NCBI RefSeq assembly: GCF_901827185.1
Contig: NZ_LR594671.1
Span: 5,388,001-5,452,000 of the forward strand
Source of the DNA: Variovorax sp. PBL-E5
GTDB taxonomy: Bacteria > Pseudomonadota > Gammaproteobacteria > Burkholderiales > Burkholderiaceae_C
Reading direction: 5' to 3'
Length of the DNA stretch: 64,000 nucleotides
Shown: positions 1 to 64,000 of the stretch, piece after piece
Position numbering within the stretch: position 1 is the stretch's first letter
Layout of the letters: every line of letters starts with the position of its first letter
Notes under the pieces: generated by a model
Seen by the model: only the letters and a program-made list of their open reading frames with translations
Database searches by the model: none
Told to the model about the DNA's origin: nothing
Position numbers and translations under genes: made by a program

Positions 1-1014
1 CTGGAACAGGTCGTGACGGTGGCACAGGCCGATGCGCTGGCGCACGCGCCGGCGACGCTGTCCGCGCTGGTCGATCAGACCTCGGCATGGCTGCAAGGTG
101 TGGAAGCGCATGGCGCCACGCGGCGCATCGTGACGCTGGGCGATGCGGGCTATCCGGCCTCGCTGCTCGAAACCGCCGACCCGCCCCTGATGCTCTATCT
201 GCTCGGGGCGCCCGCTTTCGATCTCACGCAACTGGAACGCAGCATCGCGATCGTCGGCAGCCGCAATCCGACGCCGCAGGGTGCGGCGAACGCACGCGCC
301 TTCGCACGGGCCTTCGGCGAGGCAGGCATCGCGGTCGTCTCGGGGCTTGCGCTCGGCATCGACGGCGCGGCGCACGAGGGCGCACTCGACGCGGCCGCCG
401 GCGCGCCGGACCGGCTGGCGACCGTGGCCGTGGTCGGCACCGGTCTCGACCGCGTCTACCCCGCAAGACACCGCGCGCTGGCGCATCGCATTGCCGCACA
501 AGGCCTGCTCGTGAGCGAATATCCGCTCGGCACGCCGCCGCTCAGCCAGAATTTTCCCAAGCGCAACCGCCTCATTGCCGGACTCTCGCGTGGCACCCTG
601 GTGGTGGAAGCCGCGCTGAAATCGGGTTCGCTGATCACCGCGCAGCTCGCGAGCGAGCAGGGCAAGGACGTGTTCGCCATCCCCGGCTCCATCCATGCGC
701 CGCAATCGCGCGGCTGCCATGCGCTGATACGCCAGGGCGCCAAGCTGGTCGAATCGGTGCATGACGTTCTCGAGGAGCTTCGCCTGGAGAAGCTCGCCAT
801 GAACACTTCCACCGCCGCGGACCCCGGGACCGCGCAGCCCGAAGAACACGGACTGCTGTCTGAACTCGGCTTCGATCCGGTCAGCCTCGATGCGCTGTGT
901 GCCCGCACCGGCTGGAGCGCTGCCGCCTTGCAGGCTCAACTGCTCGAACTGGAGCTCGCCGGCCGCGTGGCCCGCCTTCCGGGCGGCCTGTTCCAGCGGA
1001 TCGCACAAGGCTGA
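1..1014 (+). CDS. dprA: DNA-processing protein DprA, 5'-truncated by the window edge
   Basis: DprA binds single-stranded DNA entering during natural transformation and loads RecA on it in the cytoplasm. The reading frame is open to base 1 without a stop, so the true start and the N-terminal SAM-like domain lie left of the window; the GTG at 13 is only the first in-frame start codon visible. The Rossmann-like core is clear: GSRNPTPQG, then VVSGLALGIDGAAH, and FPKRNRLIAGLSRG further on. The last ~60 residues (ALCARTGWSAAALQAQLLEL...GRVARLPGG) form the usual C-terminal winged-helix domain. The protein ends normally at TGA 1012–1014. smg follows 65 bp downstream on the same strand, a pairing common in beta- and gamma-proteobacteria. 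Confidence 0.95.
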   Translation: MEQVVTVAQADALAHAPATLSALVDQTSAWLQGVEAHGATRRIVTLGDAGYPASLLETADPPLMLYLLGAPAFDLTQLERSIAIVGSRNPTPQGAANARAFARAFGEAGIAVVSGLALGIDGAAHEGALDAAAGAPDRLATVAVVGTGLDRVYPARHRALAHRIAAQGLLVSEYPLGTPPLSQNFPKRNRLIAGLSRGTLVVEAALKSGSLITAQLASEQGKDVFAIPGSIHAPQSRGCHALIRQGAKLVESVHDVLEELRLEKLAMNTSTAADPGTAQPEEHGLLSELGFDPVSLDALCARTGWSAAALQAQLLELELAGRVARLPGGLFQRIAQG

Positions 1015-1079
1015 GCCGCAAGGCGTCGCCATGGTGCAACGCGGCGGGCGCCGTCGCGCGAGTGGGCTATATTGGTCGC

Positions 1080-1595
1080 ATGTTCGAAGTGCTCGTGTTC
1101 GTCTACGAAAACTACTGGCGCGGCGACGCGTGCCCCCAACCCGAGCAACTGGGCCGCAAGCTCAGTGCACAAGGCTTCGATGCAGAAGAGATCCGCGATG
1201 CCTTGCGATGGCTCGACGGCCTGAGCCTCGCCACGCAAGGCGTTCAACTGGCACGCCATGCCGACGAGGCCACCGCCACGGTCACCTTGCATGGCATCGG
1301 CGACGCCGTCCTGCCGCAATCACCGGATTCGATGCGCGTCTATTCGATGGCCGAGCAGGACCATCTGGGCGCCGAATGCCTGGGCTTCATCCGCTTTCTC
1401 GAATCGTCCGGCGTGCTGCCGGCCGGCATGCGGGAGATCGTGATCGAGCGCGCGATGGCCACGCCGGGCGACCCGTTGGCGCTCGACGAACTCAAGATCA
1501 TCCTGCTGATGGTGCACTGGAGCACCGGCATCGAGCCCGATGCGCTGGTGCTCGATGAACTCTGCGACGACACCACCGACCGCCTTCCGCACTAG
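1080..1595 (+). CDS. smg: Smg family protein (DUF494)
   Basis: This 171-residue protein begins MFEVLVFVYENYW, the hallmark opening of the Smg/DUF494 family. Family members are small acidic proteins of about 150–170 residues usually encoded beside dprA; their biochemical role is not established. The body is acidic and helical (DALRWLDGLSLATQ; GMREIVIERAMATP), and the end matches the family's C-terminal helix (DELKIILLMVHWSTG). The frame is open upstream to 897, but ATG 1080 was chosen because it gives the family N-terminus and avoids a long overlap with dprA. The gene is followed at once by an intergenic repeat that separates it from the convergent DUF1631 gene. Confidence 0.93.
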   Translation: MFEVLVFVYENYWRGDACPQPEQLGRKLSAQGFDAEEIRDALRWLDGLSLATQGVQLARHADEATATVTLHGIGDAVLPQSPDSMRVYSMAEQDHLGAECLGFIRFLESSGVLPAGMREIVIERAMATPGDPLALDELKIILLMVHWSTGIEPDALVLDELCDDTTDRLPH

Positions 1596-1597
1596 TT

Positions 1598-1718
1598 GCT
1601 CGACCCCAGGCTTGCCCACTTCGTGGGGCCGCCTACCCCCTGCCGGGGGCAACACCGGCGGACCGGCGGAGCCGGATCCGCGGTGTTTCACGAAGGGGCC
1701 TGGCCGCGCCGGCCGGGG
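1598..1718 (+). repeat. Dispersed ~120-bp intergenic repeat, copy 1
   Basis: The copy fills the gap between the convergent ends of smg and the DUF1631 gene. Recognisable parts in order are CCCAGGCTTGCCCACTTCGTG, a C-run/G-run hairpin (CCCCCTGCCGGGGG), GCAACACCGGCGG, GGCGGAGCCGG and CGGTGTTTCACGAAGGGGCC. The same ordered parts recur at 7149, 7297 (inverted) and 7868. Its hairpin and position suggest it may serve as a bidirectional transcription stop; that is inference. Boundaries are approximate. Confidence 0.8.
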
Positions 1719-3566
1719 CTAGTTCAATAGCCGTTCTGGATTTGCGTCCAGCTTGGCCAAGGCCTCGCGCGTCGCCCGGACCGTCAGCGTTTCTTCCTCG
1801 GCCGGCACCAGCAGGCCCGCTTGCAGATAGGACGCCAATCGGCCGACCTGGATCAGGAAGCTGCGGCCGTCGCTGGAGGCGAACAGGTGCAGCTGCTTGC
1901 GCTCGCTGCGCCAGACGAACTGGACCTGGTTCACGCGGTCGTTGTGGTCGAGCATGAACCACGTTCCCACCTGGAGATCGTGCGCCCAGGCGAGCATGTC
2001 CTCGCCGACCTTGGTGCCGGTGTCGGGCACGACCTCGATCGAGGCCGCGTCGACACCCAGCAGCAGTTCGATGCTCGCGGCATCCAGCGGCAGGTCGGTA
2101 GCGCCTTCGTCGGTCACGAAATCCTCGAGGTTGGCCAGGCGCTTGGCCATCGCCTCGATCTGGGCCGGCGGGATCGACTCGGTCTTGGACAGGAAGGCAT
2201 CGGACAGGGTGGCGCCGATGGTCTTGATGTGCGCCTCCTGCGGATCGCCCACGATGCCCAGCAAGCTCATGCCCTGGCGCAAGCGCTGCAGCAGCTTGGG
2301 CAGATCCTGGATCACGCGGGTGCGGTCGTTGCGATTGGGCTTGGCGCTGGCGGCCCACACCAGATCGGATGCGGCGCGCTTGAGCGTCACCGTCTGCTCG
2401 TCCTGCCCGCCGTAGCGCAGGGCCGCGATCGCCAGCACCTCGGCCCAGACCTTGAACAGGAATTCGCGGATCTCCTCGCGCACCGGCATGTCGTTGAGCA
2501 TCTTGCGCAACTCGATGGTGTACTGGATCGCCATCGTTTCCTTCTGCTCGACCTGCTGCGCCACGCTCATGACCCGCTGGGTCGAGTCGCTCTGCGTCAG
2601 GTACTTGTTGAGGAAGACGACGAATTCGTCGAACACCAGCTTGAACACGCGCTGGCCGGTTTCCGGATACTGCTCGATGACCTGCACGACGCGGCGGATC
2701 TCGCCCTCGAGCGCGCTGCCCGAGATGGCCGCCGCATCGAAGCCCATCACGCAGGAGCCCATGCGGTCGATCAGCATGCGTGCGGGATGCTGCAGCGTGC
2801 CGAAGAATTCGGGCTCCGCGATCGCGACGCGCAGCACCGGCATCTGCAGGCGCGCGAACCACACGCGCGCCGAGAAGGGAATGCGTTCCTCGGCCAGGAT
2901 GGCCTGGAACATCAGGGCCACGATCTCCACCGTGGCCTTGTCCGCGGTGGTCGGCGCCTTGCGCTTGAGTTCGCTGGTGCGCCGGCGCAGTTCGGCGGCA
3001 GTCTGATGCAGCGCCGTGGCCTCGTCGCCGACCACGTACCGCGAAGCCATCATCTGGTAGGCCGCCTCCGCATCGGCGATCGCCGCGGCGAAAGCGGGCG
3101 CACCCGCCGCCGCGCCCATGCCGGCGCCACCCACACCGCCACCCACACCGCCACCCGCACCACCGCCCATGGCGCCTTCGCCGAAGCCGCCCGCCCCCGG
3201 CACGCGCGGCTGGGTGATGTCGCCGCCGATGCGCGCCGTCACGAAGCGCTTGAGGTTGAGCAGCACGCCTTGCGCCCGCTGGCGCGCGATCACCAGCGGC
3301 GAGCCGCCGGTCGCGTCGGCACCGGTCACACCGGAGCCGCCCATGCCGGACGACCCGCGCCCCATGCCGACGCCGATCGCCGCCGGCGCGAAGCTGCCGG
3401 GCGGCGCATTGAAGCCGCCACGCCCACCCTGGTGAGGCGCCGCCGCGCCCATGCCCATCGATGCGCTGCCCGGGCCGCCTGCGAAGCTGCCGCCGAGCGG
3501 CATCGGACTCGACACGTTGCCGCCGGTGCGCTTGACGAAACTCTTGAGGTCGATCTCGGGCATCAC
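1719..3566 (-). CDS. DUF1631 family protein, C-terminal fragment downstream of an in-frame stop
   Basis: This 615-codon frame continues the DUF1631 protein whose N-terminal part is encoded at 3573–4169. Both frames are in register, and only TAG at 3573–3575 plus one AAG-GGC pair separates them. The fragment opens GTG-ATG (MMPEIDLKSFVKRTGG), followed by a long Gly/Ala-rich stretch at residues ~20–155. It then has the conserved helical body (LMFQAILAEERIPFSARVWFARLQ; DRMGSCVMGFDAA; FDEFVVFLNKYL) and a C-terminal part resembling PilZ-type or cyclic-di-GMP-linked modules (DLQVGTWFMLDHND..VNQVQFVWRS). Family function is unknown. Possible interpretations are a pseudogene caused by one CAG-to-TAG change, re-initiation at GTG/ATG 3566/3563 behind an AAGGG run, or a sequencing error. 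There is no frameshift. Confidence 0.75.
   Translation of the reverse strand: MMPEIDLKSFVKRTGGNVSSPMPLGGSFAGGPGSASMGMGAAAPHQGGRGGFNAPPGSFAPAAIGVGMGRGSSGMGGSGVTGADATGGSPLVIARQRAQGVLLNLKRFVTARIGGDITQPRVPGAGGFGEGAMGGGAGGGVGGGVGGAGMGAAAGAPAFAAAIADAEAAYQMMASRYVVGDEATALHQTAAELRRRTSELKRKAPTTADKATVEIVALMFQAILAEERIPFSARVWFARLQMPVLRVAIAEPEFFGTLQHPARMLIDRMGSCVMGFDAAAISGSALEGEIRRVVQVIEQYPETGQRVFKLVFDEFVVFLNKYLTQSDSTQRVMSVAQQVEQKETMAIQYTIELRKMLNDMPVREEIREFLFKVWAEVLAIAALRYGGQDEQTVTLKRAASDLVWAASAKPNRNDRTRVIQDLPKLLQRLRQGMSLLGIVGDPQEAHIKTIGATLSDAFLSKTESIPPAQIEAMAKRLANLEDFVTDEGATDLPLDAASIELLLGVDAASIEVVPDTGTKVGEDMLAWAHDLQVGTWFMLDHNDRVNQVQFVWRSERKQLHLFASSDGRSFLIQVGRLASYLQAGLLVPAEEETLTVRATREALAKLDANPERLLN
3126..3161. 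repeat. 12-bp tandem repeat coding for Gly/Val-rich spacer
   Basis: Three consecutive 12-base units (GCCACCCACACC, GCCACCCACACC, GCCACCCGCACC) lie inside the DUF1631 C-terminal fragment. Read on the minus strand they encode repeated GVGG units in a Gly/Ala-rich linker. The unit is a multiple of three, so copy changes would alter linker length without shifting the frame. Confidence 0.7.
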
Positions 3567-3572
3567 GCCCTT

Positions 3573-4169
3573 CTAGATCAGGAACGCATTCGCGTCCTTG
3601 TAGGCGGCAACCACCACCTCGACCATGTGAAGCTGCACCGAATCCTGGACCTTGGTCCAGAGACCGCGGCTCAGGCCGGCCGCCAGCCACTGGTCGACCA
3701 GCACCTTGGCGAGCGCTTCCGGCTTGAGGATGTCCTTGGCGCCGAGCTCGGAAGTGTTTTCCAGGTGCTGGATGCGCAGGCGCAGGTCGTTGAGCTCGAA
3801 GCTGGCCTTGTCCTGGATCACCTGCGCCAATCGGGACGACAGGATACCGGTCTCCACCACTTCGTCGCCGATCAGCTCGAGGCGCGACAGCGAGTTGGTC
3901 GGCACATCGTCGACGGCGCTGTTGGCCAGCGCCTTGCGCCAGGCTGTTTGCGAGAGGGAAGCCCAGTTCGTCGCATGGGATTCGAACAACAGGAAGCCGT
4001 CGCGATTCTCCTGCATCTCCCGCGCATTGCCGGTCTGGCTCGCCAGCGCCGTCAGCCGTTCGCGGATGGCGCGTGCGACCGGTGCGATCACCCCTTCGGT
4101 GGCGGCGACGAAACGCTCACGGGTTTCGCGTGCGAGCTGCAGGGAAGAGGCGTGGGACCGCGTGGTCAT
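3573..4169 (-). CDS. DUF1631 family protein, N-terminal fragment ending at an in-frame TAG
   Basis: The 198-residue fragment starts at ATG 4169 (MTTRSHASSLQLARETRERF) and has the helical N-terminal region of DUF1631 proteins (NRDGFLLFESHATNWASLSQ; ELIGDEVVETGILSSRLAQVIQ; DLRLRIQHLENTSELGAKDILKPEALAKVLVDQW). It stops at TAG 3573–3575 after DANAFLI. The downstream frame resumes in register with KGVMPEIDLKSF, which reads as one continuous domain boundary; full-length family members are typically 700–850 residues, and the two parts together make about 816. The simplest reading is one gene broken by a single base change. The 132-bp gap between this start and the end of secF should contain its promoter, but no convincing boxes were recognised. 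Confidence 0.75.
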   Translation of the reverse strand: MTTRSHASSLQLARETRERFVAATEGVIAPVARAIRERLTALASQTGNAREMQENRDGFLLFESHATNWASLSQTAWRKALANSAVDDVPTNSLSRLELIGDEVVETGILSSRLAQVIQDKASFELNDLRLRIQHLENTSELGAKDILKPEALAKVLVDQWLAAGLSRGLWTKVQDSVQLHMVEVVVAAYKDANAFLI

Positions 4170-4301
4170 GGAAGGTCAGGGCAATTTAAACGATTCGAGG
4201 AGCGTAAACCCGCATTGCCAAGCGTAACCGCACGCGCGCCTCGGCTCATGCTCGGCAACCCCAAGACCCCGCGCCGCGTCTCCCGGACGCAGCCACTTTC
4301 T

Positions 4302-5255
4302 TCACACCACCGCGCCGGCGTTCGGATCATCCGGGTCACCCTCGCGCTTGATCGGTGCCTTGATCAGGTCCTCGCGCTTGACGCCCAGCCACATCGCAAG
4401 CGCCGCAGCCACGAAGGCCGACGAGTAGATGCCGAACAGGATGCCGATGGTGAGCGCCAACGCAAAATAGTGCAGCGTCGGGCCGCCGAAGAAGAACATC
4501 GACAGGACCACCAGCTGCGTGGAGCCGTGCGTGATGATGGTGCGGCTGATGGTGGACGTGATCGCGTTGTCGATCACCTCGCGCGTGCTCAGCTTGCGGT
4601 AGCGCCGGAAGTTCTCGCGCACCCGGTCGAAGATGACGACGGATTCGTTGACCGAATAACCCAGCACCGCCAGCACCGCCGCCAGCACCGCCAGTGAGAA
4701 CTCCCACTGGAAGAAGGCGAAGAAGCCCAGGATGATCACCACGTCGTGCAGGTTGGCCAGCACGGTGGCGAGCGCGAACTTCCATTCGAAGCGGAAGGCC
4801 AGGTAGATCATGATGCCCGCCACCACCATGCCGAGCGCCTTGAGCCCGTTGGTGGTGAGCTCCTCGCCGACCTGCGGGCCGACGAACTCGTTGCCGCGCA
4901 GCGTCGCCGACGGATCGACCGCCTTCAGCGCGTCGATCACCTGGGCGCTTTGCTGCGCCGAGGTCTGCCCCTTCTGCACCGGCAGGCGGATCTGCACGTC
5001 GCGCGAGGTGCCGAAGTTCTGCACCTGCACGTCCGCGTAGCCGAGCTTCGAGATGGTCTCGCGCACCTTGCCGGTGTCGGCGGACTGCTGGTAGGCGACC
5101 TCCATCACCGTGCCGCCGGTGAACTCGACCGAGAGGTGGAGCCCGCGATGGAGCAGGAAGAAGACCGCGAACGCGAAGGTAATGAAGGACACGGCGTTCA
5201 GCACCAGCGCGTGGCGCATGAACGGAATGGTCCGGTGGATGCGGAAGAACTCCAT
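4302..5255 (-). CDS. secF: Protein translocase subunit SecF
   Basis: SecF pairs with SecD in the inner membrane and uses the proton gradient to pull proteins out of the SecYEG channel. The 317-residue protein has one N-terminal membrane segment (HALVLNAVSFITFAFAVFFLL), a periplasmic domain beginning SVEFTGGTVMEVAY, and five further membrane segments. Conserved motifs include FRFEWKFALATVLANLHDV, VLAVLGYSVNESVVIFDRVREN and a C-terminal IGILFGIYSSAFVAAALAMW. Length matches the family. It is the last gene of yajC–secD–secF, starting 12 bp after secD. Confidence 0.97.
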   Translation of the reverse strand: MEFFRIHRTIPFMRHALVLNAVSFITFAFAVFFLLHRGLHLSVEFTGGTVMEVAYQQSADTGKVRETISKLGYADVQVQNFGTSRDVQIRLPVQKGQTSAQQSAQVIDALKAVDPSATLRGNEFVGPQVGEELTTNGLKALGMVVAGIMIYLAFRFEWKFALATVLANLHDVVIILGFFAFFQWEFSLAVLAAVLAVLGYSVNESVVIFDRVRENFRRYRKLSTREVIDNAITSTISRTIITHGSTQLVVLSMFFFGGPTLHYFALALTIGILFGIYSSAFVAAALAMWLGVKREDLIKAPIKREGDPDDPNAGAVV

Positions 5256-5267
5256 CTTGCTGTTCCC

Positions 5268-7145
5268 TTATTTCGCTTCGGCCACGGCCTTGGCGTCCGG
5301 CCGCCAGACGGTGCCGATCGACACCGTCTTGAGCTTCTTCTTGCTGCCGTACCAGAAATTGACCAGGCCGCGCGAGAAGAACACGGCGGAGAACATCGAC
5401 GTGACGATGCCGATGCAGTGCACCACCGCAAAGCCGCGCACAGGGCCGGAGCCGAATGCCAGCAGCGCGATGCCCGCGATCAGCGTGGTCACGTTGGAGT
5501 CGAGGATGGTGCCCCAGGCGCGGTCGTAGCCCGCATGGATGGCCGCCTGCGGCGAGGCGCCGTTGCGCAGCTCCTCGCGCACGCGCTCGTTGATCAGCAC
5601 ATTGGAGTCGATGGCCACGCCGATCGCCAGCGCCATGGCCGCGATGCCGGGCAGCGTGAGCGTGGCCTGCAGCATCGACAGCACCGCCACCAGCAGCAGC
5701 AGGTTGACCGCCAGTGCGATCGACGAGAAGACGCCGAACAGCGCGTAGTAGAGGCACATGAACACCATGATCCCGGCGAAGCCGTACATCACGCTGTCGA
5801 AGCCCTTCTTGATGTTGTCGGCACCCAGGCTGGGGCCGATCGTGCGCTCCTGGATGATTTCCATCGGCGCCGCCAGCGAGCCGGCGCGCAGCAGCAGCGC
5901 GAGGTCGTTGGCCTCGACCACGGTCATCGCACCCGAGATCTGGAAGCGGTTGCCCAGCTCGCCGTTGATCGACGGCGCGGTCAGCACTTCGCCCTTGCCC
6001 TTCTCGAAGATCAGGATCGCCATGCGCTTGTGGTAGTTCTCGCGGCTCACGTCGCGCATGATGCGGCCGCCCTTGGCGTCCATCGTGAGATCGACCTTGG
6101 GCTGCTGCGTCTGCGAATCGAAGCCGGGCTGCGCGTCGGTGAGGTTCTCGCCGGTCACCAGCACCTGCTTCTTGACGATCACGGGACGGCCATTGCGCTC
6201 GAGGAATTTCTCCGAGCCGAAAGGCACCGGCCCGGTGCCCAGCTCGGCCGCGCGGCCCTCGGTGCTTTCGTCGACCATGCGCATCTCGAGCGTGGCCGTG
6301 CGCCCGAGGATGTCCTTGGCCTTGGCGGTGTCCTGCACGCCGGGCAGCTGCACCACGATGCGGTCCAGCCCCTGCTGCTGGATCACCGGCTCGGCCACGC
6401 CGAGCTCGTTGATGCGGTTGTGCAGCGTCGTGATGTTCTGCTTCAGCGCCGCGTCCTGCAGGCGACGCGCCGCCTCGGGCTTGATCGAGGCCGTGAGCTT
6501 CCAGTCGGTGCCGTCCTGGCTCTCGATCGTCGTGAGGTCGGGCAGCTGATCCTGGATCAGGCCCTTCGCCGCGTCGCGGCCGGCGGCGTCGCGGAAGCTC
6601 AGTTCGATGACCTGGCCGTTGCGGTTGACCGCGCTGCCGCGCACGCCCTTGTCACGCAGGCCGGTGCGGATATCACTCGCGAAGGATTCGGCCTTCTTGT
6701 CGATGGCGCCCTTCATGTCGACCTGCAGCAGGAAGTCCACGCCGCCGCGCAGATCGAGGCCGAGGTACATCGGGTAGGCATGCAGCGCCGTGAGCCAGGT
6801 CGGCGAGCGCGACACCAGGTTGAGCGCCACCACGTAGCCCGGGTCGCTCGCATCCGGCACCAGCGCGTGCTGCAGCACGTCGCGCGCCTTCAACTGATCG
6901 TCGGTGTTCGTGAAGCGCGCGCGCAGCGTGGTTGCATCGCGCGTCAGCAGGTCGGGCGCCAGGTCGGCCGTCTTCAATGCTTCCCGGACGCGATCCTCCA
7001 TCGCGGCATCGACCTTGACGGTCGACTTGGCCGCCAGCACCTGCACAGCGGGCGCCTCGCCGAAGAAATTGGGCAGGGCATAGATCAGCCCCACGAGCAG
7101 CACGATCACGATGACCGTGTACTTCCACACCGGATAACGGTTCAC
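5268..7145 (-). CDS. secD: Protein translocase subunit SecD
   Basis: SecD is the large RND-type partner of SecF in proton-driven protein export across the inner membrane. The 625-residue protein begins MNRYPVWKYTVIVIVLLVGLIYALP, the first membrane segment. It has the P1 periplasmic motif LGLDLRGGVDFLLQVD and a base/head region around residues 130–430. Five C-terminal membrane segments follow, with LTLPGIAAMALAIGVAIDSNVLINERVREEL and ILDSNVTTLIAGIALLAFGSGPVRGFAV. Length fits the family (about 615–630). An unusual feature upstream is a 269-bp gap from yajC that holds two repeat copies in opposite orientation, so the yajC–secD transcript would carry a long structured spacer. Confidence 0.97.
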   Translation of the reverse strand: MNRYPVWKYTVIVIVLLVGLIYALPNFFGEAPAVQVLAAKSTVKVDAAMEDRVREALKTADLAPDLLTRDATTLRARFTNTDDQLKARDVLQHALVPDASDPGYVVALNLVSRSPTWLTALHAYPMYLGLDLRGGVDFLLQVDMKGAIDKKAESFASDIRTGLRDKGVRGSAVNRNGQVIELSFRDAAGRDAAKGLIQDQLPDLTTIESQDGTDWKLTASIKPEAARRLQDAALKQNITTLHNRINELGVAEPVIQQQGLDRIVVQLPGVQDTAKAKDILGRTATLEMRMVDESTEGRAAELGTGPVPFGSEKFLERNGRPVIVKKQVLVTGENLTDAQPGFDSQTQQPKVDLTMDAKGGRIMRDVSRENYHKRMAILIFEKGKGEVLTAPSINGELGNRFQISGAMTVVEANDLALLLRAGSLAAPMEIIQERTIGPSLGADNIKKGFDSVMYGFAGIMVFMCLYYALFGVFSSIALAVNLLLLVAVLSMLQATLTLPGIAAMALAIGVAIDSNVLINERVREELRNGASPQAAIHAGYDRAWGTILDSNVTTLIAGIALLAFGSGPVRGFAVVHCIGIVTSMFSAVFFSRGLVNFWYGSKKKLKTVSIGTVWRPDAKAVAEAK

Positions 7146-7148
7146 TTG

Positions 7149-7262
7149 GCTCCCCCCCAGGCTTGCTCACTTCGTGTAGCCGCCACCCCCCTACCGGGGG
7201 CGCTGCCTGTGGCCCGGCAGAGCCGGTTCCACGGCAGCCCACGAACGCGGCGCGCCGCGCAC
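7149..7262 (+). repeat. Dispersed intergenic repeat, copy 2
   Basis: The copy lies between yajC and secD, immediately upstream of the secD start codon. It shows CCCCCCCAGGCTTGCTCACTTCGTG, a C-run/G-run hairpin (CCCCCCTACCGGGGG), GGCCCGGCAGAGCCGG and CCCACGAACGCGGCG. The 3' end has diverged from the other copies. Together with inverted copy 3 it could fold into a long hairpin in the yajC–secD spacer. Confidence 0.78.
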
Positions 7263-7296
7263 GGCCGCTCGGATAAAAGATCACTGGTCATTGATT

Positions 7297-7414
7297 TCGG
7301 CCGGCGAAGCCAGGCCCGTTGGTGAAACACCGCGGAACCGGCTTCGCCGGGCCGCCGGTGTTGCCCCCCGCAGGGGGGTGCCCGAGCACACGAAGTGAAC
7401 GAGGCTGGGGGGCA
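7297..7414 (-). repeat. Dispersed intergenic repeat, copy 3 (inverted)
   Basis: Read on the minus strand, this copy gives CCCCAGCCTCGTTCACTTCG, a CCCCCCTGCGGGGGG hairpin, GCAACACCGGCGGCCCGGCG, AAGCCGG and GCGGTGTTTCACCAACGGGCC. It abuts the yajC stop codon and faces copy 2. It is the only inverted copy in the window. Boundaries are approximate. Confidence 0.8.
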
Positions 7415-7747
7415 TTACTTGATCGCGCCCTTGGGGAGGACTTGGACCACGGCGCTGCGCTGGACTTGCACTTCGACGCCCTTGGAGATCTCGATGGTGA
7501 GGTACTGCTCGCCCATCTGGGTGATCTTGCCGAGCAGGCCGCCGGAGGTCGCGACTTCGTCGCCCTTGGCCAGCGCCTCGATCATCGCGCGGGCTTCCTT
7601 CTGGCGCTTCATCTGCGGGCGGATCATCACGAAGTAGAGCACCACGAACATCAGCACCAGCGGCAGCATGCTGCCGAGGGAGGACAACATATCACCGCCC
7701 CCTGCAGCAGCGGGCGCGGTCTGGGCGAAAGCAGTAGAAATGAACAA
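7415..7747 (-). CDS. yajC: Preprotein translocase subunit YajC, TTG start
   Basis: YajC is a small inner-membrane protein that associates with SecDF. The 110-residue product reads LFISTAFAQTAPAAAGGGDM, a single membrane segment (LPLVLMFVVLYFVMIRPQMKRQKE), then the cytoplasmic motif LAKGDEVATSGGLLGKI. The frame is open further upstream to 7858, but TTG 7745–7747 was preferred: it gives the usual family length and has GGAG at a suitable distance (GGAGACACCC before TTG). The extra 37 upstream codons look like translated leader. It is the first gene of the yajC–secD–secF unit. No tgt gene lies upstream, unlike the order usual in proteobacteria. Confidence 0.93.
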   Translation of the reverse strand: MFISTAFAQTAPAAAGGGDMLSSLGSMLPLVLMFVVLYFVMIRPQMKRQKEARAMIEALAKGDEVATSGGLLGKITQMGEQYLTIEISKGVEVQVQRSAVVQVLPKGAIK

Positions 7748-7867
7748 GGGTGTCTCCAGCAAAGGGAAGAAATAAGAGCGCGGCGCCCCACAAGGGTTCC
7801 GCGGTTCGCGAACGCCTGACGCGGCCACGCAGCGCGGGACAGAGCCGCGCACAGCCAAGTATTGTAT

Positions 7868-7990
7868 TGCTCCCCCCCAGCCTCGCTCACTTCGTGTGCT
7901 CGGGCACCCCTACCGGGGGCAACACCTGCGGCCCGGCGAAGCCGGTTTCGCGATGTTCCACGAACAGGCCTTGCTTTGCCGGCCGACGGA
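7868..7990 (+). repeat. Dispersed intergenic repeat, copy 4
   Basis: This is the best-preserved copy: TGCTCCCCCCCAGCCTCGCT, CACTTCGTGTGCTCGGGCACC, CCTACCGGGGG, CAACACCTGCGGCCCGGCG, AAGCCGGTTTCGCGATGTTC and CACGAACAGGCC, ending near GCCGGCCGACGG. It lies upstream of yajC, exactly where the housekeeping block gives way to the catabolic block. No further copy was seen between 8.0 and 64 kb. Confidence 0.82.
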
Positions 7991-8199
7991 GGACCTAGGA
8001 GTCTGGGCGGCAGAAGCCTTTGAGAAGGCTTGCCGGTGAGGCCCGCGCAGGCTGAACTGCCTGAACCCCAGGAGGTTCTTGATCCAGCCATTCCCGCAAC
8101 GTCTCGGCAAGCAGCATCATCCGTTGCGGCTCGCGGGGCAGGTGGCTTGCGGCCATGGCCTCGAGCGTGGCACTACTGCGCGATAGCACTGGCTTGGGT
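7991..8199. other. Non-coding or remnant sequence between repeat copy 4 and the hydratase gene
   Basis: With the yajC leader and repeat copy 4, this completes a 452-bp gene-poor stretch (7748–8199). The only open frame is about 64 codons on the minus strand (7995–8189, GTG start). It has a helical, leucine-rich segment (RMMLLAETLREWL) but no family I recognise and no good ribosome binding site. It may be the tail of a lost gene, or a chance frame; I cannot decide. No tRNA-like fold or terminator was evident. Confidence 0.4.
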
Positions 8200-8970
8200 T
8201 CAACGGCCCGTCCACACGGGCTTCCTCTTTTGATTGAAGGAGGCCAAGCCTTCCTTTGCGTCTTCGGTCATCGCAAGCAATGCGATCTGACCCTCAGCGT
8301 AGGCAATGCCTTCCTCGAAAGACATTGACGACAAAGTGCGCATCGCATACTTGCCTCGGCGCAAGGCGGTCGGGGACTTGTCGACGAGCCGATCGACGAG
8401 CCCCTGCGTCTTGGCGTCGAGTTCGCCGGCTGCCACCACGTGATTGAGCAGGCCGGCGTGAAGCGCCTCGTTCGCCCCGAAGGGTTCGCCGGTGAGGCAC
8501 CACTCTCGCACGATGCGACGCGGCACGATCGACTGCAGCAGGCTCAAGACCTGCATCGGAAAGAGGCCGATCTTCACTTCTGGCAGGCCGAAGTTCGCGT
8601 GGTCGGCCGCGATCGCCATGTCGGTCATGCAGGCCAGGCCGATGCCGCCCGCCATGCACGCGCCGTTGATGCGCGCGATGCTCGGCAGGGTCGAGGCCTG
8701 CACTTCGCGCAGCATGTCGGCGTAGTCGATGTTGGGCTGCGAGAGGTCGAAGGCGAAGCCCGCGCCGGGCTGCAGGTCGCCGCCAGCGCAGAACGACTTC
8801 TCCCCCGCCGCAGTCAGCACCACCACGCGCATGTCGCGGTCCGCATGCGCCTCGCGCCAGCCCGCGCGGATGCCGGCGATCACCTCCTTGTTGAGCGCAT
8901 TACGCTTGTCGGGCCGGTTGATCGTGATCCACAGCGCGTGACCGCGCTTCTCAGTCAGCACAGCGCTCAT
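8200..8970 (-). CDS. Enoyl-CoA hydratase/isomerase family protein
   Basis: This 256-residue crotonase-fold protein should act on an acyl-CoA ester in the cytoplasm. The oxyanion-hole segments are clear: SFCAGGDL (residues 59–66) and NGACMAGGIGLAC (102–114). Of the two catalytic glutamates of standard hydratases only the second is present (E131 in GLPEVKIGLFP); the first position is Gly111. This suggests a variant hydratase, hydrolase or isomerase. It is the last gene of a five-gene minus-strand operon and overlaps the carboxylase alpha gene by 4 bp (ATGA). By position it could hydrate the carboxylated product, as AtuE does in terpenoid degradation or LiuC in leucine degradation. The exact substrate cannot be told. 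Confidence 0.88.
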   Translation of the reverse strand: MSAVLTEKRGHALWITINRPDKRNALNKEVIAGIRAGWREAHADRDMRVVVLTAAGEKSFCAGGDLQPGAGFAFDLSQPNIDYADMLREVQASTLPSIARINGACMAGGIGLACMTDMAIAADHANFGLPEVKIGLFPMQVLSLLQSIVPRRIVREWCLTGEPFGANEALHAGLLNHVVAAGELDAKTQGLVDRLVDKSPTALRRGKYAMRTLSSMSFEEGIAYAEGQIALLAMTEDAKEGLASFNQKRKPVWTGR

Positions 8971-10958
8971 AAGGCAAGCTCCTGCTTGACGGCGGATTCG
9001 ATCTCGGCCACCACGCGGCTGGCGGCCACTTGGTCGCCGGTTTTGACGTGCAGCGCGGCGATCCGGCCCGCGAGCGGCGCGGCGTGGATGTGTTCCATCT
9101 TCATCGCCTCCAGCGTAACGACCGGCTGCCCGACCTCGACTGTGTCGCCGACGGCCGCCAGAACGGCGACGACGCGGCCGTTCATCGAGGCGCGCAGCTT
9201 GCCGTCGCCGCCCGCGTCGCTCTGCCGAGCCGATGCCGTGCGGGTCTTGTCCTCTATGCGCATCGGCACGCCGCGATAGTGCAGCAGCAGCAGGTTGCCG
9301 TCGCGATGCAAGGCCGCGCGCTCGAACAGCCCGTCGCAGATGAAATACGCGGTGTGGCCGACGATGCCGTCGAGTTCGATCACGACGTTCGAGCCCTGAA
9401 GGTCGACCTCGAAATGATTCTGCCCGGTCAGCACGATGCCGGCGATCCGCGGCTGCCCGTCCTGTTCGAAGCGCAGCGAGACCGGCAGGCTGTGCGTCAT
9501 GCGCCGGCCCAGGGGCCGCGGCCGGTCGCCCAGCGTCTCGTAGAGCAGCACCGCGGCGATCGCAGCGGCCCGCCGCTGCAGCACGGCATCGGGTGCCAGC
9601 AACGCGTCCTGATGCTGGCCGACGAAGGCCGTGGTGGCGCCACCCGCCGCAAACACCTCGTGTCCGAGACAGCGCTGCAGGAATGCCTGGTTGGTGGTCA
9701 CGCCCAGCGCCACCGCGTCCTCGAGGCCCGCCAGCAGCTTGCGGCGCGCAACGTCGCGGTCTTCGCCATGGCTGATCATCTTGGCGATCATGGAGTCATA
9801 GAAAGGCGGGATCCGGGCGCCCGCGCGCATGGCGTGCTCGACGCGCAGCTGCGGTGGCATGTGCCAGAGCGCCATCGTGCCGCTCTGCGGGATGAAGCCC
9901 CTGGCCGCGTCTTCGGCGCACAGGCGGACCTCGATCGCGTGACCGTTGAACTTCACGTCTTCCTGCCTCATCGGGAGGGGTTCACCGCTGGCGACACGCA
10001 GCTGCAGTGCGACGAGGTCGAGGCCGGTGATCGCTTCGGTCACCGGATGTTCGACCTGGAGCCGGGTGTTCATTTCCATGAAATAGAAGCTGCCTTCGCG
10101 ATCGAGAAGGAATTCGAGCGTGCCGGCGCCTTCGTAGCGGATCGCCTTGACTGCCCGGACCGCCACCTCGCCCATGCGCGCCCGCAGTGCCTCGTCGACC
10201 GCCGGCGAGGGCGCTTCCTCGATCACTTTCTGATGTCGGCGCTGGACGGAGCAGTCGCGCTCGCCGAGATGAATCGCATGACCGTGGCGATCGGCGAACA
10301 CCTGGATCTCGATGTGCCGCGGCTCGACGATGGCGCGTTCGAGGATCACCTCTGGATTGCCGAAGGCACTTTGCGCCTCCGAACGCGCACTGCGCAGCAA
10401 TTCGGCGAACTCCTTGGCCGAGGACACGAGGCGCATCCCGCGACCGCCCCCGCCGGCCGTCGCCTTGATCATCAGCGGGAAGCCGATATGCGCCGCTTCC
10501 TTCGCGAGCCGATCCTCGCTCTGGTCTTCGCCCTGGTAGCCGGGGATGCACGGCACGCCGGCGGCCGTCATCAGCGCCTTCGCACCGGCCTTGTTCCCCA
10601 TGGAAACGATCGCTTCCGGCGAGGGGCCGATGAAGACCAGTCCCGCATCCTTGCAGGTTTGCGCGAAGTCCTCGTTCTCCGCCAGGAAACCGTAGCCCGG
10701 ATGCACCGCGTCGGCGCCGCTCAGCTTCGCCGCCTCGACGATCGCCGGAATGCGCAGGTACGACTGCGTTGGCAGTGGCTCGCCGATGCACACGGCCTGG
10801 TCGGCCTCGCGCACGTGCCGCGCGTCGGCATCGGCCGTCGAGTAGACCGCGACGGTACGGAAACCTAGCGCGCGCGCCGTGCGGATGATGCGCAGCGCGA
10901 TCTCGCCGCGATTGGCGACGAGGATCTTGCGGAACGGGGTGGCGAATGACGATGTCAT
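8967..10958 (-). CDS. Biotin-dependent acyl-CoA carboxylase, alpha subunit (biotin carboxylase + biotin carrier)
   Basis: The subunit carboxylates its own biotin with ATP and bicarbonate, then passes CO2 to the beta subunit, which adds it to an acyl-CoA. In 663 residues it has the biotin carboxylase N-terminus (KILVANRGEIALRIIR, 11–26), the ATP-grasp glycine loop (KATAGGGGRGM, 165–175), the catalytic region HLGERDCSVQRRHQK, and FMEMNTRLQVEHPVTE. A BT-like linker follows, then a C-terminal carrier domain with the biotin lysine K620 in EAMKMEH. Start ATG 10958 gives the standard N-terminus; the frame is open further upstream. The beta subunit lies 49 bp upstream. Length fits methylcrotonyl- or geranyl-CoA carboxylase alpha. 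It is the only alpha subunit here, beside three carboxyltransferase-type genes. Confidence 0.94.
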   Translation of the reverse strand: MTSSFATPFRKILVANRGEIALRIIRTARALGFRTVAVYSTADADARHVREADQAVCIGEPLPTQSYLRIPAIVEAAKLSGADAVHPGYGFLAENEDFAQTCKDAGLVFIGPSPEAIVSMGNKAGAKALMTAAGVPCIPGYQGEDQSEDRLAKEAAHIGFPLMIKATAGGGGRGMRLVSSAKEFAELLRSARSEAQSAFGNPEVILERAIVEPRHIEIQVFADRHGHAIHLGERDCSVQRRHQKVIEEAPSPAVDEALRARMGEVAVRAVKAIRYEGAGTLEFLLDREGSFYFMEMNTRLQVEHPVTEAITGLDLVALQLRVASGEPLPMRQEDVKFNGHAIEVRLCAEDAARGFIPQSGTMALWHMPPQLRVEHAMRAGARIPPFYDSMIAKMISHGEDRDVARRKLLAGLEDAVALGVTTNQAFLQRCLGHEVFAAGGATTAFVGQHQDALLAPDAVLQRRAAAIAAVLLYETLGDRPRPLGRRMTHSLPVSLRFEQDGQPRIAGIVLTGQNHFEVDLQGSNVVIELDGIVGHTAYFICDGLFERAALHRDGNLLLLHYRGVPMRIEDKTRTASARQSDAGGDGKLRASMNGRVVAVLAAVGDTVEVGQPVVTLEAMKMEHIHAAPLAGRIAALHVKTGDQVAASRVVAEIESAVKQELAL

Positions 10959-11007
10959 GGGATGAGTCCGGGTGGATGCGCTGCGAACGGCGGAGCTTTC
11001 AGGTCGA

Positions 11008-12624
11008 TCAGGGCCGTGCGACCGAGAACTGCATCTTCCGGGGCTCCCGCGCCTCGGCGTCGCGGCAGATCGACAGCACCTTGACCAGGACTTCGCGCGT
11101 GTCGCGCGGGTCGATGACCGCATCGTCGAGCATGCGGGCGCTCGTGGTGAAGACGCTCATCTGGCTGTCGAAGTGATCGATGATGCGTTTCTGCATGGCA
11201 TCGAGCCTGGCCTGGTCGACCTCCCCCTTTCGCTTCATTGCCGCCTCCGTCACGATGGCCATGGTCCGCGCCGCCTGCTCGCCGCCCATCACCGCCGTCT
11301 TGGCGTTGGGCCAGGAAAAGCAGAAGCGCGGATGAAAACCGCGGCCGCACATGCCGTAGTTGCCCGCCCCGAAGGACGCACCGCAGTAGATCGTGATCTG
11401 CGGCACCGTCGCATTGGTCACCGCCTGAATCATCTTGGAACCGTGCTTGACGATGCCCGCTTCCTCGTAGGCCTTCCCGACCATGAATCCGGTCGTGTTG
11501 TTGAGGTAGAGCAACGGCGTGTTCGACTGGCAGCAGGCCTGGATGAAGTGCGTGGCCTTGCTGGCGCCGGCCGGATCGATCGGGCCGTTGTTGGTGATCA
11601 CGCCGACCGGCATGCCTTCGATCCTGATGTGTCCGACCACCGTCGCGCTGCCGTAGTTCTCGCCGAACTCGAGGAAATCGGAGTCGTCGGCGATGCGGGC
11701 GATGACCTGCTTCATGTCGACCGGGCGCTTGTGGTCCATCGGCATGATGCCGAGCAGCTCCTCGGCGTCGTGGCGCGGCGGCTTGAAGGCGCGCACCGGT
11801 GCTTTCGGTTCGCGGTCCCATTCGATGCTGGCGAGGATCTCCCGGGCGATGCGGATGGCATCGCGGTCGTCCTCGGCCAGATAGTCGCCGAGGCCCGAGA
11901 TCGATGTGTGCATCAACGCCCCGCCCAGCTCCTCCTCGGTCGCGATCTCGCCCGTGGCAGCCTTGAGCAGCGGCGGGCCCGCGAGAAAGGCGCGCGAGCG
12001 TCCGCGCACCATCACGATGTAGTCCGAAAGCCCGGTCTGGTAGGCACCGCCGGCCGTCGACGATCCGTGCGTCACGGTCACAACCGGCAGGCCGGCCGCC
12101 GAGATGCGCGCGATGTTGCGGAACAGGTTGCCGCCGGTCACGAACTCTTCGACCTTGTAGGTCATCAGGTTGGCGCCCGCGCTCTCGACCAATTGCACGT
12201 AGGGCAGCTTGTTCTCCAGTGCCAGCTCCTGCATGCGCAGCTGCTTCGGAATGCCCATCGGCTGCAGTGCACCGGCATCGATACCGGAATCGGACGCATT
12301 GATCATCACGCGCACGCCCGACACCCAGCCGATGCCGCCGATGACGCCGCCGCCGGGCACGCTTTTTTCAAGATCGGGATCGTCCAGCCCAAGGCCGGCC
12401 AGCGAGCCGATTTCGAGGAAGGACGTACCGGGGTCGAGCAGCAGCGACAGCCGCTCGCGCGGCAGCAGCTGGCCTCTTTTCTCGAAGCGCTCGCGCGACC
12501 GGGCGGAGGCCTCGATGCTGCGCTGCGCATAGGCGCGCACGCGTTCGATCAGGGCCAGCATGCCGCTGCGGTTGGCGACGAAGGAATCGCTGTCGGGAGA
12601 AACTGTCGACTCGATGATGGCCAT
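11008..12624 (-). CDS. Acyl-CoA carboxylase beta subunit, methylcrotonyl/geranyl-CoA type
   Basis: This carboxyltransferase subunit moves CO2 from carboxybiotin to an enoyl-CoA bearing a beta-methyl group, if family resemblance holds. At 538 residues it has the length of methylcrotonyl- and geranyl-CoA carboxylase beta chains. It shows the N-terminal RGQLLPRERLSLLLDPGTSFLE, the CoA-binding segment HGSSTAGGAYQTGLSDYIVMV, and the C-terminal half with GASFGAGNYGMCGRGFHPRF and FSWPNAKTAVMGGEQAA. The neighbouring AtuA-type gene favours a geranyl-CoA-like substrate, while the family also includes MccB/LiuB. No isovaleryl-CoA dehydrogenase or HMG-CoA lyase gene accompanies it, so a stand-alone leucine pathway is unlikely. 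It begins 10 bp after the DUF2156 gene in the same operon. Confidence 0.92.
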   Translation of the reverse strand: MAIIESTVSPDSDSFVANRSGMLALIERVRAYAQRSIEASARSRERFEKRGQLLPRERLSLLLDPGTSFLEIGSLAGLGLDDPDLEKSVPGGGVIGGIGWVSGVRVMINASDSGIDAGALQPMGIPKQLRMQELALENKLPYVQLVESAGANLMTYKVEEFVTGGNLFRNIARISAAGLPVVTVTHGSSTAGGAYQTGLSDYIVMVRGRSRAFLAGPPLLKAATGEIATEEELGGALMHTSISGLGDYLAEDDRDAIRIAREILASIEWDREPKAPVRAFKPPRHDAEELLGIMPMDHKRPVDMKQVIARIADDSDFLEFGENYGSATVVGHIRIEGMPVGVITNNGPIDPAGASKATHFIQACCQSNTPLLYLNNTTGFMVGKAYEEAGIVKHGSKMIQAVTNATVPQITIYCGASFGAGNYGMCGRGFHPRFCFSWPNAKTAVMGGEQAARTMAIVTEAAMKRKGEVDQARLDAMQKRIIDHFDSQMSVFTTSARMLDDAVIDPRDTREVLVKVLSICRDAEAREPRKMQFSVARP

Positions 12625-12634
12625 GCGCGGCAGC

Positions 12635-13543
12635 TTAGGCGGTGCGCGCCTTCAGGTCTTGTGCCGAGGCGCTGTGGACGCGCAGCTTGGGCAGCAGGGC
12701 ATGCGGCGCATAGGACATCTTGGAGCGCCGGAAACCCGCGATGCCCATGTCCTGCTCGAAGTTCAGCCATTCGACCGGCCGGCCCGACTGCGCGCCGAAG
12801 CTGCGCGCGAAGTGCTGGAACATGTAGGGATAGATGCCGTCGTGGCTGTGCAGGCCCTTGGCGAAGCGGATGGCCTGCACGCCGGGCTGAAGCGCCTGCG
12901 CCAGCAGGAAGCCGATCGGCCGCCCCTCGGCCAGGAAGACCTGCCCCTGCAGGTCGAAACGGCCGGCGTGCGCGATGGCCTCGAGACAGGGCTGCTGGTC
13001 GGCCTCGCCTGCTGCCTTGGACTTCTGCGCCATCCAGCCTTGCAGCACTTCGCGCGCCGCATCGGCGGTTCGCTCGCCGAAAGCCATGCACGACGGGGAA
13101 TGCGCCGAGAGAAACTGGCGCAGCAGATTGCGCTTCTTGGCCAGGACTCGACCTTCGTAGCGAGCGAAGGCCGAGGCTGCGTAGAGATAGTCGGCATCGT
13201 CGCGGGATGCCGAGATCCTGAATGCATCGCCGGGCAGCGCAGCCGCGCTCGATGGTGATGCCGGGTACAGGCAGCCGTGTGCCTGGACCAGCGCGTGCAG
13301 CACCGCGATCGGCGCCCGCCCCGGATCGAAGAGCGGGAAGAAATGCGTCGCGCCGTCATAGGCAAGGCCCGAGACACCGGGCCATTCGCCATCGATGAAG
13401 CGGTAGCGATGCACGTCGCGAAACAGATAGAGATTCGAAAAGCTCCAGTCCGAGAGACAGTGCTCGCCCGTGCCCTCGCGCAAGGCCGCGAGCGCCGCTT
13501 CGATGCGCGGCTGCAGCTCAAGCCGGATCGGCTGCCCGGTCAA
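12635..13543 (-). CDS. DUF2156 / phosphatidylglycerol lysyltransferase-type acyltransferase domain protein
   Basis: This 302-residue protein resembles the DUF2156/LPG-synthase C-terminal fold, a tandem GNAT-like domain. Visible signatures are DWSFSNLYLFRD..YRFIDG near the N-terminus, FARYEGRVLAKKRNLLRQF in the middle and VEWLNFEQDMGIAGFRRSKMSYAPH at the end; the EQDxGxxGxRxxKxxYxP pattern is typical. No membrane segments are seen, so it is a soluble form, and its acceptor is unknown. TTG 13543 is preferred as start because it overlaps the upstream stop in TTGA. The alternative ATG 13624 would overlap that gene by 85 bp. It sits inside the carboxylase operon, so a role in modifying a pathway enzyme or substrate is possible but unproven. 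Confidence 0.78.
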   Translation of the reverse strand: MTGQPIRLELQPRIEAALAALREGTGEHCLSDWSFSNLYLFRDVHRYRFIDGEWPGVSGLAYDGATHFFPLFDPGRAPIAVLHALVQAHGCLYPASPSSAAALPGDAFRISASRDDADYLYAASAFARYEGRVLAKKRNLLRQFLSAHSPSCMAFGERTADAAREVLQGWMAQKSKAAGEADQQPCLEAIAHAGRFDLQGQVFLAEGRPIGFLLAQALQPGVQAIRFAKGLHSHDGIYPYMFQHFARSFGAQSGRPVEWLNFEQDMGIAGFRRSKMSYAPHALLPKLRVHSASAQDLKARTA

Positions 13544-14346
13544 GCCGCGAACGCCGGCTTGCGCGCGCCGGGCGGCGGCGCGTCGGCTGGCGGCCCCGCA
13601 AAACACTGCGCGATCGACAGCCATGCGTGCGCCGAGCCTGCGCTGTATTCGAGCGCAGTGTCGGCCAGGTTGCGGCGCTGGGTGACGAGCAGGCAGAAAT
13701 CCTCGGCCGGACCCCGGACGAATTCACCCGACGCCGGATCGCCCCAGGTCCATGCACCGCCGCCCGGCGCGGCGAGCGAGACGAAGGGAATGGGCCCGGG
13801 CACCGGCAGGCCGCGATTGACGAAGCTCCAGCCGAAGGTGGTGAAGCCGATGTGCGCGATGTGCCGCAGCCGGTGCGTGGCCGGCCTGCGCCGGCGCACG
13901 ACATCCCACACGTCCTGCCCGTGAGCCCAGGTCTCCATCAGCCTCGCGGTCGCGAAGGAGCGCGCGCTCATCGTCGGGCCGTACCACGGCAGCCGCGCCT
14001 TCGGGTCGAGTTCGGCGAGCAGGTCCACGAGCCTGCCGGACAACGGCTCCCAATGCGCGAGCAGCGCGGCACCATCGAGATGTCCGTACTTCTCGCGTGC
14101 GATGGCGCTGATTTCCTTGCCGGTCGCAAGCAACGAATCGAGCGTGGCCGTGTCGCGCGCGAACGCCTCGGCGTCGGTGGCGGAGAGCAGCGAAGTCTGG
14201 TCGAAGAAACACAGGTGCGCGATCTCGTCCCAGGGGGTCCAGCCGTAGAAATCGCTCTTCAGCCGCCACTGCGCCGGGCTCAGGCTGCGAACGAGATCGG
14301 CGAGTTCGCGGTATTCCGCGCGGAGATCGTCAGTGCCTTGCTTCAT
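13540..14346 (-). CDS. TIGR03084 family metal-binding protein (maleylpyruvate isomerase/DinB-like fold)
   Basis: The 268-residue protein starts MKQGTDDLRAEYRELADLVRSL. It contains WKLKSDFYGW-like wording (WRLKSDFYGWTPWDEIAHLCFFDQ), whose histidine belongs to the metal site of the DinB/maleylpyruvate isomerase fold. Further matches are TARLMETWAHGQDVWD, HIAHIGFTTFGWSFVNRGLP and a C-terminal SCP2-like part (WTWGDPASGEFVRGPAEDFCLLVTQRRN). Family members are thought to be thiol-dependent or metal-dependent enzymes; no reaction is established for this subgroup. It is the first gene of the carboxylase operon, divergent from the AtuA-type gene across 194 bp. The frame is open upstream to 14523, but ATG 14346 gives the family start. 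Confidence 0.85.
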   Translation of the reverse strand: MKQGTDDLRAEYRELADLVRSLSPAQWRLKSDFYGWTPWDEIAHLCFFDQTSLLSATDAEAFARDTATLDSLLATGKEISAIAREKYGHLDGAALLAHWEPLSGRLVDLLAELDPKARLPWYGPTMSARSFATARLMETWAHGQDVWDVVRRRRPATHRLRHIAHIGFTTFGWSFVNRGLPVPGPIPFVSLAAPGGGAWTWGDPASGEFVRGPAEDFCLLVTQRRNLADTALEYSAGSAHAWLSIAQCFAGPPADAPPPGARKPAFAA

Positions 14347-14540
14347 CGTGCTGGTTGTCTCGCTCGCCCATGGCAGCGCGCCGACGTGGCGCGCGAGTTC
14401 ATTGTGCGCGAAGAAGCGGCGAAGCGCCCGGCCGTGCCGAGCCGCGGGCAGATCCGGCCAGCGAATGACGAGTCGGCGCAAGACCGGCGGGCACGACCTC
14501 GATAGAGTGGGCAGGCCGGGCAAGGAAAAAGGACGCGCAG

Positions 14541-16343
14541 GTGAAGAAGAGCGAGACAGAACGGGTCATCCGCATCGGCGGCGCATCAGGCTTCTGGGGC
14601 GACAGCATGGTGGCGGCGCCGCAGCTCGTGCAGGGGGGCAGGATCGACTATCTCGTCTTCGACTACCTGGCCGAGACAACGATGTCGATCCTGGCTTCGG
14701 CGCGCCAGCGCAAACCCGAGATGGGGTACGCGACCGACTTCGTCGACATCGCGATGAAGTCCGTGCTGGCGGAGATCAAGCGCCGGGGCATCAAGGTCGT
14801 GAGCAATGCCGGCGGCATCAACCCGCGTGGCTGCGCCGCGGCCTTGCAGTCGCTCGCCGCCACGCAGGGCATCGCGCTCAGGATCGCCGTCGTGGAAGGC
14901 GATGACGTCGCCGAGCGAATGCCCGGACTGCGCGCCCGAGGCGTGCACGACATGTTCACCGGCGAGCCGCTGCCGGCGCAGGTGCTGAGCGCCAATGCCT
15001 ACCTCGGCGCGACCCCCATCGCCGCGGCACTCGCGGCCGGCGCCGAGGTCGTCATCACCGGGCGCTGCGTCGACTGCGCCGTCACGCTCGGCCCGCTGAT
15101 GCACGAGTTCGGCTGGCGCGCCACCGACTTCGATCTGCTCGCCTCGGGCAGCCTCGCGGGTCACATCATCGAGTGCGGCTGCCAGGCCACGGGCGGGCTG
15201 CACACCGATTGGGAAGAGGTACCCGACTGGGCCCACATGGGCTACCCCGTCATCGAATGCCATGCCGACGGGAGCTTCGTCGTCACCAAACCCGAGGGCA
15301 CGGGCGGCAAGGTGAGCGCCGCCAACGTCTGCGAACAGATGCTCTACGAGATCGGCGACCCGGGTGCCTACCTGCTGCCCGACGTGTGCTGCGATTTCAG
15401 GCATGTGACGATCGAGCAGATCGGCGAGAACCGCGTGCGGGTCGGTGCGGCCAAGGGACGGGCCTCGACGCCCTTCTACAAGGTGTCCGCGACGCAGCTC
15501 GACGGCTATCGCTGCGCCGGCAGCATGGTGCTGGTGGGGATCGATGCGGACAGAAAGGCGCGCCGCACGGCCGAAGCAATCATCGAGCGCACGAGCGACA
15601 TCCTGCGGGCACAGGGCCTACCGCCCTTCACGTCGACCTACATCGAAACGATCGGTTCCGAGTCGCTGTACGGGCCGCACTCGCGCACGCGCAACGTGCG
15701 CGAAGTCATGATGCGCGTGGTCGCCAACCATCCCATCAAGGCGGCACTCGAGATCTTCGCGCGCGAGATCTCGCCCTCGGGCACCTCGTGGGCGCCAGGC
15801 ACGACCTCGCCGGGCGGCGGGCGTCCGCCGGTGTCGCCGCTGATCAAGCCCTTCTCCTTCCTGCTCGACAAGGCCGAGTTGCCCATTGCGTTCGATCTGG
15901 ACGGAAAGCGGCAGGCCGTTCCGGTCCTCTCAGGCGATGGCGACGGGCGCGCAACGGCGCTGCCCGAAGCTCCGGCCTGGATCGATCCGGACGAGCCTTT
16001 GCGCGAGTTGCGGCTGATCGACCTGGCTTATGCGCGAAGCGGCGACAAGGGCAATCTGTCGAACATCGGGATCGTCGCGCGCCGACCCGAGTGGCTGCCA
16101 TTGCTCTGGTCGCGCCTCACGCCGGATCTCGTGCAAGGCTACTTCAGCCACCTGGTGCGCGGCAAGGTCGAGCGCTTCTACCTGCCCGGCACGCATTCGA
16201 TGAATCTGCTGCTGCATGACGCGCTGGACGGCGGAGGCCCTTCGTCGATGCGGATGGATCCGCTGGGAAAGGGCATGGCGCAGATGCTGCTCGACATCCG
16301 TCTGCAGGTGCCGGATTCCATCGCAAAGCTCGCCGGCCGTTGA
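14541..16343 (+). CDS. AtuA-type protein (DUF1446, acyclic terpene utilisation family)
   Basis: AtuA proteins are required for growth on acyclic terpenes such as citronellol in Pseudomonas, but their reaction is not settled. This 600-residue protein has the long DUF1446 N-terminal domain (RIGGASGFWGDSMVAAPQLV; DYLVFDYLAETTMSIL; VVSNAGGINPRGCA; GRCVDCAVTLGPLMHEFGW). It also has the AtuA-like C-terminal domain (LRLIDLAYARSGDKGNLSNIGIVARRPEW), giving the full two-domain form. Start GTG 14541 follows AAGGAAAAAGGA at a usable distance. It is divergent from the carboxylase operon and convergent with the next carboxyltransferase gene, 25 bp away. The other atu genes (citronellyl-CoA dehydrogenase, short-chain dehydrogenases) are not adjacent in the order known from Pseudomonas. 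Confidence 0.9.
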   Translation: MKKSETERVIRIGGASGFWGDSMVAAPQLVQGGRIDYLVFDYLAETTMSILASARQRKPEMGYATDFVDIAMKSVLAEIKRRGIKVVSNAGGINPRGCAAALQSLAATQGIALRIAVVEGDDVAERMPGLRARGVHDMFTGEPLPAQVLSANAYLGATPIAAALAAGAEVVITGRCVDCAVTLGPLMHEFGWRATDFDLLASGSLAGHIIECGCQATGGLHTDWEEVPDWAHMGYPVIECHADGSFVVTKPEGTGGKVSAANVCEQMLYEIGDPGAYLLPDVCCDFRHVTIEQIGENRVRVGAAKGRASTPFYKVSATQLDGYRCAGSMVLVGIDADRKARRTAEAIIERTSDILRAQGLPPFTSTYIETIGSESLYGPHSRTRNVREVMMRVVANHPIKAALEIFAREISPSGTSWAPGTTSPGGGRPPVSPLIKPFSFLLDKAELPIAFDLDGKRQAVPVLSGDGDGRATALPEAPAWIDPDEPLRELRLIDLAYARSGDKGNLSNIGIVARRPEWLPLLWSRLTPDLVQGYFSHLVRGKVERFYLPGTHSMNLLLHDALDGGGPSSMRMDPLGKGMAQMLLDIRLQVPDSIAKLAGR

Positions 16344-16368
16344 CCGCGGATCCCGCGCGCGCGGACCT

Positions 16369-17898
16369 TCAGAACGGCTCGATGAAGCGCTTGCGTTCCG
16401 AGCGCGGCGCCGCGGGCGGCAAGGTATCGAGCGTACGCAGCAGCAGCTCGCGCGTGTCCGCGGGATCGATCACGTCGTCGTAGCCGAAGTGGCTCGCGGC
16501 CGCCACGGCGGTGTGCTCGTCCTTCAGCGCCTGCGTGAGCCGCGCATGCAGCGCAGCGCGCTCGGCGGGATCCTCGATCGCATCGAGTTCCTTCCCGTGG
16601 ATGATGTTGACCGCGCCTTCGAGGCCCATGCCGCCGTATTCCGCGGTCGGCCATGCGAGCAGGACCGCGGGATCGAGCGGCTGCGAACCCATGATGTAGT
16701 AGCCGAGCCCGTAGGCCTTGCGCAGCACCACCGTCATCAGCGGCACCGTGGCGTTGGCGATCGCGGCCAGCAGCCGCGCGCTGTGGCGGACCAGGCCGGT
16801 GCGTTCGGCATCCGGCCCCACCATGAGGCCGGGCGTGTCGCACAGCAGCAGCAGCGGAATGTCGAAGGCGTCGCAGATCTGCACGAAGCGCGCCGCCTTC
16901 ACCGAACCGTCGCTGTCGATCGCGCCGGCCAGTTGCGTCGGCTGGTTCGCGACCACGCCCACCGCACGGCCGTTCAGGCGGATGAAGGCGGTCACCACGC
17001 AGGCGCCGAAGAGAGGCTTGATCTCCAGCACGCTGTCGATGTCGGCCAGCGTGTCGATCACGCTTCGCACGTCGTAGGACCGCTTGGGGTTCTCGGGCAC
17101 CAGCTCCCGCATCGGCAACTGATCGGCGGCGGCGCCGGGCGCCTGCGCGGGGCCGAAGTAGCCGAGATAGCGCCGCGCGACCTCGGCCGCCTGTGCCTCG
17201 TCGTCGACGACGAGATCGACCACGCCCGATGCCTGGTGCACCTCCATCGAACCGATTTCCTCCGGCGTGTAGCGGATGCCCAGTGCGGCTTCGACCAGCG
17301 GAGGGCCGGCCATGCCCAGCGCCGCGCCGCGCAGCCCGATCAGCAGATCGCACATGCCGGCCAGATTGGCCTGGCCCGCGAACGATCGGCCGGGCACCAC
17401 GCCGACGGTCGGCACCCAGCCCGACAGCCTCGCGAAGACGACGAAGGTCGGTGTCTTGCCGCGCGCCGGGATCAGCATGTCGTGCGGTCGCGCGCCGCCG
17501 CCGTCGAGCCACATCAACACCGGCAGCCGGAACTTCAGCGCATGCTCGAACATGCGCGTCATCTTCTGATGATTGATGGCGCTCTGCGTGCCGGCATGCA
17601 CGGTGAAGTCGTAGAGCAGCAGGTCGACCGGCCGCCCTCCTATCTGCGCGGTGCCCATGACCAGCCCGTCGGCCGCGCCCTCCATTGCGGCGACGGCGGG
17701 CCGTGCGAGGCCGCCGTATTCGACGAAGGTGTCGGGATCGGCCAGCAGGTCGACCACCTCGCGCACGGTGCGGCGCCCGCGCTTGCGCTGGCGCGCGACC
17801 GCGTCGGGCCGCGCCGCGTCGAGCCGCGCGGCCTGCGCGTCGATCACGGCCTGAAGGTCGGGCCGCGCGCAGGGCGTGCCGGCGCTTGATTTGTTCAT
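16369..17898 (-). CDS. Carboxyl transferase domain protein (second acyl-CoA carboxylase beta-like gene)
   Basis: The 509-residue protein has both carboxyltransferase halves: TVREVVDLLADPDTFVEYGG, then NHQKMTRMFEHALKFRLPVLMWLDGGG in the first, and CDTPGLMVGPDAE, VVLRKAYGLGYYIMG and AWPTAEYGGMGLEGAV in the second. The RKAYGLGY loop and WPTAE motif put it in the propionyl-CoA carboxylase-like group, different from the beta chain at 11008. No alpha subunit is adjacent; it would need the one at 8967 or one elsewhere, or act as a biotin-independent decarboxylase or transferase. It is divergent from an acyl-CoA ligase over an 87-bp gap holding a palindromic operator. Start ATG 17898 (MNKSSAG) was chosen by alignment of the conserved N-terminus. 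Confidence 0.88.
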   Translation of the reverse strand: MNKSSAGTPCARPDLQAVIDAQAARLDAARPDAVARQRKRGRRTVREVVDLLADPDTFVEYGGLARPAVAAMEGAADGLVMGTAQIGGRPVDLLLYDFTVHAGTQSAINHQKMTRMFEHALKFRLPVLMWLDGGGARPHDMLIPARGKTPTFVVFARLSGWVPTVGVVPGRSFAGQANLAGMCDLLIGLRGAALGMAGPPLVEAALGIRYTPEEIGSMEVHQASGVVDLVVDDEAQAAEVARRYLGYFGPAQAPGAAADQLPMRELVPENPKRSYDVRSVIDTLADIDSVLEIKPLFGACVVTAFIRLNGRAVGVVANQPTQLAGAIDSDGSVKAARFVQICDAFDIPLLLLCDTPGLMVGPDAERTGLVRHSARLLAAIANATVPLMTVVLRKAYGLGYYIMGSQPLDPAVLLAWPTAEYGGMGLEGAVNIIHGKELDAIEDPAERAALHARLTQALKDEHTAVAAASHFGYDDVIDPADTRELLLRTLDTLPPAAPRSERKRFIEPF

Positions 17899-17965
17899 CG
17901 GATGAATTCTCGCTGGCGCACGATCTAGGGTTGAACCCAATGCGGGTGGGCAAAGTGTCCGCCAA

Positions 17966-17982
17966 GATTGCCAGACAATCAA
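17966..17982. promoter_or_regulatory. Putative GntR operator, site 1
   Basis: GATTGCCAGACAATC is a 15-bp palindrome with six of seven pairs matching, of the ATTG-N5-CAAT form seen for FadR/VanR-type GntR regulators. The 16 bases ATTGCCAGACAATCAA (17967–17982) recur exactly at 26054–26069 beside the gntR gene. The site lies in the 87-bp divergent gap between the carboxyltransferase (16369) and ligase (17986) genes, only 3 bp before the ligase ATG. Binding by the GntR protein is inferred, not shown. Confidence 0.72.
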
Positions 17983-17985
17983 GTG

Positions 17986-19608
17986 ATGCCATCGATAGTT
18001 TCCACGCCATGGTCCGACCCCCGCGTGCCGCCAGCCGACCGCTGCGTGCTGCGGTCGGTGCTCGAACGCTGGGCGGCGGATCGTCCCGACCAAGTGTTCG
18101 CACGGTTCGAGGATGGCGGCGAGTGGACCTATGCGCAGACGCTCAAGGTCGCGCGCGAGGCCGCGGCCGGCCTGGCCTCGATCGGCGTCGAGGCCGGCGA
18201 CAACGTGATGTCGTGGCTGCCGAACGGGCGCGATGCGCTGCGCGTCTGGTTCGGCATTAACCATCTGGGCGCGGTGTACGTGCCGATCAACACCTCCTAC
18301 CGCGGCCGGCTGCTCGAGCACGTCATCGGCAACGCGCAGGCCCGGGTCATCGTGCTGCATGCGGAGCTCGCGCCGCGCCTCGACGGCATCGATCTCGGCA
18401 CGTTGACCGACGCCGTGGTGGTCGCAGGCAGCGGGGTCGGCCTGGGCCCGCTGAAGGTTCACGAGGCCGGCCTGCTCGCGCGCGACGGCAGCCAGCCGCC
18501 GCCGGCCGAGACTATCGAACCCTGGCACGACCAGTCGATCATCTACACCTCGGGCACCACCGGTCCGTCGAAAGGCGTGCGTTCCAGCTACCTGCACCTC
18601 TACTCGGCGTCTTGGGATCCGGTTCCGTATCTGGACGACACCGATCGCTACCTTATCGCCCTGCCGCTCTTCCATGTCGGCGGCACCGTGCCGGTGTATT
18701 CGATGCTGCTGCGTGGCGGATCGATCGCGGTGACCAGTGGCTTCAAGGTCGGCGGCTTCTGGGAGATGGTGGCCGCCACCGGCAGCACGTTCACAGTCCT
18801 GCTCGCCAGCATGGTCACGCTCCTGACCAAGGCGCCGCCGTCGCCGAAGGACCGTGAACACGGCATGCGCCATGCGCTGATGATCCCGCTGTCGGTGGAC
18901 ACGGAGCAGTTCAAGGCACGCTTCGGCTGCACGATCTACACCGCCTACAACATGACCGAGATCTCGTCGCCGCTCATGTCCGGTGCGCAGCCGAAGGTGC
19001 TCGGCAGTTGCGGCCGGCCGCGCGACGGCGTCGAGGTGCGCATCGTCGACGGCAACGACTGCGAAGTCGCGCGCGGCGAGGTCGGCGAGTTGATCGTCCG
19101 CACCGACCGGCCGTGGGCGCTCAACCATGGCTACTACCGCAACGCCGAAGCCACCGTCGAGGCCTGGCGCAACGGCTGGTTCCACACGGGGGACGCCTTT
19201 CGCATCGATGCCGAGGGCAACTACCACTTTGTCGACCGCATGAAGGACGCGATCCGCCGCCGCGGCGAGAACATCTCGTCCTTCGAAGTCGAGGCCGAGG
19301 TATCGACCTTTCCCGGCGTGCAGGAGGCCGCTGCGGTGGCGGTGCCCAGCGAGCATGGCGAAGACGAAGTGCTGGTGGCGGTGGTCGCGCAGTCGGGCGC
19401 TGCCATCGACTGGGCGCTGCTCGTGGCGCACCTCGTGCCGCGCATGCCGCACTACATGGTGCCGCGCTACTTCCGCGCGATCGAAGCCCTGCCGAAGACG
19501 CCGACGCAGAAGGTGCAAAAGCACGTGCTGCGCGGCGACGGCGTGACGGCCGATACCTGGGACCGCGAGGCCGCCGGCATCCGGCTGCGGAGGCAGAAGC
19601 TGTCCTGA
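17986..19608 (+). CDS. Acyl-CoA ligase (AMP-binding, ANL superfamily), first copy
   Basis: The enzyme should activate a carboxylic acid to its CoA thioester using ATP. The 540-residue protein has the adenylate loop YTSGTTGPSKG (187–197), the A5-type motif YTAYNMTEIS, the WFHTGDAFRIDAEGNYHFVDRMKD hinge region, RRRGENISSFEVE and the catalytic lysine segment PKTPTQKVQKHVL. Wording around RGENISSFEVE and VPRYFR is that of crotonobetaine/carnitine-CoA ligase-like enzymes (CaiC group). ATG 17986 is the likely start; TTG 17968 is in frame but lies inside the operator. No ribosome binding site is visible before ATG 17986. The gene ends exactly where the convergent AraC gene ends (19608/19609). A paralogue lies at 24361. 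Confidence 0.9.
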   Translation: MPSIVSTPWSDPRVPPADRCVLRSVLERWAADRPDQVFARFEDGGEWTYAQTLKVAREAAAGLASIGVEAGDNVMSWLPNGRDALRVWFGINHLGAVYVPINTSYRGRLLEHVIGNAQARVIVLHAELAPRLDGIDLGTLTDAVVVAGSGVGLGPLKVHEAGLLARDGSQPPPAETIEPWHDQSIIYTSGTTGPSKGVRSSYLHLYSASWDPVPYLDDTDRYLIALPLFHVGGTVPVYSMLLRGGSIAVTSGFKVGGFWEMVAATGSTFTVLLASMVTLLTKAPPSPKDREHGMRHALMIPLSVDTEQFKARFGCTIYTAYNMTEISSPLMSGAQPKVLGSCGRPRDGVEVRIVDGNDCEVARGEVGELIVRTDRPWALNHGYYRNAEATVEAWRNGWFHTGDAFRIDAEGNYHFVDRMKDAIRRRGENISSFEVEAEVSTFPGVQEAAAVAVPSEHGEDEVLVAVVAQSGAAIDWALLVAHLVPRMPHYMVPRYFRAIEALPKTPTQKVQKHVLRGDGVTADTWDREAAGIRLRRQKLS

Positions 19609-20463
19609 TCAGGCCGCGAGGCCGCAGCGCGGCCGGGCCGCATCGCCGCTGCCGTACAGCGCGAGCCGGCGGCAGCCGGCGAAGATCGACTTCGGCGTGA
19701 GGCCGAACACCTGCCGCACCGAATGGCTGAAGTGCGTCGAATCGGGGTAGCCCACATCGAGCGCGACGTTCGCGAGGCTGTCGTTCTGCTTCACGTGGTA
19801 GAGCACGCTGCGGGCGCGCTGCCAGGAACGGAAGTTGCGAAAGGACGAACCCACCTCGTCCTTGAAAAGATGCAGGAAGCGCGACACCGACAGGTGTGCG
19901 GCGAGCGCGCATTCCTCGGCCGAGGTGTGCCTGTTCGGGTCGCGCTTGATACCGTCGAGCGCGGTGCGGATGCGGCGATCGATCGCGCGCGGCGCCAGCG
20001 CAGCGCCGAAGAACGCGCGGTCGAAATCGGCCGTGCTCCCGCAGACCCCGCCGCCGTCGAACTGGACGCGCTCCAGCGCGGCGCGCAGCCGGCTTTCATC
20101 CGCCTCAGAGCGCACCGCACCGTTCGCGCCGCGAAAGCATGGCGGCAGCGAATCGCGCGCGATCGTCTCTGCTTCGATGAGGATGCTGAGGATCATTCTT
20201 TCGCCGGCAACGATCCGATGCGGCACGCCCGGCGGCACGACCGACAGCGTCGCCTGTTGCCAGGCGGTCCCGCGCCCGGGTTCGAGAGAAACACGATGCG
20301 GACGCGAGGCCGACAGCGAGAGATAGATCGACCACGCACCCAGGTTGCGCACCGAAGGCTCGCCGAGCAGCCCGACATAGAGCACACGGTCGGCATCGAG
20401 CCACATCATGGCTTGCCAGCGCCGTGCGACGGCCGCTGCAGGCGGAGTCTTGAACTGTTCCAT
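19609..20463 (-). CDS. AraC family transcriptional regulator
   Basis: This 284-residue protein has a cupin-like sensor half (residues ~15–115, with SVVPPGVPHRIVAGE). Its C-terminal half carries two helix-turn-helix motifs of the AraC/XylS type: SAEECALAAHLSVSRFLHLFKDEVGSSFRNF and SLANVALDVGYPDSTHFSHSVRQVFGLTPKSI. It is the last gene of the operon starting with the second acyl-CoA ligase, 33 bp after the acyl-CoA dehydrogenase. It may therefore be expressed along with the pathway it controls. The target and the inducer are unknown. Confidence 0.92.
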   Translation of the reverse strand: MEQFKTPPAAAVARRWQAMMWLDADRVLYVGLLGEPSVRNLGAWSIYLSLSASRPHRVSLEPGRGTAWQQATLSVVPPGVPHRIVAGERMILSILIEAETIARDSLPPCFRGANGAVRSEADESRLRAALERVQFDGGGVCGSTADFDRAFFGAALAPRAIDRRIRTALDGIKRDPNRHTSAEECALAAHLSVSRFLHLFKDEVGSSFRNFRSWQRARSVLYHVKQNDSLANVALDVGYPDSTHFSHSVRQVFGLTPKSIFAGCRRLALYGSGDAARPRCGLAA

Positions 20464-20496
20464 GTTCCGTCCGGGTCTCTCTTCGGGATCGCCGCC

Positions 20497-21699
20497 TCAA
20501 CGGTACTTTGCGAGTTCCATTTTGCCAATCTGCGCCTGGTGCACCTCGTCCGGGCCATCGGCCAGCCGCAACAGCCGCGCGGTCGCGTAAGCGGATGCGA
20601 TGCCGACGTCGTTGTTGGTGCCGCCGCCGCCGAAGGCCTGGATGGTCCAGTCGATCACCTGGCAGGCCATCTGCGGCGCGGCCACCTTGATCATCGCGAT
20701 CTCGGCCTTGGCCACCTTGTTGCCGACCGTGTCCATGCGGTGTGCCGCGTTCAGCGTGAGCAGGCGCGCCTGCTCGATCAGGATGCGCGACTGCGCGATG
20801 CGCTCGACCGTCACGCCCTGCTGGGCGATCGGCTTGCCGAAGGCCACCCGCGACAGGCTGCGCCTGCACATCAGCTCCAGCATGCGTTCCGCCAGCCCGA
20901 CCAGCCGCATGCAGTGATGGATGCGGCCCGGCCCGAGCCGGCCCTGCGCGATCTCGAAACCCCTGCCCTCGCCCAGCAGCATGTTTGACGCGGCCACCCG
21001 CACGTCCTTGAAAGTGACCTCGGACGCACGGTCGGGCACGCCGTAGAAGCCGAACACCGCGATCGGCCGCACCACCGTCACGCCCGGCGTGTCGAGCGGC
21101 ACGAGGATCATCGACTGCTGCTTGTGCCGATCGGCGTTGCCGGGGTCGGACTTGCCCATGAAGATCGCGATCTTGCAGCGCGGATCGGTCGCGTTGGTGG
21201 TGTACCACTTGTGGCCGTTGATGACGTATTCGTCGCCGTCGCGCACGATGCTCGACGCGATGTTGGTCGCATCGCTCGACGCGACCGCCGGCTCGGTCAT
21301 GGCGAAGCAGGACCGGATCTCGCCGGCCAGGAGCGGCTTGAGCCAGCGCTCCTGATGCTCGGGCGATCCGTAGCGCGCCAGCACCTCCATGTTGCCGGTG
21401 TCGGGCGCCGAGCAGTTGAACACCTCGGGCGCCAGGTGCGAACGGCCCATGATCTCGCACAGCGGCGCGTACTCGAAGTTGCTCAGGCCCGCGCCATGCT
21501 CCGACGCGGGCAGGAAGAGATTCCACAGCCCGGCCGCGCGCGCCTTCGGCTTGAGCTCGTCGAGGACCGGCGCCACCTTCCACGGCCCGAGCGCCTCGGT
21601 CTCCTTGTAGTAGCGCTTCTCGTTGGGATAGATGTGCTCTTCCATGAAAGCCGCGAGCCGCTTCTGGAGATCCTGGACCTTGGGGGAGAAATCGAACAC
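20497..21699 (-). CDS. Acyl-CoA dehydrogenase, ACAD10/11-like
   Basis: The 400-residue flavoprotein has [20 protein letters not shown] (FAD/substrate region), [28 protein letters not shown], the [13 protein letters not shown] segment and a C-terminal [28 protein letters not shown]. The [17 protein letters not shown] and GRIHHCMR wording is that of ACAD10/ACAD11 and bacterial relatives such as LvaC. The next gene upstream encodes an APH-type kinase, the partner domain fused to ACADs in ACAD10/11. In those systems the kinase phosphorylates a 4-hydroxyacyl-CoA and the ACAD eliminates the phosphate; the same role is inferred here. GTG 21699 behind AAGAGG is the best start; the frame is open much further upstream. 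Confidence 0.88.
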
Positions 21700-21728
21700 G
21701 TGATGCCTCTTGCTTGCTGATGTGCGCG

Positions 21729-22772
21729 CTAGCGCTGGGATGCGGGAAAGTGCGCCTCGACCTGCTTCCAGGCCGCCTCGGCGATCGGCCTTGCGCGCGC
21801 GCCGGTCTCGCGCGCCTGGCTGCTGGATGCCGTGCCGTCGGCCGCCCGCTTCAGGATGCCGTGCAGGATCGCGGCCAGCCTGAACATGCTGTAGGCCAGA
21901 TAGAACTCCCAGTGCGCGGGATCGATGGGCGCGCGGCCGGTGCGGCGGCAATAGGTCTGCAGGTAGACCTGCTCGTCGGGGATGCCGAGCGCCGCGTAGT
22001 CGGTGCCGGCCATGCCGCGGAACTGCGACGCGGTGAGCCGCCACGGCAGCGCGTGGTAGGCGAAGTCGGCCAGCGGATGGCCCAGGGTCGACAGCTCCCA
22101 ATCGAGCACCGCCAGCACGCGCGGTTCGGTCGGATGGAAGATCATGTTGTCGATCCGCAGGTCGCCGTGGAAGATGCAGGTGCTGTCGTCGAACGGCACG
22201 TGCCGGGGCAGCCATTCGATGAGCCGCTCCATCGCCGGGATTGCGGGCGCCCCGGGCGACACTGCCTCGTGGTATTGCCGGGTCCAGCGTCCGATCTGGC
22301 GATCGAAGAAGTTGCCAGGGCGGCCGTAGTCCGCCAGGCCGACGGCCCGATGGTCGACGCGATGCAGCTCGGCGACCACGCGGTTCATGTCGTCGTAGAT
22401 GGCAGCGCGCTCGGGGTTCGAGAGCCCCGGCAGGGTCGGGTCCCAGAAGATGCGGCCGTCGACGAAGGCCATGACGTAGAACGGCGTGCCGATGACCTCC
22501 GCGTTGCCGCAGAACCCCAGCGCCGGCGCGACCGGGACCTGCGTATCGCGCAAGGCGCTGATCGCGCGGAATTCGCGGTCGACCGCATGGGCCGAGGGCA
22601 GCAACACGCCATCCGGCTTCTTGCGCAGCACGTAGCGCGTGCCCTTCGCGCCGGTGAGCAGAAAGGTGGGGTTGGATTGGCCGCCCTCGAAAGGCTCGCG
22701 CTCCAGCGGCCCTTCGAAGCCCTCCACGTTCGCGTGCATCCAGGCTTCCAGGCGTTCGTTCGTGTCGTTCAT
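21729..22772 (-). CDS. APH-type phosphotransferase (ACAD10/11 kinase-domain or LvaA-like)
   Basis: The 347-residue protein has an aminoglycoside phosphotransferase/choline kinase fold. It shows the nucleotide-binding start [21 protein letters not shown], the catalytic loop [14 protein letters not shown] and the metal-binding [27 protein letters not shown] openings are typical of the kinase domain of ACAD10/11. In bacteria LvaA, of the levulinate pathway, phosphorylates 4-hydroxyvaleryl-CoA. The gene sits between a carboxyltransferase-type gene (11 bp) and the ACAD (29 bp) in one operon, so the substrate is probably a hydroxyacyl-CoA rather than an antibiotic. ATG 22772 gives [11 protein letters not shown]. 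Confidence 0.88.
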
Positions 22773-22783
22773 CGGTGGCTCGT

Positions 22784-24364
22784 TCAGATCGGGGAAATGC
22801 CGTGCGGCTTGTCGGGGCAGGCCCGGTGCCGCTTGCGCGGCAGGCATCGTTCGAGGGCGGCGTGCACGACCCAGCGCGTGTCCCTCGGGTCGATCACGTC
22901 GTCGATGCCGAAATGCTCGGCCGCGTGCAGCGCGCCCAGCTGTTCCTTGAAGCGCCCGATCAGCTCGGCGCGCTTGGCCGCCGGGTCGGCGGCCGTCTTC
23001 ACCTGCTTCTGGTAGGCCACGTCCACCGCGCCTTCCACCGACATGGCGCAGATCTCCGCCGTCGGCCAGGCGACGCACAGGTCGGCATCGAAACTGCGCC
23101 CGCCGCACATCGCGATGTAGCCCAGGCCGTAGCCCTTGCGCAGCACCACCGATACGCGCGGCACCGTCGCCTGCCCCAGTTCGAACAGCAGGCGCGCGCT
23201 GCGCCGGGCCAGCGCGGTGTCCTCCGCCTGGCTGCCCACCAGAAAGCCCGGCACGTCCACCAGGTAGACCAGCGGCAGGCCGAATCCGTCGCACAACGAG
23301 ACGAAATGTGCCCCCTTCTCGCAGGCCTTCGCATCGAGCGTGCCGCCCAGGTGCAGCGGCTGGTTGGCCACGATGCCGACCGCCCTGCCCTGGATGCGCG
23401 CGAAGCCCGTGACGAGGTTGGGCGCAAAGCCCGGCTTGATCTGGAAGAGCGAGGCTTCGTCGACGATGCCACGCACCACGTCGCACACGTCGTAGGCCTT
23501 GCGCGGGTTGTCGGGCATCCGATCGAGCAGGGCCGCTTCGAAGCCCGCCTCCGTGTCGCGCGCTTCGACCGAAGGCGCGGGCAGGCGCGAATTCGACGGC
23601 AGGTAGGCGAGGTAGTCGCGCACGCAGGCGAGCGCCTCGGCGTCGTCACCGGCCGCGATGTCGGCCAGGCCGTTCGCATCCGTCTGCACGTGCGCGCCGC
23701 CCAGGCTGTTCTTGTGGGTGACCTCGCCGGTCGCCGCTGCCACCAGCGCAGGCCCGGCGATGCCCATGGTCGAGGTGCCGCGCACCATCACCACGAAGTC
23801 GCACAGGGCCGCGAAATTCGACGGACCCGCGAAGCCCGGGCCCATGATCACCGCCACCGTCGGCACCCAGCCCGACAGCGCGACCGCGGTCTGGAAGTAG
23901 CGCGAGCCCTGCGCGAAGTGCCGGCTGTCCAGTCCTTCCTGGATGCGGTGGCCGCCGCCGTCCAGCAGCAGCACCATCGGGCAGCCGTGCTCCAGCGCAT
24001 GCGTGGCCATGCGCTCGACCTTGGTCTCGCCGATGCGCCCGTTCGAGCCGCCGAGCACCGTGAAGTCGAAGGCGCAGACGCACACGGGCCGGCCGTCGAC
24101 GTAGCCATAGCCGGTCAGCACACCGTCCATCGGCGCTTGCAGATGCCCGGTGTCGAAGGTGTCGCGCTTGGGCTCGACCAGGCCGCCGACCTCATGAAAG
24201 CTCCCGTGGTCGAGCAGCAGCGCAATGCGCTCGCGCGCCGACAGCTTGCCGAGTTCGTGCTGCCGCGCAATGGCCGTCGCGCGCGCGCCGTCGCCCAGGC
24301 CGTCGCGCTTGTGCGTGAACTGCTCGAAGGCCCACCGGGTCGCGCCCGTGGATTCGTCGCTCAT
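22784..24364 (-). CDS. Carboxyl transferase domain protein (third acyl-CoA carboxylase beta-like gene)
   Basis: The 526-residue protein is related to the one at 16369 rather than to the beta chain at 11008. It shows [67 protein letters not shown], a second half with [29 protein letters not shown] and [16 protein letters not shown], and the ending [10 protein letters not shown]. The ATGA overlap with the preceding ligase suggests coupled translation. As with its paralogue no alpha subunit is adjacent. Whether it works with the biotin carboxylase at 8967 or acts without biotin cannot be told from sequence. Confidence 0.88.
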
Positions 24365-25992
24365 CGCCTGCTCTTCGGCGCCGCGGGATCGCTGGCACGG
24401 TCGTAGGTAGCGGCAGTGAGGCCCCATTCGCGCAGCTGCTGCTTGCGGATCTTGGCCGTGGGCGTCTTGGGCAGCTCCGCCATGAACTCCACATAGCGCG
24501 GCACCATGAAGTAAGGCAGCCGGTCGTCGAGAAACGCGAGCAGCGCACCCGCCTCCACCTGCGCGTCTTTTCGCAGCACGACGCAGGCCTTGATGTCGTC
24601 CTCGGTCGCATCGCTCGGGACCGCGATCACGGCACATTCGAGCACAGCCGGATGCTCGCTGATCTCCTTCTCGACCTCGAAACTCGACACGTTCTCGCCA
24701 CGCCTGCGCATCGCGTCCTTGATGCGATCGATGAATACGTACTGCCCGTCGAGATCGCGGCGGAAGGCATCGCCGGTGTGCAGCCACTGGTTGCGCCACG
24801 CGGCGGCGGTGGCGACGGGCATGTCGTGATAGCCGTCCATCACCATCCAGGGTTCGTGCGTGCGCAGGACCAGTTCGCCGCTCGTGCCATCGGGCACGGG
24901 GCGGTCGTGTTCATCGACCAGCGCGACCTCGAAATCGGGCCGCGGCCAGCCGACCTTGCCGGGCTCCGCCATGCCGATGGGCGCGCGCAGCACCGTCGAG
25001 CCTTCGGTCAGTCCGTAGCCCGTGCACACGGCCTCGATGCCGAAGCGCTTGATGAACTCTTCCAGCTGCGCCATGACCGGCACCATCACGACGCCGCGCA
25101 GCGGATGGTCGGCATCGTCGGCGCGCGGCGGCTGGCGGTACAGGAAGTTGGCCATCGCGCCCAGCAGCATGGTGCAGGTGCATCCGTACTTGCGCACATC
25201 GTCCCAGAATGTGGTGGCCGAGAAGCGCGGGAGCAGCACCGCACTGCCGCCGCCGATCAGGCTGCCGTAGATGGCCGCCCACTGCCCGCCGATGTGGAAG
25301 AGCGGCAGCGTGCACAGCTGCACGTCGTCCGCGCCCACCAGGCCCAGCACCGTCGGCGACGCGTAGCCGTAGGCATGGGCGTGCGTCACGCGCACGCCTT
25401 TGGACGGCCCGGTTGTGCCGGAGGTGTACAGGATGCCCAGGAGGTCCCACGGATCCACATGCACGGGCACCTCGCGCGGCCCGCGCAGGGCCTCCCACGG
25501 CAGGACCCTGAAGCGCGGCGGCAGCGTGGCCGCATGCGCCGACGCGTCGCCGCGCACCACCACGTGCTCGATCTTCTCCAGCCGGTCGGCCACGTCGGCG
25601 AGAAGGGACAGGTAGTGCGCCTCGATGACGATCAGCTTCGCGCCCGAGTTGTTGATCACATGGGCCAGGATGGAACCCTTGTACGCCGTGTTCACCGGGA
25701 CTTCGACCCGGCCGCTGAGCGACAGCGCGTACCAGGCGATCACGTAGTCGAGGTGGTTGTCGAGCATCAGCAGCGCGAACCCCTGCCGCGCCAGGCCCAG
25801 CCGGCTGAAGCCCGAGGAGAACGCGAGCGATTCCTCGTGGAGCTGCGCATAGCTCATGCCTCGCTCGGTGTCGCGCACCGCCAGCTTGTCGGGAGAGGCA
25901 CGCAAGCGGGCTTCGAACGCCGCGCCGAGCGTGCGCGCCTCGAGCGGTGGCATCGAGTGCGGCGAGGATCCGTCGTGAAGCGTTGAAGTCAT
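24361..25992 (-). CDS. Acyl-CoA ligase (AMP-binding, ANL superfamily), second copy
   Basis: The 543-residue enzyme has the adenylate loop YTSGTTGPSKG (189–199), CTGYGLTEGSTVLRAP, WLHTGDAFRRDLDGQYVFIDRIKD, RRRGENVSSFEVE and the catalytic lysine segment PKTPTAKIRKQQL. It shares the RRRGEN(V/I)SSFEVE block and general layout with the ligase at 17986, so the two are probable paralogues of the CaiC-like group. It is the first gene of a five-gene minus-strand operon: ligase, carboxyltransferase, kinase, ACAD, AraC. It is divergent from gntR, with the shared operator 62 bp upstream of its ATG. Confidence 0.9.
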   Translation of the reverse strand: MTSTLHDGSSPHSMPPLEARTLGAAFEARLRASPDKLAVRDTERGMSYAQLHEESLAFSSGFSRLGLARQGFALLMLDNHLDYVIAWYALSLSGRVEVPVNTAYKGSILAHVINNSGAKLIVIEAHYLSLLADVADRLEKIEHVVVRGDASAHAATLPPRFRVLPWEALRGPREVPVHVDPWDLLGILYTSGTTGPSKGVRVTHAHAYGYASPTVLGLVGADDVQLCTLPLFHIGGQWAAIYGSLIGGGSAVLLPRFSATTFWDDVRKYGCTCTMLLGAMANFLYRQPPRADDADHPLRGVVMVPVMAQLEEFIKRFGIEAVCTGYGLTEGSTVLRAPIGMAEPGKVGWPRPDFEVALVDEHDRPVPDGTSGELVLRTHEPWMVMDGYHDMPVATAAAWRNQWLHTGDAFRRDLDGQYVFIDRIKDAMRRRGENVSSFEVEKEISEHPAVLECAVIAVPSDATEDDIKACVVLRKDAQVEAGALLAFLDDRLPYFMVPRYVEFMAELPKTPTAKIRKQQLREWGLTAATYDRASDPAAPKSRR

Positions 25993-26052
25993 GCCTTGTC
26001 TCTTCTGCGTTGCGGCGTCGCACCCGCTGCGTTGCGCATGATTGTCAGCCGA

Positions 26053-26069
26053 TATTGCCAGACAATCAA
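26053..26069. promoter_or_regulatory. Putative GntR operator, site 2
   Basis: ATTGCCAGACAATCAA at 26054–26069 is identical over 16 bases to the site at 17967–17982. It lies between the divergent second ligase (ATG 25992) and gntR (ATG 26103). A weaker half-matching ATTGTCAGCCGAT precedes it at 26041–26053, 13 bp centre to centre, perhaps a second subsite. The position suits autoregulation of gntR and control of the ligase operon. Binding is inferred. Confidence 0.74.
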
Positions 26070-26102
26070 CACCGCGAAACGGCGCTCTGCCAGAATCTTC
26101 GG

Positions 26103-26813
26103 ATGACGTCCCCTCGCACGCCCCCCCCATCTCCAGTGCAAAGAAGTACCCCTTCGGCGCACCCGCCCAGCACGCCCGATCGTGTCGCCGACGCCATCGG
26201 CCGGGCGATCCTCACGCGGCGCTTCACGGTCGGACAGCGGCTGATCGAGGCCGACCTCACGCGCGACCTGGGCGTGAGCCGCAGCACGGTAAGGGAAGCC
26301 TTCCGCATCCTCGCGTCGAGCGGGGTGGTCGAGCTGACACCGCACCGCGGCGCGGTGATCCGGTCGTTGACGCGATCGGACGCAGAGGGCCTGCTGGGGG
26401 TGCTGGAGGTGCTCACGGGTCTGTCGGCGCGCCTGGCCGCGGCCAACATCGGCATCGGCACCAACGCGAAGCGCTTCGAGGCGGCGGCACGCAAGCTCAT
26501 CGAGGCAGAGACGCCCGCGCAGTTGGAACGCATCCTGGACGAGAGGGCCAATTACTACCGCGTGATGTTCGACATCGCGGACAACGCCGAGCTGTCGCGG
26601 GTCATGCCGCACACGCGCGCGCATCTGTTCCGCGCCCAGTTTCACGGCGTGATGACCACGGCGGACCTGCGAGCCATGGTGGCGGAGTACCGCGGCATCA
26701 CCGCCGCCATCCTCGAAGGCGACCCGGCGAAGGCCGAAGCGCGGGCGCGCCGGCACATCCGGAAGACCGGGGAACGGACGCTGCCGCGCATGTCTGCCTT
26801 CACGCTGAGTTAA
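26103..26813 (+). CDS. GntR family transcriptional regulator (FadR/VanR subgroup, FCD domain)
   Basis: The 236-residue regulator has a winged helix at residues ~25–85 (VADAIGRAILTRRFTVGQRL; EADLTRDLGVSRSTVREAFRIL; GVVELTPHRGAVI). An all-helical FCD ligand domain follows (LLGVLEVLTGLSARLAAANI; DERANYYRVMFDIADN; EYRGITAAILEGDPAKAEARARRHIRKT). Such proteins usually release DNA on binding an acid or acyl-CoA. The ATTG-N5-CAAT palindrome in its own promoter and again before the ligase at 17986 fits this subgroup. Its TAA stop overlaps that of the convergent FadJ-like gene in a shared TTAA. ATG 26103 was chosen; the frame is open upstream to 25947. Confidence 0.92.
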   Translation: MTSPRTPPPSPVQRSTPSAHPPSTPDRVADAIGRAILTRRFTVGQRLIEADLTRDLGVSRSTVREAFRILASSGVVELTPHRGAVIRSLTRSDAEGLLGVLEVLTGLSARLAAANIGIGTNAKRFEAAARKLIEAETPAQLERILDERANYYRVMFDIADNAELSRVMPHTRAHLFRAQFHGVMTTADLRAMVAEYRGITAAILEGDPAKAEARARRHIRKTGERTLPRMSAFTLS

Positions 26814-28939
26814 CGGCCTGTTTCGCCGAGATCGGAGACGCGCCGATCGCGCGCGGCACGCGAGGCGAGCAGCGGCGAGACCGCCCAATAGCCGAACGCG
26901 TTCCCGCGCGTGGCAGCGTAGTGCGCCATGCGTTCGACGATCTTCGGCAGACCGATCGCATCGGCCATGAACATCGGGCCGCCCTGGTGGTCGGGAAAAC
27001 CGTAGCCGGCGGTCCACACGATGTCGATGTCGCCGGGCCGGTAGGCCATGCCCTCCTCGAGGATCCTGAAGCCCTCGTTGATGAGCGGGTAGAGCAGGCG
27101 CTCGACGATTTCCTGACGCGCGATCTCGCCGCGCTGCGCGATCCCATGGGCATCGGCCATCGCGCGCGCGATCTTCGCGGTTTCCGGATCGTCGACGGGC
27201 CTGCGGCCCTCGTACCGGTAGTAGCCGCTGCCGGTCTTCTGCCCGAAGCGGCCCAGTTCGAACAACCGGCGCACGACCGCGCGGTAGCTGTCGTCCGGCG
27301 GCAGTCCACCCGCCTTGCCGTATTCGATGACCGTCTTGGCACCCACGTCGATGCCGGCCATGTCGAGCATGCGGCAGGGGCCCATCGCCATCCCCAGCGC
27401 CTCGACGGCGCCGTCGATCTGCGACGGGCTCGCGCCCTCCATCATCAAGAACTCGGCCTCGCGCATGTAGACCTCGGCCATGCGATTGCCGATGAAGCCA
27501 TAGCACACGCCGGAGACGACCGCGACCTTGCCGATGCGGCGCGCGAGCTGCATCACGGTGGCGAGCACATCGGGCGCGGTGTGCGCGCCGCGCACGACTT
27601 CGAGCAGCCGCATCACGTTGGCGGGGCTGAAGAAATGCATGCCGACCACGTCCTGGTCCCGACCGGTCGCGGCCGCCAGTGCGTTCACGTCGAGCGTGGA
27701 GGTGTTGGTGGCGATGATGGCGCCGCGCTTGCAGACCGCGCCGAGCCGCATGCAAACTTCCTTCTTCAGGTCCATGTTCTCGAACACGGCCTCGATCACC
27801 AGATCGCAATCGGACAGCCGCGCGTAGTCGAGCGAGCCCGAGAGCAGCGCCATGCGTTCGCGCACCTGTTCGGCAGTGAGTCGTCCCTTGGCCGCAGTGG
27901 CTTCGTAGTTGGCTTGCACGATGCCGAGTCCGCGATCGAGCGCAGCCTGCGTGCTCTCGACCAGCACTGTCGGGATGCCCGCGTTGGCGAAGTTCATCGC
28001 GATGCCGCCGCCCATCGTGCCGGCCCCGACGATGCCGACCTTGCGGATGGCACGCAACTGCACGCCCTTCGAAAGGCCGGGAATCCGGGCCGCCTCGCGT
28101 TCGGCGAAGAACAGGTGGCGCAGCGCCTTCGATTGCGGCGAGCGGATCAGCGCTTCGAAAAGCCGGGCCTCGATCGCTTCGCCCTCGGCGAAGGGCAAGG
28201 CCGAGGCCTGCACCGCTTCAACGATGGCCCGCGCCGATGGATAAGAAGGCTTCTTGCGCACCGCGTCGGCCAGCGCCTTCGCGAAGAAGTCGGCCGGCAG
28301 CGCATCGCGTGCGACCTGTGTTTCACTGATGCGGCGCGGCCCAGCATTCCTCGCGACGATCTCTTTCGCATAGTCGAGCCCGAGTTGGAGCGGCGACTGC
28401 GCATCGCGCACCTCGTCGACGATGCCGGCCGCCTGCGCGGCGTCGGCGCCGATCATGCGGCCCGACGAGATCAGGTCGAGCGCCAGTTCGATGCCCGCGA
28501 GCCTCGGCAGGCGCTGGGTGCCGAGCGAGCCCGGCAGCAGGCCGAGCTTGACTTCCGGCATGCCGAGCCGCGTGCCCGGCGACGCCGTGCGCCAATGACA
28601 GGCAAGCGCCAGCTCGAGGCCGCCACCGAGCACGGTTCCATGCAGCGCGCCGACCACCGGCCGGTCGAGGCCCTCGAGGCGCGCGAGCACCCGGTTGAAG
28701 GGCAAGGCCGAGAAGCCCGGCTGGTCGAAGCTGCCGATGTCGCCGCCCGCGACGAAGGTACGGCCCTCGCAATGCACGAGCAGGGCGCCGAGTGTCCGGT
28801 CGGATTCGAAAGCGTCGAGCGCCGTCGATAGGCCAGCCACCACGGCGGGCGAAATCGCATTGACGGGCGGGTTGTCGATGGTCATCACGGCGATGTGGCC
28901 GCGGCGGGAAAGCGTGACGGGTGCGGGGGTCGATGGCAT
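26810..28939 (-). CDS. Bifunctional enoyl-CoA hydratase / 3-hydroxyacyl-CoA dehydrogenase (FadJ/FadB-like)
   Basis: The 709-residue protein joins a crotonase domain to a 3-hydroxyacyl-CoA dehydrogenase. The N-terminal part keeps both catalytic glutamates (GGGLELALACH; GMPEVKLGLLPG). The NAD-binding motif VGIVGAGTMGGGIAMNFA starts near residue 300, followed by ATNTSTLDVNALA, VGMHFFSPANVMRLLEVV and GFIGNRMAEVYMREAEFL. The C-terminal dehydrogenase repeat is present (GPMFMADAIGLPKIVERM). It should perform two successive beta-oxidation steps. It stands alone on the minus strand, divergent from the oxidoreductase operon at 29061, whose operon otherwise lacks a 3-hydroxyacyl-CoA dehydrogenase. ATG 28939 gives the family N-terminus. 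Confidence 0.92.
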   Translation of the reverse strand: MPSTPAPVTLSRRGHIAVMTIDNPPVNAISPAVVAGLSTALDAFESDRTLGALLVHCEGRTFVAGGDIGSFDQPGFSALPFNRVLARLEGLDRPVVGALHGTVLGGGLELALACHWRTASPGTRLGMPEVKLGLLPGSLGTQRLPRLAGIELALDLISSGRMIGADAAQAAGIVDEVRDAQSPLQLGLDYAKEIVARNAGPRRISETQVARDALPADFFAKALADAVRKKPSYPSARAIVEAVQASALPFAEGEAIEARLFEALIRSPQSKALRHLFFAEREAARIPGLSKGVQLRAIRKVGIVGAGTMGGGIAMNFANAGIPTVLVESTQAALDRGLGIVQANYEATAAKGRLTAEQVRERMALLSGSLDYARLSDCDLVIEAVFENMDLKKEVCMRLGAVCKRGAIIATNTSTLDVNALAAATGRDQDVVGMHFFSPANVMRLLEVVRGAHTAPDVLATVMQLARRIGKVAVVSGVCYGFIGNRMAEVYMREAEFLMMEGASPSQIDGAVEALGMAMGPCRMLDMAGIDVGAKTVIEYGKAGGLPPDDSYRAVVRRLFELGRFGQKTGSGYYRYEGRRPVDDPETAKIARAMADAHGIAQRGEIARQEIVERLLYPLINEGFRILEEGMAYRPGDIDIVWTAGYGFPDHQGGPMFMADAIGLPKIVERMAHYAATRGNAFGYWAVSPLLASRAARDRRVSDLGETGR

Positions 28940-29060
28940 GCCCGAGATCGTGAGTCCGACCGGCCGCGGCGACCTCGTCGCTTCGGACGATTCCCGCATC
29001 GGCCCGCGCCGCCTAACATGTGTCCGAACCCAAACCCGCGTTGACGAGCACGATCAGAGG

Positions 29061-32000
29061 ATGAACTCCACCACAGACGCCCTCTATCTGACCACTCTCG
29101 ACGATCGCTACGACGTCGAAGAGGGCCGCATCTTCCTGAACGGGATGCAGGCCTTGCTGCGGGTGATGCTGGACCAGCGGCGCACCGACCTGCGCAATGG
29201 CCTGCAGACGGCCGGCTTCGTCAGCGGCTATCCGGGATCTCCCGTGGGCGGGGTGGACGACGTGATGGTCGACAACCGTGATCGCCTGGCCAGCAACCAC
29301 ATCGTCTTCCAGCCCGGACTCAACGAGGAACTCGCCGCGACAGCGGTCTTCGGCACGCAAACGCTGCATGCGCTGCCGGGCGCCAGGTACGACGGCGTCT
29401 TCGGCATGTGGTACGGGAAATCGCCCGGCGTCGATCGGGCCGCCGACGCACTGCACCACGCGAATTTCAGAGGCGTCGGCCGCAACGGCGGCGTGCTCGT
29501 GGTCGCGGGCGACGACCCCCATGCGCGCTCGACCATCTACCCGAGCGATTCCAACTGGCTCATGGCCGGCAGCTACATGCCGATCCTCGCGCCGGCGAAC
29601 ATCCAGGAAGTGCTCGATTTCGGCCTGCACGGTTTCGCGATGTCGCGCGCCTCCGGCCTCTGGGTCGGGTTCAAGCTGGTCACCGACGTCGCCGACAGCT
29701 GCGCGAGCGCGCTCGTGGGCCATGAGCGCGTGCGGCCCGTCCTGCCCGAGGTCATGCTCGACGGCGCGCCGGTCCGCCCCAAGATCCGCATCAACGAGGC
29801 CGGTCCCCCGCTGCTGGAAGCGGAGCGCCAGATCTACTACGGCCAGCTCGAAGTCGTGCGCGAATACGCGCGGCTCAACGGGCTCAACCGCATCGCCTGC
29901 GATCCGCCCGAGGCGCGCATCGGCATCCTGACCTGCGGCAAGACCTACGTCGACGTGCGACAGGCCCTCACGAACCTCGGCCTGAGCGAGCAGGACCTGC
30001 ATGCCAAGGGCATCCGGATCATGACGATGGGGCTGCTCTATCCCGTCGAGCCGACCCTGCTGAAAGCGTTCGCGCGGGGCCTCGACGAGATCGTCGTGGT
30101 CGAGGACAAGCGCCCGATGCTGGAGCTGTTCCTGAAGGACCTGCTCTACGCGCTGCCCGACCGTCCGGTGGTGGTCGGCAAGCAGGACGAAGCGGGCGGC
30201 GACCTGCTTCCGGCCCACGGCGAGCTGTCGGCCGACCGGATCGCGACGGCATTGGCGAAACGCTTCGCGCGCCGCGGCCTGATCGCCGCAGCGCCGGCTT
30301 CGACGCCCGATGGCGGCGCCGTGAAGGCCCTGGTCCCGATGCAGCCGCTGGCCGTATTGCCTGTGCTGCCTTCGCGCACGCCCTACTTCTGCTCGGGCTG
30401 CCCGCACAACCGCAGCCTGCGGGTGCCGGAAGGTTCCGTGGTCGGCGCCGGCATCGGCTGCCATGTCATGGCGCTCTGGATGGGCCCGGTGTACGGCGAG
30501 GTCACGGGCTACACGCAAATGGGCGGCGAAGGCGCGCAATGGGTGGGCCTCGCGCCCTTCACCGAGCAGCGCCATTTCTTCCAGAACCTGGGCGACGGCA
30601 CCTTCCACCATTCGGGCAGCCTGGCGATCCGTTTCGCGGTCTCCGCCGGCACCAACCTCACCTACAAGATCCTCTACAACCGCGCCGTCGCGATGACCGG
30701 CGGGCAGGACGTCACCGGCGCGCTGGGCGTGCCGGCGATGGTCGACCTGCTGAAGGCCGAGGGCGTCAAGAAGATCATCGTCACCACCGACGACCCCGGC
30801 AAATACCCCGGGCGCAAGGCGGGCAGCGCGGAAGTCTGGCATCGGGACCGCCTGGTCGAGGCGGAAGCCGAGCTTGCCGCGATCCCGGGCGTGACGGTGC
30901 TGATCAACGACCAGCAATGCGCCGCCGAGAAGCGGCGCCTGCGCAAGCGCGGCAAGCTGGCCTACCAGCCCAAGGTCGCCGTCATCAACGAGCGCGTCTG
31001 CGAAGGCTGCGGCGACTGCGGCCGCAAATCGAACTGCCTCAGCGTGCAGCCGCTCGCCACCGAGTTCGGCCGCAAGACGAAGATCCACCAGTCCTCCTGC
31101 AATCAGGATTTCTCCTGCCTCGAAGGCGACTGCCCGTCCTTCGTGACGATCGAAAGCACCGACGGCACGCTGCCGAAGCCGGCGAAGAAGAAGGCCGTGC
31201 CCTTTCCGCAGGATGTGCAGCTGCCCGAGCCGGAAAGCGTGGCGCGCCAGGGGCACTTCGCTGCCGGCCTGATCGGCATCGGCGGGACCGGCGTGGTCAC
31301 GGTCAACCAGATCCTCGGCATGGCCGCCTTCCTGGACGGCAGCGACGTGCAGTGCTACGACCACACCGGTTCGAGCCAGAAGGCGGGCCCGGTGGTGTCG
31401 CACCTGAAGATCTTCGAGCGCGGCGAGGTGGTGTCGCCGACGGTTTCCGCAGGGGCAGCCGACCTCTACCTGGCCTTCGACGCGCTTGGCGCAGTGACCG
31501 CGACCAACCTCGCGATGACCTCGCCCGAGCGCACCATCGCCGTCGTCTCCACCAGCAAGGTGCCGACCGGCGAGATGGTGTCGAACGTGCAGCGCAGCTA
31601 TCCCGCGCAATCGGACATCACGCAGCGGATCGCGCAGAGAACGCGCAGCGACCGCGGCCTGTTCTTCGACGCCCAGGGCCTGGCCGAGTCGCTCCTGGGC
31701 GACCACATGGCGAACAACCTGCTGATGGTCGGCGCCGCATTCCAGCTCGGCGCGCTGCCGATCCGGGCGGCCTCGATCGAGGCGGCCATCCGGCTCAACG
31801 GCACGGCGGTCGAATCCAACCTGAACGCCTTCCGCTGGGGCCGGCTGCAGGTCGCCGAGCCGGAACGCGTGCAGCAGGCCATCGTGCGCGTGGATGCCGA
31901 ACCCGCGCGGACCTTCGCCGACCCCGTGGTGCGCCGCGTGGCCGCCACCGGCGCAACCGGCGAGCTGGCCGAGACCCTGAAGCGCCGGGTCGCCGAGCTC

Positions 32001-32642
32001 ATCGAGTTCCAGGACGAAGCCTATGCGCAGCGCTATCTCGACGAGCTCGCGCGCATCCTGTCCGCGCGCCGCGACCCGCGCCTCGCGATGGCGGTGGCCC
32101 GCAACCTCTACAAGCTCATGGCCTACAAGGACGAGTACGAGGTCGCGCGGCTGCACCTGCTGGCCGAATCGCGCGCCGCTCTCAGCCGCGAGTACGGCGA
32201 CGGTGCGCGGATGTACTGGCATTTCCATCCGACCTTCCTGCGCGCGCTCGGCGTCCGCAAGAAGCTGCGCCTCGGCGCTTGGTTCCGTCCGGTGCTGGCG
32301 ATGCTGCGCGCGATGAAGAAGCTGCGCGGCACGCGGCTGGACCTGCTGGGTACGGCGCGCCTGCGCAGGATCGAGCGGGCGCTGCCCGCCTACTACATCG
32401 CCCAGCTCGAAGCGGCATGCGCCCTGCCCGATGCCGACCTCGACCTGCTGGTCGAACTGGCGGAGGCACCCGACCTGATCCGGGGTTACGAGGACGTCAA
32501 GCGCGAGAGCCTCGTGACGCGCTATCTGCCGCGTGTTGCCCAGCTCCAGCGCCAGCTGGGCATCCAGGTCGCGCCCGGTGCCGAGATTTCGAAACTCGCC
32601 GTGGATGCCACGGCCGCCGAGCCATCATTGAAGGCCGCCTGA
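29061..32642 (+). CDS. Indolepyruvate ferredoxin oxidoreductase family protein (fused IorA–IorB type)
   Basis: Enzymes of this family oxidatively decarboxylate aryl or branched 2-oxo acids to acyl-CoA with thiamine diphosphate and iron–sulfur clusters. The 1193-residue protein is the one-piece form. It has the IorA-like N-terminal half ([28 protein letters not shown]), the thiamine-binding region near residues 445–530 ([39 protein letters not shown]), and a cysteine cluster near 645–690 ([32 protein letters not shown]). The gamma-type domain starts near 730 ([18 protein letters not shown]). A C-terminal extension past residue 980 is typical of the proteobacterial form. It heads a five-gene plus-strand operon. 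AGAGG abuts ATG 29061, an unusually short spacing. Confidence 0.92.
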
Positions 32643-32671
32643 ATCGCAGAGCCGAAGAGGAGGAGAGTGGA

Positions 32672-33811
32672 ATGCCCGGACCGTTGCATGGATTGAAAGT
32701 GGTCGAGATGGCGGGGATCGGACCCGGTCCCTTCGCCGCCATGATGCTGGCCGACCTCGGTGCGGAAGTCATCCGCATCCTGCGGCCCGGCCAGGGGGAC
32801 GACCTGGAACGCCGCTTCGACGTCATGGCGCGCGGCCGCCGCGCGTTCGTGCTCGACCTGCGGCAACCCGAGTCGGTGCGCAGCGTGCTCGAACTCGTCG
32901 CCCGTGCCGACGTGCTGATCGAAGGCTATCGTCCGGGCGTCATGGAGCGCCTCGGCCTCGGGCCGGAGGTCTGCCTGCAGCGCAATCCGCGGCTGGTCTT
33001 CGGCCGCCTGACGGGATGGGGCCAGGACGGGCCGCTCGCGAATGCGCCCGGCCACGACATCAACTTCATCGCGCTGAGCGGCGCGCTGCATGCCATCGGC
33101 CGCTCGGGCGAGGCCCCCGTGATACCCCTCAACTACGTCGGCGATTTCGGCGGCGGCGGCATGCTGCTCGCCTTCGGCGTGATGTGCGCCGTCCATGAAG
33201 CGCGATCCTCGGGCAAGGGACAGGTCGTCGACGCCGCCATGACCGACGGCGCCGCGCTGCTCGGAAGCTGCTTCTACGGACTCGCCGCGGCAGGCAAATG
33301 GAACGCCATGCGCGGCGAGAACTTCCTGGACGGCGGCTCGCATTTCTACGACACCTACGCCTGCGCCGACGGCAAGTACGTGTCCGTCGGCGCGCTGGAG
33401 CCGCAGTTCTACGCCAAGCTGTGCGAGATCTGCGGCATCGACGATCCACTCTTCGACCAGCAGATGGACCCGCGGGCGTGGCCGATGCTCAAGCACCGGC
33501 TCGCGGATGTCTTCAGAACCCGCACGCGCGACGCGTGGTGCGCGCTGCTCGAAGGCAGCGATGCCTGCTTCGCGCCGGTGCTCGATTGGGACGAGGCCCC
33601 GCGCCATCCCCACAACCAGGCGCGCAAGACCTTCATCGAGGTCGACCGGGTCGTACAGCCAGCACCTGCGCCGCGCTTCAGCCGGACGCCCTCCTCGGTG
33701 CCGACGGTGGCGCCATCGCCCGAGACCGACCTGACGGACATCCTCCGAAGCTGGCGCGCCGAAGACCCTGCGCCAGCCGCGCGCGGCGCCGCCGGCATCG
33801 CCACCCACTGA
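32672..33811 (+). CDS. Alpha-methylacyl-CoA racemase-type CoA-transferase family III protein
   Basis: The 379-residue protein belongs to the CaiB/BaiF family and carries signatures of alpha-methylacyl-CoA racemase: [22 protein letters not shown] at the start, [11 protein letters not shown] (H128/D129), [14 protein letters not shown] (D158) and a later ALEPQF segment matching the catalytic glutamate region. Such racemases interconvert (2R)- and (2S)-2-methylacyl-CoA so that S-specific dehydrogenases can act. A GAGGAGGAG run precedes ATG 32672. It lies 29 bp after the oxidoreductase gene and 29 bp before an acyl-CoA dehydrogenase, the logical next enzyme. Confidence 0.88.
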
Positions 33812-33840
33812 ACAGAACCCGAACCGAGCAGGACCTGCAC

Positions 33841-34989
33841 ATGCCCATCGATTTCCACCCGGCATGGATCAACGACGATCTCGCCACGTACCACGACACG
33901 GTGACGCGCTTCGTCGATTCCGAGATGCTTCCGCAGGACGCGGCAGCGCGCGAACAAGGCCACGTCGGGCACGCGCTGTGGCGCCGCGCCGGCGAGCTGG
34001 GGCTGCTCTGCTCGGACATTCCGGAGGCCTACGGCGGCGGCGGCGGGGACTTCCGCCACGAGGCCGCTTTCTACGATGCGATGTCCCGGCGCGGACTGAC
34101 CGGCATGAGTCCGTCCGTGCATAGCATCGTCGCCCACTACTTCCTCAACCACGGCACCGAGCAGCAGAAGCAGCACTACCTGCCGCGCATGGCGCGCGGC
34201 GAGCTGGTCGGCGCCATCGCCATGACCGAACCCGGCACCGGCTCCGACCTGCAAGGCATCCGCACGCGCGCCGAGCGGCGCGGTGACAGCTACGTCATCA
34301 ACGGCTCCAAGACCTTCATCACCAACGGCTTTCTCGCAGGCGTGATTCTTGTGGTGGCGAAGACCGATCCGTCCCAGCGCGCGAGCGGCACCTCGATCCT
34401 GATCGTCGAGACGAAGGAGGTCGAAGGCTTCCGGGTCGGCCGCGTGCTCGACAAGATCGGGCTCAAGGCGCAGGACACCTCCGAACTCTTCTTCGACGAC
34501 GTGACCGTGCCGGCCGACAAGCTGCTGGGCGGCAAGGAAGGCCAGGGCTTCTACCAGCTGATGTCCGACCTGCCCTACGAGCGCACCATCATCGGCGTGC
34601 TCGCGGTGGCGGCGATGGAAGGCGCCTACGAGGCCACGCTCGACTACGTGCGCCAGCGCCAGGCCTTCGGCCAGCCGATCGCGGAGTTCCAGAACACCAA
34701 GTTCAAGCTGGCCGAGATCGCCACGACGATCAAGGTGGCGCGCACCTTCGTCGACCGCTGCGTGGCCGAACTGGTCGCCGGCACGCTCGACACCGCCACC
34801 GCATCGATGGTGAAGATGTGGACCTCCGAGGCGCAGGGCAAGGTGATCGACGAATGCGTGCAGCTGCACGGCGGCTACGGCTACATGAACGAATACCTCG
34901 TGGGCCGCATGTACGTCGACGCACGCATCCAGCGCATCTACGGCGGAACCAATGAGATCATGAAAGAAGTGATTTCGCGCGCCCTATGA
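33841..34989 (+). CDS. Acyl-CoA dehydrogenase
   Basis: The 382-residue flavoprotein should introduce the 2,3-double bond into an acyl-CoA. It has IAMTEPGTGSDLQGIRTRA, YVINGSKTFITNGFLA, KIGLKAQDTSELFFDDVTVP, the C-terminal QLHGGYGYMNEYLVGRMYVDARIQRIYGGTNEIMKEVI and RQAFGQPIAEFQNTKFKLAE. These are standard for medium- or short-chain ACADs, so chain length cannot be assigned. The stop overlaps the next gene by 4 bp (ATGA). With the racemase upstream it probably acts on a 2-methyl-branched CoA ester (inference). Confidence 0.92.
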   Translation: MPIDFHPAWINDDLATYHDTVTRFVDSEMLPQDAAAREQGHVGHALWRRAGELGLLCSDIPEAYGGGGGDFRHEAAFYDAMSRRGLTGMSPSVHSIVAHYFLNHGTEQQKQHYLPRMARGELVGAIAMTEPGTGSDLQGIRTRAERRGDSYVINGSKTFITNGFLAGVILVVAKTDPSQRASGTSILIVETKEVEGFRVGRVLDKIGLKAQDTSELFFDDVTVPADKLLGGKEGQGFYQLMSDLPYERTIIGVLAVAAMEGAYEATLDYVRQRQAFGQPIAEFQNTKFKLAEIATTIKVARTFVDRCVAELVAGTLDTATASMVKMWTSEAQGKVIDECVQLHGGYGYMNEYLVGRMYVDARIQRIYGGTNEIMKEVISRAL

Positions 34990-35792
34990 CCACCATGCAG
35001 TACCGGACACTCCTGATCTCCACCGATGGCGCCGTCGCGCGCCTCACGCTGAACCGGCCGGATCGCCTGAATGCGCTCGATCCGCGCATGGTCGAGGAAC
35101 TCACGCACTTCTTCGGCGGCCTGACGGCACGCTCGCCGGAGCGCGTCGTGATCCTGACCGGCGCCGGCCGCGCCTTCTGCGCCGGCCTCGACCTGAAGGA
35201 CATGCAGCCCAGCGGCGCGCGCCGCGGCGTCGAGGACATGCTGGAGACGCAGCGCGGCCTGCGCGACATCATGCTGGCGATGCGGCGCTGCCCGCAGCCG
35301 ATCATCAGCGTGGTCAACGGCGTCGCCAGCGGCGGCGGCTTCGCGCTGGCGCTGGCCTCCGACGTTCGCCTCGCGACGCCCGAGGGACGCATGAACGCCT
35401 CCTTCATCCGCATCGGCCTGAGCGCCTGCGACGTCGGCGTCAGCTACTTCCTGCCACGCATGGTCGGCTCCTCGGTCGCCGCCGAATACCTGCTGACCGG
35501 CCGCTTCATGGATCCGCCGCGCGCCTACGCGCTGGGCCTGGTCAGCCGCGTCGGCCCGCTGGCGGAGCTGGAGACCGAAGCGCTCGCCATGGCGCGCGAC
35601 ATGCTGCGCGCCACGCCGCTCGGCCTGCGCCTGACCAAGGATGCGCTGGGGCTGGCGGTCGACGCCGGCTCGATCGATGCGGTGATCGGCCTGGAGGACC
35701 GCAACCAGGTGCTGTGCACGCAGGGCGAACACTTCGCCGAAGGCATTGCCGCCTTCCTCGACAAGCGCGAACCCGACTATGGCCGACGCTGA
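34986..35792 (+). CDS. Enoyl-CoA hydratase/isomerase family protein lacking both catalytic glutamates
   Basis: The 268-residue crotonase-fold protein keeps the oxyanion-hole segments AFCAGLDLKD (63–72) and NGVASGGGFALALASD (111–126). However, the two hydratase glutamates are absent: the first site is Ala120 (GGGFALAL) and the second reads MNASFIRIGLSACDVG. It is therefore unlikely to be a plain enoyl-CoA hydratase. Crotonase relatives without these residues include hydrolases, isomerases and C–C bond-cleaving enzymes. It is translationally coupled to the dehydrogenase before it and overlaps the next hydratase gene by 14 bp. Confidence 0.88.
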   Translation: MTTMQYRTLLISTDGAVARLTLNRPDRLNALDPRMVEELTHFFGGLTARSPERVVILTGAGRAFCAGLDLKDMQPSGARRGVEDMLETQRGLRDIMLAMRRCPQPIISVVNGVASGGGFALALASDVRLATPEGRMNASFIRIGLSACDVGVSYFLPRMVGSSVAAEYLLTGRFMDPPRAYALGLVSRVGPLAELETEALAMARDMLRATPLGLRLTKDALGLAVDAGSIDAVIGLEDRNQVLCTQGEHFAEGIAAFLDKREPDYGRR

Positions 35793-36594
35793 ACCGGTGC
35801 TGCTGCGCGTCGAGCGCCCGCTGGCCGGCTGCGCCCTGCTCACGCTCGACCGCCCGGGCGCGATGAACGCGCTCTCCATCGCCTTGCGGCGCCAGCTGGC
35901 GAGCGCCTTCGAAGCGCTCGCCGCGGACCAGGACACGCGCGTGGTCGTCCTCACCGGCGCCGGCCGCGCCTTCTGCGCCGGACTCGATCTCAAGGAACTG
36001 GGTTCGTCGCCCGACACCGGCGCGTCGCTCGCGCCCACGGCCGACATCGATCCGGTGAGCGCGATGGCGCGCTTCGAGGGACCGATCATCGGCGCGATCA
36101 ACGGGCCGGCCATCACCGGCGGCTTCGAACTCGCGCTGGCCTGCGACCTCATCGTGGCGTCCACCGCAGCCACCTTCGCCGACACCCATGCGCGCGTGGG
36201 CGTCATGCCGGGCTGGGGACTGTCGCAGCGCCTGCCGCGCCTGATCGGCGCCGGCCGCGCGAAAGAGATGTCGTTCACCGGCAATTTCATCGACGCGTCG
36301 ACCGCGGCCGCCTGGGGCCTGGTGAATCGCGTGGTGCCGCCCGAGGATCTGCTGCCTCAGGCGCTCGGGTTCGCGGCCGACATGCTCTCGACCGTGCCGG
36401 GGACGCTGCAGGCCTTCAAGCGGCTCATCGACGATGGACTGGGTGGCACGCTCGCCGAAGGGCTGGCCCTGGAGCGGCAGCGCTCGCGCGCCTGGGCGTC
36501 GACCATCGACCGCACCGACATCGAACGCCGGCGGCAGCAGATCGCCGATCGGGGCCGCACCCAAGCCGGCCCGCCGCCGGGCCTCAGGGAATGA
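35779..36594 (+). CDS. Enoyl-CoA hydratase
   Basis: The 271-residue crotonase-fold protein has AFCAGLDLKEL (64–74) and NGPAITGGFELALACD (108–123). E117 occupies the first catalytic glutamate site; the second site reads FADTHARVG (D135) instead of the usual PE. This pattern is common in one subgroup annotated as enoyl-CoA hydratase. It is the last gene of the five-gene operon and probably hydrates the product of the dehydrogenase. Its last 11 bp overlap the 3' end of the convergent LuxR-type gene, leaving no room for a terminator. Confidence 0.88.
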   Translation: MADAEPVLLRVERPLAGCALLTLDRPGAMNALSIALRRQLASAFEALAADQDTRVVVLTGAGRAFCAGLDLKELGSSPDTGASLAPTADIDPVSAMARFEGPIIGAINGPAITGGFELALACDLIVASTAATFADTHARVGVMPGWGLSQRLPRLIGAGRAKEMSFTGNFIDASTAAAWGLVNRVVPPEDLLPQALGFAADMLSTVPGTLQAFKRLIDDGLGGTLAEGLALERQRSRAWASTIDRTDIERRRQQIADRGRTQAGPPPGLRE

Positions 36595-39307
36595 CGCCAA
36601 GCCGGCGTGCCATGGCCACCGCCTGCGTGCGGTTGTGCGCATCGAGCTTCGAATTGATGTTGCGCAGGTGCGTGCGGATGGTGCTGTCCGACACGAACAG
36701 CTTCTCCGCCATCGCGCTATTCGAATAGCCCTCCGCAAGCAGTTGGAGCACGCGGATCTCCTTGCGCGTGAGCGGGTCGGGCATCGGCCCGTTGCCCAGC
36801 GGCGATGCGCCCGCCGGCGTCGCCGGCGCGGTCGGTCCGAGCGCCTGCGCGAGCCGCCTGACATAGTCGGTCAGCACCGGATCGCCGCTCAGCTTGGCGA
36901 CCGAGTGCTGCTGCGCCGCCAGCGCGTGGATCGGCGCGCGCAGGATGTCGCCTTCGTCGAGCACCAGCCGGACAAAGCCTTCGGCGCAAGCCGCGGCGAG
37001 TGCCTCGCGCAAGGGCTGCATGGCGGCCACCGTATCGCCGGCGCGGTACAGCGCCGCGGCATGCAGCAGTTGCAGCTTGAGCGCGCGGCGGTGCCGCGCA
37101 TCGGCCCGCGCGAACTTGGCGGCCTCCTCCAGCTGCCGCGCGGCGAGCCTGGCATCGCCGGTATGCAGCAGCCAGCGCATGCGCGCGATCTCCATGGTGT
37201 CGAGGTCGTTGGCCAGAAATCGCAGCCGCCCGACACGCTCCCAGAGCGCCGGGTCGCCGGCCCGGTCGAGTTCATCGCGCGCCGCGCGGTGATGCCCCTG
37301 CAGCAACTGCACGCGCGCGCGCTCCAGCTTCGCGCCGGCCACGACGCGCGGCAGCTGGCCCTTGTGCCCGACGTACTCGAGTTCGGTGAGCAGTTGCAGG
37401 CCGTGGTCGACGTCGCCGCGCCAGAACGCGATGCGCGACAGCGTCGTGTAGCCCTGGATCACCAGATCGGGCAGCCCGACGTCGCGCGCCAGCGGCAGGT
37501 AGACCTGCAGAAGGTGCGCCGCCTGGTCGATCTGGTCGTTCTCGTAGAGCGCCGCCGCATAGGGCACACCCGCCCAGGCATTGCCGCTGGTATGGCTGTA
37601 GGCGCGTCCCGGAACGGCGGTGACGGCGAGCCGGAAGCGCGCTGTGGCCTGCCGCAGCCGAGCCTCCTGGAGGTCGATCAGGCCTTCCGCCGCCTCCGAA
37701 TACATCAGGTTGAATTCGCTCGCGTTGACGCCCTGCCCGCGCCGCGCGGAGTCGATGAGGCGGCGCGCCTGGTCGTGTTCGCCCATCACCGAGACGATGG
37801 TCGCCATCGCGTTCGCGAGCACGTTGTCCGCGAACGGCACGACGCTCGGCAGAAACTGGAGGCTCCGGCGGCCGACCGGATAGGCCTCCTCGTAGCGGTC
37901 CATCATGGCCAGGAGGCAGGGCTTCAGGGCCCGCACGTGCGGCGCCAGCGCGGGCGCGGTCGAAGTCGACAACCCGCTGCGTTCGAGCATGTCCATCGCC
38001 TCCGGCGCGCCGCGCGTGAAGCAGACGGACCAGATGTGCACCAGCTGCAGTTCGGGATGCTCGGCCAGCGCATCCGCCGGCAGGGCCGAGAACCATCGCG
38101 CCAACAGGCGCATGCGGCCCTGCGCGAGCAGCTCGCCCGCATGCGCCCGCAGCAACGCGATCGCATGGGCGTTCTGCATGCCCTCGATGGCATGGTCGAT
38201 GGCCGGTACGGGCCGGCCCTGCAGCTCGTACCACTCGGCCGCCGCAGAATGCAGCCGCCGTGCCTCGCCGGGCATCTCGCGCGACAGCTGGTCCTGCAGG
38301 AACTTGGCGAAGAGGCTGTGGTAGCGGTAGGCGATGGCGCTGTCCCCGAGCCGCACCAGCAGCACGTCGGCGCTCTCCAGCTCGTGCAGGATGCGGCTGC
38401 TGTCCACCCCCGGCACGAGCGCGTCGCAGAGCGAGGGCTCCAGGTGCTTGAGCACGCTGGTGCGCAGCAGGAAGTCCCGCACCTGCGGCGCCTGCCGCGC
38501 GAGCACGTCTTCGGCCAGGTAGTCAGCGACCGACTGCTCGGTGCCCGAGAAGCGGTCGATGAAGTCTCCTGGCGATTCGCTGCGCTCCAGCGACACCGAG
38601 GCAAGCCAGAGCGCCGCGATCCAGCCCTCGGTCTTTCGGTGCAGGCGCGACAGATCCTCGAAGGCGAGCGGCGCGGCACGCCGGATGGTGAAGAAGGCGG
38701 CCGCCTCCTCGATCGAGAAGCGCAGCCGGGCCGCGTCGATCTCAAGCAGCTGGCCGCGCGCCCGCATCCGCCCGAGCCGCAGATCGGGCAGGCTGCGCGA
38801 TGCGATGACGAGGCGGCCATTCGGCGGCAGGTGATCGATCAACTCGCGCAGCAAGCCGAGAACGCCGGCTTCCTGGATCGACTCGACGTCGTCGAGGAAC
38901 AGCGCGAAGGCGCCGGTCTGCCTGGCGATCCGCGAGAACAGGCGCAGCGCCAGATCGCCGACCGTGGAGCCTTCGGGCAGATCGACGCCCGGCTCCTCGA
39001 TGTCGGCGTCCTCGGTGATCGCGGCCACCACCGCCTCGAGCCCGGCCAGGAAGCGCGAGGCGTCGTTGTCGGCGCGGTCGAGCGTGAGCCAGGCCGTGGC
39101 GACCGACATCGACTGCAGGCGCTCCCGGCACTGCAGCAGGGCCGTGCTCTTGCCGAAGCCGGCCGGTGCGCGCAGCAGCACCAGCTTGACGCCGGTCGCC
39201 GCGCAGACTTCGTCCACCACCTGCTGGCGAAAGACGTGCCGCTGCAGCGCGGCGGGCGGCGTGAGCTTCGCGCCGAGCAGGCTGCGCGATGCCGATGCCC
39301 CTTTCAC
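36584..39307 (-). CDS. LuxR family regulator of the MalT-like (LAL) type
   Basis: The 907-residue regulator has an N-terminal STAND-type ATPase with Walker A APAGFGKST (47–55) and the Walker B-like stretch FALFLDDVESI. A long helical TPR-like middle follows (residues ~330–830). The C-terminal LuxR helix-turn-helix spans about 845–907 (LTRKEIRVLQLLAEGYSNSAMAEKLFVSDSTIRTHL). Such proteins are activators triggered by ligand binding and ATP. GTG 39307 is the first start; no in-frame ATG gives the family N-terminus. It is the last gene of the minus-strand cluster that includes the importer and the two enolase-superfamily enzymes, 33 bp downstream of the first of these. It may sense their substrate. 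Confidence 0.92.
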   Translation of the reverse strand: MKGASASRSLLGAKLTPPAALQRHVFRQQVVDEVCAATGVKLVLLRAPAGFGKSTALLQCRERLQSMSVATAWLTLDRADNDASRFLAGLEAVVAAITEDADIEEPGVDLPEGSTVGDLALRLFSRIARQTGAFALFLDDVESIQEAGVLGLLRELIDHLPPNGRLVIASRSLPDLRLGRMRARGQLLEIDAARLRFSIEEAAAFFTIRRAAPLAFEDLSRLHRKTEGWIAALWLASVSLERSESPGDFIDRFSGTEQSVADYLAEDVLARQAPQVRDFLLRTSVLKHLEPSLCDALVPGVDSSRILHELESADVLLVRLGDSAIAYRYHSLFAKFLQDQLSREMPGEARRLHSAAAEWYELQGRPVPAIDHAIEGMQNAHAIALLRAHAGELLAQGRMRLLARWFSALPADALAEHPELQLVHIWSVCFTRGAPEAMDMLERSGLSTSTAPALAPHVRALKPCLLAMMDRYEEAYPVGRRSLQFLPSVVPFADNVLANAMATIVSVMGEHDQARRLIDSARRGQGVNASEFNLMYSEAAEGLIDLQEARLRQATARFRLAVTAVPGRAYSHTSGNAWAGVPYAAALYENDQIDQAAHLLQVYLPLARDVGLPDLVIQGYTTLSRIAFWRGDVDHGLQLLTELEYVGHKGQLPRVVAGAKLERARVQLLQGHHRAARDELDRAGDPALWERVGRLRFLANDLDTMEIARMRWLLHTGDARLAARQLEEAAKFARADARHRRALKLQLLHAAALYRAGDTVAAMQPLREALAAACAEGFVRLVLDEGDILRAPIHALAAQQHSVAKLSGDPVLTDYVRRLAQALGPTAPATPAGASPLGNGPMPDPLTRKEIRVLQLLAEGYSNSAMAEKLFVSDSTIRTHLRNINSKLDAHNRTQAVAMARRLGVIP

Positions 39308-39340
39308 CGCGATCCCCGCGCGATCGCGGCGCTGCCGGAG

Positions 39341-40453
39341 TCAGATCTCCGCGACCTTGTAGCGCTCGACAAGATCCCAATCGATGCGCGCGCCGATGCC
39401 CGGCCCCGGCGGCACGTGGGCGAAGCCTTCCTTGTCGATGTGGATCTTCTCGACGCCGCCGAGCGTGAAGAGCGACTCGGGCACGAGCTGCTCGAAGAAT
39501 TCGCTGTTGGCGATGGACGCAATGACATGGAGATTGGCCGCGTCGATGATGGTGTTCGCATTGGTGTGGATTTCGAGGTTCATCCCGAATGCCTCGCACA
39601 GCCCGGCGATTTTCTTCACCGGACCGATGCCGCCCTTGAACGATACATCGGCGCGCACGATGTCGACGGCCCGCGTCGTGATGTATTCGGGCGTCGTGTA
39701 GAGCGAGCCGCCGACCACCTCCACGCCGGCGATCGGAATGTCGAGCTTCTCGGCCAGCATGCGGTAGCCGTGCAGGTCGAAGTCGCGCAGCGGCTCCTCG
39801 TACCAGTGGTACTTGAGATCTTCGAGCACTTTGCCGACCATCAGGGCCTGGGCATGGTTGTAGTTGCCGGCGACGTCGACCATCAGCGGCCATTCGGCAC
39901 CCACGGCCTCGCGCACGGCGATGCACAGGTCGACGTCGCGGCGCGCCTCCCCCCAGACGTGCAGCTTGTAGCCCTGGTAGCCCGCTTCCTTGTACTTCAG
40001 CGCTTCCTCGACGTAAAGCTGCGTGCTGGCGTGCTCCATCGAGCTTGCATACACAGGCACCTTGTCGCGCACACCGCCCAGCAGCTGGTAGAGCGGCGCA
40101 TTCAGGCTCTTGGCATAGAGATCCCACAACGCCACGTCGACCGTGCCGATGGCGAACTGCGTCGTATAGAGCAGCCGGTCGCGGCGCCACATGTCCTGCC
40201 AGATGGCCTCGCGGTAGGCCGGGTCCTTGCCGATCAGCAGCGGCCGCAGCCGGTCGGCGATCGAATGCGCCAGGCTCAGGCCGCCGTAGGCGCTGACCAC
40301 CTCGCCGGTCAGGCCCTCGTCGGTCGTGATCTGCACGGCCAGGAAATCGGTGACGTAGGCGCCGATCGACTGCCCGCCGTAGAGCGTGGGCGTCTGGAAG
40401 CCTTCCGGAATCGGCGGCCTGAACGAAACCAGCCGGACATCTTTGATCTTCAT
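39341..40453 (-). CDS. Enolase-superfamily enzyme (mandelate racemase/muconate lactonising type), first copy
   Basis: Members abstract the proton next to a carboxylate and bind Mg2+; common outcomes are acid-sugar dehydration, racemisation or cycloisomerisation. The 370-residue protein has the two-domain layout. The barrel residues are K163-L-H165, metal ligands D193 (MVDVAGNY), E219 (HWYEEPL) and E245 (AGVEVVGG), and H296 (NLEIHTNAN) at the end of strand seven. The second basic residue is His, giving K-x-H rather than the common K-x-K. H296 fits the mandelate-racemase-like mechanism. It is 50 bp downstream of a second enolase-superfamily gene. Substrate unknown; a hydroxy acid or acid sugar is likely. 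Confidence 0.9.
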   Translation of the reverse strand: MKIKDVRLVSFRPPIPEGFQTPTLYGGQSIGAYVTDFLAVQITTDEGLTGEVVSAYGGLSLAHSIADRLRPLLIGKDPAYREAIWQDMWRRDRLLYTTQFAIGTVDVALWDLYAKSLNAPLYQLLGGVRDKVPVYASSMEHASTQLYVEEALKYKEAGYQGYKLHVWGEARRDVDLCIAVREAVGAEWPLMVDVAGNYNHAQALMVGKVLEDLKYHWYEEPLRDFDLHGYRMLAEKLDIPIAGVEVVGGSLYTTPEYITTRAVDIVRADVSFKGGIGPVKKIAGLCEAFGMNLEIHTNANTIIDAANLHVIASIANSEFFEQLVPESLFTLGGVEKIHIDKEGFAHVPPGPGIGARIDWDLVERYKVAEI

Positions 40454-40503
40454 GGTGCAGGTCTTTCTCTGGATGGGGTCGGATGTGAATCCCGCAAGGC
40501 GAC

Positions 40504-41589
40504 TCAGATCTCCTTGACGGTCAGCTTCTTGATGGCGTCCCAGTCGATGTCATAGCCGAGGCCGGGCTTGGTCGGCGCTTCCACCATGCCGTCCTTAGTC
40601 ACGCGGATGGTGTCCTTCATGCCGACGTCCAGGATGCCCTGCGGCACGGGAAGCTCGAAGAGGTCGCAGTTGTGGATCGCCAGCATGACGTGCAGGTGCG
40701 CCGCCTGGACCAGCGTGGTGCCGTAGCTGTGAGGCTCGTACTTCGCGTTGAAGGCCTCGCACAGCGCCGCGGACTTGCGCATCGCCGAGATGCCGCCGAT
40801 CCAGTCGCCGACCGAGCGGATGCTGTCGCACACATGGCCCGTGAGGTATTTGGGATAGCCGCGCAGGCCTTCGAGCACGCTCTCGGTCGCGGTGATCGGC
40901 ATCTTGAAGCTGCGCGTGAGATCGGCCAGGCCGAGCAGGTCCGAATCGGCGATCGGCGCCTCGAACCAGTAGAAGTCGAGTTCCTCCAGCACCTTGCCGA
41001 CCTTGAAGGCGCCGAGCCGGTCATAGGCATTGACCGGGTCGAGCATCAGGTCCATCTTGCCGCCGAAGGCCTTGTGGACGGCGCGGCAGACCTCGATGTC
41101 CTTGTCCGGCACGCCGAAGGCATGGAGCTTGAAAGCGCGAAAGCCCTGCTCGTAGCACTCCTCGGCGATCTTCACGTACTCGGGCACGGTGTCGTACATG
41201 ATCGTGCTCGCATAGGCGCGCATGCTGTTGCGCGCGGCGCCGAGCAGGCGGTAGATGGGTTCTCCGTGGTGCTTGCCCAGCAGGTCCCAGAGGCAGATGT
41301 CGACCGCGCTGGCGACTGCGCCCGGTGAACGCAGCGAATCGGTCAGCTTGTACGAGATCTGCTCCACGTCGTGCGGGTCGCGGCCGATCAGCAGGTCGCG
41401 CAGGCCGGGCAACGCGGTCTCGACCAGGCCCGGGTCCATCAGCCAGGAAATGAATTGCCCCTCGTGCCCTTCGTCACTGCCGATGCGCAGCAGCACGTGG
41501 TGGATGGTCATGGGCGACCATTCCTCCTTCCAGCGGAACTTGCGCTCGTTGGGCTTCAGGATGTGGGCCTTGACACTCGTGATCTTCAT
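40504..41589 (-). CDS. Enolase-superfamily enzyme (mandelate racemase/muconate lactonising type), second copy
   Basis: The 361-residue protein resembles its neighbour in fold but not closely in sequence. It keeps K154-L-H156 (FRAFKLHAFG), metal ligands D184 (LMLDPVNAYD), E210 (FYWFEAP) and E236 (ITATESV), and H287 in YEPHSYG. The shared K-x-H motif in both enzymes suggests related chemistry, perhaps successive or stereochemically complementary steps. The start overlaps the 2-hydroxyacid dehydrogenase stop by 4 bp. Transporter and dehydrogenase genes in the same operon point to uptake and conversion of a hydroxy acid. Confidence 0.9.
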   Translation of the reverse strand: MKITSVKAHILKPNERKFRWKEEWSPMTIHHVLLRIGSDEGHEGQFISWLMDPGLVETALPGLRDLLIGRDPHDVEQISYKLTDSLRSPGAVASAVDICLWDLLGKHHGEPIYRLLGAARNSMRAYASTIMYDTVPEYVKIAEECYEQGFRAFKLHAFGVPDKDIEVCRAVHKAFGGKMDLMLDPVNAYDRLGAFKVGKVLEELDFYWFEAPIADSDLLGLADLTRSFKMPITATESVLEGLRGYPKYLTGHVCDSIRSVGDWIGGISAMRKSAALCEAFNAKYEPHSYGTTLVQAAHLHVMLAIHNCDLFELPVPQGILDVGMKDTIRVTKDGMVEAPTKPGLGYDIDWDAIKKLTVKEI

Positions 41590-42575
41590 GGGACTTCTCC
41601 TAGGTGAGCGATCGATGGCGACCGCGGTGGTGGAACGACCAGGCCGGCGGGGCGCATCCCGCGCAGCACCTGGTCGATGTCGTTGGCAGCAGAAAGCGAG
41701 AGCCGCCGGTAGGCGGCACGCGTGATGCCGGCGCAATGCGGCGACACGACGACGTTGGGCAGCGCGAGGAGAGGCGCATCCGCGGGCGGCGGCTCGGGCT
41801 CGAAGACGTCGAGGCCGGCGCCGGCGAGCCGGCCCTCCACGAGCATGTCGTGCAGCGCCGCGCTGTCGACCACGCCGCCGCGCGAGGTGTCGATCAGCCA
41901 TGCGGTCGGCTTCATGCGGCACAGTTCGCCGCGGCCGATGAGGCCGCGGGTCGACGGCATCAGCGGCACGTGGACCGACACCACGTCCGCGGCCGCGAGC
42001 GCATCGCGCAAGGGCAGGGTGCGCCGCACGTTCGGGTCGTCGACCGGCGCGCCGCTGCGGGTCACCGCGATCACGTCCATCTCGAAGCCGCGCGCGGCGA
42101 TGCGGGCCAGCGCGCGGCCGATGGCGCCGAAGCCGACGATCGCGAGCGTGCGGCCGGAGAGTTCCTCGTAGGCCTCGGCCTCCCTGGGACCGAATCGTCC
42201 TTCGCGCAGCGCGCGGTCGATCTCGACCAGCCGCTTGGCCAGGCACAGCATATGGCCGATCGCATGCTCCGCCACCGACAGCGCGCCCGCACCGACCGCA
42301 TGCGTGACCGCGATGCCGGCGTCGGCTGCGGCCTGAAGGTCGATGTGGTCGACGCCGGATCCGGCGGCCGCGATGACCTTGAGGCGACCGGCCCGCTCGA
42401 TCATGCGCGCGCTCACGGTCAACGGCGGATAGCAATAGAGCGCATCCGCCTCGGGCAGGCGCTCGTCGATCTGCGCCGGGTCCTCGAGTTCGACCACGCG
42501 ATAGCGCGCCGAGAGCAGATCGCGGCCGGCGGCATGCAGCAGCGGCAGCCCGAGCACCAGCGGCGCATCGTTCAA
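41586..42575 (-). CDS. D-isomer-specific 2-hydroxyacid dehydrogenase
   Basis: The enzyme interconverts a 2-hydroxy acid and a 2-oxo acid with NAD(P). The 329-residue protein has VIAAAGSGVDHIDL (67–80), the Rossmann motif GFGAIGRALA (148–157), the catalytic arginine segment TSRGGVVD (R232), LDVFEPEP with the acidic residue of the relay, and the catalytic histidine H280 in VSPHCAG. The R173 position after VIAVTR fits NADP preference, but this is weak. It overlaps the ATPase gene upstream and the enolase-superfamily gene downstream by 4 bp each. In the operon it may oxidise the imported acid or reduce a product of the enolase-type enzymes. Confidence 0.92.
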   Translation of the reverse strand: MNDAPLVLGLPLLHAAGRDLLSARYRVVELEDPAQIDERLPEADALYCYPPLTVSARMIERAGRLKVIAAAGSGVDHIDLQAAADAGIAVTHAVGAGALSVAEHAIGHMLCLAKRLVEIDRALREGRFGPREAEAYEELSGRTLAIVGFGAIGRALARIAARGFEMDVIAVTRSGAPVDDPNVRRTLPLRDALAAADVVSVHVPLMPSTRGLIGRGELCRMKPTAWLIDTSRGGVVDSAALHDMLVEGRLAGAGLDVFEPEPPPADAPLLALPNVVVSPHCAGITRAAYRRLSLSAANDIDQVLRGMRPAGLVVPPPRSPSIAHLGEVP

Positions 42576-43318
42576 GGCGCGGCCTCCGGCACGGCGTGGC
42601 CGAGGTAGGCGTTGCGAACCACGTCGGTCGCGGCCAGCTCCGCCGGACTGCCGTGCGCGATGAGCCGGCCGCTCTGCAGCACGTAGGCATGGTCGACGAA
42701 GGCCAGCGCCTTCTCGACCACCTGCTCCACCAGCAGCACCGCGACGCCGCGCGCACGGATGGTCGCCAGCGTCTGCAGCACCTCGTCCACCAGGTTGGGC
42801 GCGAGGCCCAGCGAAGGTTCGTCAAGCATCACCAGCGAGGGCCGGCGCACGAGCGCCTGCGCGATCGCCAGCATCTGCTGCTGGCCGCCGCTCAGGCCGC
42901 CTGCCGTGAGTTCGCTCTTCTGCCGCAGCACCGGGAAGAGCTGGAACACCTCGTCGATGCGCGCCTGGGCTTCGCCCTTGGAGACGCGCGAGCGGTACAT
43001 GCCCAGGAGCAGGTTGTCCATCACCGTCTCGCGGCGGAAGATGCGGCGCCCTTCGGCCACGTGCGCGAGGCCCTTCGGCACCAGGGCCTCGGCACTGCTG
43101 GCGAGGATGTCGACGTCGCCGAAGAACGCGCGTCCGGCGCTCGGCTTCAGGAGCCCCGACAGGCCCTTGAGCAGCGTCGACTTGCCGGCGCCGTTGGCCC
43201 CGAGCAGCGCGACCGCCTCGCCGCGGCCGACCTGCATCGTCGCGTTCTGCACGACCGGGACGATGCCATAGCCCACGGAAAGCTTCTCGGCGCGCAGGAT
43301 CGCCTCGGGCCGGCTCAT
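42572..43318 (-). CDS. ABC transporter ATP-binding protein, LivF type
   Basis: This 248-residue ATPase powers import by a branched-chain amino acid class (HAAT) transporter. Walker A is GANGAGKST, the signature LSGGQQQ and Walker B PSLVMLDEPSLGLAP. The ending (AYLGHAVPEAAP) fits LivF rather than LivG. It overlaps the permease–ATPase fusion upstream and the dehydrogenase downstream by 4 bp each, so the importer and enzyme genes are translated as one unit. Confidence 0.94.
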   Translation of the reverse strand: MSRPEAILRAEKLSVGYGIVPVVQNATMQVGRGEAVALLGANGAGKSTLLKGLSGLLKPSAGRAFFGDVDILASSAEALVPKGLAHVAEGRRIFRRETVMDNLLLGMYRSRVSKGEAQARIDEVFQLFPVLRQKSELTAGGLSGGQQQMLAIAQALVRRPSLVMLDEPSLGLAPNLVDEVLQTLATIRARGVAVLLVEQVVEKALAFVDHAYVLQSGRLIAHGSPAELAATDVVRNAYLGHAVPEAAP

Positions 43319-45150
43319 TTCTTCGCTCCGGTATAGGCGCGCACCACCTCGGCGCTGTTGAACACTTCCTCGGCCGTGCCTTCCGCGAGGATGCGACCCT
43401 GGTCGAGCACGGTCACCGAATCGGCGACGTCGGCCACCAGCTCGATGTGGTGCTCGACCATGATCAGGGTCGTGCCCATCTGCCGGATCGCGCGCATCAG
43501 GTCGCCGAGTTCGTCGAGCTCGTTCATCGACAGTCCGGCGGCCGGCTCGTCGAGCAGCAGCAGCATCGGCTGGCCGATCAACGCGCGTGCGATCTCCACC
43601 AGGCGCTGCTGCCCGTGCGGCAGGCCGGCGGCGCGCTCGTGCGCACGATCGGCGAGGCCGACCAGGGCCAGCCAGCGCAGCGCCTCGGCATCAAGATTCG
43701 CAGCCTCGCGCCGCGCGCGCGGCAGGCGCAGGGCGAGCTCCAGCCCGGTGGACTGCTCCCGCACGTAGCCGCCGAAACGCACGTTCTCGAGCAACGTCAG
43801 TTCGCCCAGCAGCTTGGGTGTCTGGAAAGTGCGCTGCACGCGCATGCGCGCGATGGAGGTCGGGCCGCGGCCGGTGATTTCGGTGCCGTCGAGGCGGATC
43901 GAGCCGCTGGTGCACGGGTAGAAGCCCGAGATCATGTTCAGCAACGTGGTCTTGCCCGAGCCGTTGGGGCCGACGATCACGTGGATGCTGCCGGGCCGCA
44001 CGTCGAGCGACACGCCATCGAGCGCGCGCACGCCTTCGAACTGCTTGACCAGGTCACGCACCTCGATCCCGACACCGGTGACCCGTTCGGCGGGCGCCGC
44101 CACCGGGTCGCGCGGCGTTGTCGCAGCGCTCGGGCCGGCGCAACGCTGGCCGACCCGGGCCGCCGCGCGCCTGGCGGCACGTCGTTCGTCGAGCGCGGCG
44201 ATCGCACCTGCCAGGCCTTCCGGCAGGAAGACCGAGAACACCAGCAGCCCGACGCCGTAGGCGATCATCCGGTACTCCTTCAGGCTGCCCAGCATTTCGG
44301 GAAGCACGTAGAAGGCGGCCACGCCGAGCAGGGGTCCGGCCAGCCGGGCGGGTCCTCCGAGAACGACGACGAACAGAAAGAAGATCGAGAAGTCGAAGCT
44401 GAAATCTTCCGGCGTCACCACGCCCTTGGCGCTGGCATAGAAAGCGCCGGCCAACCCGGCGATGGCGCCCGACATCGCAAACGCGAACAGCCGCAGCCGC
44501 GCGGTCGAAACGCCGTTGGCCCGGGCCCGCACGTCGCCCTCGCGGATCGAACGCAGGGCCCATCCGAGCCGCGAGTCGATGATGTTGTGCGTGACCCAGC
44601 ACAACAGCGCCACGGCCGCGAGCACCAGCGCGAACAGGCCGAAGCCGTCCAGCTTGAGGCCCAGCACCGAGGGCTTGGCCACGCCGACGATGCCGCCGTA
44701 GCCGCCGGTGAACGAACGCAGGTCGTTCAGCATCGCGGTCACGGCCAGCGAAAAGGCGATGGTGATCAGCACGAAGTACCAGGACGACAGGCGGAGCGCA
44801 GGCAATGCCAGCAGCGTGCTGAAGACCAGGCCCACCGCGGCCGACAGCAGCATCGCGGGCCAGAAGTTCCAGCCGTAGTGCACGGTCGCGATGGCGGTCG
44901 CATAGGTGCCCACGCACACCAGCGCGCCATGGGCGATCGACACGATGCCCGCGTAGCCGGTGAGCAGGTTGAGTCCGACCGCCGCCAGCACGTAGATCGC
45001 GGCGAAGGTCATCAACAGCAGGTAGTAGGAATTCCAGAGCGCCGCGCCGATGCCGGCCAGCACGAGCAGCGCCGAGATGACCATGATCCACGGCGGCAGC
45101 GGGAACTGGCTGACCGGGCGCGGCGAAGCGGAGGCGATGCTTGAATCCAT
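43315..45150 (-). CDS. ABC transporter permease–ATPase fusion, LivM–LivG type
   Basis: The 611-residue protein joins a LivM permease to a LivG ATPase. Residues ~20–325 hold about nine to ten membrane segments (WIMVISALLVLAGIGAALW; NLLTGYAGIVSIAHGALVCVG, the LivM hallmark; FDFSIFFLFVVVLGGPARLAGPLLG). A short Ala/Arg/Pro-rich linker around 330–360 leads to the ATPase with Walker A GPNGSGKTT, signature LPHGQQR and Walker B MLLLLDEPAAGLS. The LivG-type insertion (LLENVRFGGYVRE) is present. Such fusions are known in Burkholderiales. With LivF, LivH and the binding protein it completes one importer. Confidence 0.94.
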   Translation of the reverse strand: MDSSIASASPRPVSQFPLPPWIMVISALLVLAGIGAALWNSYYLLLMTFAAIYVLAAVGLNLLTGYAGIVSIAHGALVCVGTYATAIATVHYGWNFWPAMLLSAAVGLVFSTLLALPALRLSSWYFVLITIAFSLAVTAMLNDLRSFTGGYGGIVGVAKPSVLGLKLDGFGLFALVLAAVALLCWVTHNIIDSRLGWALRSIREGDVRARANGVSTARLRLFAFAMSGAIAGLAGAFYASAKGVVTPEDFSFDFSIFFLFVVVLGGPARLAGPLLGVAAFYVLPEMLGSLKEYRMIAYGVGLLVFSVFLPEGLAGAIAALDERRAARRAAARVGQRCAGPSAATTPRDPVAAPAERVTGVGIEVRDLVKQFEGVRALDGVSLDVRPGSIHVIVGPNGSGKTTLLNMISGFYPCTSGSIRLDGTEITGRGPTSIARMRVQRTFQTPKLLGELTLLENVRFGGYVREQSTGLELALRLPRARREAANLDAEALRWLALVGLADRAHERAAGLPHGQQRLVEIARALIGQPMLLLLDEPAAGLSMNELDELGDLMRAIRQMGTTLIMVEHHIELVADVADSVTVLDQGRILAEGTAEEVFNSAEVVRAYTGAKK

Positions 45151-45154
45151 CGCC

Positions 45155-46048
45155 TCAGACCTCGCGCAGCCCGCGGCGGCCGAAGAGGCCGAACGGACGC
45201 ACCAGCAACACCACCAGCACCACGCCCAGCAAGAGCAGTTGGCGATAGCCCGGCGTGAGCTGGACCGAGCTGATGCTCTCCACGCAGCCGAGCATCAGCC
45301 CGGCGGCCAGCGCGCCCCAGTTGCTGCCCACGCCGCCGATCGCCAGCACCATGAAGCCCTTCACCAGCAGGCCGAGGCCGATCGTGGTGCTCGCCAGCAG
45401 CAGCGGCGCGGCGACCACGCCGGTCAGCGCCGCATAGGCGGCCGCGAGGGCGAAGGAGGTCATGGTCAGGCGCGATGGGCTGATGCCGTTGAGGCGCGCG
45501 GCGTCGCGGTCCTCGGCCACGGCCAGCACCGCCTTGCCGGCCAGCGTGTGGCGGTAGACCCATTCGACCAGCGCGATGCTCGCGGCGGCGATGAGGATCA
45601 CCGCCACCTGCTGGGTGGAGAAGGTGAGCGAGCCCCATTGCACGGTGTCGAGGGTCGCGCCCGGCACCGGCGGCACCACCTGCGCGTCGGAGCCCCAGAC
45701 ATGGTCGCCGACGTTGATGACGATGATCGAGAAAGCCAGCGTGCTGATGATCCAGCCGTGGTGATGCGAGGGCCGCCGAATGAGCGTGGCCACCGCCACG
45801 CGTTCCTCGAACAGGCCGATCGCGGCCACCACCGCCATCACGCCGATGATCGCCAGCGCCCAGGGGATGTGCTTTTGCGTCATCAGCGCCCACGCGAACA
45901 TCGAGCCCAGCATCACCAGCTCGCCCTGGGCCATGTTGAACACGTTGGTCGGCTTGTAGGCGATGTTGAAGCTGACCGCGACCATCGCGTAGATGGCGCC
46001 CATCGTCAGGCCCGTGGTCAACAGCGCGAGCAGATCCTCGAGCAGCAT
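45155..46048 (-). CDS. ABC transporter permease, LivH type
   Basis: The 297-residue inner-membrane permease starts MLLEDLLALLTTGLTMGAIYAMVAVSFNIAY. It contains NVFNMAQGELVMLGSMFAW, the LivH hallmark region, and FMVLAIGGVGSNWGALAAGLMLG near the end, with about eight membrane segments. The C-terminus VRPFGLFGRRGLREV is typical of the family. It lies between the binding-protein gene (1 bp) and the permease–ATPase fusion (4 bp). Confidence 0.94.
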   Translation of the reverse strand: MLLEDLLALLTTGLTMGAIYAMVAVSFNIAYKPTNVFNMAQGELVMLGSMFAWALMTQKHIPWALAIIGVMAVVAAIGLFEERVAVATLIRRPSHHHGWIISTLAFSIIVINVGDHVWGSDAQVVPPVPGATLDTVQWGSLTFSTQQVAVILIAAASIALVEWVYRHTLAGKAVLAVAEDRDAARLNGISPSRLTMTSFALAAAYAALTGVVAAPLLLASTTIGLGLLVKGFMVLAIGGVGSNWGALAAGLMLGCVESISSVQLTPGYRQLLLLGVVLVVLLVRPFGLFGRRGLREV

Positions 46049-46049
46049 C

Positions 46050-47324
46050 TCAGACCCCGGCTGCGCGGCGACGGAACAGTCCGTGGTACTCCTTGCTGAG
46101 CGGCTCCTCCATCGAGTTGGACACCGCCATCGCCACCACGCTCTGGTCGTAGGCCGAGTGGCGCTCCTTCGAGAAGCTCATCTTGCCGTAGAGCCCGTCG
46201 ATCGCGCTCGCGCTGTCGAGCGCATTCTTGATCTGGTCGCTATCCCAGGACTTCGCCTTCTCGACGGCGTACTTGAGCGCATACAGGTAGTCGTAGAACG
46301 GCGTCGTGGCGGCGGGGCCGAGCAAGGCCTCGGACACGTCGTTGGCCAGCAACTTCTTGCAGAAGGCCTTCACGCGTTCCGGCGGCTGCTCGGTGTCGGT
46401 GTAGGTCAGCGAGCGGAAGGTGGCCGCATAGACGTCGTTGTAGCGCGCGCTGTCCGGAATCGCGCCCGGCGTGCCGGCGAACAGCAGCCCCGTGTGCCCG
46501 ACGATCAGGGGCTTCCAGTTCATGCGCGACAGGCCGACCAGCATCTGCGTGATGTCGACGTTGTTCGACACCTGGGCGTCGATCGCCTCGGCGCCGTCGC
46601 TGCGCAGCTTGCGCAGGAAGGGCGTCATGTCAGCGACCTTGATCGGGAAAATCTGCTCCGAGACGATCTGCATGCCGCGCGCGGGCAGCTCCTTCATCAT
46701 CGCGTCCTTCATCGAGACGCCGGCGGCCGAATCCTCGATCAGGAGGCCCACCTTCTTGATGCCGCGCTTTTGCAGCAGCTCCGCGTGCCGGTAGACCTGC
46801 GCCGCCGCGGTGAAGTTGAACTGGTAGTGGTAGGGAAAGCGCGTGCCGTCGCCCATTTCGGTCGCGGTTGCGTAGGCGGCCTGGATGACCTTGGCCGACG
46901 TCGACACCTCGAGCGAGGCCAGCGTCTGCGAACTGCCGATCGGCCCGACGATGATCTTCACGCCCTGATCGACCAGCTTGCGCGTCGCGATCGGCGATTG
47001 CGATGGATTCGCCTGGTCGTCGACCTCGACCTTGACCAGCTTGCGTCCCAGGATACCGCCCGCGGCGTTGATCTCGTCCATCGCGATCTGCCCGGCGAGG
47101 TAGAGCGGCCCGAAGCTGCTCGCGAGCGGCCCGGTGACCGGCTTGATCCATCCGATCTTCACGTCGTCGGTCTGCGCCGACGCGTGCAGCGGCAGCAGCG
47201 ACGTGCCGCTGACGAGGCCGCCGAGCGCGGAGGCCAGGACCGTGCGCCGGTTGACGCCCGAGGAAGTCGAGGAAGTCGAGGAAGTCGAGGAAGTCGAAAA
47301 AGAGGATGTCTGCTCAAAATTCAT
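46050..47324 (-). CDS. ABC transporter substrate-binding protein (Leu/Ile/Val-binding class)
   Basis: The 424-residue periplasmic protein captures the substrate for the importer encoded downstream. It opens MNFEQ and then four STS triplets coded by a 9-bp tandem repeat. A twin-arginine-like export signal follows (VNRRTVLASALGGLVSG...PLHASAQ). The mature part is type I periplasmic-binding: IGWIKPVTGPLASSFGPLYLAG, DEINAAGGILGRKLVKVEVDD, GPIGSSQTLA. A clear AAGGAG precedes ATG 47324. It heads the minus-strand operon and is divergent from a Crp/Fnr gene. Its mature sequence resembles that of the orphan binding protein at 60998. Confidence 0.93.
   Translation of the reverse strand: MNFEQTSSFSTSSTSSTSSTSSGVNRRTVLASALGGLVSGTSLLPLHASAQTDDVKIGWIKPVTGPLASSFGPLYLAGQIAMDEINAAGGILGRKLVKVEVDDQANPSQSPIATRKLVDQGVKIIVGPIGSSQTLASLEVSTSAKVIQAAYATATEMGDGTRFPYHYQFNFTAAAQVYRHAELLQKRGIKKVGLLIEDSAAGVSMKDAMMKELPARGMQIVSEQIFPIKVADMTPFLRKLRSDGAEAIDAQVSNNVDITQMLVGLSRMNWKPLIVGHTGLLFAGTPGAIPDSARYNDVYAATFRSLTYTDTEQPPERVKAFCKKLLANDVSEALLGPAATTPFYDYLYALKYAVEKAKSWDSDQIKNALDSASAIDGLYGKMSFSKERHSAYDQSVVAMAVSNSMEEPLSKEYHGLFRRRAAGV
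47260..47295. repeat. 9-bp tandem repeat in the binding-protein leader
   Basis: Four exact copies of GAGGAAGTC run in tandem. On the coding (minus) strand they encode four Ser-Thr-Ser triplets just ahead of the export signal. Gain or loss of a unit by slippage would keep the frame and change only the n-region length. Confidence 0.9.
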
Positions 47325-47429
47325 GTCTGTCTCCTTTTGATTTGTGTAGGCGGCTTGATTGCGTCGTGCGCGCCCATCGCCTCATGCATGCGAAGGTTGC
47401 CCGAACGGCGGCGCGGGAAATGTAAAGAG

Positions 47430-47457
47430 TTGACAATTTGCGGGCTTGTCCTAGGCT
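47430..47457 (+). promoter_or_regulatory. Putative sigma-70 promoter of the Crp/Fnr gene
   Basis: TTGACA (47430–47435) is a perfect -35 box, followed after 16 bp by TAGGCT (47452–47457) as a -10 box. Transcription would begin near 47464, about 3 bp before ATG 47467, leaving almost no leader. No ribosome binding site is visible; the bases before ATG are pyrimidine-rich (CTCCTCCTTCC). Confidence 0.5.
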
Positions 47458-47466
47458 CCTCCTTCC

Positions 47467-48138
47467 ATGAAAGTGCCAGCCAGTGTTCAGCGCAACGAAT
47501 GGTTCACGCGACTCGGCGCGGAACTCCAATCCGAGTTCATCCATCGCAGCGTCACGCGCCACTACGCGCTCGGAACCCTGATCTACGCCACGGGCTCGGC
47601 GCCCAACGGCTACCACATCGTGCTGCGCGGCGAGGTCCGGCTCGAACACTATGCAAAGAGCGGCAAGATCGCCTTCTACCAATCGCTGCGCCCGGGCGAC
47701 GGCTTCGGCCTCTTGTCCGAACTCGACAAATCCCCGCGCTTCAGCGACGCGCGCTCGTGGGGCGACACCAGCGTGATGCAGTTGCCGCACGAGGCGCTGC
47801 AGGACCTGTATCGCAAGAATGCGCAGGCGCGCGAGGCCTTCGTCGCGCTCATCTGCGCCAACCTGCACACCACACTCGGGATGCTGGTCGAATCGCACAG
47901 CGCGCCGCCGAAGGCGCAGATCGCCAGCATCCTGGTGGCGACCTTCAGCCGCCATGCCGACGACCCGCGCGGCCAGCCCAAGCTCACCCATGAGGCCGTG
48001 GCAGCCCTGGCGGGTGTGTCGCGTCCGACCGCAAGCAAGGTGCTCCATGAACTCCGTGACCTCGGATTGATCGCGTTGCAATACGGCAAGGTTTCCGTGC
48101 TCGACCTGGCCGGCCTCCAGAAGATCGGCGCCTCCTGA
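47467..48138 (+). CDS. Crp/Fnr family transcriptional regulator
   Basis: The 223-residue regulator has an N-terminal cyclic-nucleotide-binding-like domain (HYALGTLIYATGSAPNGYHIVLRGEVRLEHYAKSG; LRPGDGFGLLSEL). A dimer helix near residues 120–145 leads to a winged helix (LTHEAVAALAGVSRPTASKVLHELRDLGLI). No N-terminal cysteine cluster of the FNR oxygen-sensing kind is present, and the signal is unknown. It is divergent from the importer operon over 142 bp, so it may control it; no clear TGTGA-N6-TCACA or TTGAT-N4-ATCAA box was seen there. The gene converges with an SDR gene 9 bp away. Confidence 0.92.
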   Translation: MKVPASVQRNEWFTRLGAELQSEFIHRSVTRHYALGTLIYATGSAPNGYHIVLRGEVRLEHYAKSGKIAFYQSLRPGDGFGLLSELDKSPRFSDARSWGDTSVMQLPHEALQDLYRKNAQAREAFVALICANLHTTLGMLVESHSAPPKAQIASILVATFSRHADDPRGQPKLTHEAVAALAGVSRPTASKVLHELRDLGLIALQYGKVSVLDLAGLQKIGAS

Positions 48139-48147
48139 CGAAGGCGC

Positions 48148-48930
48148 CTAGCGCGGCGGCATTCGGATCGCGCCGTCGAGCCGTATCGATTCGCCGTTCA
48201 GGTAGACGGTGGACACGATCATGTCCACCACCGCCGCAAATTCTTCCGGCTTTCCGAAACGTTTTGGAAAGGGCACCGATGCCGCCAGCGTCGCCTTGAC
48301 GTTCTCCGGCGCCGCCATCATCAGCGGCGTGGCGAAGATGCCCGGCAGGATGGTGTTCACACGGATGCCGTCGTTCATCAGGTCGCGGGCCACCGTCAGC
48401 GTCAGGCCGACGATGCCGGCCTTCGAGGCGGCATAGGCGGCCTGCCCGACCTGGCCGTCCTGGGCGGCCACGGAGGCGGTGTTGACGATCACGCCGCGCT
48501 CGCCGTCTTCCAGCGGCGCCAGCGTCAGCATGCCCGCCGCAGCCTTGGCCGTGCAGCGGAAGGTGCCCACCAGGTTGATCTGGATCAGCCGATCGAATTC
48601 CGCGATCGGGAAATGCTTCGGCGCGCCGGTCGCGCGATCGATGCTCGCGGTCTTGAACGCGTTGCCGATGCCGGCGCAGTTGACGAAGATGCGCTCCTGC
48701 CCGTGGGCCGCACGCGCCCGGCCGAAGGCGGCATCGACCTGTTCGTCCTGCGTCACGTCGACCCGGCAGAAGACGCCGCCGATCTCGCGCGCCAGCGACT
48801 CGCCGAGTTCGGCGTTCATGTCGAAGATCGAGACCTTCGCCCCCTTGCCCGCGAGCAGGTGCGCAGTCGCGGCGCCCAGACCGGACGCGCCACCGGTGAC
48901 GATGGCGGCGATGTCGGCATCGATGCGCAT
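48148..48930 (-). CDS. SDR family 3-hydroxyacyl-CoA dehydrogenase-like protein
   Basis: The 260-residue short-chain dehydrogenase has the cofactor motif TGGASGLGAA (12–21), NCAGIG (84–89) and the catalytic S153, Y166 and K170 (YAASK). Internal wording (FPIAEFDRLIQINLVGTF; GVIVNTASVAAQDGQVGQAAY; PFPKRFGKPEEFAAVV) matches type-2 3-hydroxyacyl-CoA dehydrogenases (HSD17B10-like). It is the last gene of the eleven-gene minus-strand operon, 10 bp after the thiolase, so oxidation of a 3-hydroxyacyl-CoA before thiolysis is likely. This duplicates a function of the FadB-like enzyme, perhaps for another chain length or stereochemistry. Confidence 0.92.
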   Translation of the reverse strand: MRIDADIAAIVTGGASGLGAATAHLLAGKGAKVSIFDMNAELGESLAREIGGVFCRVDVTQDEQVDAAFGRARAAHGQERIFVNCAGIGNAFKTASIDRATGAPKHFPIAEFDRLIQINLVGTFRCTAKAAAGMLTLAPLEDGERGVIVNTASVAAQDGQVGQAAYAASKAGIVGLTLTVARDLMNDGIRVNTILPGIFATPLMMAAPENVKATLAASVPFPKRFGKPEEFAAVVDMIVSTVYLNGESIRLDGAIRMPPR

Positions 48931-48940
48931 GGCGGCTTCC

Positions 48941-50119
48941 TCAGAGACGCTCGACGATGGTCACGTTCGCCATGCCGCCGCCTTCGCACATCGTCTGAAG
49001 CCCGAAGCGCTTGCCGCGCTGCCGCAGGGCGTTCAGCAGCGTGGTCATCAGCTTGGTGCCGGAGGCGCCCAGCGGATGACCGAGCGCGATCGCGCCGCCG
49101 TTCACGTTCAGCCGCGACGGGTCGGCACCGGTCGCCTGGAGCCAGGCCAGCGGCACGGGCGCGAAGGCCTCGTTGACCTCGTACAGGTCGATGTCGTCGA
49201 TCTTCATGCCGGCCTTCTGCAGGGCGCGCTGCGTCGCGGGGATCGGCGCCTCCAGCATGATCACCGGATCGTGCCCCATGACGCTCATGTGATGGATGCG
49301 GGCCAGCGGCTTCAGGCCCAGCGTCCTCAGGCCGCGCTCGTTGACGACCATCACGCCGCTGGCGCCGTCGCAGATCTGGCTGGCGGTGGCGGCGGTGACG
49401 CGTCCGCCCTCGGCGATCAGCTTGACGGAGGCGATGCTTTCGAGCGTCGCTTCGTAGCGGATGCCCTCGTCGGCAAGATGCATGTCGCCGGTCTCCGCGC
49501 CATCGGCCTGGCGCACGGCCACGGGCACGATCTCGTCCGTGAAGCGCCCCGCCTTCGTCGCCTCGATGGCGCGCCGGTGGCTCTGCAGGGCGAACTCGTC
49601 GAGTTGCAGCTTCGACAGGCCGTAGTTCTTCGCGATCATCTCCGCGCCGGTGAACTGGCTGAACTCGATGTCCGGATAGCGGCGCGCCATCGCCGGCCCG
49701 ACGTAGAAGCCCATGCCGTTCTTCAGCGGCAGGGTCGAGGGCATGCCCATGGGCACGCGCGTCATGCTTTCGACGCCGGACGCGATCACCACGTCCATCG
49801 TTCCCGACATGACGGCCTGCGCCGCGAAATGCAGCGCCTGCTGCGAGGAGCCGCATTGCCGGTCGATCGAGGTGCCGGGCACGCTCTCGGGCAGGCGCGA
49901 GGAAAGGACGGCGTTGCGGGCGATGTTGATGGCCTGCTCTCCGGCCTGATCCACGCAACCCATGATGACGTCGTCGACGGCGGCGGGATCGATGCCCGTC
50001 CGCTCGATCAAGGCATCGAGCACCTGGGCCGCCAGATCGGCCGGGTGCCAGCCGGCGAGCCTGCCGTTGCGGCGCCCCCCGGCCGTGCGCGCGGCCGCGA
50101 CGATGAAAGCTTCTGACAT
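48941..50119 (-). CDS. Acetyl-CoA acyltransferase (thiolase)
   Basis: The thiolase cleaves a 3-oxoacyl-CoA with CoA, the last step of a beta-oxidation turn. The 392-residue protein has the nucleophile C89 (DRQCGSSQQAL), NEAFAPVPLAW, H348 in GGAIALGHPLGASG, and C378 in CEGGGMAN. These are the normal catalytic residues and length. ATG 50119 was chosen (MSEAFIVAAARTAGGRRNGRLAGWHP); the frame continues upstream to 50176. It lies 106 bp after the MaoC-type gene, the widest gap in the operon. Confidence 0.94.
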   Translation of the reverse strand: MSEAFIVAAARTAGGRRNGRLAGWHPADLAAQVLDALIERTGIDPAAVDDVIMGCVDQAGEQAINIARNAVLSSRLPESVPGTSIDRQCGSSQQALHFAAQAVMSGTMDVVIASGVESMTRVPMGMPSTLPLKNGMGFYVGPAMARRYPDIEFSQFTGAEMIAKNYGLSKLQLDEFALQSHRRAIEATKAGRFTDEIVPVAVRQADGAETGDMHLADEGIRYEATLESIASVKLIAEGGRVTAATASQICDGASGVMVVNERGLRTLGLKPLARIHHMSVMGHDPVIMLEAPIPATQRALQKAGMKIDDIDLYEVNEAFAPVPLAWLQATGADPSRLNVNGGAIALGHPLGASGTKLMTTLLNALRQRGKRFGLQTMCEGGGMANVTIVERL

Positions 50120-50225
50120 GGTGAGATTCCCGTGTTCGATTCGATTCGCATCGATTGTTGGGATCGAAGGCCGCACGGGCTTCGTCGAATCGGACGATTT
50201 CGACGAAAAGGAAGCTCGTCGACCC

Positions 50226-51128
50226 TCAGGTCATCTCGGCGAAACCCAGGACGCCGCGGCTCAGCACGAGCTGGCCGGCATCGAGTTCGCGGGTCTCGAA
50301 GACGGCTTCGCCCGCCGCCCGGCGCCAGACGCGGGTTTCGAGCACCGCGCCCGGCTCGACCGCCGCGCTGAAGCGAACGCCCAGCCGAAGCAGCCGTGCC
50401 GGGTCGTCGCCGCACACATGGCGGATCAGGTCGAGCCCGATGCTGCCGAAGGTGCAGGCGCCATGCAGGATGGGGCGCGCGTAGCCCATGCGGCGCGCGA
50501 ATTCGGGATCGAGATGCAGTGGATTGAAATCCCCGCTGAGCCGATAGATCAGCGCGGCGCGGCGCGACAGCCGCGTCACGAAGCGCCAGTCGGGATCCCG
50601 TTCCAGCGCCGGCGTTGCGGCCGGGGACGCCGACCGGGCCGCAGCGGGCTCGACCGTGCCTGAAAAGCCACCGTTGCCGCGCAGCACATAGGAACCGCGC
50701 TCGACGGAAATGAGCCTGCCGTCCTCGGCATGCAGCAGCCGGCGTTCGTACTTCAGCACGGCGCCGGTCTGCGGCCCGCGATCGAGCAGGTCGCAGATGC
50801 GCGTCTCGGCCCTGACGACGCCGCCCGGCGGCAGTGCGCCATGCATCTCGATCGCGACTTCGCCGTGCAGCACGCGGGCCAGATCGATGCCGGTCCGCGG
50901 GTCGCGCAGGAAATCGCTGCCCTCGACACCGAGGATGATGGCCATGGTCGGCAGGACCCGGAGCTGCTTCTCGTAGACGTAGCGCAGCGCAGCGGCGTCG
51001 ACCTCGTTCGCCCCGGCACCGACGCCGACGCCGAGCGCGTAGAGCATGCAGTCGCGCGCCTCATAGCGATGCGAGACCACCTGCACCGGCAAGGCACGCA
51101 ACAGCTCGGCGTCGAGGCGCGGATTCAT
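50226..51128 (-). CDS. MaoC-type (R)-specific enoyl-CoA hydratase, double hot-dog
   Basis: The 300-residue protein has an N-terminal hot-dog half (YALGVGVGAGANEVD; LPTMAIILGVEGSDFL) and a C-terminal MaoC half. The latter carries the hydratase-2 motif YRLSGDFNPLHLDP with D200 and H205, followed by GYARPILHGACTFGSIG. This is the layout of eukaryotic-type hydratase 2, which makes (3R)-hydroxyacyl-CoA, the opposite isomer to that from crotonase-type hydratases. The start overlaps the upstream hydratase stop by 4 bp. Both hydratase kinds in one operon suggest a pathway with mixed stereochemistry or a branched substrate. Confidence 0.9.
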   Translation of the reverse strand: MNPRLDAELLRALPVQVVSHRYEARDCMLYALGVGVGAGANEVDAAALRYVYEKQLRVLPTMAIILGVEGSDFLRDPRTGIDLARVLHGEVAIEMHGALPPGGVVRAETRICDLLDRGPQTGAVLKYERRLLHAEDGRLISVERGSYVLRGNGGFSGTVEPAAARSASPAATPALERDPDWRFVTRLSRRAALIYRLSGDFNPLHLDPEFARRMGYARPILHGACTFGSIGLDLIRHVCGDDPARLLRLGVRFSAAVEPGAVLETRVWRRAAGEAVFETRELDAGQLVLSRGVLGFAEMT

Positions 51129-51923
51129 CGGCTCGGGAATCGCGGCGGACGTTTCTCGAAGAAGGCTTTCACGCCTTCCTGGAAGGTGTCGCGGTCGATC
51201 AATTCGTGCTGCCGCCGCGCCTCGTGGTCGAGCTGCGCCGCGAGATCGTTGTTCTGCGCGGCATCGAACGCACGGCGGATTTCCTGCACGCCCAGCGCCG
51301 GCAGCGCGGCCAGCCGGCGGGCCATGTCGAGCGCCTTGTCGGCCAGCTGGTCGTCGGCCACGCAGCAGGCGATCAGGCCCCACGCCTCGGCCTGCTCGGC
51401 GCCCAGCCGATCGCCGAGCAGCGCCAGCGCGGTGGCGCGCGCCCGGCCCAGCAGGCGCGAGGTGAACCAGGTGCTGCCGGCGTCCGGCACCAGGCCCAGC
51501 TTGGGCATGAAGGGAAGATAGAAGTAGGCGGAGCGCGCCGCGACCACGACATCCGCCGCCAGCGCCAGGCCCACGCCGGCGCCCGCGACCGCCCCCTGCA
51601 CCGCGCAGACCACCGGCACCGGGAGCTCGTGGATCTGCTGGACGATGGGGTTGGTCAACTCCCTCATCATGCGTTCGGTCTGGCCGCCGACGGTCTCGCC
51701 CGGCGCGGCCGTGCCGAGCGAGCCGAGGTCGGCGCCGACGCAGAAGGCCTTGCCGGCCGCCGACATCAGCACGGCCCGCACCGACACGTCGGCCCGCACC
51801 TTGCCCAGCGCGGCAAGCAGTTCGCGCTGCAGGTCGATGCTCAACGCGTTCAGGCGTGCCGCATCCGCGAGCACGATGCGCGCGATGCCGTCCTCGACCG
51901 CGTACTGGATCAGATTGCCTTCT

Positions 51924-51931
<8 letters not shown>
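51125..51931 (-). CDS. Enoyl-CoA isomerase/hydratase, PaaG-like
   Basis: The 268-residue crotonase-fold protein shows AFCVGADLGSLG (62–73), GAVAGAGVGLALAAD and a catalytic acid as D150 in LGLVPDAGSTWF. The first glutamate site is not conserved (Gly121 region). Loss of the first Glu with an Asp in VPDAG is the pattern of PaaG-type isomerases, which shift double bonds in ring-derived or unsaturated CoA esters. It overlaps neighbours on both sides, by 4 and 8 bp. Confidence 0.88.
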
Positions 51932-54065
<2,134 letters not shown>

Positions 54066-54104
54066 CGAGAATGTTCTTTCAGCATGAAACGTTGATGCGG
54101 CCGT

Positions 54105-54887
54105 TCATCGGCCGGTCCAGCGGGGCGGACGTTTTTCCACGAAGGCGCGCGAGCCCTCGATCGCATCCGCGCTGGCGCCGATGCGATCCCACAGTTCCGC
54201 GGACAGGCCGCGCATCGCGTCGGCATCCGTCTCCATCGCCAGCCGCGCCACGCGCAGGCTTTCGCGCACCGCGAGCGGCGCGTTGGCCGCGATGCGGCGC
54301 GCCAGTTCCAGGGCCCGCGCGATGGCCTGCCCGGCCGGCGCGAGCGCGTTCAGCAGGCCGAGCTCGAAGGCCCTGCGCGCATCGATCTCGCTGCCGGTGA
54401 GGATCAGTTCGATGGCCACGCGCGCAGGCAGCGACTGGACCAGCCGATAGAGCCCGCCGCCGGCCGCCGCGAGTCCGCGCGTGACCTCCGGCAGGCCGAG
54501 CGCCGCGCCTTCCTCGGCCACGATCAGGTCGCAGGCCAGCGCGATCTCGCAGCCGCCTGCCAGCGCCCTGCCGTTGAGCGCGGCGATCCAGGGCTTGCGC
54601 CGCGGCGCGTGGACGAAGCCGGCGAAGCCGTTGCCGTCGCGCAGCTGCGAGGCCCGGCCGGCGGCGACTTCCTTCAGGTCGGCACCGGCGCTGAACACAC
54701 TGCCGGCACCGGTCAGCACGACGGCCCGCACGTCGTCGTCTGCATCGAGCGCAGTCACCGCGCGGCCGAGCGCGGCCACGACCGCGCCGTTGATGGCGTT
54801 GCGCGCGGCCGGCCGATTGAGCGTGACGAGCGCGACATGCCCCGGCAGGCGTTCGCAAAGCACGGCCGATGTGTCGGATTCAGTCAT
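54105..54887 (-). CDS. Enoyl-CoA hydratase
   Basis: The 260-residue crotonase-fold protein keeps both catalytic glutamates with the normal spacing: E114 (GRALAGGCEIALACD) and E134 (ALGLPEVTRG). The oxyanion-hole segment is VFSAGADLKEV (64–74). It is thus a standard enoyl-CoA hydratase. ATG 54887 (MTESDTSAVL) overlaps the acyl-CoA dehydrogenase stop by 8 bp; an in-frame GTG/ATG slightly upstream is less likely. Gap to the FadB-like gene is 39 bp. Confidence 0.9.
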   Translation of the reverse strand: MTESDTSAVLCERLPGHVALVTLNRPAARNAINGAVVAALGRAVTALDADDDVRAVVLTGAGSVFSAGADLKEVAAGRASQLRDGNGFAGFVHAPRRKPWIAALNGRALAGGCEIALACDLIVAEEGAALGLPEVTRGLAAAGGGLYRLVQSLPARVAIELILTGSEIDARRAFELGLLNALAPAGQAIARALELARRIAANAPLAVRESLRVARLAMETDADAMRGLSAELWDRIGASADAIEGSRAFVEKRPPRWTGR

Positions 54888-57279
54888 CGTTCGTGTCCGC
54901 AAAGCGCGCCGCGTGGTGATGGGCGTTGCCCCATTCGACCTCGAAGGCGTGCAGCCGCTTGAAGAGGCGGCCGATCTCGCACTCCTGCGTCATGCCGATG
55001 CCGCCGTGCAGCTGGACCGACTGGCTGCGCACGAAGAAGGCCGCGCGGCCGATGCGCGACTTGGCGGCGGACACGATGCGCTCGCGCGAGGGCATGGCGG
55101 GCTCGCGGCTTTCGAGCGCCGCGACCGCGCGCCGCAGCATCGCGCGCGACAAGGCCAGCTCGCCGTACATCTCCGCCATGCGATGCTGCAGCGCCTGGAA
55201 GCTGGCGAGCGGCGCACCGAACTGCCGTCGCGTCTGCAGGTAGTCGAGCGTCGATCCGAAGAGCGTCTCCATGGTGCCGACGGCCTGGGCGCAGGCCATC
55301 ACGATGGCGCGCAGGATCGCCTCGTCGATGTGCAACGCGGCAGCATCGCCGGACGCGATCAGCGCATCGCTTGCAAGTTCGACGCGCTCGAAGCTCAGAT
55401 CGGCGACCACCTGCCCGTCGACGCTGCGATAGTGGCGCGCCTTCAGGCCGGGCACGCCGGCGGGGACCAGGAAGAGCGCGACCGGCGCGGCGGCGTCGGC
55501 CGCGCCCGTGATCGACCTCGCCGGCACGATGAAGAAATCTGCCATCGCGCCGCCCATGACCGCGCATTTGGCGCCGTCGAGAACGAAGCCGTCACGCATC
55601 GCAGCGGCCCGGGTCGCGACGCTGCGTGCGCCCGGCGCGCCGCCGTCCTCGGCCTCGAGGTGCGCGAAAGCAAAAACCTGCGCGCCCGACACCAGGCGCT
55701 CCAGCGCTTCGCGGCGGCGCTCCGACGGCCACTCGGCCGTTGCAAGCAAATGAGCAACGGATACGCAGCACGAACCGAGCGGTTCCGCCACGCCGCCACG
55801 CCCCAGCGCGGCCATGACCACCGCAAGATCGTCGAGCGAACCGCCCTGCCCGCCCACGGCTTCGTCGATGCCGAGCCCGAGGAAGCCGGTGTCCGCCAGT
55901 TGCAGCCAGCGCCGCCGCGCCAGGCTCGCATCGCCCTTCTCGAAGTCGCGCCACGGCGTTTCGCGCCATTGGGCAGCAAAGCGCTCGGCGCTCTGCTGCA
56001 TCTGCGCCTGGTCCTCGGAGACCGGGCTGGCGATGGCCTGCCTGCCGCCGAACAGCAGCTTGGCGATGATGTTCTTCTGGATCTCGGTCGAGCCGCCGTA
56101 GATGGTCGCGGCGCGCCGGAACAGGTATTCGGCGAGTACCCCCGGCGCATCCGGCGCGTCCCCCAGGCCACGCAGCCAGCGCTCGCCGGCCTCGCCCACG
56201 CTTTCGTGCGGGAAGAAGGCCGCACCATGGGCGCCCAGCGATTCGACTTGCAGTTCGAGCAGGCCCTGAATGAGTTCGGTGCCGTGGATCTTCAGCGCCG
56301 AGGGCGTGAGCGGGCTGTGGTCGTCGAGTTCGATGGTGCCGACCGCGGCCGACTCCAATGCGATCAGATCGATCTCCAGGCGCGCCATCCGCTGCCGGAA
56401 CACGGGCTCGTCGTACAGGCGCACACCGTGCCTCGAAGGCGAAGGCGCGTTCTTCGCCATCGCCTTCAACGCGGCGAGGTAGCGCTTGTTGCGCGGCACG
56501 TCGGCGGTGGTCACCCGTTCGTTGCCGAGCAGGAACTTGGCATAGTCCCAGCCGCGCCCTTCCTCGCCGACCAGGTTCTGCACCGGCACGCGGACGTCGT
56601 CGAGGAAGACCTCGCACAGGCTCTCGCCCTCGTCGATCGACTGGATGGGGCGCACCCGCACGCCGGGCGATCGCATCGGGATCAGCAGGAAGGAGATGCC
56701 GAGCTGCGCCTTGGCCTGGGTGTCGGTGCGCACCAGGCAGAACAGCATGTCGGCCATGAAGGCCTGCGAGGTCCAGATCTTCTGGCCGTTGACCACGTAG
56801 ACGGCGCCCTCGCCCTCGCCCTCGCGCACGGCGCGCGTGCGCAGCGACGCGAGATCGGAGCCCGAGCCGGGCTCCGAGAAGCCCTGCGCCCAGAACTCGC
56901 GGCCCTCCCGGATCGGCGCCAGGTAGCGCGCCTGTTGCGCCTGGGTGCCGAAGGTGTAGATCACCGGCCCGACCAGCGACACGCCCTGGATGTTGTTGGG
57001 CGGCGCGCCCGCCAGCATCAGTTCTTCCTCGAACAGGTAGCGCTGCATGCCGGACCATCCGGGCCCGCCATGCGCCTCGGGCCAATGCGGCACCGACCAG
57101 CCCGCACGCGACAGGATCGCGGTGATGCCCAGCATGTCCTCGCGCGAGGGATGCACGTCGCGCCGGCCCCGCGCGGCCATGTCGGGCGGCAGGTGTTCAC
57201 CGAGATAGGCCCGGATCCCGGCCACGAAACCGGCGTGGCTCCGTGCGCTCAGGTCGGCCTGCCGCTCACTCCGGGACAT
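54880..57279 (-). CDS. Double acyl-CoA dehydrogenase (two ACAD domains fused)
   Basis: The 799-residue protein is about twice normal ACAD length. The first domain, residues ~1–400, has FSEPGSGSDLASLRTRAV, YVVNGQKIWTSQAFMAD and ATIYGGSTEIQKNIIAKLLFG. The second, from ~415 on, has a weaker N-terminal part (FLGLGIDEAVGGQGGSLDDLA; FVLDGAKCAVMGGAMADF) and a good C-terminal bundle (TLDYLQTRRQFGAPLASFQALQHRMAEMY; SVQLHGGIGMTQECEIG). The arrangement looks like the PimC (large) and PimD (small) dehydrogenase subunits joined in one chain. PimCD acts on dicarboxyl- or ring-derived CoA esters, and heterodimeric ACADs are known in steroid degradation. One domain may have lost flavin. Its first 14 bp overlap the upstream monooxygenase gene. 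Confidence 0.88.
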   Translation of the reverse strand: MSRSERQADLSARSHAGFVAGIRAYLGEHLPPDMAARGRRDVHPSREDMLGITAILSRAGWSVPHWPEAHGGPGWSGMQRYLFEEELMLAGAPPNNIQGVSLVGPVIYTFGTQAQQARYLAPIREGREFWAQGFSEPGSGSDLASLRTRAVREGEGEGAVYVVNGQKIWTSQAFMADMLFCLVRTDTQAKAQLGISFLLIPMRSPGVRVRPIQSIDEGESLCEVFLDDVRVPVQNLVGEEGRGWDYAKFLLGNERVTTADVPRNKRYLAALKAMAKNAPSPSRHGVRLYDEPVFRQRMARLEIDLIALESAAVGTIELDDHSPLTPSALKIHGTELIQGLLELQVESLGAHGAAFFPHESVGEAGERWLRGLGDAPDAPGVLAEYLFRRAATIYGGSTEIQKNIIAKLLFGGRQAIASPVSEDQAQMQQSAERFAAQWRETPWRDFEKGDASLARRRWLQLADTGFLGLGIDEAVGGQGGSLDDLAVVMAALGRGGVAEPLGSCCVSVAHLLATAEWPSERRREALERLVSGAQVFAFAHLEAEDGGAPGARSVATRAAAMRDGFVLDGAKCAVMGGAMADFFIVPARSITGAADAAAPVALFLVPAGVPGLKARHYRSVDGQVVADLSFERVELASDALIASGDAAALHIDEAILRAIVMACAQAVGTMETLFGSTLDYLQTRRQFGAPLASFQALQHRMAEMYGELALSRAMLRRAVAALESREPAMPSRERIVSAAKSRIGRAAFFVRSQSVQLHGGIGMTQECEIGRLFKRLHAFEVEWGNAHHHAARFADTNDD

Positions 57280-58681
57280 CCGCGCCGGCCGCGCTCAGTG
57301 CCCGCTTCTTGGCCTGGTCCATGTTGTACGAGCGGCGCATCATGACGCGCTGCGCCGGCAATCCGCCGCCCGCCTGCAGCGCCACGACGAACTGCCAGCC
57401 GCCATAGGCGTCGGCGGTAAGGTCGCGGATCAGGTTGTAGACGCGCATGCGCGTCTCCACGTTCACGCCGGCCTTGGTGTAGAGGTACTTGCGGATGTAC
57501 TTGCCCGACTCCTCGTTGCGCAGGTCGGCTTCGAGCGGCAGCGTGAGCACGAGCCCGCCGCCGAGGTCGTGCAGATAGCGCACCGTCTGGTGGTAGTTGG
57601 CCGCGTAGTAGTACTTGGCGGCGTTGATGGCCAGCGTATTGGGAAACACCATGCCCGAGGGCGTCTTCTCGTAGTGCCGGCAGGCAAAGTCCAGCGACAT
57701 GCGCAGCATCTCGGCATAGGCGATGAGTTCGGCGACCGAGTTCTGCGTGACCGGATCCGAGTCCTTGCCCTGCATCTCGTTGACCAGCTGCGCCAGGCCG
57801 ACGAAGAGTTCCGACAGCCGCACCGCCTCGACCATGCCGCCGGTTCGTTCCCACAGGCCGAGCGACTGCGCCAGCTTGCCCGCGAGTTCGACCTCGCCCG
57901 CCAGGAACACGCGGTCCCAGGGCACGAAGACGTCGTCGAACACCACGAAGCCCTCGGGCATGCCGTGATGCGAACTGGCCGGATAGTCGAAGGGATTGAG
58001 GTCCGGCCCGGCGACGCTGCGATTGATGATCTTGACGCCGGGCGCGTTGACCGGGATCGAGAACGACACTGCGTAGTCGGTCTCCTCGGCCTTCATGCCC
58101 TTGGTCGGCATGACCACCAGCTCGTGCACCAGCGAGGCGGCCGTGATGTGCAGCTTGGCGCCGCGCACCACGATGCCGTCCTTGCGCCGCTCGACGATGC
58201 GCAGGTACAGGTCGGGGTCGTCCTGCTGCGCGGCGCTGCGCTTGCGGTCGCCCTTCGGATCGGTGATGACCTCGGCCGCGCGCAGGTCGTTGTCGCGGCA
58301 GTAGCGGTACATGCGCTCGATGTTGGCGCCGTACATCGGGTTGACCTTCTCGACCGCGTCCTTGACGCTCATCAGCGCCATGTACACGCCGGTGACCAGC
58401 GTGCCGATCGAGGTGTGGTTCATCATCTCGACGCGGGTGTTGAGATCGGCCTCGTCGCGCGGGATCTGGAAGATGCGGTGCGCCACCGCGCCGTCCTCGG
58501 TCTGGTACTGGCGCAGCGCGCCGTACTTCGGATCGTCGTAGCGGTAGTCGGCCTTGACCGAGTCGATCGGCATCCTAAAGCGCGGATGGGTCGTGATGTC
58601 GTCGATGCGCTCGCCGTCCCAGTAGGTGACGCGGCCGTCGCGCAGGCTTTCCACGTATTGCTCAGGCGTCTTGAGTGGCAT
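57266..58681 (-). CDS. HpaB-like flavin-dependent monooxygenase (4-hydroxyphenylacetate 3-hydroxylase family)
   Basis: The 471-residue protein belongs to the HpaB/HpaH family of reduced-flavin monooxygenases. It has TPEQYVESLRDGRVTYWDGE (5–24), MNHTSIGTLVTGVYMALM, YCRDNDLRAAEVITDPKGDR (127–146), ITAASLVHELVVMPTKGM and ASSHHGMPEGFVVFDDVFVPWDRVF. The fold is shared with 4-hydroxybutyryl-CoA dehydratase, but only two cysteines (C128, C334) are present, so the iron–sulfur ligands of that enzyme are missing. An FMN reductase gene in the same operon can supply reduced flavin. The ligase just upstream suggests the substrate may be a CoA ester or its free acid. ATG 58681 gives MPLKTPEQY. Confidence 0.88.
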   Translation of the reverse strand: MPLKTPEQYVESLRDGRVTYWDGERIDDITTHPRFRMPIDSVKADYRYDDPKYGALRQYQTEDGAVAHRIFQIPRDEADLNTRVEMMNHTSIGTLVTGVYMALMSVKDAVEKVNPMYGANIERMYRYCRDNDLRAAEVITDPKGDRKRSAAQQDDPDLYLRIVERRKDGIVVRGAKLHITAASLVHELVVMPTKGMKAEETDYAVSFSIPVNAPGVKIINRSVAGPDLNPFDYPASSHHGMPEGFVVFDDVFVPWDRVFLAGEVELAGKLAQSLGLWERTGGMVEAVRLSELFVGLAQLVNEMQGKDSDPVTQNSVAELIAYAEMLRMSLDFACRHYEKTPSGMVFPNTLAINAAKYYYAANYHQTVRYLHDLGGGLVLTLPLEADLRNEESGKYIRKYLYTKAGVNVETRMRVYNLIRDLTADAYGGWQFVVALQAGGGLPAQRVMMRRSYNMDQAKKRALSAAGADVPE

Positions 58682-58723
58682 TCGGTTTTCCTTTGGTCTC
58701 AGTTTTTCGAAGGTTGACTGGCA

Positions 58724-58744
58724 GGGCCTCGCGCTTCGAGGCCC
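58724..58744. other. Stem-loop between ligase and monooxygenase genes
   Basis: GGGCCTCG and CGAGGCCC form a perfect 8-bp stem with a 5-base loop (CGCTT) in the 68-bp gap inside the eleven-gene operon. No T-run follows on the minus strand, so it is not a classical terminator. It could stabilise or mark a processing point in the mRNA. Confidence 0.5.
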
Positions 58745-58749
58745 GGGCT

Positions 58750-60351
58750 TCAGATCAGCTTGCTGCTGCGCCCTTCCCAGTGGGGCTTGCGCAGCGCGGG
58801 CTTGTCGATTTTTCCGGCGCCGGAAAGCGGCAGCGATTCGGTACGGATGTCGAAGGAGCGCGGGCACTTGTACTTGGCGATGCGCGTCTGGCAATGCGCC
58901 AGCAGCGCCGCCTCCTCGATCACGATGCCCGGCGACGGGCAGATCACCGCATGCACCGCCTCGCCCCATTTCTCGTCGGGCACGCCGATCACGCTGCATT
59001 GGGCGATGCCCGGATAGGCGTAGATGGTGGCTTCGACCTCGGCCGAGTAGACGTTCTCGCCGCCCGCGATGATCATGTCCTTCAGGCGGTCGACGATGTG
59101 GAAGATGCCCAGCTCGTCCATGTAGCCGAGATCGCCGGTGTGCAGCCAGCCGTTGCGCAGCGTCTGCGCGGTCAGCTCGGGGTTGTTCCAGTAGCCCTTC
59201 ATCACCAGCGGTCCGCGGACCACGATCTCGCCGGTGCGCCCCGGCGGCAGCTTGTTCTCTTCGGCGTCGACCACGGCCATCTCGCAGGCGATGAGCGAAC
59301 GGCCGATCGAGTTGGCCTTGCCGAGCGCCCAGTTCTCCGGCCGCGTGTAGTAAGGCGGCAGCGACGAGACGCTGGCGGTCGATTCGGTCATGCCGTAGCA
59401 CGGCGTGAAGCGCGCATCCGCGAGGTATTCGCGTGCCTCGAGCACCAGCGCCTCGGGCATCGGCGAGGAACCGTAGAGGATGGTCTTCATGGTCGACAGC
59501 TTCCGGCGCCGCATGTCGGGATGGTCGATCATCATCCGCAGCATGGTGGGCACGCAGGTCATGACCGTGATGCCGTGGGTCTCGATCGATTCCAGCACCT
59601 TGGCCGGCTCGAAGCGCGGCACCATGACGATGCAGCCCAGCGCATGCAGCACCGGCAGGCACAGCCCGGCGGCACCCACGTGGAAGAGCGGCGACATGAT
59701 CATCGCGATCGACTGGTCGGTCAGGCCGATCTGCGCGGCGAAGGCCAGCGAGCTGCACAGCAGGTTGGAATGCGTGTGCATGACGCCCTTGGGCCGGCCC
59801 GTGCTGCCGCTCGTGTAGAAGAGGCACACCACGTCCTCGCTGTCGGCGACCGGATCGTGCGCCGGATCGAGCGGCGTCGCACGGGCGATCGCGTCCTCGT
59901 AGTCGCGCATGCCGGACGGCGTCGGCGACGGCCCGATGAAGAGCACGTGCTGCATCGGGCGGAGTTCGAGCACCTGCTTGGCGAGCTGGAGGTTCTCGGC
60001 GTCGACGATCAGGATGCGGGTGTCCGAATCGGCCAGGATGGCGGCCAGCTCGGTCGGCGCCAGCCGGAAATTCAGCGGCACGAAGATGCCGCCCGCGCAG
60101 GGCACGCCGAAGTAGAACTCGATGTACTGGTGGCAGTTGTTGGCCAGCATGGCCACGCGGTCGCCCGGTCGCATGCCGAGCGACTGGAGCGCAGCGCCCA
60201 GGCGGCGGCTGCGGTCGCCGAGCTGGTTCCAGGTCAGCGAAGCCGACGCGTCGACGACGGCGACCTTGTCCCCCACCGTCTGGCAGGCCCGCCGGAAGGC
60301 CTGCGTGAAACTGAAGGCACGCGCCCCCGATTCCGATGCACTCGCAACCAT
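58750..60351 (-). CDS. Acyl-CoA ligase (AMP-binding, FadD-like)
   Basis: The 533-residue ANL enzyme should activate a free acid to its CoA ester. It has the adenylate loop LFYTSGSTGRPKGVMHTHSN, YGMTESTASVSSLPP, GWLHTGDLGYMDELGIFHIVDRLKDMIIAGGENVYSAEVE and the catalytic lysine segment LPLSGAGKIDKPALRK. This is the medium/long-chain or aryl acid FadD-like group, distinct from the two CaiC-like ligases at 17986 and 24361. ATG 60351 (MVASASESG) lies 29 bp after the FMN reductase gene. It probably provides the entry step for the operon's pathway. Confidence 0.92.
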   Translation of the reverse strand: MVASASESGARAFSFTQAFRRACQTVGDKVAVVDASASLTWNQLGDRSRRLGAALQSLGMRPGDRVAMLANNCHQYIEFYFGVPCAGGIFVPLNFRLAPTELAAILADSDTRILIVDAENLQLAKQVLELRPMQHVLFIGPSPTPSGMRDYEDAIARATPLDPAHDPVADSEDVVCLFYTSGSTGRPKGVMHTHSNLLCSSLAFAAQIGLTDQSIAMIMSPLFHVGAAGLCLPVLHALGCIVMVPRFEPAKVLESIETHGITVMTCVPTMLRMMIDHPDMRRRKLSTMKTILYGSSPMPEALVLEAREYLADARFTPCYGMTESTASVSSLPPYYTRPENWALGKANSIGRSLIACEMAVVDAEENKLPPGRTGEIVVRGPLVMKGYWNNPELTAQTLRNGWLHTGDLGYMDELGIFHIVDRLKDMIIAGGENVYSAEVEATIYAYPGIAQCSVIGVPDEKWGEAVHAVICPSPGIVIEEAALLAHCQTRIAKYKCPRSFDIRTESLPLSGAGKIDKPALRKPHWEGRSSKLI

Positions 60352-60380
60352 CTTCCTGTCTCCATCTTTTTTTGTGAAAG

Positions 60381-60968
60381 CTAGCCGAGCATCTCGGCAC
60401 AAGGCTCCATGCGGACGTACATCGCGCCGAACTCGCAGACCTGGCGCGCGACCAGTTCGAGCTGCTGCTGAACGGCGGCGTTGGTGCAGCGGCCTTCTTC
60501 GTCGAACGCGAGGTCGACCGAGTTGATGCCGGCCGCGGCGGGCGTCGGCCAGCCGCGCAGGGCGTGCACGATGCAGCGCACCGCGACGATGGTGGTGCCG
60601 ATCGCCTGCGAGCCGTAGGCGCAGACGATGCTGCCGACGGCACGGCCCTCCAGATAGGGCCGCTCGTCGCCGCGCAGTTCCTCGACGTAGTCGAGCGCGT
60701 TCTTCACCATCCCCGAGATCGAGCCGTGATAGCCGGGCGACGCCAGCAGCACGCCGTCGCTGCGCCGGATCGCCTCGATCAGCCGCCCGGCCTTTTCGCC
60801 GGGCGGCTGGCCGGTGTACATGGGCAGGTCGAGGTCGGCACCTGCGAACAGTTCCGTGCGGGCGCCGAGCCGACGGGCGTGCGCCAGGCTGGCGCGCAGC
60901 GCGAGTTCGGTCGACGAGTTGTCCCGGCCGGTGCCGCCGATGCCGACGATGTACGGTTTCCTGACCAT
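60381..60968 (-). CDS. NADPH-dependent FMN reductase family protein
   Basis: The 195-residue flavodoxin-like protein begins VRKPYIVGIGGTGRDNSSTELALR, the phosphate-binding loop of this family, and has LLASPGYHGSISGMVKNALDYVEEL, the flavin-contacting segment. Such reductases deliver reduced FMN or FAD to a separate monooxygenase. The HpaB-like gene two places downstream is the obvious partner, making a two-component system. The C-terminal tail (FDEEGRCTNAAVQQQLELVARQVCEFGAMY) is also usual for the family. Confidence 0.9.
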   Translation of the reverse strand: MVRKPYIVGIGGTGRDNSSTELALRASLAHARRLGARTELFAGADLDLPMYTGQPPGEKAGRLIEAIRRSDGVLLASPGYHGSISGMVKNALDYVEELRGDERPYLEGRAVGSIVCAYGSQAIGTTIVAVRCIVHALRGWPTPAAAGINSVDLAFDEEGRCTNAAVQQQLELVARQVCEFGAMYVRMEPCAEMLG

Positions 60969-60997
60969 GCCCTTGCTCCGGTTGGATGTGGCGACGC

Positions 60998-62239
60998 TCA
61001 GGCGCCCGGCGCACGCAGCCGCAGCGCGCCCAGCTCCTTCGATCGCGGGTCGCGGCTCGAGGCCACGCTGGAGACGGTGATGTCGTTCAGCGACAGGCCG
61101 CCATGCTCGGTCTCGGAGAAACTCAGCGTGCCGATCGCGCCCTTGTAGCCGCGCGTCGCGTTGAAGGCCTTGCGCACCACGTCGACGTCGAAACTCTTTT
61201 CCTGCTCGATCACCTGCTTGAGCAGATGCAGGAAGTCGTAGTGCGGCGTGCCAGCCACGTAGGCCTCGATGCCCTTCACGCCGGACGCCGCCTGCAGCTT
61301 CTTGGCCAGCGCGATGTTCCTGTCCGAGGCGGGCGCGCTGTCGCTGTAGGTCCAGTTGCGGTAGTAGACGCCGTAGACCGAGCGCAGGCTCTGTTCCGGC
61401 ACCAGGTCGAACAGCGAGTCGTTGAACAGGTTGACGTGGCCGAGGATCGGCGGGATCCAGCTCATCTTCGCCATCGCCGAGAAGGCCATGCTGATGTGCA
61501 CGTTGCTGGACATCCAGACGATCACGCCTTCGCAGCCCGCCTTCTGCAGCGCCTGCACCTGCGTCGTGAGGTCGGTCGCGCTCATCAGGTAGGTCTGCGC
61601 GGACACCGCATCGACGCCCGTGAGTTCCTTGATCTTGCGCTGCGACGCGGCCGCGGCCGATTCGCCGAAGGGCGTCACCTCGCTCAGGATACCGATCTTG
61701 CGGATCTTGAGCTGGTTGACCATGTACTGCGCCGCGACCTGCCCTTCCTGCGCCGTGGTGTAGACGCACAGGAAGTGATAGGGATACTTGGTGCCGTTGG
61801 CCATGTCCTCGCCGTTCGAGATGCAGGTCTGGATCATCCTGGACTGGGTGCCGGTGGCCAGCGCCGAGAGCGACTGCGCCGAGCCCGTCGGCCCCACGAC
61901 ATAGTCGATGCCCGCCGACTTGAGCTTGCGCATGACGGCCGGCTCCTTCGCCGGCGAGGCCTCGTCGTCTTCCTCGACGATGGTGAGCTTGCGGCCCATG
62001 ATGCCGCCGGCCGCGTTGATCTCGTCGATGGCGATCAGGCCGCCGGCATAGAGCGGCGCGAACGAGCTGGCGAGCTTGCCGGTGGTCGGGCGAATCCAGC
62101 CGATGCGGAATTCATCCGCCTGCGCGAACGCGCGCAAGGGCGCCAGCGATGACGCCGCGATGGCCACCGCGGCACCGCCGGCCGCGCGCAACACGCGACG
62201 CCGGCTCTGCAGATGGGTGGGAAGGTTGCTGGGTTGCAT
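60998..62239 (-). CDS. ABC transporter substrate-binding protein (Leu/Ile/Val-binding class), orphan
   Basis: The 413-residue periplasmic protein has a twin-arginine-like signal (QSRRRVLRAAGGAAVAIAASS...RAFAQ). The mature part is type I periplasmic-binding (FRIGWIRPTTGKLASSFAPLYAGG; DEINAAGGIMGRKLTIVEEDD; GPTGSAQSLSALA). It closely parallels the binding protein at 46050 over this region. It heads the eleven-gene operon, but no permease or ATPase gene lies nearby, so it may share the importer at 42.6–46.0 kb. GGACGGAG precedes ATG 62239. Confidence 0.92.
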   Translation of the reverse strand: MQPSNLPTHLQSRRRVLRAAGGAAVAIAASSLAPLRAFAQADEFRIGWIRPTTGKLASSFAPLYAGGLIAIDEINAAGGIMGRKLTIVEEDDEASPAKEPAVMRKLKSAGIDYVVGPTGSAQSLSALATGTQSRMIQTCISNGEDMANGTKYPYHFLCVYTTAQEGQVAAQYMVNQLKIRKIGILSEVTPFGESAAAASQRKIKELTGVDAVSAQTYLMSATDLTTQVQALQKAGCEGVIVWMSSNVHISMAFSAMAKMSWIPPILGHVNLFNDSLFDLVPEQSLRSVYGVYYRNWTYSDSAPASDRNIALAKKLQAASGVKGIEAYVAGTPHYDFLHLLKQVIEQEKSFDVDVVRKAFNATRGYKGAIGTLSFSETEHGGLSLNDITVSSVASSRDPRSKELGALRLRAPGA

Positions 62240-62269
62240 GTCTCCGTCCTTTCGATGTTTTGTGGGAAT

Positions 62270-62298
62270 AGCATAAGGTATGTTATGGAACAGCGCAA
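62270..62298 (-). promoter_or_regulatory. Putative sigma-70 promoter of the eleven-gene operon
   Basis: On the minus strand TTGCGC (62298–62293) and TATGCT (62275–62270) are separated by exactly 17 bp, matching -35 and -10 boxes. The start of transcription would fall near 62263, some 24 bp before ATG 62239. The palindrome at 62272–62287 covers the -10 box and part of the spacer, which suits repression. Confidence 0.6.
62272..62287. promoter_or_regulatory. Putative TetR operator, site 1
   Basis: CATAAGGTATGTTATG has the form CATAA-N6-TTATG, with perfectly matching 5-bp arms. It overlaps the -10 region of the operon promoter reading left. The second copy lies 39 bp away, centre to centre. Recognition by the adjacent TetR protein is inferred. 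Confidence 0.75.
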
Positions 62299-62310
62299 TG
62301 CCGGATCGAA

Positions 62311-62326
62311 CATAAGTTGAGTTATG
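62311..62326. promoter_or_regulatory. Putative TetR operator, site 2
   Basis: CATAAGTTGAGTTATG repeats the CATAA-N6-TTATG form with a different 6-base centre, showing that the arms are what is conserved. On the plus strand its right arm runs into TATGCT (62323–62328), a possible -10 box for the tetR gene, as at site 1 on the other strand. This points to autoregulation. Confidence 0.72.
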
Positions 62327-62366
62327 CTTTGATCCGCTTCACTTCTCTCATCAGACCAAAGGGCCT

Positions 62367-63074
62367 ATGCGCGGCGTCGTCCGGAAAGACCAATCCCTCC
62401 AGCCGGTTTCGCCGAGGAAGCCCGCGGCCCAGCGCGCCGTGCCGGCCAAGTCCGCCACGGCGCGGCGGTCGGCCGAATCGCCGGAAAGCAATGCGGGCGG
62501 CAGACTCAGCCGAGCGCACTGGATCGACGCGGGCGAAGCGGTGCTGTGCGAGTCCGGCATCACCGGCGTCAAGCTCGCGACCCTGACCGAGCGGCTCGGC
62601 GTGTCGATCGGCAGCTTCTATCACCACTTCACGAGCTTCGAGCACTATCTGGGCGAGCTGGCCGACAACTACAGCGTCGAGCGCGTGCGCCACGAACTCG
62701 AACTGGCCAGCGCGGGCGATCTTTCGCCGCTCGACCGCATCCAGCGCCTGCGCACCGTCAGCAACCAGCTGGGCACCTTCGAACTCGACCGCGCGATGCG
62801 CGTGTGGGCGACCATCGACCCGCGCGCCGAGAAGACACTGCGCAAGGCCGAAACCCTCGTGCTCGCCTTTCTTCGCCAGGCCTTCTGCGAGATGGGCTTC
62901 GCCGAGGCCGATGCCCTGCTCCGGGCCCGCATCCTCCTGTCGGTGAATGTCGTTGCCGTCGGCAAGGCGGAATCGAAGACCCATGCCACCTACCTGCGCG
63001 ACGTGCTGCATCTGCTCGCCGAGGAGACGCCGCGGCCATCGACCCCGAAGGCGTCGAAGCCACCGCGCCGATAG
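62367..63074 (+). CDS. TetR family transcriptional regulator
   Basis: The 235-residue regulator has a basic, probably disordered N-terminal tail of about 45 residues, then the TetR helix-turn-helix at ~52–95 (WIDAGEAVLCESGITGVKLATLTERLGVSIGSFYHHFTSFEHYLGEL). A helical ligand domain follows (DRIQRLRTVSNQLGTFELDRAMRVWATIDPRAEK; LRKAETLVLAFLRQAFCEMGF). It is divergent from the eleven-gene operon, with two identical-type palindromes between them. It most likely represses that operon and itself until an acid or acyl-CoA binds. ATG 62367 is the first start after the operators, so the long tail may be genuine. Confidence 0.92.
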   Translation: MRGVVRKDQSLQPVSPRKPAAQRAVPAKSATARRSAESPESNAGGRLSRAHWIDAGEAVLCESGITGVKLATLTERLGVSIGSFYHHFTSFEHYLGELADNYSVERVRHELELASAGDLSPLDRIQRLRTVSNQLGTFELDRAMRVWATIDPRAEKTLRKAETLVLAFLRQAFCEMGFAEADALLRARILLSVNVVAVGKAESKTHATYLRDVLHLLAEETPRPSTPKASKPPRR

Positions 63075-63085
63075 GCCGTCACGCT

Positions 63086-64000
63086 TCATCGCGCGGCGTC
63101 CGCGACGGCGGGGCCGTGCACATCGACCCGGTCCGACACCGGCTCGCCTCGCAGGCGCGCGCCCACGTTGGCGATCACCAGGTCGGCGATCCGCTGGTTG
63201 TAGCGCGCCGGCGCCGCGCCGCCGATGTGCGGCGACACGATGACGTTCGGCATGCGCCACAGAGGGTGATCCGCCGGCAAGGGCTCCGGATCGGTCACGT
63301 CGAGCACCGCGCCGGCGATGGCGCCCAAAGACAAGGCGCGAACGAGTGCCGCCTGATCGACGACCGGTCCGCGCGCGATGTTGACGATCACCGCGCTGCG
63401 CGAACACGCCGCCAGCGCGGCCGCGTCGATGAGCTGCCGCGTCGCGTCCGACAAGGGCACCACGACGATCACGACATCCGCCCCGGCAAGTGCCTCGTGC
63501 AGCCGCGCGACGGGGAACATCTCGTCCGCGGCCGGGTGCGGCTTTCCGCTGCGCGTCACGCCGACCACCGTCATTCCGAATGCCCTGGCGCGCGTCGACA
63601 ATTCGGCCCCGATGCGGCCCATGCCGACGATCGTCATGCGGCCGCCGAACAGCATGCCCATACCGGCGCGGACCGACTCGTCCCATCGCCCTTGCGCCTG
63701 TGACGCCACCAGCTGCGGCACGCGGCGCACCCAGGCCATCAGCAAGGCCATCGCATGTTCGGCGACGATCGGCGACCACGCCGCGCCGGCATTGCTGACC
63801 TCGATGCCGGGCGGCACGCCGTGCAGCAGCAATTGCTCGTAGCCGGTCGAAAGCAACTGCAGCCAGGTGCACCGGTTGCCCTGCGCGCGCAGTGCTTCGG
63901 CCATGCGAGGTCCATAGCTCGAGCCGAGCATGACGATGCCGTCGACCTCGGCGCTCAGCGCGGGCAGTTCGTCGTCATCGGCCCAGACGAGCTCGACGCC
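63086..64000 (-). CDS. D-isomer-specific 2-hydroxyacid dehydrogenase, 5'-truncated by the window edge
   Basis: The frame is open from the right edge to TGA/TAA near 63086, so the first residues lie outside the window; ATG 63931 is internal. The visible ~304 residues have NAGAAWSPIVAEHAMALLMA, the Rossmann motif IVGMGRIGAELS, the catalytic arginine in VIVNIARGPVVDQAAL, LDVTDPEPLPADHPLW with the acidic residue, and the catalytic histidine in VIVSPHIGGAAP. It is a second enzyme of this class in the window (the other is at 41586) and belongs to the GhrA/hydroxypyruvate-reductase-like group. It converges with tetR 11 bp away, and its own operon lies to the right. Confidence 0.9.
   Translation of the reverse strand, partial: GVELVWADDDELPALSAEVDGIVMLGSSYGPRMAEALRAQGNRCTWLQLLSTGYEQLLLHGVPPGIEVSNAGAAWSPIVAEHAMALLMAWVRRVPQLVASQAQGRWDESVRAGMGMLFGGRMTIVGMGRIGAELSTRARAFGMTVVGVTRSGKPHPAADEMFPVARLHEALAGADVVIVVVPLSDATRQLIDAAALAACSRSAVIVNIARGPVVDQAALVRALSLGAIAGAVLDVTDPEPLPADHPLWRMPNVIVSPHIGGAAPARYNQRIADLVIANVGARLRGEPVSDRVDVHGPAVADAAR

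Follow-up and report, generated by a model that had tools for sequence, protein, structure and literature searches.

An AbfD-side flavoprotein without the AbfD cluster ligands in a putatively TetR-controlled beta-oxidation operon of Variovorax sp. PBL-E5

Several described systems resemble parts of the locus considered here. In AbfD, we take C99, C103, H292 and C299 to be the [4Fe-4S] cluster ligands, and Y296, K300 and E455 presumably are the catalytic residues. The two solved proteins on the AbfD branch presumably act on CoA thioesters, judging from their names. The pim and paa pathways share with the locus PimC/PimD-like acyl-CoA dehydrogenase (ACAD) halves, a PaaG-like crotonase, FadB and a thiolase; however, we know of no AbfD/HpaB-type protein, FMN reductase or MaoC protein in either pathway. 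In HpaB, the oxygenase of the HpaB/HpaC 4-hydroxyphenylacetate 3-hydroxylase, the substrate triad is described as R100-Y104-H142, and Arg100 of TtHpaB may help to form and stabilise the hydroperoxyflavin (PMC10816480). TdaE is described as an ACAD-like flavoprotein dioxygenase that acts on a CoA ester in tropone biosynthesis (PMC8283759). By analogy it could serve as a precedent for a flavoenzyme using O2 on a CoA thioester, although its ACAD-like nature and its place in tropone biosynthesis set it apart from the flavoprotein of the operon. The isoflavone (ifc) cluster of Variovorax was considered as a match and rejected: IfcA is described as an FAD-binding monooxygenase working with NADPH, and the main text of PMC11069340 contains neither 'acyl-CoA' nor 'ligase'.

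The window (the whole 64,000-nucleotide stretch that was analysed) carries eleven genes on the minus strand of 48148-62239, as supported by ORF calls, Pfam matches and a start check. In transcription order, they encode LivK1, a Peripla_BP_6 periplasmic binding protein (60998..62239; PF13458, 151 bits); an NAD(P)H:FMN reductase-like protein of 195 aa (60381..60968; PF03358); an AMP-forming acyl-CoA ligase of 533 aa (58750..60351; PF00501, 306 bits; NF004837, 507.5 bits against a cut-off of 476); an AbfD/HpaB-superfamily flavoprotein of 471 aa (57266..58681); a fused double ACAD of 799 aa (54880..57279); crotonase 1, of the enoyl-CoA hydratase (ECH) type (54105..54887); a FadB-type multifunctional protein (ECH+3HCDH; 51924..54065; NF008727, 911 bits against 870); crotonase 2, also ECH (51125..51931), whose nearest models, PRK05981 and PaaG, are both below cut-off; a double hot-dog (MFE-2/MaoC) hydratase of 300 aa (50226..51128); a thiolase of 392 aa (48941..50119; NF005077, 754 bits against 590); and a short-chain dehydrogenase (48148..48930), for which none of the 25 models listed, out of 179, is over cut-off. 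The intergenic gaps, in the same order, are 29, 29, 68, -14, -8, 39, -8, -4, 106 and 10 bp, and the eleven-gene array with short gaps or overlaps given in a preliminary description of this DNA is thus borne out, coordinates included (all genes found, gaps from -14 to 106 bp). This spacing suggests that the eleven genes are co-transcribed. Scans of the operon for sigma-70 promoters and intrinsic terminators gave matches no better than in shuffled sequences. Third-position GC is 0.86-0.93 across all eleven genes, and the 3′ end of the array abuts a convergent Crp/Fnr-type gene (47467-48138, plus strand).

The likeness to the pim and paa pathways stops short of equivalence, in that none of the listed pim and paa models reaches its cut-off (PimC 353 against 624 bits, PimD 254 against 653, PaaG 232 against 345). 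The double ACAD, with its PimC-like and PimD-like halves, is free of internal stops, as are at least two further full-length matches, of which one is in the window's own genome; in genus-mates, most full-length matches span two genes with an intervening stop. Unlike HpaC, the operon's reductase has PF03358 as the sole Pfam family reported (E <= 0.001), and it is below cut-off for the NCBIfam ArsH, MsuE and SsuE models. The earlier claim that no described pathway has this gene set is matched by our finding no such operon in open-licence papers.

The flavoprotein shares with HpaB the domains PF11794 (HpaB_N) and PF03241 (HpaB), both over cut-off, and source databases label its close relatives either '4-hydroxyphenylacetate 3-hydroxylase' or '4-hydroxybutyryl-CoA dehydratase'. 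It belongs to a clade of 32 rows, mostly from Alpha- and Betaproteobacteria and 64-87% identical to it, which in a midpoint-rooted tree joins 13 AbfD-side rows in a 45-row branch (SH-aLRT 99). In AU tests, a union of the clade with either of two hydroxylase groups is rejected (p 0.0023 and p 7e-11); the tests covered groups of 7 and 4 rows, with the remaining 17 rows outside. A profile of the clade scores AbfD highest (223.6 bits), followed by vinylacetyl-CoA isomerase (205.4) and TtHpaB (198.4), and its best structure matches, nearly full length, are the solved structures of the AbfD side (including 6vjr), which lie on the same side of the tree and have in common with the flavoprotein a TDPKGDR stretch and a C-terminal AQR region. 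In a single-sequence search AbfD (197.5 bits) and TtHpaB (195.7 bits) are nearly equal. The flavoprotein is far below both HpaB equivalog cut-offs (HpaB-1, 231 against 480 bits; HpaB-2, 143 against 885). As judged from these comparisons, it falls on the AbfD side of the family, with a clade signature of its own.

That signature lies in the active-site residues. The letters of AbfD C99, C103, H292 and C299 are present in the two solved rows, whereas in all 32 rows of the clade the corresponding columns hold a gap, a gap, E, and one of E, G, D or A. No Cys occurs in the cluster loop in any of the 21 clade rows where our script located the loop. AbfD Y296, K300 and E455 are likewise missing in the clade, and the flavoprotein further differs from AbfD in adjoining beta-oxidation genes. 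The residues of HpaB fare no better: R100 is missing and H142 is replaced by E137 in 32/32 rows, S197-T198 corresponds to T193-K194 in the flavoprotein, and the Y104 column holds L, A or G in the multiple alignment (the pairwise alignment places Y100 there). Two acidic residues, E137 and E278, occur in every row of the clade at positions where TtHpaB or AbfD have His.

The gene neighbourhood is compatible with a CoA thioester as the substrate. Of 35 loci, 8 have a relative of the acyl-CoA ligase (49-67% identity) directly upstream of the flavoprotein gene and 10 have a double-ACAD match immediately downstream of it, and action on a CoA thioester would fit these ligase and ACAD neighbours. By sequence comparison, the first five genes, from the binding protein to the double ACAD, form a conserved module, and the six beta-oxidation genes that follow appear to be a local addition. 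A complete beta-oxidation set in one unit, as proposed earlier, holds for the window, but no close relatives of the six genes were seen at the related loci. All three genomes that carry the operon type have relatives of the FMN reductase (58-66%), G425 having a solo copy of the flavoprotein in addition; none was found at E <= 1e-15 in the six genomes with solo-type flavoproteins only. Solo copies are up to 80% identical to the window's protein. The reductase gene lies upstream of the flavoprotein gene on the same strand, either next to it or separated from it by the ligase gene alone, in the window and in loci L005, L027, L028, L033 and L034; none was seen in the stretches of L009 and L012. 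Within the class, the flavoprotein is present in 1 of 369 sampled genomes, the window's own, which marks the operon as accessory, and it was probably acquired horizontally. Neighbour genes were also considered as guides to the substrate and set aside as suggestive and inconsistent: an epoxide hydrolase (L009, L012), an FMO-like protein (L012), an NMO (L005 and two Chelatococcus loci), and KAS, MaoC and GST proteins.

The operon probably has a regulator and an operator of its own, both left out of the preliminary description. Divergent from it lies a TetR-family gene (62367-63074, plus strand; TetR_N 28.2 bits against a cut-off of 24), whose start codon is uncertain and whose homology spans about 62493-63033. 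A 19-bp palindrome, ATAGCATAAGGTATGTTAT, lies between the TetR gene and LivK1 (62268..62286), in the divergent promoter region, and is a putative TetR operator; 100 shuffled versions of the window contain no match to it. A weaker second copy with 4 mismatches lies at 62307..62325, the chance expectation at that threshold being about 0.4 sites over all 36 sources. With up to 2 mismatches, there are 15 sites in 11 of the 36 sources and none in five shuffles. The TetR protein is 43-57% identical to eight of nine compared neighbouring ORFs of other loci (172 bits for the L010 TetR); the ninth, L008 ORF 9264-9830, lies beside a palindrome and was ruled out as a TetR by Pfam and BLAST. The palindrome is present in 10 of the 13 sources that hold a TetR relative, the best sites in the other three (L005, L016, L033) having 3-5 mismatches, and in one relative it also marks additional genes. 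On this pattern, the TetR protein and the palindrome at 62268-62286 probably control the operon.

As for uptake, gene content agrees with the earlier view that uptake, activation and beta-oxidation are united in the operon, except that its uptake part is the binding protein alone. The best permease candidate for LivK1 is probably a LivH/LivMG/LivF set just beyond the window (G000:C1:5453.3-5456.7 kb). LivK1 orthologues (59-61%) occur in L006, L027 and L028, and the permease genes of L006 are 59-64% identical to that set and 43-47% to the set within the window (42572-46048), which was set aside for this reason.

From the gene content, the TetR gene and palindrome, the conserved module, the branch placement and the missing ligands, we infer a CoA-thioester flavoenzyme, most likely an oxygenase fed by the operon's FMN reductase, in a TetR-controlled and probably acquired catabolic operon; we put the probability of this reading at roughly 0.4. 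In such a scheme, LivK1 would bind an organic acid, which would probably enter through the LivH/LivMG/LivF permease, and the ligase would convert the acid to its CoA thioester. The cluster-free flavoprotein would then alter the thioester, oxygen insertion being the most likely reaction and the FMN reductase the source of reduced flavin, after which the double ACAD and then the hydratases, dehydrogenases and thiolase would complete beta-oxidation. TetR on the palindrome at 62268-62286 would turn the operon off, its ligand probably being an acid or an acyl-CoA. An oxygenation step may occur, because the FMN reductase accompanies the operon type; counting against the scheme are the absence, from the whole clade, of the Arg100 linked to the hydroperoxyflavin, the solo-only genomes in which no relative of the reductase was found, the reductase gene of L006 at a distance, the stretches of L009 and L012 where none was seen, and the imperfect palindrome sites of L005, L016 and L033.

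In a second scenario, doubtful yet a serious contender, the flavoprotein would catalyse a redox-neutral reaction on an acyl-CoA (as a double-bond isomerase, dehydratase or similar), with bound flavin and a carboxylate base replacing the cluster and the FMN reductase having an unrelated role. It is favoured by the AbfD-side placement in the tree, AU tests and clade profile, by the invariant E137 and E278 together with the missing Arg, and by the six solo-only genomes, in which the flavoprotein may need no FMN reductase or use another. The loss of Y296, K300 and E455, presumably catalytic in AbfD, argues against it, as does the FMN reductase gene beside or near that of the flavoprotein in six sources, window included.

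It is improbable that the FMN reductase instead serves an unlinked luciferase-like monooxygenase, whose product the flavoprotein merely processes. The idea comes from L006, where the reductase gene is about 7 kb off, back to back with a gene for an NtaA/DmoA-family luciferase-like monooxygenase, with a palindrome common to both; the reductase there may serve that monooxygenase, and a 70% identical protein is encoded on contig C3 of the window's genome. However, relatives of at least 70% identity occur in 9 of the 10 genomes searched (query source included), operon type or not, so that the luciferase-like protein does not track the FMN reductase and was rejected as a constant partner, and no palindrome (up to 4 mismatches) was found in the 16-18 kb around its gene in G000, G425 and G430. 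Among the proteins chosen for Pfam analysis, luciferase-like domains were found in L006, L009 and L034, those of L006 and L034 belonging to different families, and L016 has a weak relative (91 bits). Least probable, and very unlikely, is the two-component HpaB-kind monooxygenase of the preliminary description, hydroxylating an aryl or alicyclic free acid ahead of CoA activation: it has in its favour the two HpaB domains, the flavin reductase in the operon and the near-equal single-sequence scores, but the equivalog scores, the missing R100 and H142, the AU rejection of the two tested hydroxylase groups and a reductase reported as PF03358 rather than HpaC-type go against it.

Finally, our preferred reading of a CoA-thioester oxygenase has a broader and more tentative form, in which a cluster-free branch of the AbfD family may have turned to O2 and use reduced flavin to oxygenate acyl-CoA thioesters, controlled by a dedicated TetR regulon that spread horizontally; we regard this form as conceivable and somewhat doubtful. 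If true, it would be a flavin counterpart to the diiron CoA-ester epoxidases of aerobic 'hybrid' pathways. The residues make both database names unsafe for the close relatives of the flavoprotein. The conserved clade, with its new active-site signature, recurring partners and readable operator, offers a concrete way into a step of acid degradation that has not been described. It also bears on how the cluster could have been lost from, or not yet gained by, a family of radical iron-sulphur flavoproteins.

Open reading frames and Pfam matches bear out the eleven-gene array claimed in the preliminary description, which runs on the minus strand from 62239 to 48148. In order of transcription, the Pfam assignments are a Liv-type binding protein (LivK1, 60998..62239), a PF03358 FMN reductase, an AMP-forming acyl-CoA ligase, an HpaB_N/HpaB flavoprotein (57266..58681), a fused double acyl-CoA dehydrogenase (ACAD), a crotonase, a FadB-type protein, a second crotonase, a double hot-dog hydratase, a thiolase and an SDR. 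Intergenic gaps are -14 to 106 bp, and judged by spacing alone the eleven genes would form one transcript. The array's end is convergent with a Crp/Fnr-type gene (47467-48138, plus strand).

Exact peptide patterns, which bring only close relatives within reach, were used to collect 35 related flavoprotein loci. In at least 10 of the 35 the flavoprotein gene has a double-ACAD match (48-65%) behind it and in at least 8 a ligase at 49-67% immediately before it; an FMN reductase lies within the locus in at least 6, and LivK1 relatives (59-61%) occur in at least 3; these are lower bounds because several loci end at contig ends. The same 35 stretches hold no relatives of the FadB, MaoC or thiolase genes at E <= 1e-10, and their closest matches are at 30-32% for the crotonases and 48% for the SDR (Chelatococcus locus L034). 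Three genus mates have kin of FadB (60-63%) and the SDR (72%) in another catabolic cluster, which in one of them also contains thiolase kin (83%). Because the beta-oxidation kin are missing from the 35 loci and found in that other cluster, the operon looks, from sequence comparison, like a composite of a core module and local beta-oxidation genes. Relatives of the FMN reductase (E <= 1e-15) occur in all three genomes with the operon type and in none of the six genomes that have only solo-type flavoproteins. This distribution argues for a functional tie between reductase and flavoprotein in the operon type; it also shows that the flavoprotein can exist without the reductase. At L034:10001-11405 the flavoprotein gene matches as two pieces in different frames; this genome also carries a solo copy, in L008, which is uninterrupted. 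L010, L013 and L014 have a carboxyltransferase after the solo-type flavoprotein, and the far side of TetR has a ketoacyl synthase and a ligase in L011, L013 and L014.

Nine ORFs close to flavoprotein genes of other loci were compared with the TetR-family gene of the window (62367-63074, plus strand; TetR_N 28.2 bits, cut-off 24): eight are 43-57% identical to it, and the remaining one, in L008, has no TetR_N match and is not a TetR. Of seven ORFs of this kind scored with TetR_N, five exceed the cut-off and that of L028 falls just below it (21.4 bits); phmmer finds TetR relatives in 12 of the 35 loci. Between the window's TetR gene and LivK1 lies a palindrome, ATAGCATAAGGTATGTTAT (62268-62286), a putative operator. 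A pattern built from this palindrome and its relatives had 0 matches in 100 window shuffles. With up to two mismatches allowed, the window and the 35 loci (36 sources) yield 15 sites, spread over 11 sources, and five shuffles yield none; this count is not independent because the pattern was derived from some of the same sites. Thirteen sources have a TetR relative, and such sites occur in 10 of them; the other three, L005, L016 and L033, have sites with 3-5 mismatches only. In L006 the palindrome stands before TetR/LivK1, before the flavoprotein gene, and in the reductase/binding protein and reductase/luciferase-like gene intervals.

The palindrome search was extended to ten whole genomes, where a backward control at three mismatches gave 0-3 matches per strand, so weak sites were not taken as real. 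The window's genome has one good site, in the promoter region of this operon, plus one stray with three mismatches. Chelatococcus genome G425 has the palindrome at eight places, the control at none. One of the eight is at the solo flavoprotein (L008), and L128, the operon-type locus, accounts for two (at TetR/FMN reductase and at a binding protein). In L123 the palindrome precedes an unlinked ligase gene that scores 643 bits against the window's, in L124 and L127 NMO-family genes (in L127 with a GST), in L125 a binding-protein gene, and in L126 a MaoC gene with a ligase and a Liv set behind it and a ketoacyl synthase alongside. Operon loci of G424 and G430 carry it at four and three places, respectively. 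The solo genomes G426, G427 and G428 each have a one-mismatch site at the flavoprotein gene, their other sites having three mismatches, and the whole-genome search gave no sites in G429, G431 and G432.

A single-sequence search left the flavoprotein's best solved relatives nearly tied (4-hydroxybutyryl-CoA dehydratase, AbfD, 197.5 bits; the hydroxylase TtHpaB, 195.7), but a profile of 17 close relatives split them (AbfD 223.6, vinylacetyl-CoA isomerase 205.4, TtHpaB 198.4). In a tree of 73 rows, which leaves out the fragments L032, L033 and L034 and also L036, the window clade of 32 rows groups with the AbfD side (SH-aLRT 99; midpoint root, long branches present). Forcing it with two hydroxylase groups was rejected (p 0.0023 and 7e-11), a third set of 17 rows lying outside these tests. 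At the AbfD cluster-ligand columns (C99, C103, H292, C299) all 32 clade rows have a gap, a gap, Glu and a non-Cys residue, the loop alignment being uncertain because of a deletion; the loop has no Cys in the 21 rows where our script located it. The Arg of the TtHpaB R100 column, present in all 41 other rows, is missing from all 32 clade rows, which also have Glu for H142 and T-K for S197-T198. PMC10816480 describes the substrate triad of TtHpaB and a proposed role for Arg100. Similar SLGLWER and PTK text is found in a Bradyrhizobium paralogue (43%); next to it stand a ligase, a Liv set, a ketoacyl synthase and what by eye looks like a TetR gene. The window's genome has a second AbfD-like gene (L001, G000:C1:2053906-2055315), 31% identical to the window's; its aligned protein keeps C99 and H292 with Tyr at 103 and Ala at 299, a signature common to ten relatives from genus, family and order.

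The gene set, the module, the TetR gene with its palindrome, the branch and the missing residues are established on sequence grounds. We infer that the flavoprotein acts on a CoA thioester, because its solved branch mates use such substrates and its gene sits between the ligase and ACAD genes. Our first choice, at roughly 40%, is that it would oxygenate this substrate with flavin supplied by the FMN reductase. The missing Arg100 and the solo copies without reductase both weigh against oxygenation, and a redox-neutral reaction is a possible, though less favoured, alternative. A precedent for a flavoprotein with O2 chemistry on a CoA ester is TdaE, which is of the ACAD kind (PMC8283759).

The operon itself contains no permease gene for LivK1. 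In L006, permease genes follow the LivK1 relative, and these are 59-64% identical to a set (L129) that lies beyond the window, ~3 kb upstream of LivK1, versus 43-47% for the window's own set at 42572-46048. Two genes stand between the L129 set and TetR: one resembles FMN-type 2-hydroxyacid dehydrogenases (PRK11197, 359 of 376 bits), the other (63086-64000, continuing outside the window) D-2-hydroxyacid dehydrogenases. They are no more than a hint that 2-hydroxy or 2-oxo acids may be involved. Another D-2-hydroxyacid dehydrogenase-like gene lies on the other flank (41586-42575). Together with the adjoining Crp/Fnr-type regulator, the window's own, second Liv uptake set (binding protein, LivH, fused LivM-LivG, LivF) spans 42572-48138; it is not the closest to the permease accompanying the LivK1 relative in L006. 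Further acyl-CoA genes lie in 8200-28999, namely crotonase and carboxyltransferase-like genes (8.2-12.6 kb), ACAD, carboxyltransferase and ligase genes (20.5-26.1 kb) and a FadB (26.8-29.0 kb). Elsewhere, the window has a large LuxR/MalT-type regulator of 907 aa (36584-39307) and an enolase-superfamily sugar-acid dehydratase-like gene (39341-40453) for which no NCBIfam model exceeds its cut-off.

Of 369 genomes sampled from the class, only that of the window has the flavoprotein at E <= 1e-100. In 25 genomes of the genus, one of them the window's, no other long match exceeds 32% identity, and stretches of ~35 residues reach 47-50%; in the genus of G430, only G430 among 195 genomes has it at that threshold. 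Relatives at 64-87% come from Alpha- and Betaproteobacteria, less closely named Proteobacteria and one Myxococcota MAG. So patchy a distribution fits horizontal transfer. The preliminary description knew of no pathway with this gene set, and we likewise found no counterpart in open-licence PMC papers. The operon is real and well organised, is probably controlled as one unit, and is a variant without a described counterpart, not a system of a new kind.
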